Source: Acidobacteriota bacterium | Lineage (GTDB): Bacteria > Acidobacteriota > Terriglobia > Versatilivoradales > Versatilivoraceae | Reading direction: 5' to 3' | Assembly: GCA_022826755.1 (NCBI GenBank) | Contig: JAJDUG010000020.1 | Coordinates: 1 to 41,636, forward strand | Length of the DNA stretch: 41,636 nt | In this document: in pieces, positions 1 to 41,636 of the stretch | Layout: each line of letters opens with the position of its first letter | Position numbering within the stretch: the stretch's first letter is position 1 | Notes under the pieces: generated by a model | What the model saw: only the letters and a program-made list of their open reading frames with translations | Told to the model about the DNA's origin: nothing | Databases searched by the model: none | Position numbers and translations under genes: made by a program

Positions 1-357
1 TTGGTCGTGTCGCTGCTTCAGTTGGAACATCCGGACGAAATATGGCACCAGACCGGCGGTCCCGGCGACGGCGGTATCGACGGGCTTGGAAGCAACGAGA
101 AAGGCGAGGTGGTCGGGCTGATGCAAGCCAAACTTCGCACACGGTCAGCCCCAAAACTGGGAGGTCTTGGCCATTCCGATCGCGAGATCGTCCGCTATGC
201 CGCGGTATTGGTCCTCGAAGGACACGATCGGGAGACCGATGATAAAACCACGCTGCTGGACATTGAGTGGATCGCCAAAAAGTTGCGCTGTCATTGGCAT
301 AAACTCCCTCAAGCAGTCGCTATGCGTGTAGGTGAGCCAAACGGCCGCTTTCGGTAG
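1..357 (+). pseudogene. Mrr-like restriction endonuclease fragment, cut by the window edge
   Basis: The reading frame is open from the first base, so the N-terminus is missing or lies outside the window. Residues 11-45 carry the spacing of an Mrr-type catalytic core: an acidic-glycine stretch 'GDGGIDG' followed about 17 residues later by 'MQAK', matching the D...(E/Q)xK metal-binding pattern of restriction-endonuclease-fold proteins. After about residue 46 the translation no longer resembles that fold, and the opposite strand carries a more protein-like frame from 145 upward. I infer a truncated nuclease gene joined to another relic near 140. The 'RFR' C-terminus is probably not native. If real, it fits the defence-like content downstream. 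Confidence 0.35.
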
Positions 358-762
358 TTCAACATCAAGATGGCCGTCGTCGTCGAGTATGACGAGGCCA
401 TCTCCGCCTACATCGATCCTGGTTTGTCCGCCCGAAATTAGCTCCTTTGCTCGGGACAAGCCCACCGGCATCTTTGGGACAACCTCGGGCAGGCAAGCCG
501 GAATGTCGAAGTCTTTACGGTCGCATGAGACCAGCACCCTCTCGACCGCGCCCAGCGCCTTCTCCAGCCCTGGACAAGCTGAGATCCGGGTGCGGCCACG
601 CCAAGAGCGGCGATTCTTCGGCAAGCCATCGTTGGTGCCGATTTGGACACCGTCGCACGCCATGGAGGCCTCGATGTCGTCATGGAGAAGATCGTCCAAT
701 GGGAGCAGGTAAACCCGGCCTTCAACGGCTGAAGAATGATCGACGATTTCCGCCTCTGGGGG
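145..762 (-). pseudogene. Relic of an unrecognised gene, copy 1 of a duplicated sequence
   Basis: An open frame runs leftward from a TGA at 763-765 to a stop at 145. It has no clear ATG; the first usable start is a TTG at 699. Its beginning, 'PPEAEIVDHSSA...LLPLDDLLHDDIEASM', is closely matched on the same strand at 10010-10141 ('PPEAEIVDHSTA...LLPLDDFLNDGIEAAM'). In copy 2 the frame continues upstream through a GAA codon, while here the aligned position reads TGA, so this copy looks 5'-truncated by a nonsense change. The C-terminal half ('GFIIGLPIVSFEDQYRGIAD') is protein-like but I do not recognise it. The frame overlaps the Mrr-like frame at 145-357, and both cannot be intact. No function is assigned. 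Confidence 0.4.
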
Positions 763-1754
763 TCAAAGCGGTGGAGTCGGACCAACGCGCCACCCAAAAA
801 GCCACGGTGGCGCACAAGGGTGGGCGCGTGACTTCGCCCCCCCCAACGCTTTTCTCTCAGAGGGCGCAGCCCTCGCCGTTGTGGTCGAATGCTTCGCCGT
901 TGCGTCGCGCCATCGAGGGCTCGGTCATGGGAGAGGGAGAAGGGAGCGGCGGGGGTGATGGAGGGGCCGGGGGAGCGCTCTCCCCGGTCGGGGGTTCGAA
1001 GGGGCCGGAGCCCCTCGCCAGCCCCAATGTATTACATTGGGTAGGCTGGTTCCCCGGCACTACGCGTTGCGACACCGGCCCCGCTGTCCCCGCCTCACAC
1101 GGCGTAACGGACGAGGGGAGGGGGACAGGCAAGACGCAGCCTCGCTTCGCTGTTTCGCAGCGGACGCGGAAAATGCTTGCCATTGCGCGTTGCAAGGAAC
1201 CGAACAGACTCATCAATTGCTCACCGTAATAGTCTTTATTGTCACCCTAAAATCACGCCGATCCAATTATAATTCTTAGGTTTTGGCCGACCTACGTACT
1301 ACTAAAATCCCAGGTACCAAGGGTCATCGGACCCATAGGAAACGCAGCACAGAGCAAATAGGGGCCTCTTATTCCGGGGATTGGCCCCAAAGTCTCAGGT
1401 TACCCACAGGGGAGAAATCATGCGACCCCTGAGAGGAAAATCGCGCCTGTGGCAGTATCTGGCCCATCTTTAACAAGGCTTCCGGCTGCACGCTTATTAT
1501 CAACACGTTGCAAAGGGAAAAAGCGCAAGTGGCACTACAAACGCGTTGAAACCGAAGATTGCGGGGGCAAACGATCATCTTGCGGCCCCCCATGAGCGGG
1601 ATCGATCCCCAGGGCGTCGTAGATGGCTTTCCGATCGGTTTTAGCCCGAGTGGCCTTGCTGCCGCTTTTCGGCGCCGGACTCGACATGCGCCCGCCGCTG
1701 ACAGTGTCGTGTTCTGGTCAGGAGACGCTGCCAGCGTGAAAGGATTCAGAATAC
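763..1754. repeat. Gene-poor GC-rich stretch with dispersed repeat modules
   Basis: No convincing gene lies here; the open frames are compositional (Pro/Gly/Arg-rich). Four pieces recur elsewhere in the window. Positions 850-884 match 10212-10247. Positions 1110-1178 match 10287-10352 in inverted orientation, sharing 'gcggacgcggaaaa'. Positions 1200-1235 match 11564-11600 ('gaacagactcatcaa'). The 14-mer 'cccatctttaacaa' at 1463-1476, with 'gcacgcttatta' just after it, matches 13960-13973 and the inverted copy at 14049-14062. 'ccctaaaatcac' at 1244-1255 also recurs at 14011-14022. This is best read as debris of repeats or mobile elements upstream of the helicase gene. Confidence 0.55.
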
Positions 1755-4700
1755 GTGAGTATTCCGTCTGAAGAACTTGGCAGGCAACAGTCGGCGGGCA
1801 GCCCCGATTCAGGAATGGAGGCCAAGAGACGATTACTCCAGACGTTCACGTTTTTGAAGGAGTTGGCTGCGATCCGGAATCCGGTGCAGTGTAGGTTAGA
1901 TGACTATGACCAGTCCGATGTGTTCCGATTGGATTCGTGGCCCTTACACCCGTGCATCATAGTTCGGCGCGGCGACATGGCGAGCACCGAGGAAGAGAAC
2001 CAAGATGCTTCCGGGAAGGACATACCCCCCATCATCCGCATCACCCGTGCAGAACGGACCCAATGCCCCACACCGCCCCCGGTGCTGCAAGGATGGCTGA
2101 AGTCTGGTTGGGAATCCATCGACACCGAAGCTGATGTGCTGGAAGCCCGAAACCTTCCCGAGAGGGGCGGGCAAACCGTCACGGTGAGATTCACTGACGA
2201 CCATGAGCGAATTGTCCGCTTCGACAATTGGGTGGCCGCTCGGTCCCGCTGGGTTGACGCTGAACGACCCGCCGTGGAAGCACGCCGTCTCTTCGAGCGT
2301 GTCTACGGACTATGGACGCGGATGCAGCGCGACGGTGATCGTCTTGAGTTGGTCTTGGCTGACGGTTTGCTCTGTGTCGAAGAGCACCACCTCAAACACC
2401 CGGTATTGCTACAGCGCCTAACTCTGGAGTTTGACCCGACCGGCCCCGAGTTTCGCTTCTTCGCAGGAGTGGAGAAGATAGAACTTCAACGCGCCCTGCT
2501 TCGTCTCGTGCCGACGATTGAAGCGAGAATGATTGCTCACTTCGATGATCGACTTGAGAAGGAGCCGGTGGATCTGCTTGGTGGCGAGCGCACAGAGGGA
2601 TTCCTCAAGCGGCTCGTGCAGGGACTGTTCAGGGATGGCGAGTTTCTTGATTCAGAGCCCGGCGGCACCACTGACCGACCGTGCCTGTGGCGAGCCCCCA
2701 CGGTTTTCCTACGCCCCCGGACAGCGGGGCTCAGCGCAACTCTTGACCATATCATCGAGGATTTGCAAGACGAGTCAATCGATGTGCCCGAAGGGCTCGG
2801 CCGTATCGTCGGTGTGGAGATGGGTCCGACCGTCATCGACATGGGGGGAGAGGTACCGCCTGCGCCGGGCCCACAAACCGACATCCTTTTCAGCAAGCCA
2901 GCGAACGCGGAACAGCGTGAGATTGCCGCGCGCCTTGAGACGACCAAGTCCGTCGTCGTGCAGGGACCGCCAGGAACGGGAAAGACTCACACAATAGCAA
3001 ACCTTGTCGGTCACCTGCTATCGGAGGGTAGGACAGTACTCGTGACTGCCCATACTACGAAGGCATTGCGGGTGCTGCGTGGAAAAATCGATGAGGCTCT
3101 TCAGCCGCTCTGCCTCAGCGTGCTGGAAGGAGACAGCAAGAGCCAAGGGCAACTGTCCCACGCTGCTCAGGAAATCGCTCACCGACTGTCGGTCTCGGAC
3201 CCCCGGACTCTACGCCGAGAAGCCGCCGCGTTACGCAGCCACAGGAAGAAGTTGCTCGGTCGCGCGAAGAACGTACAGCGCCAACTCCGCGACGCGAGGT
3301 TCAGCGAAATCGATGAGGTCGTCGTGAGCGGCGAAGGCGTGGAGCCGATTGCAGCAGCCAAACTGGTGAAGGCAGGCGCACAGACGGATGCCTGGATTCC
3401 CGGCCCACTCGAACCCGGCGTGCTCTGCTCATTGGCGGACTCGGAGGTGCGAGATCTTTATGCCTTACAAGGCATCCTGACGCGCAGAGACGAGACACAC
3501 CTGGCTGTGCCCCAACCGGGTCTGGACAGAATCGTCACTCCCTCGGCTTTTCGACCGCTTGCGGACCAGCAGGCGAACGAGAACGAGCGAGCCAAGGCAC
3601 ATCGCCCGGAATTCTGGGACGAGAATCCTGCAACCGACTACACGCCCGACGACCTCCGGCGGCTTCACCAGGAGGTGAGGGACGCTGCAGAGTTTCTCGA
3701 CGAAGAGGAGAAGTGGCTCCGTGAAGCTCTCTATGCCGGTTGGCGTGGCGGCGAACTAAACTCCATGTGGCAGGACCTGATCGGGGTTATGGAGAACCTG
3801 TCCAGTCGGGCAGAGGCTGCTCATCGCCTAATGGTCGAGCATGGTCCCGAACTTCCGCCCGGCCAACCGGATCAAAAGATGGTCGGAATCCTCCAGCAGA
3901 TAGTCCAGTTCACAGAACGCCGCGGCAGTCTCGGACGTTGGACCCGATTCACGAAACCCAAGTGGCGTCGACTCATTGACGGCTGCGCGGTCAACGGGCA
4001 CCCGCCGCGGACAAAGGACGAGTTTCGAGCGTTGCTGGCCGATGCGCAATTGCGGCAAGGCCGGGAACACTTTCTTGCCCGGTGGCGTCGACTCGTGGAG
4101 ACTCTTGGCGGACCCGCGGCTGACACTCTGGGAAGTGCACCCGAACGTATCGCTAGAGGGTACGCGCCGGAGATCCGCAAACGACTGGAGTGGAGAGCGA
4201 ACGTGTGGACGCCACTGGAGGCCAAACTTCGGGACGTCGGATTTCGCTGGCGCGAATGGTTGGAGAGCCATCCGCCAACGGGCGGCAACCACGGTGATCT
4301 TGACCGTTTGCGGAGTGCGGTTTCCGACAGGTTGACCAACACGGTCGGAGCCCAGATCGCGCTGCTTCGGCAGGTCGAGCTCGCTGCGACACTCCAGGAG
4401 CAGAGGACGTACCTTGCGGGCTTCCCACAGAGCGACGTAGCTTCCAGACTCCAACGGGCTCAAGATGAATGGAATGTGGACGTGTACGAAGAATCGTACC
4501 GCGAACTCGCACGGCTTCACGGACTACAACCGATTTACGAGAAGCGACTCGAGTTGCTTACCAAGCTGGAGACAACCGCGCCCGCATGGGCGCGAGCCTT
4601 CGCCCGGCGGACGGCACCTCACGACGCCACGACACCGCCATCAGCTCCGGCCAACGCGTGGCTTTGGCGGCAATGGCAGCAAGAGTTGGAGAGGCGGGCC

Positions 4701-6440
4701 TCCACCTCCATGGATGAATTGCAGGATAAGCTCGACGACACAGACCGCGACGTTCAGCAGCTATCCGCCCGCATAATTGAATGCGAGACCTGGGCTGCTC
4801 AGTGCAACCGCACTGGCTTGGAGCAAAAACAGGCGCTCTTGGGCTTTGTGCAGACTATGAGAAAGGTCGGGAAGGCCACCGGCAGGGGCGCTCCCCGACT
4901 ACTGGCTCGTGCTAGGCAACTTCTCGCGTCAGCACGCAGCGCGGTACCGGTGTGGATCATGCCCCTGAACCGTGTCTACGAGAGTTTCGACCCGCGGACG
5001 ACGAGGTTCGATGTCGTGATCATTGACGAAGCCAGCCAGAGCGACGTGACTGCTTTGGCCGCTCTGTATCTTGCTCGAACTCACGTCGTGGTCGGCGATA
5101 AAGAACAGGTGACACCGGATGCCATCGGCCAAAGTGCCGACGACGTGCAACGTCTTATAGCAACCGAACTCCAGGACATTCCGAACAACCATCTCTATGA
5201 CGGCCAAACATCAATCTACGACCTTGCCGAAGCCTCATTTGGTGGTACCGTGGCTTTACGGGAACATTTCCGGTGTGTGCCCGACGTCATCCAGTTCAGC
5301 AACCACTTGTCCTACAACAACACTATCCGTGCACTCCGGGAACCCTACTCCTCGAATCTCGGTACTGCTGTGGTCCCGCAACGTGTGAACGGGTATCGGG
5401 AACCCCATACTAAGACGAACGAAGTCGAGGCAGAGGAGATCGCATCGTTGATTGTGGCCTGCTTGGACGAACCTGCTTATGTTAAGAACGAATTGGGAGA
5501 ACCAACCAGCTTGGGCGTGATTTCCCTTCTTGGTGATGAACAGGCGTACTTGATTGAAAGTATGCTCCGCCAACGTCTGCCTGTGGACGTTTTCGCCAAG
5601 CATCGGCTGCTGTGTGGAAACGCGGCGCAGTTCCAGGGCGACGAGCGAGATGTGGTTTTCCTGTCCATGGTTGATGGGCCTCCCCAAGATGGGAAGCTCT
5701 CGTTTCGGGGTGCTGGACCCAGGGATTTGTACAAGAAACGATACAATGTTGCGGTCAGTAGAGCACGCAACCAATTGTGGGTCGTGCACTCCGTTGATCC
5801 GGCCGGACACTTGAAGAGCGGCGACCTGCGGCGGCGACTCATCGAGCATGCGCGTGACCCGGTTGCGATATCGCGTGAGATAGAGGAGCAGGGCTCGCGC
5901 ACAGAATCCAAGTTTGAAAAACTCGTGCTGGAAAGGCTCTTGAACGCAGGATACCGAGTACGACCTCAATGGCGGGCGGGCAGCTACCGAATTGACCTCG
6001 TTGTCGAGGGTGCTGAGCACCGGTTGGCCGTAGAGTGTGACGGTGAACGTTTTCACACTCACGAGGAACTCCAACAGGACCTTGAGCGCCAAGCTGTGCT
6101 ACAACGACTCGGCTGGGTCTTCGTTCGTATTCGGGGCAGCCTGTTTTTCCGTGATCCCGATAGGGCCATGGAGCCGGTCTTTGGTAAGCTCAGAAACCTT
6201 AATATCGAACGACTTGGGCCGGCGGTGGACGAAGTTGCCCCGTCCTGGTGGGTCGAACGTCTGAGGCGACGCGCCGAGGTAATCCGCAGGCAGTGGGCAA
6301 GCGACGTGGAAGACGAGGAGGTGACGGCTCCACAACAGGACACAGGCATTGCGCGGGGAGGCAACGTAGCGTATGTAGCCGATTTGTGGGCTGACAGAAC
6401 CAGCTTGAGCCGTGCGCACTCGGAGAAGAGTGAGAGCTAG
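1755..6440 (+). CDS. SF1 (DNA2/UPF1-like) helicase with C-terminal endonuclease domain
   Basis: A 1561-residue single-polypeptide helicase-nuclease, probably acting on nucleic acid in the cytoplasm. Walker A 'GPPGTGKT' is at residues 404-411, Walker B 'IIDEASQS' at about 1089-1096, and the SF1 motif VI 'AVSRAR' at 1333-1338. A long insertion of nearly 700 residues, partly helical, separates motif I from motif II. The C-terminus from about 1385 is a Vsr/DUF559/MTES_1575-type nuclease fold: 'RIDLVVEG' with D1414, then 'VECDGERFH' with E1427 and D1429. The GTG start at 1755 follows AAAGGA by 11 nt; an ATG at 1818 is the alternative. Large helicase-plus-nuclease proteins of this design act as single-gene anti-phage systems in several families. 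That role is inferred from architecture and from the accessory setting. No methyltransferase or partner gene is adjacent. Confidence 0.88.
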   Translation: MSIPSEELGRQQSAGSPDSGMEAKRRLLQTFTFLKELAAIRNPVQCRLDDYDQSDVFRLDSWPLHPCIIVRRGDMASTEEENQDASGKDIPPIIRITRAERTQCPTPPPVLQGWLKSGWESIDTEADVLEARNLPERGGQTVTVRFTDDHERIVRFDNWVAARSRWVDAERPAVEARRLFERVYGLWTRMQRDGDRLELVLADGLLCVEEHHLKHPVLLQRLTLEFDPTGPEFRFFAGVEKIELQRALLRLVPTIEARMIAHFDDRLEKEPVDLLGGERTEGFLKRLVQGLFRDGEFLDSEPGGTTDRPCLWRAPTVFLRPRTAGLSATLDHIIEDLQDESIDVPEGLGRIVGVEMGPTVIDMGGEVPPAPGPQTDILFSKPANAEQREIAARLETTKSVVVQGPPGTGKTHTIANLVGHLLSEGRTVLVTAHTTKALRVLRGKIDEALQPLCLSVLEGDSKSQGQLSHAAQEIAHRLSVSDPRTLRREAAALRSHRKKLLGRAKNVQRQLRDARFSEIDEVVVSGEGVEPIAAAKLVKAGAQTDAWIPGPLEPGVLCSLADSEVRDLYALQGILTRRDETHLAVPQPGLDRIVTPSAFRPLADQQANENERAKAHRPEFWDENPATDYTPDDLRRLHQEVRDAAEFLDEEEKWLREALYAGWRGGELNSMWQDLIGVMENLSSRAEAAHRLMVEHGPELPPGQPDQKMVGILQQIVQFTERRGSLGRWTRFTKPKWRRLIDGCAVNGHPPRTKDEFRALLADAQLRQGREHFLARWRRLVETLGGPAADTLGSAPERIARGYAPEIRKRLEWRANVWTPLEAKLRDVGFRWREWLESHPPTGGNHGDLDRLRSAVSDRLTNTVGAQIALLRQVELAATLQEQRTYLAGFPQSDVASRLQRAQDEWNVDVYEESYRELARLHGLQPIYEKRLELLTKLETTAPAWARAFARRTAPHDATTPPSAPANAWLWRQWQQELERRASTSMDELQDKLDDTDRDVQQLSARIIECETWAAQCNRTGLEQKQALLGFVQTMRKVGKATGRGAPRLLARARQLLASARSAVPVWIMPLNRVYESFDPRTTRFDVVIIDEASQSDVTALAALYLARTHVVVGDKEQVTPDAIGQSADDVQRLIATELQDIPNNHLYDGQTSIYDLAEASFGGTVALREHFRCVPDVIQFSNHLSYNNTIRALREPYSSNLGTAVVPQRVNGYREPHTKTNEVEAEEIASLIVACLDEPAYVKNELGEPTSLGVISLLGDEQAYLIESMLRQRLPVDVFAKHRLLCGNAAQFQGDERDVVFLSMVDGPPQDGKLSFRGAGPRDLYKKRYNVAVSRARNQLWVVHSVDPAGHLKSGDLRRRLIEHARDPVAISREIEEQGSRTESKFEKLVLERLLNAGYRVRPQWRAGSYRIDLVVEGAEHRLAVECDGERFHTHEELQQDLERQAVLQRLGWVFVRIRGSLFFRDPDRAMEPVFGKLRNLNIERLGPAVDEVAPSWWVERLRRRAEVIRRQWASDVEDEEVTAPQQDTGIARGGNVAYVADLWADRTSLSRAHSEKSES

Positions 6441-6603
6441 CAGCTAGGGGGCGTCGCAAAGGCTGGATGTCCTGCCGCCCCGCGGGCTGCGTGTGTCCTT
6501 TGGACATCGTAGGCAGGGAGTAGACACCTCCGACGGAACCGGTGCTATCGGCCCTCGCGTCGGTTGCGTCCTGGTGTCCGGAATCGAGGTGTTGTCGACA
6601 TGG
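6441..6603. other. Short gap between convergent genes
   Basis: The helicase gene (+) and the DUF932 gene (-) converge here. 'gatgtcc' near 6467 and 'ggacatc' near 6503 form an inverted repeat with a loop of roughly 30 nt. There is no adjoining T-run, so it is only a weak terminator candidate. Confidence 0.2.
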
Positions 6604-7389
6604 TCAACGTGCAGCGTGGCGCCGGTCGGCGGGTCGTCGTCCGCTGAGCTTCCGGATCAACTCTGGAATATCAGCCTGCCTGCTGAGCCGCTCGTCAGCA
6701 TCGTTCCGGCGAGTAGCGACGAACGAGAGCGCCTGCGAAGCATCGTACTTCGTACGCGCAGGGGTCGGAGAACCGGCAACACGACCTCTTAGTCTAACCG
6801 GCTTCTCACTAGCCGCGCCCGGCGCGAAACTGTCGATCTCCACGTCATGACCTGTGCGGCAGATGTGAAGCACTCGCGCGGCAGCCCGTTTCCCCCACCG
6901 CTCGGTCACCGGACCGTCAACCCACGGCGCAAGGTCTTCGGCGGCAACGAGCGTCTGTTCCCACACTTCGAGCCGACGCCTATCCGCCTGAACCGCATGA
7001 AGAGATGGCGCGATGCGTTTGGAGATCGTCTCGATCTCCAACCGTTGTCCGTGCCGTTCTCGGATTTCGATCCTGCTCTCGCCGATCACCATGCCGTTCG
7101 CGCACACGAAGCGGTACCAGCCGAAGAGCACGATGAGCCGTGATGATCCGTCGACCGCATTGAAGCATTCGAGCCGAAGTTCGACCTTCTCGCCATGCGA
7201 ATCGCAGAGACCGAATTCGACGGGGAAATAGATGCGAAAGTTCATCCATTCGCCGAGTTGCGAGATGCCGACCTCGTAGCGCAGATTCTCCGGGTCGACG
7301 CCGGCGTCGACAAGTCCGTCGCGGCACCGCGTCGCCACGTCACGATGTTGTATGAGTGAGTAACGGTGTGACACGACACCGACCGGCAT
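6604..7389 (-). CDS. DUF932-family (phage/plasmid-like) protein, main fragment
   Basis: The 261-residue frame starts 'MPVGVVSHRYSLIQH' and contains 'FGWYRFVCANGMVIG'. This is the DUF932 pattern of a 'VVS-RY-liQ' strand followed by a 'V--NGM' segment, as in plasmid/phage proteins of unknown biochemical role. The start is internal to the family fold: the same frame continues upstream for 64 codons (7590-7396) and is interrupted only by a TAA at 7396-7398, eight nucleotides before this ATG. The full reading would be about 328 residues, a normal DUF932 length. Either the gene is a recent pseudogene, or the downstream ATG restarts translation, or the stop is an assembly error. The C-terminus is Arg-rich. 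No other plasmid replication gene is nearby. Confidence 0.6.
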   Translation of the reverse strand: MPVGVVSHRYSLIQHRDVATRCRDGLVDAGVDPENLRYEVGISQLGEWMNFRIYFPVEFGLCDSHGEKVELRLECFNAVDGSSRLIVLFGWYRFVCANGMVIGESRIEIRERHGQRLEIETISKRIAPSLHAVQADRRRLEVWEQTLVAAEDLAPWVDGPVTERWGKRAAARVLHICRTGHDVEIDSFAPGAASEKPVRLRGRVAGSPTPARTKYDASQALSFVATRRNDADERLSRQADIPELIRKLSGRRPADRRHAAR

Positions 7390-7395
7390 TGGTCG

Positions 7396-7590
7396 TTAAA
7401 CGGCGGAGAGAGGCTTGCGCAATACCGTCAGGAGAAACGGATTCGGGGGTTCCCCCGAACCCGCACGAAACGGCACAGTCTCGAATTGTGGGAGAACGGA
7501 GAGGACTTTTTCCCAGACGCCAGCATAGTACCGCACCTCACGGGACCGCCAGCGCAGCGTCTCCCGTTGGATCTGTAACGTGCCGTTCAT
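7396..7590 (-). pseudogene. N-terminal piece of the DUF932 gene, ended by an in-frame TAA
   Basis: A 64-residue frame begins at an ATG (7590) preceded by GAGG with four intervening bases, so this is the likely native start of the gene. The frame ends at TAA (7396-7398) after 'LLTVLRKPLSAV' and continues without a shift into 'RPMPVGVVSHRYSLIQ' of the main fragment. One base substitution would restore a single protein. I see no homology to anything else. Confidence 0.5.
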
Positions 7591-8030
7591 TTTGCCTCGA
7601 TCCTCATCCGTCGACTGCCCACACCAACAAGGAAAGCAAAGATAAAGATCAACTTCCCTCTGTCGGCATTTCAGTCAACCATGATTCTCATCAGATACTC
7701 CCTATTTCCGCGAGCGTTGCAAGCCTGGCTGCTGTTTCTCGGCCTTTGGCATACCAGAGTACCCCAATACCCTCTCGCGGACCGATTTTTGTCTCAGAGA
7801 CACCCAGTCTTACGGCCCGTGTGGAACCTGAGTATCTCAGACTGATCTCCGGAAAAAGGAGGCCCAGATTTACCCTGACCTGTATTTTTTGGGTCTGACG
7901 CCCCTAAGGACATGGGATGTTTGGAGATGTCCAGGGTCTTTTCCGATTCTGGAATATGAAACAGGAAACAAGAGCGCCAAGGCGATCTGCTTCCACATTG
8001 AGAATCACCCTCTGAGAGAAAGGCAAACGA
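7591..8030. other. Intergenic stretch of 440 bases without a recognised gene
   Basis: Divergent genes flank this gap (DUF932 leftward, DUF4145-like rightward), so promoters for both should lie here, but I find no convincing -35/-10 pair. The region is less GC-rich than its surroundings. The open frames in it are not protein-like. A GAGAGAAAGG run at about 8013-8022 serves as the ribosome binding site of the gene starting at 8031. Confidence 0.3.
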
Positions 8031-8939
8031 ATGGCTAACGACGAAAACTGGGAAACCTACCCTTATATAGGAACGGTTATGGTTAAAAAGGGTTATAGCG
8101 ATGATCACGGAGAAATATGGACGTATGCGTTTGGAACGGCTGGTCAGTCAGACCAGTGGCCGGGTAAGAATTTATGTCAAGCGTTGGCATGGATAGTACA
8201 GCAACTACACCTCGGGAATTACGAGGTCCGCGGCGAAGAGGACGGCGAAGTCGTCTCTGTGTTGATCGGGCAAGGTGCACCACTTAATGGCGGAGTTGAA
8301 GATAAGGCGCTGGGAGAGTTCACCGAGGCACTGAACAAGCATCTCCATGAACGTTCAGAGGCGGTGAACTTGTGCGGCATATTCGCACAGGCGAGAGAGC
8401 AAGGAATCCAACCAAAGTTCGAGAAAACGGCAGAGAAGGTCAAAAGGGCCGCCAAAATTGGTATGTACGCCAATACTGAAATCCACTATGCGTTCCAACT
8501 CATCGGCATTCTCAAGAGGATTCGGGAAAGAAGTTTTGTGCTGGATTCACCCCCCATCTTGGGAAGAGCGCCCCGTCCTGTTGTGCAGTTGCTGGGAGAG
8601 GCCACACGCTGTCACTTGCATGGCTTCCATCAAGCTTGTGTTGCTATCTGCAGGGCTTGCCTCGAACAGTCGTTAAAAGAGCGGGTCCCTCAACACGAGT
8701 TGCTTCAGGAACGGTGGAACAATCCGAAAAGCGGAGAGTTGGAGTGTCTTATCAGCGGAGCACTCCGTGTGGGCTCTTTAGACGGTCCCCGCCGCCAAAT
8801 GGCGGACGAGATTCGGAAAAACGGCAACGTTGTATTGCACCGCATGCAGGAGCCCGGTGAGGATTCCTGGGACATCTTGCAGCACACCAGAGGTGTTGTG
8901 TCCTACCTGTACCGGAACGCAGGTGAGGCAGCACAGTAG
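8031..8939 (+). CDS. DUF4145-like protein with an extra N-terminal domain
   Basis: A 302-residue soluble protein. The C-terminal half (about residues 185-300) follows the DUF4145 pattern: helical 'LLGEATRCHLHGFHQACVA', an arginine-containing 'CRACLEQSL', then 'IRKNGNVVLH' and a closing helix 'TRGVVSYLYR'. DUF4145 domains are HEPN-like helical modules frequently found near or fused to restriction and defence enzymes. The N-terminal 90 residues ('ENWETYPYIGTVMVKKGY...') look like a small beta-rich domain that I do not recognise. Start ATG has a good GAGAGAAAGG site. The gene stands alone between the broken DUF932 gene and the EEP gene. A defence role is possible from context but not shown. Confidence 0.65.
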   Translation: MANDENWETYPYIGTVMVKKGYSDDHGEIWTYAFGTAGQSDQWPGKNLCQALAWIVQQLHLGNYEVRGEEDGEVVSVLIGQGAPLNGGVEDKALGEFTEALNKHLHERSEAVNLCGIFAQAREQGIQPKFEKTAEKVKRAAKIGMYANTEIHYAFQLIGILKRIRERSFVLDSPPILGRAPRPVVQLLGEATRCHLHGFHQACVAICRACLEQSLKERVPQHELLQERWNNPKSGELECLISGALRVGSLDGPRRQMADEIRKNGNVVLHRMQEPGEDSWDILQHTRGVVSYLYRNAGEAAQ

Positions 8940-9072
8940 ATTCTGGCGTGCTATGGTATGCCAGAGACCGGGGCAACGCATTCTGCCCGGCCAAGCTCAC
9001 GGAGTAGGGGGTGTCTAATGAAACAGTGAGCAGCATTGATCGTCTACGCCGCCTCCGCTAGGGAAATGTCCC

Positions 9073-9981
9073 ATGCTAATCTTGTCCTGGAACGTCCACT
9101 TTCAATCCCTGTCCAGTCAACTCGATAACGTCGTCGAGGCTATCCGGTCCGCAAGACCGGACGTCGTGACGTTGCAGGAGGTAAAGACGAGCCTGGCGGA
9201 CGATATGGCGCTCCGTCTCGCCGAAATCGGCCTTGTCCACGCCCACTGGAGCGGCAAGAAGGCCCCACCCACGGCAATGCGGAGATTGCCGGCGATCGGC
9301 AGGTTGAAGCGGAAAACCTACCAGTGCCTGATTGCGAGTCGCTGGCCAATGAAAGCCAGCGGCAATCGTTGGCGCCGTCGCGCACCTTTTCCGGAGTTGC
9401 TGGCGCGTACCACGGTGTCCCTGCCCGACGAGCACAAAATCGACGTGTTCACCGTGCACATCCCCAACGGCTCCGGTCATGGCTGGCGGAAGATCGACAC
9501 CTTCACCGTGCTGTCGGCAACGCTACGCCGTGCACTCGACTCGCCCCGCATCCTGACCGGAGACTTCAACGAGCCCAAGCGGTTCCGACAATCGGGACAG
9601 ATCGTGCCTTTTGGAGAGAAAATTCACGAGGATGGAGGCACGTCCATCCGGGGCTGTAAGACCCAGTTTGGAGTCCGGCGCCGAAATATGGAGCGGGCCA
9701 ATGGTGTGCGTTCGGTCCTGGCCGGGGCGTCGCAGCACGGTCTGCGAGATGCCTATCGCGACCTTCACGGCTTTGAGACAGCCACCCCCGTCACCCACTA
9801 CACCACGCGTAAGAACCCGAGATGCTTCGACCATACTTTCGTCTCAAGGCACTTCGAGGTCGTGGCCTGCGGCTACTACCACGAATGGCGCAAACAGGGG
9901 TGGAGCGATCATTCGGCGATGTGGACGAAGCTCACCTTTCGCGACAAGATCCCGGAGTTGATTGAATGGGAGATGGAATGA
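9073..9981 (+). CDS. Endonuclease/exonuclease/phosphatase (EEP) family hydrolase
   Basis: A 302-residue metal-dependent phosphodiesterase of the DNase I/exonuclease III fold. All fold motifs are in order: 'SWNVH' (N7), 'LQEV' (E36), 'VHIPNGSG' (H130), 'TGDFNEP' (D165, N167), 'FDHTFVS' (D254, H255) and the terminal 'WSDHSAMW' (D280, H281). The catalytic set is therefore complete and the enzyme should be active. The substrate (DNA, RNA, phospholipid or phosphoinositide) cannot be read from the sequence. There is no signal peptide, so it is probably cytoplasmic. AGGGAAA lies just upstream of the ATG. Its 3' end is overlapped on the other strand by a gene relic. It sits in the accessory region, away from the DNA-repair genes of the housekeeping half. 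Confidence 0.85.
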   Translation: MLILSWNVHFQSLSSQLDNVVEAIRSARPDVVTLQEVKTSLADDMALRLAEIGLVHAHWSGKKAPPTAMRRLPAIGRLKRKTYQCLIASRWPMKASGNRWRRRAPFPELLARTTVSLPDEHKIDVFTVHIPNGSGHGWRKIDTFTVLSATLRRALDSPRILTGDFNEPKRFRQSGQIVPFGEKIHEDGGTSIRGCKTQFGVRRRNMERANGVRSVLAGASQHGLRDAYRDLHGFETATPVTHYTTRKNPRCFDHTFVSRHFEVVACGYYHEWRKQGWSDHSAMWTKLTFRDKIPELIEWEME

Positions 9982-9989
9982 CACGCTGG

Positions 9990-10192
9990 CAGGTGTGGTA
10001 ACGATTGGGAAACCCGTCCCACGTCATGGCAGCTTCGATGCCGTCGTTCAGAAAATCATCCAATGGGAGCAGGAAACGCCGGCGTCCACGGGCCGTGGAA
10101 TGATCGACGATTTCCGCCTCAGGGGGTTCAAGCAGATGCCGCCGTATGGGTGAAACAGGTACAAAGTAGCGATGTTCACCCAGCCGTTTCAT
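9990..10192 (-). pseudogene. Relic of the unrecognised gene, copy 2
   Basis: The frame from an ATG at 10192 reads 'MKRLGEHRYFVPVSPIRRH' and then 'PPEAEIVDHSTA...LLPLDDFLNDGIEAAM', matching copy 1 at about 660-762 on the same strand. Similarity ends at about 10010, where the frame runs antisense into the EEP gene. This copy is therefore 3'-truncated, while copy 1 has lost its 5' end. The two copies overlap for about 40 residues. The original protein is not recognised. Confidence 0.4.
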
Positions 10193-10723
10193 GATTTCGA
10201 CACCCACAAAGCCCTTCTCTCGAAGGGCGGAGCCCTCCCCGTTGTGGTGCGAGACTTCCCGAAATGCCACGTCAGACGCGGAACGGCAAGCCTTTTCCGC
10301 GTCCGCTTGTAGCAAGCTATGCGAGGCTGCGCCTCGCGTGTCCCCCTCCCGCCCGGAGCGGCGGCCCGCCGCACGAGAGGGGTGCTGGTGGAGTGAGTGC
10401 GCCCCTCTTATTGAGCGCTGGTGCGGCACCGGGCAGGGGGAAGTGGGCCACGTCGCCCTCGCCTTTTCGGGGGTCGCTCCCTCCACCGTGATCCCTGCGG
10501 ACGTTATCTTCCATTGATTTAACGCATTGTATACAGGTGAGTTATGGATTCTCAGACGGCAACTCGCCCCCCCCATTATGCCCCCAGAAAAAGCAGATTT
10601 CCTGTTAGTCTGATGCCAGCATCCCCCTGTTGTCTGTCAACATGGTAGGGATTGAACCGCGCGTCGCCGGCTCAGCGTTGCGGCATCTCGACTGTCCGCT
10701 CGAGCCGCGTCCGAGGAAGCACC
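10193..10723. repeat. Repeat-bearing gap between copy 2 relic and the YdeI-like gene
   Basis: Holds the module at 10212-10247 that matches 850-884 in direct orientation, and the module at 10287-10352 that matches 1110-1178 in inverted orientation. The remaining GC-rich sequence (10353-10490) has only low-complexity frames. No gene is supported. Confidence 0.5.
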
Positions 10724-11311
10724 ATGCCGCTCCGATTCTTTGCCAACGCCGAGGAACTCAGGGATTGGTTCCGTGACCATCACGACAAGCTGGACGAACA
10801 GTGGATCGGTTTCTACAAGAAGCACACGGGGAAACCGAGTATCGACTGGTCACAGTCGGTCGACGTTGCGCTCTGCTTCGGCTGGATCGACGGTCTCCGC
10901 AAGAGTCTCGGCGCCACGAGCTACAAGATCCGGTTCACGCCACGCCGGGCGGGGAGCCGCTGGAGCAAGCGCAACCTCTCGCGCATGGAGGCCCTCATGG
11001 CCGAAGGGCTCGTGGAAGAGGCCGGGCTCGCGGTGTTCCAGGCCCGCGACACGTCCTTGCGGGACTACCGGACGGCCGCCTGGACCCTGCCCGCGTCGCT
11101 GGAGAAACGGATCCGAGCCCGTCCCAAGGCATGGGGCTTCTTCCGAGCCACCCGGCTGTCGTACCGAAAGGGCGCATCGGCCTGGATCAACAGCGCCAAG
11201 AAGGAGGAGACCCGTCTCCGAAGGCTGGACCAGTTGATCGAGTGCTGCGAGCGCGGTGAGCCGGTCCCCCCGCTGCGCTGGGGCGGCAGCTCGGTCAGCA
11301 AGCGGGACTGA
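10724..11311 (+). CDS. YdeI/OmpD-associated family protein
   Basis: A 195-residue protein counted from the ATG at 10724, which follows GAGGAAG by four bases; an in-frame start at 10652 lacks such a site. The family pattern is clear: 'LRDWFRDHHDKLDEQWIGFYKK', a conserved 'DVALCFGWIDGLRKS' and 'RFTPRRAGSRWSKRNL'. The C-terminal helical part ends in 'INSAKKEETRLRRLDQLIE'. The family (DUF1801/YdeI-like, 'bacteriocin-protection' in some databases) is widespread and often laterally transferred; its biochemistry is not settled. No signal peptide or membrane segment. It lies directly upstream of an integrase relic, so it may be cargo of the same element. Confidence 0.85.
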   Translation: MPLRFFANAEELRDWFRDHHDKLDEQWIGFYKKHTGKPSIDWSQSVDVALCFGWIDGLRKSLGATSYKIRFTPRRAGSRWSKRNLSRMEALMAEGLVEEAGLAVFQARDTSLRDYRTAAWTLPASLEKRIRARPKAWGFFRATRLSYRKGASAWINSAKKEETRLRRLDQLIECCERGEPVPPLRWGGSSVSKRD

Positions 11312-11387
11312 CCGGGGTTCAGGCCGTGGAGTCCATCCGCCGGCCGGGGGAGGCGCAACGAACAGAACTGACGGATCGCCTGTGATT

Positions 11388-11525
11388 GCAGGTACCTCCA
11401 ACCGCAACCGGGTCGAGGCGGCCTATCCCTGCTCGGGCCTATTCGACCGCAGGCATGTCCTGATGGACGACTGGGCGCGCTACCTGGCCCAAGGGATGGG
11501 GGAGGACCAGGAGCTGTGCGAGTAA
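11388..11525 (+). pseudogene. C-terminal remnant of a P4-type tyrosine integrase
   Basis: The frame reads 'NRNRVEAAYPCSGLFDRRHV' followed by 'LMDDWARYL' and a TAA stop at 11523-11525. This is the characteristic tail of P4-type integrases: a VEAAY-like segment with the region of the catalytic tyrosine, then an R-R..LM..WA.YL helix. Only about 45 residues remain, with no catalytic core upstream. I infer debris of an integrative element. A matching N-terminal-domain piece lies at 14150-14250 on the other strand. Confidence 0.45.
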
Positions 11526-11677
11526 CGAGGCCCGTGGATCTTGCCGCTGTGCGGTGCAGCGCGTCGAACAGACTCATCAAATGCTCACCAATATAGTCTC
11601 TCCATTCACACCAATCTCATGTAGATCCTGCTATATTCCTTAGCCTACCGTCGCCCAAGTACCAAAAGAGTGACTCC
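11526..11677. repeat. Intergenic repeat module shared with 1200-1320
   Basis: 'gaacagactcatcaa' and the 'tgctcacc..atagtct' that follows repeat the sequence at 1200-1235 in direct orientation, and weaker similarity continues to a 'gtaccaa' string. The rest of the interval 11312-11677, apart from the integrase scrap, carries no gene. Confidence 0.4.
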
Positions 11678-11731
11678 ATGGAATGGTTTGGGATAGCGGT
11701 GATCCTCAGCCTGCTGGGGATCATCACTTGA
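11678..11731 (+). CDS. Candidate 17-residue hydrophobic peptide
   Basis: ATG at 11678, preceded by AAGAG with seven intervening bases, opens the frame 'MEWFGIAVILSLLGIIT' and stops at TGA 11729-11731. Nearly the whole peptide is one short hydrophobic helix. It sits 22 nt before a second small membrane-protein frame. Such short frames arise by chance, so it is only a candidate. Confidence 0.3.
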   Translation: MEWFGIAVILSLLGIIT

Positions 11732-11753
11732 ACGTCATGCGATGGGTCGAAAG

Positions 11754-11891
11754 ATGACTGACCTCTGGACCATTCTTGGGGCCATTCTTGGGGGTGCGGT
11801 GGTCGTGGTGGTCTACATCCTGGTTCTGTTCCCGGAGGCCATCCTGCTGGATCTGGGAGCGTGGTTTTCTTGGCGCAAGAAGAAAGAGTGA
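11754..11891 (+). CDS. Candidate 45-residue single-span membrane protein
   Basis: ATG 11754 to TGA 11889-11891. The frame begins 'MTDLWTILGAILGGAVVVVV', which runs into an uninterrupted transmembrane helix (about residues 5-27), then an amphipathic stretch ending 'WFSWRKKKE'. The basic C-terminus would remain on the cytoplasmic face. The length and layout match bitopic small proteins. The start has only a weak upstream purine run. It lies between two other candidate genes of an apparent small cluster (11678-12269) in accessory DNA. Function unknown; toxin-like or regulatory peptides have this shape, but nothing here proves it. Confidence 0.45.
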   Translation: MTDLWTILGAILGGAVVVVVYILVLFPEAILLDLGAWFSWRKKKE

Positions 11892-11990
11892 AAAGCGAGA
11901 TCTTCCTGGACTGCAGGATGAGGGATCGCTCTACGGGCTGGCCGGCCGCAGATCTTACGCGACAACAACGCGAAAAATGGAGACACGCAA

Positions 11991-12269
11991 GTGATCTATC
12001 GGTTTACCCAAAGCGGGATCTCCACTTTTGCACCCGATACTTCAGGCGTGTACTCGATTATGAATAGTCAGGGAGGGACCATCTATGTTGGTGAATCTGC
12101 TTATATTCAGAGCAGGTTGTCTGACCACCACAACCGTACCTCCGACCAAGGCACCTGCATCTGGAGTTACTACCCTGCTCGATTCAGCTTCAGGGAGCTT
12201 CCCTCCTACCGGAGACTTCAGGTGGAGCGGGCAATGAAAAACCGCTTGAATCCGCCTTGCAACCTGTAG
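11991..12269 (+). CDS. Small GIY-YIG-like domain protein
   Basis: A 92-residue protein from a GTG start preceded by GGAGA. Residues 19-47 fit the GIY-YIG nuclease core: 'SGVYSIMN' in place of GIY, 'TIYVGES' in place of YIG, and 'IQSRLSDHHN' carrying the conserved arginine and the following histidines. The C-terminal half ('YRRLQVERAMKNRLNPPCNL') resembles the end of single-domain GIY-YIG proteins, where 'E..LI..LNP..N' is typical; here E78 may be the metal-binding glutamate. The size suits a stand-alone domain. Role unknown; such proteins occur in mobile and defence DNA as well as in repair. Confidence 0.6.
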   Translation: MIYRFTQSGISTFAPDTSGVYSIMNSQGGTIYVGESAYIQSRLSDHHNRTSDQGTCIWSYYPARFSFRELPSYRRLQVERAMKNRLNPPCNL

Positions 12270-12471
12270 CCATCCCCGCTCCATCGATCTTCCCGATCAG
12301 CTTCGCGAAGTAGATGTCCAGCCCATTGACGGTGATCACGATCTTGAAAGATGGATACGGAAACGTCTTGACTATCGACAGGGGAAATTCCAGCCCTCTC
12401 CGCTGTGCTCGCAACCATCGTCAGAGAAACATTCAGCCAGTTGGCGTTGGCGCCGGAAAGAGAGCCACTGC
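12270..12471. other. Gap with a protein-like scrap on the minus strand
   Basis: Reading leftward from about 12410, one frame gives 'FKIVITVNGLDIYFAKLIGK', which looks more like a folded protein than chance sequence, but it has no recognised family and runs antisense into the GIY-YIG gene. No other feature is seen in the gap. Confidence 0.2.
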
Positions 12472-13875
12472 ATGAAAATCACCACTTTAGTGACTTGCCT
12501 GGCTTTCGTGTTCGGTTGGGCGACGGAGTTGCTTGCGCAATTCGTGCCCGTAATCGCCAAGCAGAGAAGCATCCACTATCTGATTCAGTCTGATGAAACC
12601 GAAGTGGAAGTAATGCGAGAGGAGGGACGTTACTTCCGACTTCCGGCAGGTTACAAGATCGATGACTCTACATGGATGGAAGAGACCGTCCTCGAGATCT
12701 ACGCCGCCGGTACTCCGAAGCATGAAACACCGGCAGGAACAGAGGGGGAGGTGTCTCGGGGCAAACAGCGCGACACCCTGCCGGACGTGGCGCTCACGCG
12801 GCTCGACGGCGTCGAGGAACGGCTGTCCGACTATCGGGGACGAATCGTGCTGCTCGATTTCTGGGCCACATGGTGCGGGCCGTGTGTTGCGGCCCTGCCG
12901 AAGATCCGGGAACTGGTTGCCAAGCTGCCGGCCGACCGGTTCGCCCTGGTCGGGATCAGTGTGGACGAGGAGCTTGGGACGGTGACCCGATTTGTTGAGG
13001 ATGAGGCGATGCCGTGGACGAACTGCCACGCGGGTGAGGGGAGCGAACTGGCGCGTCTCCTCCGGATCAGAAGCCTTCCGACCTATGTGCTGGCCGACGA
13101 GAACGGCAAGATTTTGACCCGTACCGGGGGGCTGATCCCCCCGTTCATTTCCCTTGTCGAAGAGGCAGTGGACCACCTGGGGAAATTCGGAAGCACCCGT
13201 AGACTTGATTTCGATGCCATGGCCCTGCGCGCCGGTCTGAGCGACCCCGATGCTCGGGGTGGGGGGGCAGGAGCCATGAGATTTTCCTTCTACAGGATGG
13301 CGGTCGTCTTTGGCGTGATGGCAGTCCTTTGCCTGACCATCGGTTTGCGCGGTCTTCTGACCAAACGACCTTTCCTGTTCCCGGCAAGGTGGCTGTTTCT
13401 CTTTATCATGGCAATGTTCCTTGGCCCCATGGTTACACTTTTTCCATTTTCGTGGCCCTTGCAGACTATGGATTGGATACCCCTTCTGATGCTGCCGATG
13501 ATGGCTGTGTTCATGTGGATTCAACTCAAAGGCTACCTGGCGTTCGGCGTTACCGAGAGATCCTTCAGGGAGGGACTGCTGGCGGCGCTCGAGAAACTGC
13601 AGTTGCCCTGCGAAGAGAGCCTCTCCTCGATACGTCTGACCTCGCTGGGAGTCGATCTGCAGGTGGCTATTCAGTCGTGGATGGGAAGTGGACAGATCAA
13701 GGTCAGGAAGGGGCGCCACGGCCACCTGCTCAAGGAGATCGTCCAGGCAATGCACAAGCACTTCCGCACCTCCGCCGTGGAAACCAATATGATCTCCTGC
13801 GTCTTATACCTGATACTGGGGATCATGATGCTTCTCATGGTAGTGGCCACGTTGTTCCGTTGGGGCCCGCTTTAG
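12472..13875 (+). CDS. TlpA/ResA-like thioredoxin with C-terminal membrane domain
   Basis: A 467-residue envelope protein. An N-terminal hydrophobic signal (about residues 3-22, ending 'ELLAQ') exports a thioredoxin domain at about 105-245 with the redox motif 'WCGPC' (W134, C135, C138) and the cis-proline loop 'SLPTYVLAD'. This indicates a thiol-disulfide reductase outside the cytoplasmic membrane. Between the signal and the thioredoxin fold lies an unrecognised 80-residue segment. After residue 268 come about three hydrophobic helices (roughly 272-350), a soluble part of about 90 residues and a last helix near 440-462. That membrane region is not part of standard TlpA/ResA proteins, which are usually 140-200 residues. 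No cytochrome maturation genes adjoin it. The substrate is unknown. Confidence 0.75.
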   Translation: MKITTLVTCLAFVFGWATELLAQFVPVIAKQRSIHYLIQSDETEVEVMREEGRYFRLPAGYKIDDSTWMEETVLEIYAAGTPKHETPAGTEGEVSRGKQRDTLPDVALTRLDGVEERLSDYRGRIVLLDFWATWCGPCVAALPKIRELVAKLPADRFALVGISVDEELGTVTRFVEDEAMPWTNCHAGEGSELARLLRIRSLPTYVLADENGKILTRTGGLIPPFISLVEEAVDHLGKFGSTRRLDFDAMALRAGLSDPDARGGGAGAMRFSFYRMAVVFGVMAVLCLTIGLRGLLTKRPFLFPARWLFLFIMAMFLGPMVTLFPFSWPLQTMDWIPLLMLPMMAVFMWIQLKGYLAFGVTERSFREGLLAALEKLQLPCEESLSSIRLTSLGVDLQVAIQSWMGSGQIKVRKGRHGHLLKEIVQAMHKHFRTSAVETNMISCVLYLILGIMMLLMVVATLFRWGPL

Positions 13876-14529
13876 ACGGTTCGGCGAAGTGGATTCGCCA
13901 AGCAATCTCTTTCCTCAATTTCAGTTCCCAGACTGTCCGACACCCTCCCAGATCCCCAGCCCATCTTTAACAAGGGGACGGACGATTGGAGGTGTTTTGC
14001 CCCTATTTTGCCCTAAAATCACCCGTAATAAACGTGCGGTCAGCAACGTTGTTAAAGATGGGTTAGTCCCATATTGGGACTAAACTTTGCAGGCCTTGAG
14101 GTTGGACGGTGATTCCAGGGTCCCGCTTGGCCGTCGCAGTCGTGGTGACTCAGATCGGTGAGAGGGTCTGCAGGATGTCCTTGGCTGTGATAGCATTGAA
14201 TGGGTTTACGCCGATGACGGGCCTTGCATGGGTCTTGATGGTGCCGGCCCATGGCCGCGGGCCTTGGCATTCCGCCGGCCGTGCCCATCGCCACGGATGC
14301 AGGGTGCGGCGCAGGCGGTAATCACAGGAATTCGTTTTGTCTCCATTCGGCCCGCCTCGACGGGGTCCACACCCTGGCAACCTGCCTGCGGCACTTGACA
14401 GCGGAGGTTCCGGCATCGGCCGGACCGATACTCGGATAGCTCCCGTAACCCATTTCCCGGCGCCTGCCGTGCACAGTGAATTTATGAATCGCCATTCCGT
14501 CCCCCTGTCAGACAAAAAGGACAGCCACC
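13876..14529. repeat. Intergenic stretch with an inverted repeat and integrase debris
   Basis: A 14-bp arm 'cccatctttaacaa' (13960-13973) is repeated exactly inverted at 14049-14062 around about 75 bp. A third copy lies at 1463-1476, and 'ccctaaaatcac' (14011-14022) also recurs at 1244-1255. The arrangement resembles ends or an attachment region of a mobile element. Positions 14150-14250 carry an integrase scrap listed separately. The rest, up to the start at 14530, has no gene. Confidence 0.45.
14150..14250 (-). pseudogene. N-terminal-domain remnant of a P4-type integrase
   Basis: Read leftward, the frame gives 'TIKTHARPVIGVNPFNAITA' followed by 'KDILQTLSPI' and a TGA. Intact P4-type integrases have the same pattern in their core-binding domain: a 'tL..yA.P.iG..pv..I....vl..L.PiW' segment. 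The stop falls exactly where the conserved tryptophan codon would be expected (TGG to TGA). No catalytic domain follows. Together with 11388-11525 it points to a decayed integrative element. Confidence 0.4.
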
Positions 14530-14754
14530 GTGCCCATCTATGAATACGAGTGTCGAGATTGCGGTCGTCAATTCGAAAAGATCGTCTACCGGACGTCCAG
14601 TGCCGTCACCTGCGACTCCTGCGGGAGTACCCGGGTGGAAAAGCGTTATTCAGCCTTTGCGGTCGGCGCCGGCAACACCCTGGGGTCGGAAGCAATGTCC
14701 GGTTGCACCACTTGTGGCGCTGAGCGCCCGGGGATGTGCCAGGAGATGAACTGA
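14530..14754 (+). CDS. FmdB-type zinc-ribbon protein
   Basis: A 74-residue protein from a GTG start preceded by AAGGA. The first 40 residues are the classic FmdB/CxxC_CxxC_SSSS ribbon: 'MPIYEYECRDCGRQFE' with C8/C11, then 'TCDSCGS' with C33/C36, which should bind one zinc. A second Cys-containing tail ('GCTTCGAERPGMC') is typical of the longer family members. These proteins are thought to be regulatory or accessory; no defined reaction is known. The next gene begins immediately after its stop, so they are probably co-transcribed. Confidence 0.85.
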   Translation: MPIYEYECRDCGRQFEKIVYRTSSAVTCDSCGSTRVEKRYSAFAVGAGNTLGSEAMSGCTTCGAERPGMCQEMN

Positions 14755-14839
14755 GTTGCGCCGGCGCGACAGGCTCAAGGCGTTGGCCAGGCGGGCAGTC
14801 CGATGGCGATTCCGAGACGTTAGCGAAGGAGATAGAGTT

Positions 14840-15733
14840 CTGAACAGTTGGCGTTCCATCACGGCCGCCCTGGTGTTGCTGCTTGGGTGGGTTCCATTGG
14901 GGCTGCCGGCCGATGCGCCGGTCCTGGTGGAAATCCCCTCCAAGGCGTTGGCGCCGGGAGACCTGCTGCAGGTCCGCCTGTACTCCCGGAGTCCGATTGG
15001 CCGGGTCGAGTGTTCCTTTATCGAACAACAGGTGCGGTTCTACCCCCTTGGGGACGGGAGACACTGGGAGGCTCTCGCCGGGGTTGATCTGGAGAGCAAG
15101 CCGGGCCTCCATTCCTTGACCGGAACGGTATGGATGTCTGACGGCCGGTCCAAGCCGATTCGAAAGAGCCTCAGGGTTGTGCCCAAGGAATTTCCAACGC
15201 AGCGCATACGAGTCCGGCAGAAGTTCGTCACCCTCAACCCGAGAGACTCGGAGAGGGCCGCCCGGGAACATCGGGAGTTGACCGAAATCTGGCAATCGGC
15301 GACGGATCGAAGGCTCTGGACGGACCCCTTCATCCGGCCGGTTTCGAGCAGGCTGACCAGTGGATTCGGCAGACGCAGAATCGTCAACGGGGAGCCTCGC
15401 AGCCCGCACTCGGGAGTCGACCTGAAAGCTACCACCGGAACTCCCATACGCGCCGCCAATTCGGGCAGGGTCTTGCTGGCGAAGGATCTGTTTTTTGCCG
15501 GCCAGACCATCATTTTGGACCACGGGCTGGGCCTCTATACCGTCTATGCCCACTGCTCGAAGATGCACGCCAAGCCGGGAGACCACGTGGGGCAGGGGGA
15601 GATCATCGGGGAGGTCGGCGCCACCGGGCGGGTGACCGGCCCCCACCTGCACTGGGGCTGCCGGATCAACGGCGCTCGCGTCAATCCGCTCGACCTCACC
15701 ACATTGATGGCCGCCCCCGATGCCGGTCCCTAG
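14840..15733 (+). CDS. Secreted M23-family metallopeptidase (LytM-like)
   Basis: A cell-wall peptidase or LytM-type factor acting in the periplasm. The C-terminal domain (about residues 195-290 of this reading) has the zinc motif 'HSGVDLKA' (H...D), 'YTVYAHCSK' and 'GPHLHWG', which together supply the family's metal ligands and catalytic histidine. The middle part is beta-rich. I chose a CTG start at 14840 because AAGGAG (14826-14831) sits eight bases upstream and the product then begins with a signal peptide ('MNSWRSITAALVLLLGWVPL'). The frame is open back to a TTG at 14756, which adds 28 Arg-rich residues and has no ribosome site. Length is 297 residues from CTG, 325 from TTG. Confidence 0.85.
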   Translation: MNSWRSITAALVLLLGWVPLGLPADAPVLVEIPSKALAPGDLLQVRLYSRSPIGRVECSFIEQQVRFYPLGDGRHWEALAGVDLESKPGLHSLTGTVWMSDGRSKPIRKSLRVVPKEFPTQRIRVRQKFVTLNPRDSERAAREHRELTEIWQSATDRRLWTDPFIRPVSSRLTSGFGRRRIVNGEPRSPHSGVDLKATTGTPIRAANSGRVLLAKDLFFAGQTIILDHGLGLYTVYAHCSKMHAKPGDHVGQGEIIGEVGATGRVTGPHLHWGCRINGARVNPLDLTTLMAAPDAGP

Positions 15734-15822
15734 CGGCATCTTCGGCGCGGAAAGGGCGGTCCGCCGGTTTCCGTTGGCGGATATCCGGGCGAGCCGTCGA
15801 CCCACCGACTTGAATCGAGACC

Positions 15823-16638
15823 ATGGAGTGGCGACCCGGCATTGGGAGCAACCCTGTCATCACGCTGACGACCGACTTCGGGGTGGGGGACCCCTACGTC
15901 GGCATGATGAAGGCAGTCATTCTCTCGATTGCTCCGGAGGCCAGGATTGTCGACCTGACCCACGGCATTCGTTCCCATGATGTCACCGAAGCCGCCTTGG
16001 TGATCGGGTCCAGCCACGCCTATTTCCCCAAGGGCGCCATACACGTGGTGGTGGTGGACCCGGGTGTCGGCAGCAGCAGGCGCCCGCTGCTGATCGTGAC
16101 CGAGCAGGCCTATTTCGTAGCTCCCGACAACGGTGTGCTCAGCGAGATCCATGCCGGCTCCTCCCGGATGGCCTGGCTGGAGTTGACGGCCGCGCAGTAC
16201 TTCCGCCACCCGGTGAGCCAAACCTTTCACGGCCGGGATGTTTTCGCTCCGGTGGCGGCCTGGCTCAGTCGAGGGGTTGAACCCGAGCGATTCGGGAGCC
16301 TGGTCGACAACCGGGTTACCCTTCGCCTGCCGGAGGCGAGAAGATCGGGGCGGGACGGTTTGGCGGGAACGGTTCTGCGCGTCGACAAGTTCGGAAACCT
16401 GATCACCAATCTCCGGGCCGCGAAATACCGGGAGCGGTTGCAGGCGGGAAAATTCATGCTGAGCATCGGCGGACACCAGGTCCACCGGCTGTGTGGGTCC
16501 TACCGCGAGGCCGGGGGCCCTGAGCCCTTCGTGATCTGGGGCAGTCTCGGCCTGTTGGAGATTTCCTGCAATCAGGCATCTGCAGCCGATCGCCTCCAGG
16601 CAGGCGTCCACGACGAATTTGAGTTGCGCTTCCAGTGA
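15823..16638 (+). CDS. SAM hydrolase / hydroxide adenosyltransferase (DUF62)
   Basis: A 271-residue member of the DUF62/SAM_adeno_trans family, which splits S-adenosylmethionine into adenosine and methionine using water; relatives are the fluorinase and chlorinase. Family marks are 'TLTTDFGVGDPYVGMMKA' at the N-terminus, 'DLTHGI', 'VVDPGVGSSRRPL' and 'APDNGVLS', then in the C-terminal domain 'DKFGNLITN'. The active-site Asp-Arg-His type triad of hydroxide-type members appears present (D in TDFG, R in SSRRPL, H in the 'SQTFHGRDVFAP' block). Cytoplasmic. The stop overlaps the GTG of the next gene by the sequence GTGA, implying translational coupling. Its physiological role in bacteria is not settled. 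Confidence 0.88.
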   Translation: MEWRPGIGSNPVITLTTDFGVGDPYVGMMKAVILSIAPEARIVDLTHGIRSHDVTEAALVIGSSHAYFPKGAIHVVVVDPGVGSSRRPLLIVTEQAYFVAPDNGVLSEIHAGSSRMAWLELTAAQYFRHPVSQTFHGRDVFAPVAAWLSRGVEPERFGSLVDNRVTLRLPEARRSGRDGLAGTVLRVDKFGNLITNLRAAKYRERLQAGKFMLSIGGHQVHRLCGSYREAGGPEPFVIWGSLGLLEISCNQASAADRLQAGVHDEFELRFQ

Positions 16639-17519
16639 GGTTCGGATCGTTTGACCGGCGGGCGGGGACGGCTCCCATGCAACCAACACCGGCAACCGAA
16701 GGGCTGAAGAGCTTGCTGATTCAGCCCGAGGTCAAGTTGGACCTGGCAGCCGCGGCGTTGCAGATTGCCTCGGAAGAGTATCCCGATCTCGACGTGGCAA
16801 GCTACCTGTTGCGCTTGGACCGTCTGGCCGAGCGAGCGGCGGGCCAGCTCTCCCTTTCGGTGGAACCGGATGTCATCGACAGCCTGGATAGCATCAACCG
16901 GACCTTGTATCGCGAGGAAGGGTTTTGCGGAAATGCCGACGTCTACTACGACCCCCGCAACAGTTTCCTGAATGAGGTTCTGGATCGTCGCAGGGGAATT
17001 CCCATTACCCTGTCCATCGTCTACATGGAGGTGGGGCGCCGGCTCGGACTGAATATTCGCGGCGTCGGCTTGCCCGGCCATTTTCTGGTCAAGTGCATGG
17101 CGGCAAGCGGCGAGTGGCTGATCGACCCCTTTTTCGGAGGGAAGACCGTCACTGAAGCCGAGTGCCGCCAGCGCCTGAAGCGACTGCATGGTGAGGAGTT
17201 TCCCTTTCAGCGCTCCTTTCTGGATTGCGTCACCAAGCGTCAGATTCTGGGGCGTCTGCTGGCCAACTTGAAGATGATCTACCTGGTCCAAAAGGATTTC
17301 GGAAGGGCCCTCAACGTGATCGACAAGATCCTTCTCATCTTTCCGCAGGCAGCCGGAGAGATCCGGGACCGTGGCTCGGTCTCATTTCGGCTCCAACGTT
17401 TTTCCGCGGCCATACGGGACTGGAATCGCTACCTGGCCATGAAGCCCCAGGCATCGGACGTCCAGGAGGTCAAGCAGAACCTGAAAGTGGCCGCAACCCA
17501 AATCGGTCTTCGCAACTGA
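16635..17519 (+). CDS. SirB1-family transglutaminase-like/TPR protein
   Basis: A 294-residue protein read from a GTG overlapping the previous stop (an ATG at 16677 is the alternative). Residues about 55-200 form the SirB1_N transglutaminase-like fold: 'NRTLYREEGFCGNADVYYDPRNSFL' region, 'RRGIPITLSIVYMEVGRRLG' and 'GVGLPGHFLVK'. In this family the usual catalytic Cys is generally replaced by Ser, as seems true here ('ITLSIVY'). The C-terminal third is TPR-like ('DFGRALNVIDKILLIFPQAA'). E. coli SirB1/YchA has the same plan; function unknown. It ends the 14530-17519 set. Confidence 0.85.
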   Translation: MRFGSFDRRAGTAPMQPTPATEGLKSLLIQPEVKLDLAAAALQIASEEYPDLDVASYLLRLDRLAERAAGQLSLSVEPDVIDSLDSINRTLYREEGFCGNADVYYDPRNSFLNEVLDRRRGIPITLSIVYMEVGRRLGLNIRGVGLPGHFLVKCMAASGEWLIDPFFGGKTVTEAECRQRLKRLHGEEFPFQRSFLDCVTKRQILGRLLANLKMIYLVQKDFGRALNVIDKILLIFPQAAGEIRDRGSVSFRLQRFSAAIRDWNRYLAMKPQASDVQEVKQNLKVAATQIGLRN

Positions 17520-17642
17520 AGGGTAGCAGCCGAGGGGCAGTATTGGGTCGGGGAAGGGCGCCGGCCGCCGTTGAGGTGTGGCGGGGACCTGTCCGGCAAA
17601 TGTCAATCGGATGGGAAGGGCCGGGAAGGATTGCCGGTTCCC
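17520..17642. other. Gap between convergent transcription units
   Basis: GC-rich, with several short self-complementary patches such as 'gcgccggccgcc', but no hairpin with a T-run on either strand. No terminator can be assigned. Confidence 0.2.
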
Positions 17643-19193
17643 TCACAACATCGGACCGGCGCGCCAGAGGGCGAACTCGCGGTGCCCGGTGACCTCGTTC
17701 TTGGCGTGTCTGCCGGAGGCTACGGCCAGGATCGTTTCAAAAATGTGCCGGCCCACCTCGTCCAGCGTTTGGGTCCCATCGATGATCGTGCCGGCATTGA
17801 TATCCATGTTCTCTTCCAGGTGGTGGAACATGCGGCTGTTGGTTGCTATCTTGAGGACCGGGACGATGGGATTGCCGGTGGGAGTCCCTCGCCCGGTGGT
17901 GAAACAGACGACATTGGCGCCGCTGGACACCAACCCGGATACCGATGGGGTATCGAAACCGGGTGAGTCCATGATCACAAAACCGGATCGATTGATTCGT
18001 TCGGCATAGTTGAAGACTCCTTGCAGTGGAGTACTCCCTGCCTTTCGAATGGCCCCCAGCGATTTCTCTACGATATTGGAAATTCCCCCCGCGAGGTTTC
18101 CGGGTGAAGGATTCTCATCCAGTTCTCCTCCCAGGGCAGCCGCGTAGGCCTTGTAGCGCTCCAGAATTCGCCACAGGCCCTCGGCGGCCTGGCTGGAGGC
18201 CGCCCCCCTCATCAGCAGGTGTTCCGCCCCATAGATCTCCGGGGTCTCCGGCAACACGGTAGTGCCGCCGCAACTGACGATCAGGTCGCTGGCCCGTCCC
18301 AGCGCCGGGTTGGCCGATATGCCCGAGTAGGCATCCGATCCCCCGCACTGGAGACCCAGCAGCAGGTGTTTGGCGGAGACGCTGCTGCGCCGGTATTTTC
18401 GGGCCCGCTCCACCAGCTCCTCCACGATTTCAATGCCCTGCTTCACGGTCGGGGTGGTGCCTCCGGCTCCCTGGATGGTCAAATAGCGCACCCGGCCCCG
18501 GGTATGGGTCTGCAACTGAAGGGGCAGGCTGGAGTGGCACCCTTGCACGCATTCCACGTTGCTTTCCTCGCAGCCCAGACCCACCACCAGGACAGCGGCA
18601 ACGTTGGGGTGGTACATGATGCCGTTATAGACGCGCATCAGTTGGGCAATGTCCTCCCCCTTCTCGCCGCCGCATCCCTCCTGGTGAGTAATGGGTATGA
18701 CCCCGTCGAAATGGGGGTCGTCCTGAAACCGTTGCTCGAAGTGCCTGGCGATGAGCTGGCTCGGATGGCTGGAGCAGATCACGGTCGAAAGCACCACCAC
18801 GTAGTTGCGGGTGCCCACTCCCCCCCATTCTCTCTGGTAACCCTGAAAGCTTGGAACCTGGCTGGAGGGCCGGAATCGGACCGGCTTGGGGTCGATTTCG
18901 GTTGCCTTCCGCCGGCCCCTCGTGTCCGGGACCATATTGTGATTGTGGACGGTGCCGCCCTGGGGAATGGGGCTGGTTGCAAGGCCGATCACTTCTCCGT
19001 AACGCAGGACGGTCTCACCGGAGGCGATCCCCTTCAATGCGATCTTGTGGCCCGGTTGCACCGTCTGGGTGACCAGCAGGCGAGTGCCGTTGGAACTCAA
19101 CAGAGTCCCCTTGCCGATGGTGGCCTTGGCCACGGCCACGTTGTCGTCGGGATGGATGACGATGGCTTTGTCCGACAGTCTGGCTTCGCTCAT
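17643..19193 (-). CDS. UxaA-family sugar-acid dehydratase (altronate/galactarate type)
   Basis: A 516-residue iron-dependent dehydratase of the altronate dehydratase (UxaA)/galactarate dehydratase (GarD) superfamily, cytoplasmic, with the usual full length. Residues about 1-95 are the SAF domain ('AIVIHPDDNVAVAKATI...VTQTVQPGHKIALK'). The catalytic part starts 'GYQREWGGVGTRNYV' and includes 'THQEGCGG', 'LGCEESN', 'LQCGGSDAYSGISANP' and 'TTGRGTPTGNPIVPVLKI', with the conserved cysteines in place. The exact substrate cannot be fixed from sequence. Its start overlaps the stop of the PhyH gene by four bases (ATGA), so the two are coupled. No uronate isomerase or KDG kinase gene is adjacent, so it may serve a different hydroxy-acid. 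Confidence 0.88.
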   Translation of the reverse strand: MSEARLSDKAIVIHPDDNVAVAKATIGKGTLLSSNGTRLLVTQTVQPGHKIALKGIASGETVLRYGEVIGLATSPIPQGGTVHNHNMVPDTRGRRKATEIDPKPVRFRPSSQVPSFQGYQREWGGVGTRNYVVVLSTVICSSHPSQLIARHFEQRFQDDPHFDGVIPITHQEGCGGEKGEDIAQLMRVYNGIMYHPNVAAVLVVGLGCEESNVECVQGCHSSLPLQLQTHTRGRVRYLTIQGAGGTTPTVKQGIEIVEELVERARKYRRSSVSAKHLLLGLQCGGSDAYSGISANPALGRASDLIVSCGGTTVLPETPEIYGAEHLLMRGAASSQAAEGLWRILERYKAYAAALGGELDENPSPGNLAGGISNIVEKSLGAIRKAGSTPLQGVFNYAERINRSGFVIMDSPGFDTPSVSGLVSSGANVVCFTTGRGTPTGNPIVPVLKIATNSRMFHHLEENMDINAGTIIDGTQTLDEVGRHIFETILAVASGRHAKNEVTGHREFALWRAGPML

Positions 19194-19996
19194 GGACTTG
19201 GATCCTCAACCGAATAATGGAGTAACCCCTGGACCTCTTCGGGCAAGCGTTCGAATACCGACTCGGGAAGGGAAGGCACCTCGGCGTTGGCCCCACCGGT
19301 GGCATCGACGATATCGTGGCGATCTACGGTGCCCGGGCGGAGGGGGTCGAGGTTCAACCACCAGGGCGCATAGCGCACGATGACCGCAACCCGGTCCCGA
19401 TCGGTTCGATTGGTGGCCACGGCATGCCACAGGCGCGCATCGCAGACGGCAACGGTGCCGGCGGACCCCAGCAGGCGACATTCCTCGGGGTGGGGGGCGT
19501 TGGGATCGACCCTTCCCCCTTTGCGGGGGTGGTCGGGCTTGCGGTGGCTGCCGGGAACCACGATGGTAGCGCCGTTTTCTTCGGTGAAATCGGTCAGCAT
19601 CCAGAAGGTCACCAGGTGCATGAGCAGATCGGGGTAGGGAGCCGGAATGCAGGCAGCACTATCCTGGTTGTAGGGCCAGTCGGCGTGGAATGCCCCCCGG
19701 GAGATTCCCGGGCCATTGACCGAACCCGTCAGCATGGAAATGCGAACATGGGAGCCCAGGAGGGATTGAGCCAGCCCCAGGACCCGGGAGTGGGCCAGAA
19801 AGGGCGCCAGGGCCTGATTCACTCGCAGGAATCCGGGGACGTGCCCGATGGGCATGGGCATGTCGGTGTGTTCCCTGACATCCCTGGCAACGCTCCGCCG
19901 CAGGCCGTCCAGGTCACCCGGGGGGATCACCCCCGGAATGAGGCAGTAGCCTTGCTCGTCCAGTTGGGCCGCCAATGCGGTGTGGTTGGTGTTCAA
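19190..19996 (-). CDS. Phytanoyl-CoA dioxygenase (PhyH) family oxygenase
   Basis: A 268-residue Fe(II)/2-oxoglutarate-dependent oxygenase. The facial triad is visible: H104 and D106 in 'FHADWPYN' and H191 in 'RLWHAVATN'. An arginine for 2-oxoglutarate follows in 'RVAVIVRYAPWW'. The N-terminus 'LDEQGYCLIPGVIPPGDLD' is the typical PhyH opening. Members hydroxylate varied small molecules; the 'NGATIVVPGSHRKP' block is common to the family and gives no substrate clue. It lies 75 bases after the radical SAM gene and overlaps the dehydratase gene by ATGA, so the three are probably one operon. Confidence 0.88.
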   Translation of the reverse strand: MNTNHTALAAQLDEQGYCLIPGVIPPGDLDGLRRSVARDVREHTDMPMPIGHVPGFLRVNQALAPFLAHSRVLGLAQSLLGSHVRISMLTGSVNGPGISRGAFHADWPYNQDSAACIPAPYPDLLMHLVTFWMLTDFTEENGATIVVPGSHRKPDHPRKGGRVDPNAPHPEECRLLGSAGTVAVCDARLWHAVATNRTDRDRVAVIVRYAPWWLNLDPLRPGTVDRHDIVDATGGANAEVPSLPESVFERLPEEVQGLLHYSVEDPSP

Positions 19997-20071
19997 TCCT
20001 ACCTCTTCCAGGTTGCAGTCGTGACCTGGGTATCCGGACGTCGAGTGAAAGGAAAAGGCGTGGGATTCGGG

Positions 20072-22048
20072 CTAAACGCGATGAGTGGCCTTGACGGCTT
20101 CCAGGACTTCTCGATCTTTCTCCAGGATGGCGGGGTTCTCATTGCAGCAGCTTCCGGAGGCGGCCGAGTCTTGAATCACCGGCAGTGTCAACTGGTGCCG
20201 GGTTGTCTCGAGGGGAACCTTTTTGCCCTTGGCGAAGATGTCGTGTCTCCCCCGGGTCTTGTGCCATTCCGCCAGGGTGGCGGTTTGGTGCATGTTTTCG
20301 ATGATCTGCCTCCAGCCAACCCCGGTGTTGTAGGCACAGAAGGAAATTTCTCCCTCCTGGGTGCCATAGGGGATGACACACATTTCGGTGCGCCGGAAAT
20401 CGTAGGTCCACAGGTCCTGGAACCACATGCCCTCCACGCACAGCACGCGCCAGTCGTCCTGGTTGCTGCGGGTCTTCATGCGGTCGTTGCGGTCGCTGTC
20501 CGAACGCGCCGAGCTGGGCTTGAACAGGTTGACGATCTGCGAGATGGGAAATCCCCGGGGAGCCAGGTCCGCCTTGAAGTTGCGCAGAATGGCCAGAGCA
20601 AGCTGGGCCCCGGTCAAGGCCTTGCCGCGAGCGGTGTCGGTAATGACCGCCACGTCCCGGATGAATTGTTCGTAGTCGAAGAACTTGAACAGGGGCGTCC
20701 ATTCGCGGGTGCGGCGGTTGACCACCAGCAGGCTGAAGATGCCGCAGTTGGGATGGCAGTTGCAGGCGCTCCATCCCCAGGAGGCATCCGCTCCTTGCAG
20801 CAGATCCATCACGCTGGTGAAGGCGCTGTAGGACGACAGGGGAAACCAGTCGCGAAGGGGCTGCCAGTCGGCGGACAACTGGCTCTTGAGATCCTGGGTC
20901 ATTTGAGACAGGGTGTAGCGTTGCGCGTATCGGGTGCTGTCTTCGACGTCCTCATCCCGACCGGTGAAGGACACGGGTTGGAAGGCGATGGTTTGAATCT
21001 TGTCGACGTTGCGTGCGGCGAAATCGACGATCGATCCGATTCCCTGGTTGTTGACGCCGTTGACGATGGTGGTCACCAAAGTGGTCTTCATGCCCACCTT
21101 GGCCATGTTCTCGATGGCCTGCAACTTGACATCGAACAAATTGCCGACGCCGCGGTGACTGTTGCTTTCTTCGCAGGTGCCGTCGAATTGCAGATAAGCC
21201 CCGTGAAGGCCCGCCTCGTGAGCCTGCTGGGTGAACTCCTCGCTCTGTGCGAAGCGAATTCCGTTGGTGGCCGCCAGGACCCGATAGAATCCGATCTTCT
21301 TGGCATAGGCGACGGCTTCGATGAAAAATGGGGAAAGGGTCGGTTCTCCCCCGGAGAAAAGAATGATCACCTGGCGCCGTGGCTTGTAGGAGACGGCACG
21401 GTCCAGAATGGCCTTGATGTCTTCAAACTCCGGTTGATGAACGTAGCCGACCTGATTGGCATCCATGAAGCAGGGATTGCACATCATGTTGCATCGGTTG
21501 GTCAAATCCACCGTCAGCACGGCGCCGCGTCCGAACTTGATGCTGGAGTTTCCATGGCGATGGACGTGGTCATCGTCGGAGCAGCGGAAATCCCGTCCGA
21601 AGAAGAGACCCTCGATTCGACGGGTGAATTCGGGGCTGGTGGAGAGTACGTCCTCGAAAGGTCCGTGCTTGTCGCACACCTTTCTCATGATCACCTTGCC
21701 ACCCTCTTCCAGAATCTGAGCCTTGATTTCACCCGGGTGTCCCGACATCAGGGTGGAGAGGTCGGCTTCGCCGTTAATGATGGCATTGCGAACCTCGGGC
21801 ACGCAGCGCGGACACAAGGAGTCGGTAATTCTGGGGAATCCCAGGGTGGGAGCCGAGCGTTCGCGACTCTTCAGCATCTTGCCCGGAGCCCAGCGGGGAG
21901 TCGGGAGTTGTCCTTCCGGGAGGCTTCGATTGACGGCCTGGAAGGTCTTCCAGGTCAGATCGGCTACACCGGAGAGAAAGGACGATCCCGAGAGCTGGTG
22001 CCACCAGCTTCGGTTCCGACCCTCTCTAAACATGTGGTCTGTGTACAT
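20072..22048 (-). CDS. Radical SAM enzyme of the tetraether lipid synthase (Tes)-like family
   Basis: A 658-residue multi-cluster iron-sulfur enzyme. The radical SAM motif is 'CNMMCNPC' (C186, C190, C193), with 'SGGEPTLSP' at 232-240. N-terminal 'LCPRC' (C79, C82) and 'KVCDKHG' (C125, H128) form a rubredoxin-like site. 'CNCHPNC' (C429, C431, C435) and the block 'RVLC' (C537), 'RRTEMCVIPYGT' (C557), 'EISFCAYNTGVGWR' (C571) provide ligands for further clusters. This order matches archaeal Tes, which couples lipid alkyl chains through unactivated carbons. Bacterial relatives are implicated in membrane-spanning lipids such as iso-diabolic acid. It is longer than archaeal Tes by about 150 residues. 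ATG follows GGAGG by five bases. Substrate in this organism is inferred, not shown. Confidence 0.8.
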   Translation of the reverse strand: MYTDHMFREGRNRSWWHQLSGSSFLSGVADLTWKTFQAVNRSLPEGQLPTPRWAPGKMLKSRERSAPTLGFPRITDSLCPRCVPEVRNAIINGEADLSTLMSGHPGEIKAQILEEGGKVIMRKVCDKHGPFEDVLSTSPEFTRRIEGLFFGRDFRCSDDDHVHRHGNSSIKFGRGAVLTVDLTNRCNMMCNPCFMDANQVGYVHQPEFEDIKAILDRAVSYKPRRQVIILFSGGEPTLSPFFIEAVAYAKKIGFYRVLAATNGIRFAQSEEFTQQAHEAGLHGAYLQFDGTCEESNSHRGVGNLFDVKLQAIENMAKVGMKTTLVTTIVNGVNNQGIGSIVDFAARNVDKIQTIAFQPVSFTGRDEDVEDSTRYAQRYTLSQMTQDLKSQLSADWQPLRDWFPLSSYSAFTSVMDLLQGADASWGWSACNCHPNCGIFSLLVVNRRTREWTPLFKFFDYEQFIRDVAVITDTARGKALTGAQLALAILRNFKADLAPRGFPISQIVNLFKPSSARSDSDRNDRMKTRSNQDDWRVLCVEGMWFQDLWTYDFRRTEMCVIPYGTQEGEISFCAYNTGVGWRQIIENMHQTATLAEWHKTRGRHDIFAKGKKVPLETTRHQLTLPVIQDSAASGSCCNENPAILEKDREVLEAVKATHRV

Positions 22049-22284
22049 CGATGCCTCCGGGACTGAGGGGGTTGAGACCGCACACTACCAAGGCAGGATG
22101 GCAAGGGCCGTAACCGAGTCACAGGCCTCCGGTTACCCTAGGACAGGCTACCAACTTCGAGTCGGCAATGTCCAGCAAAAACTGTCTACTGAGTGCTTTC
22201 CGGACAGTGACGGCCGGCCGTGGCCGGATTGGCAGTCGTCGCCGCGGTTGCCGGTCGGAAAATGCGGGTGACTGACCCTGGGAA

Positions 22285-22360
22285 TGGAGCCGACGAGCGG
22301 GATTGAACCGCTGACCTGTCGATTACGAATCGACCGCTCTACCAGCTGAGCTACGTCGGC
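22285..22360 (-). tRNA. tRNA-Thr (anticodon CGT)
   Basis: Read on the minus strand from 22360. The acceptor stem is GCCGACG/CGTCGGC, the D arm carries 'AGCTCAGCTGGTAGAGC', the anticodon stem-loop is 'GTCGA-TTCGTAA-TCGAC' giving anticodon CGT, and the T arm has 'GGTTCAATCC'. The discriminator is T and the 3' CCA is encoded. All stems pair. A TTGACA/TATAGT promoter lies about 100 nt upstream. Confidence 0.95.
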
Positions 22361-22388
22361 CCGAGCCGGATGCGCTTGCCGGCACAAG

Positions 22389-22418
22389 AAAATGCCCACC
22401 CCGAAGGATGGGCATTTT
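22389..22418. terminator. Bidirectional terminator-like hairpin upstream of tRNA-Thr
   Basis: The arms 'aaaatgccca' (22389-22398) and 'tgggcatttt' (22409-22418) pair perfectly, extended by a C/A mismatch and a CC/GG pair around a CGAA loop. The A and T runs at the base make it terminator-like on both strands. It lies between the minus-strand promoter at 22469-22498 and the tRNA, so on that strand it would act inside the leader. Confidence 0.6.
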
Positions 22419-22468
22419 CAAAGAGGAGAGGGTTGACTAAACTAGCCAATACCCACCATTAACTGCAA

Positions 22469-22498
22469 ACTATAGCGGGGTGAGGCATCGGTTGTCAA
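22469..22498 (-). promoter_or_regulatory. Near-consensus sigma-70 promoter
   Basis: On the minus strand, TTGACA (22498-22493), an 18-bp spacer and TATAGT (22474-22469). Transcription should begin near 22462 and proceed toward the hairpin at 22389-22418 and the tRNA-Thr gene. It is the best promoter match in the window. Confidence 0.7.
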
Positions 22499-22626
22499 GC
22501 GGATTCTTGAAATTCTTGGAATTGAGCGAGGAACAAAAGAGAGTGTCTAAACGACGTGATATCTATGCCTTAAACTGTTCAATGGAAATCCCTACTTCAT
22601 TTTTCGCACATCGTGGGGATTGAGTC

Positions 22627-23208
22627 ATGACCCGGTTCGAGCAGGAGAAGTGGCAAGCCAGGTACGCCTCATTGCCTTCCGGCCGGCTCCCCGCCAAGCC
22701 TGCGGCTAGATGGCTGCGCCGTTGGAGCCGGGTTGTTCCGCGCGGACGGGTGGTTGATCTGGGCATGGGACTTGGAGGCAACGCCTTGTACCTGGCAGCC
22801 CGGGGAGCTTCAGTACTCGGGATCGATATCTCGGAACATGCCGTCAGGGCATTGCGTCAGACAGCCTTGAACCGTGGCTTGAGGCTCGAGCTGGTCGTTG
22901 CCGATCTGGATGTATTCCCGCTGCCGATGAATCGTTTCGATGCGGTCCTCTGCTTTTTCTATTTGAATCGCGCTCTCTTCCCTCAAATCAGGAACAGTCT
23001 CAAGCCCGGGGGTGTCTTTCTCATGGAAACCTTCGTGGCCGACCCGCAACGGCAAGACAAGGATCAACCCCGCCATCGACTCGCTGAAAAGGAGCTGCTC
23101 GCGGCCTTCGATGATTGGGAGGTTCTCGACTACGCCGAGGGCATCTACCCGGAATCTCCCCACGGGCAGGCGGCCACGGCCCGTATTTGCGCCCGGAAGC
23201 CGGAGTAG
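22627..23208 (+). CDS. Class I SAM-dependent methyltransferase
   Basis: A 193-residue protein of the TehB/Methyltransf_25 type. Motif I is 'VVDLGMGLGGNALYLA' (about residues 42-57), the acidic end of strand 2 is 'VLGIDIS', and 'VVADLDVFPLP' and 'FDAVLCFFYLNRALFPQI' supply motifs II and III. 'SLKPGGVFLMET' completes the Rossmann-type core. The substrate is unknown; relatives methylate tellurite, thiols or small metabolites. The ATG follows a GGGGATTGAG region. The first 20 residues ('KWQARYA') are typical of TehB-like proteins, where they help build the active site. It is separated from both neighbours by gaps, so it is probably monocistronic. Confidence 0.85.
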   Translation: MTRFEQEKWQARYASLPSGRLPAKPAARWLRRWSRVVPRGRVVDLGMGLGGNALYLAARGASVLGIDISEHAVRALRQTALNRGLRLELVVADLDVFPLPMNRFDAVLCFFYLNRALFPQIRNSLKPGGVFLMETFVADPQRQDKDQPRHRLAEKELLAAFDDWEVLDYAEGIYPESPHGQAATARICARKPE

Positions 23209-23256
23209 TTCGCCCGATGCCGTCGGTCCTGTGACGAAGTGTGGGATTTGGGGGGC

Positions 23257-23643
23257 TCAAATCATCCGGATTGGCCCCGGGTAGCGCGCGACAACTTCGT
23301 CCGCCGTCAAAAGCGTCAGCCCTTCGAGCTGGGCCTGCGCGATCAGGATGCGGTCGAACGGATCCTTGTGTATGGGGGGAAGCAGATCCACAGCCACTGC
23401 GTGAGCGCCGGTGACAGGCAGTTCCACGTAACCGTTCTCCAGCAACCCGCGGCGCAGCAGGCGCGGGTCGGCGCTGAACTCCTGTCGCCCGAGCCCCTTC
23501 TTGATGGCCACCTCCCAAAGCGAAGCGGGGCTGAAGACCAATTCGTTCTCCGGGTCTTCGATCAGCGCACGCGCATCGGCCGGCAATCGAGGCGACGCGC
23601 CCGCTGCCCAAAGCAAGACATGTGTGTCGAGAAGGAGAATCAA
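23257..23643 (-). CDS. vapC: PIN-domain toxin (VapC type)
   Basis: A 128-residue PIN-fold ribonuclease. The acidic metal-binding residues are in place: D6 in 'LLLDTHVLLW', E44 in 'SLWEVAIKKGLG', D94/D97 in 'KDPFDRILIAQAQ' and D115 in 'LLTADEVVARY'. VapC toxins cut tRNA or rRNA and are held inactive by their antitoxin. It follows the antitoxin gene with a four-base ATGA overlap, the standard arrangement. 'LLWAAGASPRLP' and 'GYVELPVTGAHAVAV' are typical of the subgroup paired with Phd-like antitoxins. The target cannot be predicted from sequence. Confidence 0.88.
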   Translation of the reverse strand: MILLLDTHVLLWAAGASPRLPADARALIEDPENELVFSPASLWEVAIKKGLGRQEFSADPRLLRRGLLENGYVELPVTGAHAVAVDLLPPIHKDPFDRILIAQAQLEGLTLLTADEVVARYPGPIRMI

Positions 23644-23885
23644 CCGTCACCTTCGAACAGGGCTTCGATCTCTTCGGAACCCATGCGGTCGAAGTCCTCG
23701 GGTACCGGAATTCTTCCGGCCATGAATCCCACCCGGCGGGCGGACCCGGCACTCGGCGCTTCCAGGGCGACGACTTTGGCGACGGGCTTGCCCGCGCGCG
23801 CAATTATGAAGGGCTCGCCCTTGGCGGCAGCCTCGACGAGACGTGAGAGATGGGTCTTGGCTTCGTGCATGTTGAACGTACGCAT
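23640..23885 (-). CDS. Phd/YefM-type antitoxin of the VapC-like toxin
   Basis: An 81-residue antitoxin. The N-terminal DNA-binding half is 'MRTFNMHEAKTHLSRLVEAA' followed by 'KGEPFIIARAGKPVAKVVAL', the Phd/YefM signature. The acidic C-terminal tail ('DRMGSEEIEALFEGDG') is the likely toxin-wrapping segment. ATG 23885 follows AAGGAG with seven bases between. A palindromic operator overlaps the ribosome site region immediately upstream, suggesting autoregulation by the antitoxin-toxin complex. The gene is upstream of and overlaps the toxin gene by ATGA. Confidence 0.88.
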   Translation of the reverse strand: MRTFNMHEAKTHLSRLVEAAAKGEPFIIARAGKPVAKVVALEAPSAGSARRVGFMAGRIPVPEDFDRMGSEEIEALFEGDG

Positions 23886-23898
23886 AACCTGACTCCTT

Positions 23899-23923
23899 GA
23901 ACCTAGTCTATATGACTTAGTTC
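23899..23923. promoter_or_regulatory. Palindromic operator of the toxin-antitoxin operon
   Basis: A 25-bp near-palindrome: outer arms GAAC and GTTC, inner arms AGTC and GACT around TATAT. It contains a -10-like TATAGA on the minus strand and lies 14 bp upstream of the antitoxin start. Position and symmetry fit autoregulatory binding of a Phd/YefM antitoxin dimer. Confidence 0.55.
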
Positions 23924-24689
23924 ACTATCGCAAGCTCCTACACCTGCCGCCGTGGATTGCAGAGGCAACGGGACAGAATGCGGGCGAGACGCCCGCGCTC
24001 CCGGGAGGCGCCTCCTCCCATCGTTCTTGCACCTCAAGAGGGGGCGCGGGCTGACCTGCCGGGCCCCGCCCCCACGACAGGGCGGATCATTCGAGGGTGA
24101 AACAGGGGGTCGTCAATAAAGACGAACCACGAATGAACACGAATTCACACGAATACGGGTGGACTTGCTCGAACGACACGCGACACCGAAACGCTTCTGC
24201 AACTTCTGCACCCTTGCCATGACTTCGTGGATAACCCCTCGATATCGATGGTCACACCCGCCAATCGACACCTCATCAATCCGTTTATTGGTGTTCATTC
24301 GTGTCCATTGGTGGTTCGCCGTTTTCCTTGGCATCCCGTCGCGGTTAACCTCAACGCCTTGGTGGCCCTTCGTCGTCCTTCGTGTGCCTTCGTGGATAAC
24401 TCTTTTTTTCTGTTGTTTCAGGCAGGGTGATTAACGTATCGATCAAATAGCTCTCCACTCTTCACTCTCCACTCTTCACTCTCCACTCTTCACTCTCCAC
24501 TCTCCACTCTTCACTCTCCACTCTTCACTCGGCCACACCGTCATCTCATGCGACGAGACGGCTCATTGCAGGCGAAACAGGTGCGCTCCGGACAAACCCC
24601 TTCCAAAGAGACCTCCCGATACGATATTTTGAGGCGGAGCGGGAACCGCGACACGGCCGGTGCGGTACTGGATCAGGGGAAGGGAATCG
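23924..24689. repeat. Repeat-rich intergenic region
   Basis: No gene is supported. Positions 24123-24156 and 24291-24318 are inverted arms of a dispersed element ('cgaaccac..gaatgaacacgaat' facing its complement), related to the pair at 29115-29192. Positions 24365-24404 carry 'ccttcgtgtgccttcgtgg' plus 'ataactctttttt', whose complement recurs at 41404-41426. Positions 24451-24530 are a tandem array of the 14-mer 'ctccactcttcact' with some shortened units. Remaining sequence shows nothing recognisable. Confidence 0.65.
24451..24530. repeat. Tandem minisatellite of a 14-bp unit
   Basis: About five to six units of 'ctccactcttcact', one of them shortened, run without spacers. The complement of the same motif appears at 32601-32624 ('gaagagt' repeated), and a related 'atccacta/atcacta' tract lies at 32714-32750. 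The units are too short and contiguous to be CRISPR. Confidence 0.75.
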
Positions 24690-24980
24690 ATGGCTGTGGT
24701 TGAAATTCTGCTGAATGGGGAGACCCGGGAGTTGAAGGCCGGGAGCACGGTGGAGGAGCTTGTCCGGGAGTTGGGTCTGGTTCCGGACCGTTTGGCGATC
24801 GAATACAACCTCCGAATCCTCAAGAAGAAGCACTGGGCGGCAACCGCCCTGAGCCAAGGGGATCGAGTCGAGATCGTTCACTTCGTGGGTGGCGGAGTCG
24901 ACCCCGGTCCGCGACCTCGCCGCCCGCTTCATTCAACCGGCGCCAACAATGGAAAGGCATCGTCACATGCGCTATTTTGA
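24690..24980 (+). CDS. thiS: ThiS-like sulfur carrier with a C-terminal extension
   Basis: A ubiquitin-fold sulfur carrier protein. From the ATG at 24690 (GGGAAGGG just upstream) the first 69 residues are a complete ThiS: 'MAVVEILLNGETRELKAG', 'VPDRLAIEYN' and the terminal 'EIVHFVGGG'. In ThiS the C-terminal Gly-Gly is adenylated and thiocarboxylated to give sulfur to thiazole synthase. Here the frame does not stop after the glycines but adds 27 residues ('VDPGPRPRRPLHSTGANNGK' and 7 more). The tail would have to be removed, or the site is a frameshift or stop-loss. No thiG, thiF or thiE lies nearby. The frame overlaps the cupin start by 14 bases, so the two are probably co-translated. Confidence 0.75.
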   Translation: MAVVEILLNGETRELKAGSTVEELVRELGLVPDRLAIEYNLRILKKKHWAATALSQGDRVEIVHFVGGGVDPGPRPRRPLHSTGANNGKASSHALF

Positions 24981-25290
24981 AGTTCTCGGCAAACAGGAGT
25001 TCTCCTCGGAAAAAATGAAGAAGGTCAGCCTATTCGACACGGCCAACCTTTTTTGTGATCTCTATTGCCTGCGCCCCGGACAATCCCAGAGGCCCCATAC
25101 CCATCAGGGCGCCGACAAGATCTATTACGTTCTGCAGGGACGGGGAACTTTCCTGGTCGGAGAGGAAGAGAAGGTGCTTGAGGCCGGAGAGATCGTGCTG
25201 GCTCCTTCCGGAGCAGTTCACGGGGTGACCAACCATACTCCGCAACCTCTCAACCTGCTGGTGGTGATGGCTCCCAATCCGAACCACTGA
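24967..25290 (+). CDS. Small cupin-domain protein
   Basis: A 107-residue single-cupin protein. The fold is covered by 'PGQSQRPHTHQGADKIYYVLQGRG' (motif 1: two histidines and a glutamate-like position filled by D/K) and 'VLAPSGAVHGVTNHTPQPLNLLVV' (motif 2 with H85). The first histidine pair is H43, H45. A bound metal is likely, but the reaction is unknown; such proteins are isomerases, dioxygenase-like or sensors. I chose ATG 24967 because GGAAAGG precedes it; an ATG at 24949 and a frame open to 24889 also exist. It overlaps the end of the ThiS-like frame. Confidence 0.8.
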   Translation: MRYFEVLGKQEFSSEKMKKVSLFDTANLFCDLYCLRPGQSQRPHTHQGADKIYYVLQGRGTFLVGEEEKVLEAGEIVLAPSGAVHGVTNHTPQPLNLLVVMAPNPNH

Positions 25291-25370
25291 CGGGGAAGCT
25301 CCCGGTGAGCGTCCGGCTGCGGCCGGGTGTCCACCTATTTTCCCTCCCCGCTACGTCACGCCGGACCACC

Positions 25371-26954
25371 TCATTTCGACCGGAGTCGTCTCCCGATCAA
25401 CTCCAACGCCTGATCCAGCTCCGGCACCCCGAAAAGCCGGCAGCAAAGCGCGTAGATTGAGACTCCGGCCGTTACCGAGACGGCAAGGACCAGGGCTTTC
25501 CCGGTAAAACCGACCGGCAGGAAGGCGCCAGCCATCCATTGGTAGAGCTGGTACGTGCCCGCCGCCATCACCAGGGAGGCTGCCAGAACCTTCAGGAAAG
25601 TGGTCAGGATCTTTGCCGTCTGCAGGACCCCGGCGGTTTTCTGCAGCCAGTGGTAGAGAAGAAAAGCGTTGAGCAGGGCTGCCAGGGAGGTGACCAGCGC
25701 CAGTAACCGGTAGCCCATGCTGTCGATGAGCAACAAGTTGGCGGTGATGCTCAGGGCCAGGGTTGCGGCGCTGATAAGAACCGGGATGCGGGGCCGATCG
25801 AGTGCGTAGAAGGCCGGCACCATGAGCTTGATTGCCGAGTAGGCAGCCAGCCCCAGGGCGTAGTAGATGAGCGCCCATCCGGTCTCCAGGGTGTCGGCAG
25901 CGGTGAATCGTCCTCGTTCGTAGATCAGGGACACCACCGGATGGCTGAGGCAGATGAGTCCCAGAGATGCCGGAACGTTGAAGAAGAGCGAAAGGCGCAA
26001 GGAGGAAGAAAGCGTGTCGCGAAGTTGCCGGCCCCGATGGTGTGCGGCATGGGAGGAAAGAGTGGGCAGAGCCGCCGAAGCGATGGGCACTCCGAAGATG
26101 CCGATGGGTAGATACATCACGCGAAATGCAAAGTTCAGCCAGGTGATAGCCCCCTGCTGTTGGTAGCTTGCCAGCCATGTGTTTACCAAAAGGTTAACCT
26201 GGGTGGCGGCCAGGCCCAGGGTTCCCGGACCCATCAGCAGCAGGATCTTCTTGAGGCCCGGATGGTCGAAAGAAAAACCCGGGCTGTAGCGAAAACCGAG
26301 CTTGAGGAGGGAGGGGAACTGAACCACTGCTTGTAGAGCCCCGCCGAAGATCACCCCTATAGCCATTCCCGCCACCGGGTCGATTCCATAGGCCGGCAGC
26401 AGCCAGTACAGCGAAAGCGCCACCAGGATGGATCCCAGGTTGAAAACGGCCGGCGCCAGAGCCGGAATGAAGAACTTGCCGTGACAGTTCAGCATTCCCA
26501 TGGCGACGGCAGCCAGGGCCACCAGCAGCAGGAAGGGAAGCATGATCCGGGTCAACAGCACGGTGAGTTCGGACTTGCCCGGTTCGTCCTTGAAACCGCC
26601 AACGACGGTGTCCACGATCCAGGGAGCATTGAAGATTCCAAGCAGCACGATCAAGCCCAGGACGATCACCAGGAAGTTGATGACCAGTGAGGCCAGACGC
26701 CAGGCGGCCTGGGGATCCTGACGCTGGAGGATCCTGGTGAAAGTGGGCACGAAAGCCGCACTCATGGCCCCTTCGGCGAAGAGATCCCTCAAGAGGTTGG
26801 GGATCCTGAATGCGGCGTAGAAGGCGTCGGTTTGGAAGCGGGTGAACAGAGCTGCCAGGATGGTTTCCCGTACCAGTCCCAGGATCCTGCTGATGGTGGT
26901 CGCAAGGCTGATCAGCCCGGCGGATTTGACTAGCGGAGGGGGCTCGTGGGTCAT
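25371..26954 (-). CDS. murJ: Lipid II flippase MurJ (MviN)
   Basis: A 527-residue polytopic membrane protein that flips lipid II across the cytoplasmic membrane for peptidoglycan synthesis. The MviN signature is clear: 'TTISRILGLVRETILAALF' near the N-terminus, then 'DAFYAAFRIPNLLRDLFAEG' with the conserved arginines, and 'AFVPTFTRIL'. About 14 hydrophobic helices follow, ending in a basic tail 'IGRRLRSK'. The usual length of the family is about 510-530. It lies 30 bases after lpxD on the same strand and is probably co-transcribed with it, linking two envelope-building steps. Confidence 0.95.
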   Translation of the reverse strand: MTHEPPPLVKSAGLISLATTISRILGLVRETILAALFTRFQTDAFYAAFRIPNLLRDLFAEGAMSAAFVPTFTRILQRQDPQAAWRLASLVINFLVIVLGLIVLLGIFNAPWIVDTVVGGFKDEPGKSELTVLLTRIMLPFLLLVALAAVAMGMLNCHGKFFIPALAPAVFNLGSILVALSLYWLLPAYGIDPVAGMAIGVIFGGALQAVVQFPSLLKLGFRYSPGFSFDHPGLKKILLLMGPGTLGLAATQVNLLVNTWLASYQQQGAITWLNFAFRVMYLPIGIFGVPIASAALPTLSSHAAHHRGRQLRDTLSSSLRLSLFFNVPASLGLICLSHPVVSLIYERGRFTAADTLETGWALIYYALGLAAYSAIKLMVPAFYALDRPRIPVLISAATLALSITANLLLIDSMGYRLLALVTSLAALLNAFLLYHWLQKTAGVLQTAKILTTFLKVLAASLVMAAGTYQLYQWMAGAFLPVGFTGKALVLAVSVTAGVSIYALCCRLFGVPELDQALELIGRRLRSK

Positions 26955-26984
26955 CAGGACAACTGCCGGGGGAGTGGATGCAAG

Positions 26985-28001
26985 TTACTTCATCAGGTCT
27001 TCAACTTTTCGTTGAAGTTGTCTGAGAGACTTGTTCATTTCCGGCAGCTTGGTGAAGATCGCCGAACACTTCAACCAAAGCCGGTTGTCGATGGCGGGAT
27101 AGCCGGAGACCAGTTTGCCCGGTGCGACGTCGGAGGGGATTCCCGTCTGGGCGGTTGCGATGGCGCCGTCGCCGATCCGGCAATGACCGGCCACGCCGAC
27201 CTGACCGGTCAAGATCACGTCGTCACCCACGTCGGTGCTTCCGGCGAGGCCCACCTGGGCGCAGAGAAGGGTGTTGCGACCCACCTTGGAGCCGTGTCCC
27301 ACCTGGACGAGATTGTCCACCTTGGCTCCCTTGCGAATGCGGGTCTCGCCAACGGCCGCCCGGTCCACGGTGGCGTTGGCCTGAACCTCGACCTCATCCT
27401 CCAGAACGACGGGTCCTGACTGAGTGATCTTGGCGTAACTTCCGTCCTCCCGCTTGGCGAAGCCGTAGCCGTCGGCGCCGATGACGACGCCGTTCTGCAG
27501 GGTCACGCCACTGCCGATGGAGCAGTTCTCGCGAACGCAGGCATGGGAGTGGGCGGTAAAGTCGTGGCCGATAGTCACGCCGGAATAGATCACCACATGA
27601 GGATGCAGGACGACGTTGTCCCCGATGACCACATCCCGGTCGACAATCACGAAGGGCCCGATCGAGGGGTTGCTGCCGATCACCGCGGTGTCGGCAATGA
27701 CGGCGGTCGCATGGATTCCCGGCGGCGGAAGCGGGGCCTTGTAAAACAGGTCGATCGATTGGGCGAAGCTCAAATAGGGGTTGCCGGAGCGGAGCGTGCT
27801 GACGGTCAAGGGGGGAAAGTCCCTGGAAACGATGACGGCTGAAGCCCGGGTGGAACGCAGACTCTTCTGGTACTTGCGATTGGCGAGAAAGGTCAGTTCG
27901 CCGGGCCGGGCATCGTCAATGGGGGCGACGCCGCTGATAGGCAGATCGCCGTCCCCCTCGAGGTCGCAGTTCAGAGCCTTGGCAATCTCGGCTAGGGTCA
28001 T
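26985..28001 (-). CDS. lpxD: UDP-3-O-acylglucosamine N-acyltransferase LpxD
   Basis: A cytoplasmic acyltransferase of the Raetz pathway, adding the second acyl chain in lipid A synthesis. The N-terminal uridine-binding domain opens '[19 protein letters not shown]' and continues '[20 protein letters not shown]'. The C-terminal left-handed beta-helix has repeated hexapeptides ('[20 protein letters not shown]' and more) and the catalytic 'HSHACVREN' region. A trimerising helix closes the protein. I place the start at ATG 28001 (338 residues) because it matches the family N-terminus; a TTG at 28031 would add ten residues and lie almost at the predicted transcription start. Its presence implies an outer membrane with lipid A. 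Confidence 0.93.
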
Positions 28002-28039
28002 GGCGGGCAGGCTCGGGGCAGCTTCCGGCAACGGCTGAA

Positions 28040-28066
28040 ATTATATTAGGATAACAGTGGCGTCAA
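28040..28066 (-). promoter_or_regulatory. Probable lpxD-murJ promoter
   Basis: On the minus strand, TTGACG (28066-28061) and a perfect TATAAT (28045-28040), separated by only 15 bp. Transcription would start near 28033, giving a leader of about 30 nt to the ATG at 28001. The short spacing lowers confidence. Confidence 0.45.
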
Positions 28067-28082
28067 GGAAACCCACGCTTCA

Positions 28083-29003
28083 ATGATCAGCGAAATATCA
28101 GGATTCATCAACTACCTTGCGGTCGAAAAGGGCCTCTCCAGAAACACCTTGAACGCCTACAAGTCGGATCTGGCGAAGCTCCGGAAATTTCTGGAAGAGC
28201 GAAAACTTGCCCTGGTCTCCGTGACTCAGAGCCACCTGCAGGAATTCGTCCGGACGCTTCAGCGGAAACCGCGTGGCGGCCAGCCCATATCGGCCCGCTC
28301 CATTGCCAGAATTCTGGTCACGGTTCGCGGCCTCTGCCGCTGGTTGGTTCTGGAGGGAAAACGGACCGAAGACCCTTCCGAAAACCTGGAATCGCCCGCG
28401 GTCTGGAAAAAGCTGCCCAAGGTGCTGTCACTGGACCAGGTGGAGGCGTTGCTGTCCCAGCCCGACCGGAAAAAGCCTCGCCGCGGCCGAAACAAGGCCA
28501 TGCTGCTCAGAGACAAGGCCATGCTGGAAGTGCTCTATGCGACGGGTCTGCGAGTTTCAGAGTTGGTGTCTCTGCAGGTCAGGGACCTGAATCTCGACGT
28601 GGGCTATCTGGACTGTCAGGGAAAAGGCGGAAAGGTCAGGGCGGTTCCTCTGGGCAACTCCGCCAAGGAGGCGCTGGAGCAGTACCTGGATCAGGCCCGA
28701 CAGAGTTTTCTCAGGGGGAAGGGCTCTCCCATGATCTTTTTGACCAATCGAGGGCAGGGCATGACTCGCCAGGGGTTCTGGAAGATGCTCCGGCGATACG
28801 GCAAAGACGCGGGAATCCGGTCCTCTCTCAAGCCCCACGCAGTACGCCATTCCTTTGCAACCCACCTGTTGCAGCGGGGAGCCGACCTGCGTGCGGTTCA
28901 GTTGATGCTGGGTCACTCCGACATCTCCACCACCCAGATTTATACTCATGTATTGAAAGAACGCCTCAAACAGATCTACCGGGAACACCATCCCCGGATC
29001 TAG
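28083..29003 (+). CDS. Tyrosine recombinase of the XerC/XerD type
   Basis: A 306-residue recombinase that, with a partner, resolves chromosome dimers at dif. Full domain plan: a SAM-like core-binding domain (residues 1-90, 'FINYLAVEKGLSRNTLNAY') and a catalytic domain. The catalytic residues are R157 ('TGLRVSEL'), K184 in the 'GKGGKVRAVPL' beta-hairpin, H252 and R255 ('HAVRHSFATHLL'), H278 ('LGHSDISTTQIY') and nucleophile Y287. Length and motifs match chromosomal Xer proteins rather than a phage integrase. XerC and XerD are difficult to tell apart by eye, so I give no letter. It is divergent from lpxD. Confidence 0.92.
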   Translation: MISEISGFINYLAVEKGLSRNTLNAYKSDLAKLRKFLEERKLALVSVTQSHLQEFVRTLQRKPRGGQPISARSIARILVTVRGLCRWLVLEGKRTEDPSENLESPAVWKKLPKVLSLDQVEALLSQPDRKKPRRGRNKAMLLRDKAMLEVLYATGLRVSELVSLQVRDLNLDVGYLDCQGKGGKVRAVPLGNSAKEALEQYLDQARQSFLRGKGSPMIFLTNRGQGMTRQGFWKMLRRYGKDAGIRSSLKPHAVRHSFATHLLQRGADLRAVQLMLGHSDISTTQIYTHVLKERLKQIYREHHPRI

Positions 29004-29178
29004 CCCGCATTTCAAAGTGAGTTGACTGACGCTGCAGCGAAGGGATTTCCCGAATCAGTGCGTTCAACACAGCAAGCAGGGTCTTCAATTAGTTGCTCCA
29101 TGGTTTTGGGGATAGAACCACAAATGAACACCAATATGGAACACTTCTTTCTTTAAAAGAAATTTGTGTTCATTCGTG
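29004..29178. repeat. Inverted-repeat element between convergent genes
   Basis: Arms at 29115-29132 ('gaaccacaaatgaacacc') and 29166-29192 ('gtgttcattcgtgtcaat' and on) are imperfect inverted copies around an A/T-rich loop containing 'ctttaaaaga'. This belongs to the same dispersed family as 24123-24318. It could act as a bidirectional terminator between the recombinase and kinase genes. Confidence 0.55.
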
Positions 29179-30657
29179 TCAATTCGTGGTTCGTTTTTCA
29201 TTTTCTTGCACGGCGGTTCCTGCCAGGGGAATCGAGACCAGGAAGGATGTTCCTCGGCCAACCCGGCTTTCTACGGCGATGGTGCCCGCGTGGTCCTCGA
29301 TGATCTTTTTGGTAATGGACATTCCCAATCCGAAGCCCGTGTGCTTGCCCTGAGTGAAGAAGGGCTGAAAGAGGGTGGCTTGCAGGTGGGCGGGAATGCC
29401 GACTCCATTGTCGCTGAGCAGGATGCAGGCCCGGTTTTCCCGGGTGTGGCTGCGAATGGAGAAGGTGCCCCGACCCTGTAGCGCATCCTTGGCATTGACC
29501 GCGATGTTCAGGAGAGCCCTCCTGAATTTGTCCTTGTCGATGGCAACCGGGGCATCGCAGTCGAGTTTCTGCACAAAATGGGTTTCGTTGTCCCGGAACA
29601 GGGCCTGGATCTCAATGCCGTAATTTCTCAGAACCTGGTCGAGATTGCAGGTTTCCACCGTCATGCTGGTCTTCTTTTCCTTGGAGAAATGCAGTATCTC
29701 ATCCAGCATTCGTTCCATGCGTTCCACCTCAAAACGGATGAATGCCAGGCACTCCTCTTTTTTGTCGGACGATAGGTCAAAGTCGCTCAGAAGCGAGTTG
29801 AATCCCTTGATGACCGTAATCGGGGTTCGACAGTCGTGGACGATGGTGTTGACCATGGTGCCGACCGCCGCCAGCTTTTCGGTTTTGATTCTTTCCTCCT
29901 GACTCTGCCGGATGCGGTCCATCATGTGGTTGAAGTGGTTGGCCAATCCCTCCAGCTCATCGCCCGTCTGGACTTGAATGCGGTGAGAAAGGTCGCCCGC
30001 CGAGGCCCTCAGGGCTCCCCCGGCAATGGTCGAAACGGGGTCCGTGATGCGGTTGGCCAGGATGCGGGCGCCCAGAATGCCCGCCACAACCGCCGCCAGG
30101 CCGACCTTCAAAATGACAGCCTGAATCTCCCGGACCCGCTGCTTCATGCCGTCGGTCAAGAAGCCCAGGCGGACCGTACCCCAACGCAGCGCGGGCTCGG
30201 ACGACAGGACCGGAACGGTGAAGTCAAAGACCGGAATGCCGGACGAACCGTCGCGCAAGGGATGATGGAGTTGACGGAACAACGGTTTCTCGGCCTGCAG
30301 GGATTGGCGGGCGGCGACTCCCGTCGGATGGGTATTGATCAAGGAAGCGTCTTCGGAATGGGCCGCCACCTTGCCTTCCTTGTCATAGACAATGGCGTAG
30401 AGAAGCCGGCTCTCCTGCCGAGCCAACTGCGCGTTGAGCTGGAGCATGCGGTAATTGTAGGTCTGCAAGTGGGTCAGATTGGCTCCGCTGGCGAAGATGC
30501 GGGCGATGGCGATGCCGCGCTGCCGGGTGTGGTCGCGAATCACCTTGCGCATGTGGTGACTCAGCAATGAGATCGCCAGCAGAAGGACCGAGGCGAGCAG
30601 GAGCACGGTTGCCAAGATCAACTTCGTCCGCAGGTCCAGTCTGGGAAGAGTGCGCAA
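29179..30657 (-). CDS. Membrane-bound sensor histidine kinase
   Basis: An orphan two-component kinase. Numbering from the upstream TTG (30669): membrane helix 16-38, periplasmic sensor about 39-183, second helix 185-205, HAMP 205-258 ('RITDPVSTIAGGALRASAGD'), HisKA with phospho-acceptor H278 in 'IVHDCRTPITVIKG', and the ATPase domain with N-box N392, 'DNGVGIP' (420-426) and 'GFGLGMSI'. The start is uncertain: GGAGG sits five bases before a TTG at 30657, which I prefer, and the alternative TTG 30669 has no ribosome site. All catalytic boxes are present. No response regulator gene is adjacent, so its partner lies elsewhere. The signal is unknown. Confidence 0.88.
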   Translation of the reverse strand: MRTLPRLDLRTKLILATVLLLASVLLLAISLLSHHMRKVIRDHTRQRGIAIARIFASGANLTHLQTYNYRMLQLNAQLARQESRLLYAIVYDKEGKVAAHSEDASLINTHPTGVAARQSLQAEKPLFRQLHHPLRDGSSGIPVFDFTVPVLSSEPALRWGTVRLGFLTDGMKQRVREIQAVILKVGLAAVVAGILGARILANRITDPVSTIAGGALRASAGDLSHRIQVQTGDELEGLANHFNHMMDRIRQSQEERIKTEKLAAVGTMVNTIVHDCRTPITVIKGFNSLLSDFDLSSDKKEECLAFIRFEVERMERMLDEILHFSKEKKTSMTVETCNLDQVLRNYGIEIQALFRDNETHFVQKLDCDAPVAIDKDKFRRALLNIAVNAKDALQGRGTFSIRSHTRENRACILLSDNGVGIPAHLQATLFQPFFTQGKHTGFGLGMSITKKIIEDHAGTIAVESRVGRGTSFLVSIPLAGTAVQENEKRTTN

Positions 30658-30950
30658 ATCGGCCTCCAACTAGAGGGAGTCCGGTATGGCGATGCCGGGG
30701 AAGGAGTCGGGGAGGGCGGTATCGTAGCACCGCCCATGAGGCCGGTCAACGAATCCGACGCCTCATCGCCCCCCCTGCCGGAGGGGCCGCGGGGTCTGTT
30801 TGGTTTCCCGGAATTCTGTGATACTTTTGGGCGCTTGTCCGACCGATGCCTCGGGAGGTCAGGCAGAGAGCGCGCCGGGTAGCAGGACCGGCGGCCAACC
30901 GTTTCTTGAAAGTGCCGGCACCTCGATCTCCGATCGTGGTTGGGTAGTCG

Positions 30951-31706
30951 ATGGGGATTCTGAGTAGTGAAGCCATCATCCTGAGGACCTATCCGCTCAG
31001 GGAAACAGACAAGCTGGTGGTGGCCTATACTCGAAAGTACGGCAAGGTGCGTGGGGTGGCTCGCGGAAGCCGTCGGATCAAGAGCCGCTTCTCCGGTCGG
31101 CTGGAGCCCTTGTCATGGGTGGAACTGGTTGCCTATGAGAGGCGTAATCAGGAGTTGGTGAGGATCGACAAGGTGGAGTTGCTGAAGGGTTACGGCTTGG
31201 CAGTGCAGGATTACGAGGCCTACCTGCGTTCCTCCTATTTGTTGGAACTCCTGATGGAAACGGTTCCCGAACATGAGGTCAACGATTCTCTGTTTCGCCT
31301 GTTGTTGCATGTGCTACCGTTGCTTGGGGATAGCTGCAAATCCCGGCTGGCCTCCGTCTATTTCCAGATCTGGCATTTGAAACTGGCAGGATTGCTTCCC
31401 AGCCTTGTCGCATGCAGTGGTTGCGGCGGCGCCTTGAGCCCCGGCAGAAAGGCCTACTGCCAGCTCGATGCCCTTGGATTTTTCTGCCGGGAATGCCGCA
31501 AAGGGGCAGGGCGTCGGATCGACGGGGAGGTCCTGGAGTTGGCCGGTCTGGTGGTGAACAAGCCCCTGACCGAGTTGGCGGGCGGGCGAGTCGCAAGAGA
31601 GGCCGTTTCGGCGCTCCATGCAGTCGCTGAGGAGTTGGTTCAGTCCGGGTTCGAGCGGAAGTTCGATTCACTGTCTCTGCTGCGGCGGGAATCCGGGAAT
31701 CGGTAG
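30951..31706 (+). CDS. recO: DNA repair protein RecO
   Basis: A 251-residue recombination mediator that helps RecR and RecA displace SSB in the RecFOR gap-repair pathway. The N-terminal OB fold opens 'SSEAIILRTYPLRETDKLVV' and continues 'YGKVRGVARGSRRIKSRFSG'. The middle is helical. A zinc-finger-like pair lies at 'ACSGCGG' and 'FFCRECRKG', as in many RecO proteins. Length is normal. glyQ begins three bases after its stop, which suggests one transcript. Confidence 0.93.
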   Translation: MGILSSEAIILRTYPLRETDKLVVAYTRKYGKVRGVARGSRRIKSRFSGRLEPLSWVELVAYERRNQELVRIDKVELLKGYGLAVQDYEAYLRSSYLLELLMETVPEHEVNDSLFRLLLHVLPLLGDSCKSRLASVYFQIWHLKLAGLLPSLVACSGCGGALSPGRKAYCQLDALGFFCRECRKGAGRRIDGEVLELAGLVVNKPLTELAGGRVAREAVSALHAVAEELVQSGFERKFDSLSLLRRESGNR

Positions 31707-31709
31707 ATC

Positions 31710-32558
31710 ATGTGGTTCCAACAACTGTTCATGGAATTGTTGACCTTCTGGGGAGAGCAAGGGTGTGTCATCCATCTGCCTTACGACGTGGAAAAGGGGG
31801 CGGGAACCATGAACCCCGAGACCTTCTTCCGGGTGCTTGGTCCCGATCCCTATCGAGTGGCCTATCTTGAGCCCAGCAGGCGTCCTGCAGACGGCCGATA
31901 TGGGGAGAATCCCAACCGGGTCCAAAAACATCACCAGCTTCAGGTCGTTCTGAAGCCCAGCCCGCCGGATGTGCAATCCATCTATCTGCAGAGCCTGGAA
32001 AAGATCGGCATTGACCTGCGTGGCCACGATATTCGATTTGAAGAGGACAATTGGGAGTCGCCCACCCTGGGGGCCTGGGGAGCCGGCTGGCAGGTTTTGC
32101 TGGATGGGCTGGAGATTACCCAGTTCACCTATTTCCAGCAGGCCGGGGGACTGGAATTGAACCCGGTGTCGGTGGAACTCACCTACGGGTTGGAACGGAT
32201 CGCGATGTTCTTGAGCCACATGTCGGATGTCTTCGATTTGAAGTGGAACGCCAGTGTCGGTTATCGAGAACTCAGGCACGCGGACGAAGTCCAGTTTTCC
32301 CGTTACAATTTCGAGGTTGCCGATGTCGACCGGCACTTCGGCTGGTTCAACGACTTTGAAAAAGAGGCGGATCGTCTGATAGAGATGGGTTTGATCCTGC
32401 CGGCCTACGATTACTGTCTCAAATGCTCGCACACCTTCAATGTCCTGGATGCCAGGGGCGCCATCAGCGTCTCGGAGCGCACCCAGTTGATTCAGCGTGT
32501 GCGCACCCTTGCCTGCCGCATTGCTCAACAATATCTGACCGGCGAAGGCCACCCGTAG
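31710..32558 (+). CDS. glyQ: Glycyl-tRNA synthetase alpha subunit
   Basis: The 282-residue catalytic subunit of the bacterial two-subunit glycyl-tRNA synthetase, which charges tRNA-Gly. The order of family blocks is complete: '[20 protein letters not shown]', '[20 protein letters not shown]', '[16 protein letters not shown]', '[19 protein letters not shown]' and '[21 protein letters not shown]'. '[13 protein letters not shown]' and '[13 protein letters not shown]' finish the class II core. Size is slightly short of E. coli GlyQ (about 300). It is placed three bases after recO and 224 bases before glyS. The partner beta subunit is the next gene. Confidence 0.96.
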
Positions 32559-32782
32559 ATTTCAGGAACCGGATACGGACCGAGAAACAGGGGTGTTTCC
32601 GAAGAGTGAAGAGTGAAGAGTGAAGGTTTTCGGGAACCGGAACGTGCCTGACGACCTGGTTGCGAATCTTGAACGACTGAGCCAAGTCCGACAAGATGCT
32701 TAACGTTTGGGTCTAATCACTATCCACTAATCACTATCCACTATTCACTGTCGTTTCAGACAGGACATTCCCTTTTAAGCCC
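32559..32782. repeat. glyQ-glyS spacer with short tandem repeats
   Basis: Positions 32601-32624 repeat 'gaagagt' three times, the complement of the minisatellite at 24451-24530. Positions 32714-32750 repeat 'aatcactatccact'. These interrupt what is usually a tightly coupled glyQ-glyS pair. No terminator or independent promoter is obvious. Confidence 0.5.
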
Positions 32783-34873
32783 ATGGCAGCAGAGTTTTTA
32801 TTGGAGATAGGCTGTGAAGAGATACCGGCCCGATTCCTGCCGGGGGCCTCGCAGCAATTGAAACAGAATATTCAACGGGTTCTCTCGGTTCATTCTCTGG
32901 ATTTTGACGAAATCACCGCCTATTCGACGCCGCGACGCTTGATTGTCCACGCCAGCGGCGTGGCCACCACCCAGCCGGCCCGGAGCCAGGAAATCACGGG
33001 CCCTCCCTGGGCTATCGCCTTTGACCGGGACGGCCGCCCCACAGCCGCCGCCCAGGGATTCGCCCGCAAGAACCGGGTCGGGGTGGAAGCCCTCTCCCGG
33101 ATAAAGACCAAAAAGGGCAGTTACCTCGCCTACCGCAAGCAGGTGCCCGGTCGCGGAGCCAAAGACATTCTGGCGGAGGAAATTCCCAACGCCATCAAGG
33201 GACTGGAATTGCCCAAGAGCATGAGGTGGGAAACGAGCCAGTTTCTGTTTCTGCGGCCCATCCGGTGGATTCTCTGCCTCTTTGACGGGCAGGTCGTGCC
33301 CGTCCAACTGGCCTCGGTCCGGTCCGGCGACCGTACCTACGGACACCGAATTCTGGCCGGCAACCGTGAAGTGGTGGTGACCGATTTCGCGGACTATCGG
33401 CAGAAGCTTCGAGAGGCGGATGTCGAAATCGATTCCATGGAGCGGTTGCGCAGGATCCAGGCCCGACTGGAGGCAGCGGCCCTGGAGCAGGGCGGCCACC
33501 TGGTCGAGGACCCGGGCCTGCTGCAGACGGTGGCCCACCTCAGCGAGCATCCCAGCCTGGTGTGCGGAGACTTTGACCCGGAATTCCTCAAGCTCCCGGC
33601 AGAGGTATTGATCACGGTGATGCGAGAGCACCAGAAGTATTTTTCGCTCCGGGACCGCGAGGGCAAACTGCTCCCCAAGTTCCTGGCGGTGGCGGATTCG
33701 GACGGGGCCTTTTCCCCGCAAATTCAGTCCGGGCATGAACGGGTGCTTGGAGCCCGCCTGTCGGACGCCGCCTTCTTCTGGGAGTCTGACCTGAAGGTTT
33801 CCCTGCAGGACCGCGTCGCTCTGTTGAAAAAGATCACCTACCAGAGAGATCTTGGCACTCTATTCGATAAGACTTTAAGAATAGAAGCGTTATCGGAGTT
33901 TATGGTCAGGAGGCTCCGGCGACCTGAACTCCTTGCGCCGGCGCAGCGGGCCGCCGAGTTGTGCAAGACCGATCTGACCACCGAAATGGTTCGGGAATTC
34001 AGCAATTTGCAGGGAGTCGTGGGTGGCCTCTACGCTCGTGTCCAAGGAATCGAGGCCGAAGTATCGGAGGCCATATACGATCACTACCTGCCGGTCGCCT
34101 CGGAAGACAGTGTGCCGCGCGGGCTTTCCGGGGTGATCGTTGCCATGGCCGATAAGCTGGACACGCTGGCGGGAGCATTCTGCCTGGGCCTGGTTCCCAC
34201 CGGGTCGCGGGATCCCCTGGGGTTGCGCCGCCAGGCCATGGGGTTGATCCGTATCCTGCTGGTGAAGGAACTGGACCTTTCCTGCGACGCAATGCTGGGC
34301 AAGGCCTACGAGGGAGTTCGCAGGTTCGCCGATCGATCTCTGGAGGAAACTTCGGCGACTTTTCGGGACTTCCTGAAAGACCGGATGCGTTTCCTCTTCC
34401 GGGAGCAGGGGTTTCGCTACGATGAAATCAATGCCGTGCTGGAGGTGTGTTGGGATAATCCGGTGGAAAGCCGGAAGCGCTTGGGCGCCATCGCCGGCAT
34501 GCGGGAAAGCCCTGACTTCCAGTCGCTGGCGACCAGTTTCAAGCGCATCAAGAACATTCTGTTGAAAGCCGGGATCGATCCTTCAACGGCGGGCGCCATC
34601 GATCCGGCACGGTTTACGACTCCGGAGGAGAATCTTCTCCACAGCCAGGTGATTGCGGTCGACCGAAGGATTTCAGGAGCGCTTCGCGAGGGGAGGCATG
34701 AGGCGGCTCTGGGCATGATGGCCTCGCTGAGGCCCGCGGTGGACTCCTTCTTTGACCGGGTGCTGGTGATGGATGAGGATCCGGGGGTGCGGAGGAATCG
34801 TCTTGCCCTGCTGGCATTTCTCCTGCAGACGTTTCTGAAGGTGGCTGACGTTTCCGAGATGGTGACGAGCTGA
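32783..34873 (+). CDS. glyS: Glycyl-tRNA synthetase beta subunit
   Basis: The 696-residue beta subunit, which binds and positions tRNA-Gly for the alpha subunit. Typical opening '[20 protein letters not shown]', then '[14 protein letters not shown]', '[20 protein letters not shown]', '[15 protein letters not shown]' and '[20 protein letters not shown]'. The C-terminal part contains HD-like '[20 protein letters not shown]' and a final anticodon-binding region '[20 protein letters not shown]'. Length and order are normal. The ATG at 32783 has no strong ribosome site, so expression may depend on read-through from glyQ across the repeat-bearing spacer. Confidence 0.96.
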
Positions 34874-34956
34874 TCGCGCAATGTCGGTGCGTCGACATTG
34901 CCTTATTTGAGAGTTGCCGGGACAGGAGTTCCGGCGAGCTGAATCGGAGAGTGATA

Positions 34957-37716
34957 ATGGCTGAAGAGTCGGTTTACTTTTTTGGAGACGGCAAGGCCGA
35001 CGGGCGGGCTGACATGAAGGACCTGCTGGGCGGCAAGGGAGCCAACTTGGCGGAGATGACCAACCTGGGCCTGCCGGTTCCCCCTGGCTTTACCATCTCG
35101 ACCGAGGTCTGCGCACACTACTACAGGGAAAATGAGCAATATCCTGTCGGCCTGTCCGAGGAGGTTGCCCAAGCGCTCCATGAAATGGAATCGTTAATGG
35201 AGATGCGGTTCGGCGACGCCCGGAATCCCTTGCTGGTTTCGGTGCGCTCGGGTGCCCGGGCCTCGATGCCCGGCATGATGGACACAGTCTTGAACCTGGG
35301 ATTGAATGACAGCACGGTGGAGGGGTTGGCCCTGCGAACCGGCAATGCCAGATTTGCCTGGGATTCCTATCGGCGATTCGTGCAGATGTACGGCAACGTG
35401 GTACTTGGGATGAAGCCGATTCGAAAGGATGAAGTCGATCCCTTCGAACGCATGATCGAGGAGAAGAAGGAAGCGCGCGGACTGGTTCTGGATACGGAGT
35501 TGACCACGTCCGACCTCCAGGACCTGGTGGCACTCTTCAGGAAGGAGATCAGACAGCGGGTGGGAGTGGACTTTCCCGACGATCCCCATCGGCAGTTGTG
35601 GGGCGCCATTGGAGCCGTATTCGGTTCCTGGATGAACCCGCGTGCTGAAGAGTATCGAAGGCTCAACGGAATCCCTTCCAGTTGGGGAACGGCCGTAAAC
35701 GTGCAGGCCATGGTGTTCGGGAACATGGGATCCGACTCCGGATCCGGGGTGGCCTTCACCAGGGACGCGGCCACCGGTGAAAACGTGCTCTACGGGGAGT
35801 ACCTTGGAAACGCTCAGGGGGAGGATGTGGTGTCGGGGGCCCGGACTCCCGCCTCCATTGCCGAATTGGCTCGGGAGAGGCCGGAGCTGTATGGCGAGTT
35901 GGATCGAGCGCGCAGGATATTGGAGAAGCACTATCGGGACATGCTGGATATCGAGTTCACCATTCAGCAGGGAACGTTCTACCTGTTGCAGTGCCGGGTT
36001 GGGAAACGGACAGCATTTGCCGCGATCAGGATTGCTGTCGATATGGTGGATGAAGGGCTGATCACTCCTGATGAGGCGCTCTTGCGGGTGGAGCCGGACC
36101 AATTGAACCAGCTCTTGCGGCCGGTGTTCGATCCGGAGGAGAAGGCGGCGGCCATGGAGCAGGGCCGCTTCTTGGCCAAGGGTCTCAACGCCGGCCCCGG
36201 CGCGGCCGTCGGCCGAGTGGTCTTCAACGCACCCGATGCCGAAGAGTGGAGGAATCGTGGGGAACGGGTCATTCTGACCCGCATCGAGACCTCGCCTGAG
36301 GATATCAAGGGAATGAACGCAGCCGAGGGGATCCTGACGGCGCGGGGAGGCACGACCTCCCATGCGGCTCTGGTTGCCAGGCAAATGGGCAAGGTGTGCG
36401 TTGCCGGCTGCAGCGCCTTGGCCATCGATTACTCTCAACGCCACATGCGAGTCAACGGACGGGTCATTCGGGAGGGTGACTTCCTGTCATTGGACGGAAC
36501 CACCGGCGAGGTGATCCAGGGACCCATTGCGGCACGGGATTCGGAGGTCATACAAGTTCTCCTGCACGAGTTATCCGACAAGAAGGAGACCCAGGTTTTC
36601 CGGCAATACCGCAAACTGATGGAATGGGCGGACCGGGTTCGCACCCTGGAGGTCCGCGCCAATGCGGACCAGGCGGACCAGGCAGCGGCCGCCATCGCGT
36701 TCGGGGCAGGCGGGATCGGTTTGTGCCGAACCGAGCACATGTTCTTCGGCGAGGGGGAGATCGGCCCGATGCGGGAAATGATCCTGGCTTCAACCCCGGA
36801 AATGAGGGAGCGCGCCTTGTCCAAGCTCCTGCCGCTCCAACGGGAGGATTTTGAACACATTTTCGAAGTGATGGAAGGCAGGCCGGTCACCATCAGGACC
36901 CTTGATCCCCCGCTCCATGAGTTCCTGCCTCACGAGGCGCCGGCTCAGAGACAGTTGGCTTCGGACATGGGTGTTTCCTTCGAGGCGGTCAAGGCGAAAG
37001 TGGATTCATTTCACGAGTTCAATCCCATGATTGGATTTCGCGGCTGCCGTCTGGGAGTCGTCTATCCCGAAATCACCCGGATGCAGGCGCAGGCGATCTT
37101 CGAGGCGGCCGCGAATGTCATCGGTCGTGGGAAGAAAGCCGTGCCGGAGATCATGATTCCCCTGGTTGGCAACGTCAAGGAACTGGAAGATCAGGCCGGT
37201 ATCGTGCGGCAAGTCGCCCGGCAGGTGATGGATTCCCGGAAACTGGAGATCGAGTACCAGGTGGGCACCATGATCGAGGTTCCCAGGGGGGCTCTCACCG
37301 CGGACGAAATTGCACGTTCGGCAGATTTCTTCAGCTTCGGAACCAATGACTTGACACAAACCACCCTGGCTTTGAGCCGCGATGATGCCGACCGCTTCCT
37401 GGTGCCTTACCTGCAGCGGGACATCTATCCGAGGGATCCGTTCCAGTCCCTCGATATCGCCGGGGTTGGAGAGTTGATGAAGATTGCCGTGGCGAAGGGC
37501 AGGGCCACCCGACCTGAAATCAAGATCGGCATCTGCGGCGAACATGGAGGCGATCCCTCCACCATCGAGTTCTGCCATCAACTGGAGCAGGACTATGTCA
37601 GCTGCTCTCCGTTTCGTGTTCCCATTGCCCGCCTGGCTGCGGCCCAGGCGGCGATCAGGCTCTCTCACCCTTCCGTCGACACGTCCGAGGAAGCCAGGGC
37701 AGCCGCACGCGGGTGA
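34957..37716 (+). CDS. ppdK: Pyruvate, phosphate dikinase
   Basis: A 919-residue enzyme interconverting pyruvate, ATP and phosphate with phosphoenolpyruvate, AMP and pyrophosphate. The N-terminal ATP-grasp part opens '[20 protein letters not shown]' and includes '[20 protein letters not shown]'. The phospho-carrier histidine is H469 in '[16 protein letters not shown]'. The C-terminal PEP/pyruvate barrel has '[12 protein letters not shown]', '[16 protein letters not shown]' and the catalytic 'CGEHGGDP' (C860). I start at ATG 34957, seven bases after GGAG; a GTG six bases upstream lacks room for a site. Followed after 64 bases by a PPi-type phosphofructokinase, which suggests a PPi-linked glycolytic pair. 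Confidence 0.96.
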
Positions 37717-37780
37717 ACGAGGACGGTTCCCCGAGCCCCATTACCGAGCAACCAACCCCAACCGAAACCGAGCCTGAACC

Positions 37781-38941
37781 ATGCGCATTGGAATCCTGAC
37801 GGGAGGCGGCGACGTTCCCGGACTGAATTCCTGCATCAAGGCGGTGGTCAATCGGGCTGGAGCCGAAGGTCAGCAGGTTCTCGGCATAAGGCGCGGGTGG
37901 CGGGGATTGCTGGTGCTCGATCCCGAGGACTCGTCCTCGCTGGCTGCCTCTACCCTGAAACTGGACAACTCCGTGGTTCGGACTATCGACAGAACCGGCG
38001 GCACCTTCCTCCACACCTCCCGGACCAACCCGGGCAGGGTGGTGGCTGACGGGTTGCCGCCGTTCCTGCGGAACGCCCGCCGGCCGGGGGCGGGGAAGAG
38101 TCCTTTTCTGGATTGCACTGCCCACGTCTTGAGAAACCTGGAAAAGCTGGGGCTGGATGCACTGATACCCATCGGGGGGGACGATACCCTGAGCTATGGG
38201 GAAAGGCTCCACCGCGAGGGTTTTCCGGTGGTTGCCATTCCCAAGACCATGGACAACGATGTTTTCGGAACCGACTACTGCATCGGCTTCTCTACCGCGG
38301 TGACCCGCAGCGTCAACTTCCTGCATCAGTTGAGGACCTCGGCAGGGTCCCACGAGCGAATTGCAGTGGTGGAACTCTTCGGTCGAAACAGCGGTGAAAC
38401 CTCCCTTGTTTCCTCCTACCTGGCCGGCACCGATCGAGCCCTGATTTCGGAAGTTCCATTCCGTCCGGATCGACTGGCAGACCTGCTGATGGCGGACAAG
38501 CGCGACAATCCCAGCAACTACGCCATGGTCAGCATTTCCGAGGGTGCTCAAATGGTCGGAGAAGACCCGTTGGAGTCGGGAGAGGCCGATGCCTATGGAC
38601 ACAGGAAGCTGGGAGGGATCGGCGCGGCCACGGGGCGAGCGCTCAAGCGGATTACGGGGCAGAATATCATCTATCAGCAGCTCTCCTATCTGATGAGGAG
38701 CGGTTCGCCCGATTCTCTGGATCTCATGGTGTCCTTGAACTTTGCCCACATGGCCATGTCGCTGATCATGAAACGCCGCTTCGGACGGTTGGTAGCGATG
38801 CGGGAGGGGCGGTATACGAACATTCCTCTCAGCCGGATCAAGGACGGCTTGAAACGGGTGGATGTGGATGAGCTCTACGATCGTGACCAATATCGCCCCA
38901 AGGTCCGCCACGTGGACGGCAAGCCGATGTTTCTTTACTAA
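37781..38941 (+). CDS. PPi-dependent 6-phosphofructokinase
   Basis: A 386-residue phosphofructokinase, phosphorylating fructose 6-phosphate or running in reverse. The N-terminus '[20 protein letters not shown]' is the family's. The phosphodonor determinants are those of pyrophosphate enzymes: 'GGDDT' at residues 132-136 (ATP enzymes have GGDG) and 'PKTMDND' at 154-160 with a lysine where ATP enzymes have glycine. The catalytic base is D158. '[20 protein letters not shown]' is close to the usual 'MGR.sG' substrate loop. The donor call is a rule-based inference from two positions. It follows ppdK, which produces or uses pyrophosphate, so together they could run reversible, energy-saving glycolysis. 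Confidence 0.88.
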
Positions 38942-39038
38942 CCCGAATACATGGTCTAAACTGATCATACCCACAGGAAAAAGGCGCAAGTAATCCGTCT
39001 GTTTGTCGATTCCAAAGGTTTTGCCGAGGAGCGATACC

Positions 39039-40064
39039 ATGCTGCAACCAAAAACGTACCTGGGGCTGGCAGTCCTGCTGCTTGCCAACATTGGCGTGGT
39101 GAATGCCAGCGAGACATCCGCCTACTTCATCTCGGCCAAGTCCGGCATGATCAACTACGTGGAGGGCAAGCCCACGGTGAGCAACCCCGAACTCTCCGAC
39201 CTGCGGCAGGTCGTGCCCCGGCACCAGCTCGTCCCGGGGGACGTGCTGCAGACCGACGCGGAACAAAGGGTGGAAATGCTGCTCAACCCGGGAACCTACC
39301 TGCGAGTGGCGGAGAACAGTCGGGTTCGGGTTCTGGCCACTCCCTTCGACGACATGCGTTTTTCCCTGGAACAAGGCGTGGCGATCCTGGAATCGCTGAG
39401 CCTGAGACGCAAGGTCCACCGACTGCGGGTAGTGACACCGTCCGGAGATTTGAGAGTACTCAAGAAGGGTTTGTATCGCTTTGAAGTCGATGCCGCGGGC
39501 GAGGTTCGGGTGACGGTCTTCAATGGCAAGCTGAGATGGACCAAAGACGAGATCAAGATCGCAGGTCTGAAGTCGGGCAAGACCTTCAACCTCAATCGGT
39601 CCGCCAAAGGAAAGTTGCACTTCAGCAAGGTGGGGAAGGAGCCCTTCGACGACATCGATCGCTGGAGCCGTAAACGGGCAGTCGCCTTGATTGCCGCCAA
39701 CTCCAAAATTCCTTCCTGGATGTCTCGGTCGGCCTTGTCCAGGTATGGTCTGAGGTCGAACGGGGGGTGGATCTATGACCCGTTTTCCCGGATGTTCACG
39801 TTCATTCCCTTCCACACCCTTCTGAGGTCTCCCTACGGTCTTGCCTACGCCAACTACTGTCCCACTTGGCGGTCATACGGCCCCGTCTACGCATCCAGAG
39901 GCACCAGCGGTTCCATTCTCAATTCGCCAAGTACCACCTATGTGCCGGCTACGACCAGCGTGCACCGATCTTCGGCAGCCACTTCCACCTCCAGCAGCAT
40001 TGCTGCCGGCTCGGCGGCGCAGCGGAGCCGAGGCGCAGCCAGCAGCAGCATTCGCGGGAGGTAG
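39039..40064 (+). CDS. Exported FecR-like domain protein
   Basis: A 341-residue exported protein. ATG 39039 follows GAGGAG by seven bases and opens a signal peptide ('MLQPKTYLGLAVLLLANIGV', cleavage likely after 'VNA'). Residues about 40-170 form a FecR-like beta-rich domain: 'RHQLVPGDVLQTDAEQRVEM', 'GTYLRVAENSRVRVL', 'QGVAILESLSL', 'TPSGDLRVLKKGLYRFEV'. The C-terminal 60 residues are Ser/Ala/Thr-rich low complexity ending 'SSSIRGR'. It lacks the N-terminal anti-sigma segment of true FecR and no TonB receptor or ECF sigma gene is nearby. It is probably an envelope structural or binding protein; the ligand is unknown. Confidence 0.8.
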   Translation: MLQPKTYLGLAVLLLANIGVVNASETSAYFISAKSGMINYVEGKPTVSNPELSDLRQVVPRHQLVPGDVLQTDAEQRVEMLLNPGTYLRVAENSRVRVLATPFDDMRFSLEQGVAILESLSLRRKVHRLRVVTPSGDLRVLKKGLYRFEVDAAGEVRVTVFNGKLRWTKDEIKIAGLKSGKTFNLNRSAKGKLHFSKVGKEPFDDIDRWSRKRAVALIAANSKIPSWMSRSALSRYGLRSNGGWIYDPFSRMFTFIPFHTLLRSPYGLAYANYCPTWRSYGPVYASRGTSGSILNSPSTTYVPATTSVHRSSAATSTSSSIAAGSAAQRSRGAASSSIRGR

Positions 40065-40123
40065 CCGCCGGACCGCGCTTCTCACCAGGTTGCCGCAGAC
40101 ATAGCAAACAGCATTTTTCTACC

Positions 40124-41335
40124 GTGTCACGTTCGACCCGTTGCGCTTTGGGATGCCTGCTGCCGATCATTCTGATCGGAGCCCCCTTGAACTATTTGAC
40201 GGCCGAGGGTCCGATCAGCCAGGAGGAACTTCTGGCTCTGGTCACCACCACCCGCATCGGAGCGGTGACGTCGCAACGGGTGGTGGACTTGATCCGGGAG
40301 AGGGGGATCGGATTTCGTGTCAAGGACATCCTTCTGCAGGAACTGAAAGCTCGTGAGGCCGATCCCGCCATCATCCGGGCCGTCGAGGAATACCGTTCAA
40401 GCGGACCCCCTGAATCCGCCTTGAGACCGCCGCCGGGAGTCGAGCCTCCGCCGCCGGTCTTTATCCCACCTCCTGTCGCACCGTCCCCAACCGAGCCCTC
40501 GGCAACGGGGTCGGCGGCGACCCCCAAACCGGCAGTGCCCCCCGAGCGGACGGCAACTCCTGTGGCGGATCTCGCAACCGAGCCGGACGCGACCCCTGCG
40601 CGCTCCGGATTGCCGGACCGGGAAACCTGGCCGCAATTCCTGGAAGAGGTGCGCGGCACGGCGATGGCCTACACCGAAAACCTGCCGAATTTCATCTGCA
40701 CCCAGATCACCCAGCGCTACCTTCGCCGCCTTCCAAAAACCGGTTGGGTCAGGGTGGATAACTTCGTGGCGGAGCTTACCTACTACGACAAACAGGAGCA
40801 CTATAAGCTGGTGTCGGTCGGAAATCGCTCAGCGGCCTCCGACGCCACACTGGAATCACTGAAGGGGACGACCTCAACCGGTGAGTTCGGCTCTTCGTTG
40901 CACTACCTCTTCGACCCTGCAACCGGTACCCGATTTCGCTTTGAGGGGATAGACCACAGTCGGGGCTCGCCCACGGTGCGTGTCGGTTTTCGAGTGCCCA
41001 AGGATACCTCCAAGAGAAGTATCATCTTCAGAGACGGGAAGACGGAGTTGGGCGTGGTCACGCCTTATCGCGGACGATGCTGGATTGACCCGAGTTCACT
41101 TCAGGTCGTCCAGATCAAGGAGCGGGCCTATAGAATTCCGGACACGTTTCCCATTACCCGCTCCGAGGGTTCCACCGAGTACGATCGGGTGGAGATCTCC
41201 GGACAGCAGCACTGGCTTCCGGTCCGAGCGGAGGTCCTTCTGGAGAATCGTACCGCCAAACTCCACACCCGGAATGTCATCCAATTCAAGCAGTACCGCA
41301 AGTTCGGCAGCGACGTGAAGTTTGTGACTGACTGA
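40124..41335 (+). CDS. Secreted protein with Pro-rich linker and 'NLPNFICTQ' domain
   Basis: A 403-residue exported protein of unknown function. I start at GTG 40124, which gives a signal peptide ('MSRSTRCALGCLLPIILIGA' to about 'LTA'); the frame is open upstream to 39866, but that part is a shadow of the previous gene. After a helical segment ('EELLALVTTTRIGAVTSQRV') comes a Pro/Thr-rich linker (about residues 105-170). The C-terminal domain (about 180-403) opens 'AYTENLPNFICTQITQRYLR' and is beta-rich ('YRGRCWIDPSSLQVVQIKER'). I associate this signature with acidobacterial hypothetical proteins. No strong ribosome site precedes the GTG, so the start is uncertain. It follows the FecR-like gene on the same strand. 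Confidence 0.65.
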   Translation: MSRSTRCALGCLLPIILIGAPLNYLTAEGPISQEELLALVTTTRIGAVTSQRVVDLIRERGIGFRVKDILLQELKAREADPAIIRAVEEYRSSGPPESALRPPPGVEPPPPVFIPPPVAPSPTEPSATGSAATPKPAVPPERTATPVADLATEPDATPARSGLPDRETWPQFLEEVRGTAMAYTENLPNFICTQITQRYLRRLPKTGWVRVDNFVAELTYYDKQEHYKLVSVGNRSAASDATLESLKGTTSTGEFGSSLHYLFDPATGTRFRFEGIDHSRGSPTVRVGFRVPKDTSKRSIIFRDGKTELGVVTPYRGRCWIDPSSLQVVQIKERAYRIPDTFPITRSEGSTEYDRVEISGQQHWLPVRAEVLLENRTAKLHTRNVIQFKQYRKFGSDVKFVTD

Positions 41336-41403
41336 AGGCAGCCAATCAGTCTGTTCCCGGCTTGCCTGATACAACCCGGTGTCGCGCTGTGTGCGACGGG
41401 GTA

Positions 41404-41426
41404 AAAAAGTTATCCACGAAGACACA
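41404..41426 (-). repeat. Partial copy of the dispersed 'ttatccacgaag' repeat
   Basis: 'aaaaagttatccacgaag' followed by 'acaca' matches the complement of 24374-24404 (there 'gagttatccacgaaggcaca' continuing 'cgaagg'). The copy breaks off at 41426, exactly where the group II intron-like sequence begins. Confidence 0.55.
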
Positions 41427-41636
41427 GTGCGCCGTGGAAAGGCGCCTTCTTCTGGCGGGTGCGAATCCCGCCCAACAACTGTCGCTCCGGTTGGAAGCAG
41501 CCAGGGCGGATCATGGAGGCAACGATATGGTCTGAAGCACTCTGGTGTCAAAGGCCGCCATGGGCGGCTCAGCGAGCATGCGGGCCGGAACGCGAGTGAA
41601 CGTCGAGCAGGCCTCGAAACGGACAATACGGAAGCC
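41427..41636 (+). mobile_element. Probable 5' end of a group II intron, cut by the window edge
   Basis: The sequence begins GTGCG, the group II intron 5' consensus, and folds at once into 'GCGCC'/'GGCGC' around 'gtggaaa'. Next come a 'ggcgggtgcgaatcccgcc' stem-loop, 'ggttggaagcagcc' and 'ggaacgcgagtgaacgtc' then 'cctcgaaacgg', which resemble domain I pieces of bacterial group II introns as I remember them. The domains II-VI and any reverse transcriptase gene would lie beyond 41636. No open frame is seen here. It is inserted in a dispersed repeat copy. The alternative is a different structured RNA. Confidence 0.5.

What the first reader, a model, noticed from the sequence alone, without database searches (positions are those of the whole stretch)
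1755..6440. Stand-alone 1561-residue helicase-nuclease, candidate single-gene defence system
An SF1 helicase with a nearly 700-residue insert between motifs I and II and a C-terminal Vsr-like nuclease, in a region of relics and repeats and with no partner gene. The design matches known single-protein anti-phage helicase-nucleases, but the middle insert shows no domain I recognise.
Basis: partly seen in the sequence, partly recalled or inferred. Interest (0 to 1): 0.55.

Follow-up and report, generated by a model that had tools for sequence, protein, structure and literature searches.

The report
Stand-alone helicase-nuclease, likely phage defence
This gene makes one large protein that joins a DNA/RNA-unwinding motor to a DNA-cutting enzyme; it belongs to a widespread but uncatalogued branch of a known defence-protein family, and some relatives sit next to a gene for a single-stranded-DNA-binding protein, which hints at how such enzymes might be switched on.

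Summary
The ORF at 1755-6440 is real: 1561 codons, intact SF1 motifs and an intact C-terminal MTES_1575 (Vsr-like) nuclease. Twelve relatives from several phyla are co-linear with it. The motor is UPF1/Sen1/Dna2-like. The ~600-residue middle is an all-helical arm inserted after Walker A. It is not peculiar to this gene: it is homologous throughout the branch, and CnuH of type III-B CoCoNuTs, also Vsr-fused, is described with such an insertion.

It is not a member of Hhe, ProA/PDC-S37 or CoCoNuT: it scores far below the curated cut-offs, lacks DUF4011 and DUF3320, and has no McrBC-type partner in the sequence at hand. On the tree it lies in a separate clade.

Distribution is patchy (0 of 6 congeners). 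Six of 12 relatives lie near established defence genes, against 1 of 8 control regions (not significant). In 4 of 12, at two places of the tree, a YdbC/PC4 ssDNA-binding gene abuts the helicase gene; no match was found in this genome.

Best reading: an autonomous ssDNA-translocating nuclease that restricts phages or plasmids, triggered by exposed or wrongly coated ssDNA. Domain anatomy is shown; activity, substrate and defence are inferred.

The parts
1755..6440 (+). helicase-nuclease gene, 1561 aa (P0001)
   Evidence: open frame; 12 co-linear relatives
1755..2894 (+). N-terminal domain (residues 1-380): no Pfam match; mixed alpha/beta AlphaFold model of residues 1-386, pLDDT 79.1; no Foldseek match at E<=0.001 in PDB
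2904..3134 (+). first half of RecA-like domain 1 (residues 384-460)
   Evidence: AAA_11 match
2964..2987 (+). Walker A GPPGTGKT, residues 404-411
   Evidence: sequence and alignment
3135..4943 (+). helical arm inserted between Walker A and Walker B (residues 461-1063; 76% helix, 2% strand in the model)
5025..5036 (+). Walker B DEAS, residues 1091-1094
5247..5789 (+). RecA-like domain 2 (AAA_12), with motif V QGDERD (1294-1299) and motif VI NVAVSRA (1331-1337)
   Evidence: motif names recalled
5913..6188 (+). MTES_1575 / DUF559 Vsr-like nuclease, residues 1387-1478
   Evidence: 99.4 bits, cut-off 38.2
5994..6041 (+). codons of the predicted catalytic residues D1414, E1427, D1429 (RIDLVV ... ECDGERFH)
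   Evidence: alignment; catalytic role recalled from the PD-(D/E)xK/Vsr fold
340..1190 (.). dispersed composite repeat upstream of the gene, including a gene relic (340-886) and a hairpin-bearing segment (about 929-1104)
6604..7389 (-). DUF932 gene downstream, opposite strand (neighbour, not shown to belong)
8031..8939 (+). gene with a DUF4145 match just at the cut-off (23.1 bits; a HEPN family by the literature), neighbour
9073..9981 (+). endonuclease/exonuclease/phosphatase-fold gene, neighbour

Best explanation
A single-protein, ATP-driven nucleic-acid degrader that protects the cell against phages or other mobile DNA. The UPF1/Dna2-like SF1 motor loads on exposed single strands and translocates, inferred 5'->3'. 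The helical arm, together with the N-terminal domain, holds or senses the substrate or the protein coating it. The C-terminal Vsr-like nuclease cuts the strand that is fed to it. Activity is held back until single-stranded DNA appears that is unprotected or carries a foreign ssDNA-binding protein. In one set of relatives the neighbouring YdbC protein supplies a cognate ssDNA binder that guides or restrains the enzyme. Shown here: domain content, intact catalytic motifs, the motor's structural class, the helical arm and its conservation, patchy distribution, and the YdbC adjacency in relatives. Inferred: polarity, DNA rather than RNA substrate, the trigger, and anti-phage activity itself.
For: Intact motor and nuclease motifs. 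The model of residues 372-1508 matches Senataxin, Dna2, Sen1, UPF1 and IGHMBP2 (Foldseek E 5e-10 to 1e-8; VIA Z 15-17.5 over roughly 350-400 residues), and phmmer finds the same proteins. Best profile relatives are anti-phage ProA, PDC-S37 and Hhe. Patchy distribution: 0 of 6 congeners; 15 of 396 phylum genomes at E<=1e-40, own genome and partial or wider relatives included. The gene lies left of window position 11406, where alignment to the congener G396 (92-95% identical to the right of it) stops except for repeats. Near relatives: type III res and Shedu (L008), a type III res tail (L009), AbiE (L010), type III R-M with an EVE-HNH gene (L014), McrBC with McrC 9.5 kb away (L035), type I R-M 6.5 kb away (L041). 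A YdbC/PC4 gene abuts the gene in 4 of 12 and matches solved YdbC/SP_0782 proteins by sequence. Precedent: Hna and Nhi, single-protein helicase-nucleases, respond to phage SSB, and Dna2 is controlled by Rpa (PMC13381803 abstract and Discussion; PMC12904381 passages; PMC4716839 abstract).
Against: No activity is shown. The defence-neighbour excess is not significant (6 of 12 versus 1 of 8, Fisher p=0.16), and neighbours were scanned unevenly. None of the window's own neighbours that I scanned is a recognised defence gene (10 frames with Pfam; 1 with PADLOC). 8 of 12 relatives, and the window, have no YdbC next door, and none was found in the own genome, although that search had no positive control. 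YdbC also sits behind hsdR in a Niallia plasmid, beside conjugation genes and beside a hydrolase gene, so it is not exclusive to this family. L036 has lost the nuclease E (ECDG to LCDG) while keeping the motor, so cutting may be dispensable there. UPF1-like motors also act on RNA. In the VIA ranking coronavirus nsp13 and UvrD tie with the UPF1 group, so the subclass rests more on Foldseek and sequence.
Confidence: 0.55

Rival explanations
1. RNA-directed defence: the UPF1-like motor and Vsr-like nuclease work as a stand-alone CnuH-like enzyme that degrades RNA during infection, as proposed for CoCoNuTs.
For: CnuH of type III-B CoCoNuTs has the same layout: UPF1-like core, large helical insertion after Walker A, Vsr-like nuclease fused directly (PMC11090510 passages). 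Structural matches include UPF1, Sen1 and Senataxin, which act on RNA.
Against: No McrB/McrC-type partner is near: the only PF10117 match in the own genome is on another contig, and DUF2357 gave no match in the own genome while it did in 1 of the 11 genomes searched, that of L005 (its 14 control genomes were silent). The partner seen in relatives is a YdbC/PC4 ssDNA binder. [quoted passage not shown]
Confidence: 0.2
2. A DNA-repair or replication-fork processing nuclease of the Dna2 kind, carried as an accessory gene, without a defence role.
For: Dna2 is among the closest solved structures and works with an ssDNA-binding protein (PMC4716839 abstract). Some relatives sit in surroundings that look like housekeeping genes (L036, L037, L042; read).
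Against: Not found in 6 of 6 congeners, which is unusual for a core repair enzyme; half of the co-linear relatives lie near defence genes; the nearest profile relatives are named anti-phage.
Confidence: 0.15
3. A part of a mobile element (element maintenance, or exclusion of competing elements) that travels with repeats and DUF932-type genes.
For: The gene lies in a variable segment at a contig end, beside dispersed repeats. One relative is on a 50-kb plasmid, 1.8 kb from an integrase gene. A DUF932 gene lies next to this gene and a weakly similar one next to L035.
Against: The repeats occur throughout the genus, whose other 6 genomes lack the gene. Among the 10 frames of the first 14 kb given to Pfam there is no transposase or integrase; the only recombinase seen is at 28083-29003. 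One phage record matched, partially, and the viral-contig scan, which finds close relatives only, found none.
Confidence: 0.1

Closest known systems
CnuH of type III-B CoCoNuT systems (UPF1-like helicase with fused Vsr-like nuclease; PMC11090510)
   Same: UPF1-like SF1 core, large helical insertion right after Walker A, Vsr-like PD-(D/E)xK nuclease fused directly to the helicase (passages read)
   Different: CnuH is encoded with CnuB/CnuC (McrB/McrC) and CnuA and has an N-terminal wHTH plus OB-fold. Here no such neighbour was seen and the N-terminal domain found no clear match. I did not fetch or compare a CnuH sequence.
ProA (NCBIfam NF058533) / PDC-S37 (PADLOC PDLC05009)
   Same: AAA_11/AAA_12 motor with MTES_1575 nuclease, and an insert at the same position (Walker A to DEAS spacing 624-637 in 12 of the 13 ProA-like rows grouped P on the tree, 849 in the other)
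   Different: The one ProA-type protein given to Pfam, L086, carries DUF4011 and DUF3320, which P0001 lacks. The ProA-like rows form a separate, fully supported clade. P0001 scores 236 bits against a cut-off of 1500.
Hhe (NCBIfam NF042953, DUF4011 anti-phage protein)
   Same: motor and nuclease half align (best stretch, residues 975-1486)
   Different: 164 bits against a cut-off of 2000; no DUF4011
MTES_1575 of Microbacterium testaceum, the namesake of the nuclease family (PMC3710099 passages)
   Same: SF-I helicase and Vsr-type REase in one protein
   Different: also carries HEPN, transglutaminase and two wHTH (DUF3320) domains, none of which Pfam finds in P0001
Hna and Nhi single-protein helicase-nucleases
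   Same: one protein with helicase and nuclease; reported to respond to phage ssDNA-binding proteins
   Different: Hna is an SF2 helicase; Nhi matches only marginally (PADLOC E 0.0068)
Dna2
   Same: UPF1-like motor in one protein with a nuclease; depends on an ssDNA-binding protein (PMC4716839 abstract)
   Different: nuclease at the other end of the protein, eukaryotic, no helical arm of this size (all recalled)

Membership tests
UPF1-like SF1 helicases | two RecA domains with SF1 motifs and a UPF1/Sen1/Dna2-like fold | tested here: met
   Pfam AAA_11/AAA_12; phmmer; Foldseek and VIA hits, nsp13 and UvrD tied in VIA; motifs
MTES_1575 (Vsr-like REase) | score above Pfam gathering cut-off with catalytic D and E/D residues | tested here: met
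   99.4 bits versus 38.2; D1414, E1427, D1429
ProA / PDC-S37 | score above the curated ProA cut-off (1500 bits) | tested here: not met
   235.8 bits, while 6 of 396 phylum genomes hold a match over the cut-off
ProA / PDC-S37 | DUF4011 and DUF3320 domains | tested here: not met
   neither in P0001; both in ProA member L086, the only one scanned
ProA / PDC-S37 | phylogenetic position inside the ProA clade | tested here: not met
   P0001 in a clade of 16 rows (100/99), 13 ProA-like rows a clade (100/100); the program warned of the long branch of the paralogue L002 and of uneven composition in 6 rows
ProA / PDC-S37 | homologous helical insert | tested here: inconclusive
   hhalign probability 5%, E 0.007 over 99 columns; better than 6 of 6 shuffled or reversed controls but weak
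Hhe | score above the curated cut-off (2000 bits) and DUF4011 | tested here: not met
   164.2 bits, no DUF4011
CoCoNuT type III-B (CnuH) | large helical insertion after Walker A and fused Vsr-like nuclease | tested here: met
   model, Pfam; definition from passages of PMC11090510
CoCoNuT type III-B (CnuH) | operon with McrB/McrC homologues CnuB/CnuC | tested here: not met
   PF10117 in the own genome only on contig C61, not C59; DUF2357 none in the own genome, 1 of 11 genomes searched; caveat: the contig begins 1754 bases upstream of the gene
CoCoNuT type III-B (CnuH) | N-terminal wHTH and OB-fold | tested here: inconclusive
   AlphaFold model of residues 1-386 has beta strands but no clear PDB match
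Mokosh type II (MkoC) | PLD nuclease domain fused to the helicase (recalled) | tested here: not met
   the nuclease is MTES_1575, and no PLD model is among the Pfam hits; MkoC's best stretch is residues 1079-1367, in the motor
Any anti-phage system | protection against phage that depends on both active sites | not testable with these tools
   needs a phage challenge

The most novel reading that the evidence does not exclude
This branch is a two-layer immune module in which a host-encoded ssDNA-binding protein (YdbC/PC4) marks or guards self single strands. The autonomous helicase-nuclease then destroys single strands that are bare or coated by a foreign SSB, so self/non-self is read from the ssDNA coat. 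Stand-alone members such as the one in the window would use the general host SSB instead.
Probability: 0.2. Interest if true: 0.7.

Novelty: new variant of a known kind. Interest (0 to 1): 0.42.

Why it matters
It adds an uncatalogued branch, found in several bacterial phyla and on one 50-kb plasmid, to the growing group of single-protein helicase-nucleases thought to watch over single-stranded DNA. It also supplies a testable lead on the trigger: a linked ssDNA-binding gene at two places of the tree. If the link is functional, it would address how such nucleases spare the host chromosome.

Tried and rejected
Membership of ProA/PDC-S37, Hhe, Mokosh and CoCoNuT was tested and rejected (see Membership tests). 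A first search for the CnuC N-terminal domain used the wrong accession (PF04411: no match in 5 genomes or in the controls); it was repeated with PF09823.

A link between the arm and ProA's insert was tested by hhalign with 5 shuffled and 1 reversed control and stays inconclusive. The first attempt, against one ProA-like sequence, gave probability 2%. For the ProA set, L094 (a stop inside) was not used, and L099, L101 and L102 fell out because the motif pair was not found.

A fold for the N-terminal domain: Foldseek against PDB had no match at E<=0.001 (best 0.29), the VIA second look had no Z>=5 (best 4.9 over 49 residues), and a profile search of PDB sequences found none. This does not show that the fold is new.

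RNA families in 1-12500: none at gathering score. Relatives in viral contigs: none. Phage records: 1 partial hit. Papers: 'PDC-S37' 0, 'MTES_1575' 4, 'DUF4011' with 'phage' 2. Searches for ProA did not show the paper behind the NCBIfam name. So I cannot say that nothing on this branch is in print, only that these searches and those did not show it. Passages of PMC10250203 and PMC12409362 were seen and gave nothing on this branch.

Defence context. Neighbours were scanned unevenly: 10 with Pfam, 10 with PADLOC (one from the window), 29 of the 70 listed with PADLOC, and L041 by its deposited annotation. One search gives a tally, so apart from AbiEii in L010 its hits (one protein each for AbiEi, PDC-S01, PDC-M19A, PDC-M19B, WYL, mad3 and others) are not tied to a locus; I take AbiEi to be the gene before AbiEii. 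The count '6 of 12' uses R-M, AbiE, Shedu and McrBC only; PDC candidates, WYL and the MkoA-like neighbour of L035 are left out. In L035 McrC rests on PF10117, but McrB and the HNH gene are my reading of the sequence. Flank lengths differ between loci. Control: 12 regions fetched, 8 used with 96 proteins of at least 150 residues; L073 (short contig), L074, L078 and L083 (3-6 kb from a relative) were dropped before scoring, and L062, listed, was not used. Four of the 8 (L075, L077, L079, L082) lie on the contig of a relative, 15-30 kb off. The control hit 45 families (25 shown), among them one REase_I protein, PDC-S27, PDC-S33, ZorD, DpdE, an RtcR-type regulator and DndA/SspA; I counted only the REase_I.

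YdbC elsewhere: 29 plasmid records match; I opened 5, one without annotation.

Relatives left out of the set of 12: L007 (residues 376-520 missing), L011-L013 (longer or rearranged), L015, L016, L020/L039, L031 and L032 (fragments), L021 (interrupted frame), L043 (partial coverage), and the wider relatives L022-L030 and L034.

On checking I corrected one point of fact: the record of L042 is labelled a plasmid but has 2.6 Mb, the size of a chromosome, so only one clear plasmid carries a full-length relative.

Full report
Observation. The gene is real and intact. The frame 1755-6440 gives 1561 residues without a stop. Pfam places AAA_11 at 384-505, AAA_12 at 1165-1345 and MTES_1575 at 1387-1478. 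Walker A begins at 404 and DEAS at 1091, 687 residues apart; QGDERD (1294), NVAVSRA (1331) and the nuclease motifs (RIDLVV at 1412, ECDGERFH at 1427) are intact. The window is a whole contig of its genome and starts 1754 bases upstream of the gene.

Relatives. Genome scans, whole-genome searches and plasmid records gave relatives. L041 is a 50-kb plasmid; L042 is labelled a plasmid but has 2.6 Mb. Over these and P0001, 118 columns are invariant, 98 of them in the motor and nuclease by my count of the list; the arm (521-1065) is 18-43% identical to P0001, the stretch 1066-1370 43-72%. One member, L036, has lost the nuclease glutamate. On a tree of the motor-nuclease half, P0001 pairs with the Gemmatimonadota protein (100/100) inside a clade of 16 rows (100/99: the 13 plus L011, L012, L043), apart from 13 ProA-like rows (100/100); the program warned of the long branch of the paralogue L002 and of uneven composition in 6 rows. 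None of 6 congeners gave a match, and to the left of window position 11406 the congener G396, 92-95% identical on the other side, aligns only with repeats.

The insert. The AlphaFold model of residues 372-1508 (pLDDT 79.7, pTM 0.48, 9 sequences) shows residues 461-1063 as 76% helix and 2% strand: a long helical arm. The low pTM means that the placing of the domains is unsure. Walker A-B spacing, counted to three residues before DEAS, is 675-712 in the 10 of 12 co-linear relatives where the motif search placed both, 672-708 in 9 wider relatives, 300 in a short paralogue of the own genome and 1452 in L013. The arms of the branch and of six wider relatives are homologous over 577 columns (hhalign probability 100, E 1e-52), with four null controls. 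ProA-like inserts sit at the same place with a spacing of 624-637 (counted to DEAS) in 12 of 13, but homology is undecided. The literature describes a large helical, partly coiled-coil insertion after Walker A in CnuH helicases, with a Vsr-like nuclease fused in type III-B (PMC11090510, passages read).

Fold of the motor and of the N-terminus. By Foldseek the motor resembles Senataxin, Dna2, Sen1, UPF1 and IGHMBP2 best, as phmmer does; in the VIA ranking Sen1, IGHMBP2 and UPF1 lead but nsp13 and UvrD tie with them. The N-terminal 386 residues give a fair model (pLDDT 79.1) without a convincing PDB match.

Known families. NCBIfam ProA scores 236 bits against a cut-off of 1500, Hhe 164 against 2000; PADLOC's best is PDC-S37 with 226 bits. 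For scale, a full-length PDC-S37 match in G325 of the same phylum scores 1434 bits, and 1315 with ProA, itself below that cut-off; 6 of 396 phylum genomes pass the ProA cut-off. L086, one of these, carries DUF4011 and DUF3320, which P0001 lacks. The protein is thus a relative, not a member.

Neighbourhoods. Among the 12, established defence genes lie near 6: L008 (type III res, Shedu, and a WYL gene directly downstream), L009 (tail of a type III res gene, by similarity to that of L008), L010 (AbiEii, with AbiEi), L014 (type III R-M, EVE-HNH), L035 (McrC 9.5 kb away by PF10117; McrB and HNH read from sequence) and L041 (type I R-M, 6.5 kb upstream). L005 and L038 have candidate PADLOC genes (PDC-S01, PDC-S06). 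L036, L037 and L042 look like housekeeping surroundings (read), though the tally holds candidate hits not tied to a locus. In 8 control regions with 96 proteins one protein matched a type I restriction subunit, besides candidate and generic matches. 6/12 against 1/8 gives p = 0.16: suggestive only, and the scanning was uneven.

A recurrent partner. In L008, L009 and L041 a 73-75 residue gene ends 2-6 bases before the longest open frame of the helicase gene (14 bases before the deposited start in L041); in L042 a homologue follows and overlaps it by 21 bases. It matches YdbC and SP_0782 entries of the PDB and is annotated PC4/YdbC ssDNA-binding in L041. L008, L009 and L041 form one clade (100/100) and L042 lies elsewhere, so the link arose at least twice or was lost elsewhere. 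It is not exclusive: YdbC follows hsdR in a Niallia plasmid and sits in unrelated surroundings in other records. No match was found in the own genome (without a positive control).

Mechanism. Hna is an SF2 exonuclease held inactive as a dimer and freed by a phage SSB (PMC13381803, abstract and Discussion). Nhi, Hachiman and the Eco8 retron are also linked to phage SSBs (PMC12904381, passages). Dna2 is governed by Rpa (PMC4716839, abstract). Together with the YdbC gene this favours an enzyme that reads the state of single-stranded DNA. RNA as substrate stays open, since UPF1-like motors act on RNA too and CoCoNuTs are predicted to target RNA. None of this is shown for P0001.

Verdict. A new variant of a known kind: an uncatalogued, patchily spread branch of UPF1-like helicase / Vsr-like nuclease proteins, probably defensive, with an interesting ssDNA-binding partner in part of the branch. 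Confidence 0.55 in the main mechanism; interest 0.42.

Noticed in passing
window 340-1190: Composite dispersed repeat with matches in 7 of 7 genomes of the genus (38 in the own genome, the query itself included; 51 in G396). A segment near 929-1104 keeps a CCCAATGTA/TACATTGGG hairpin with one compensatory change in copy L117 (read); 340-886 is a relic of a gene whose frame is open in other copies, 390 codons stop to stop in L122.
   Followed up: partly
window 1-357: Open frame cut by the contig start, ending just before the repeat; contains GGIDG...QAK, which reads like a PD-(D/E)xK restriction-enzyme tail (recalled motif). No Pfam match; PDB only weak hits (E 0.5 or worse) to unrelated proteins.
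   Followed up: partly
own genome C33:36737-38887 (L002): A second, shorter AAA_11/AAA_12 helicase with an MTES_1575 match just below cut-off and a DUF559 match above it, and only 300 residues between Walker A and B.
   Followed up: partly
L013 7431-16094: Relative of 2887 residues in an Anaerobiospirillum bin, with Walker A-B spacing of 1452: a further insertion within the arm.
   Followed up: no
L036 7942-12498: Relative with intact motor but nuclease motif ECDGxxxH changed to LCDG without H: a natural nuclease-dead candidate.
   Followed up: no
L037 5014-10272: Relative with a DksA/TraR-type zinc finger at the end of a C-terminal extension: variable tails in this branch.
   Followed up: no
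window 6604-7389 and L035 5521-6516: DUF932 gene next to the helicase in the window; a weakly similar gene (31% over 51 residues) lies upstream of the relative in L035.
   Followed up: partly
L104 1986-5195: YdbC/PC4 ssDNA-binding gene 45 bases behind hsdR in a Niallia plasmid: YdbC genes may be a more general companion of DNA-defence operons.
   Followed up: no
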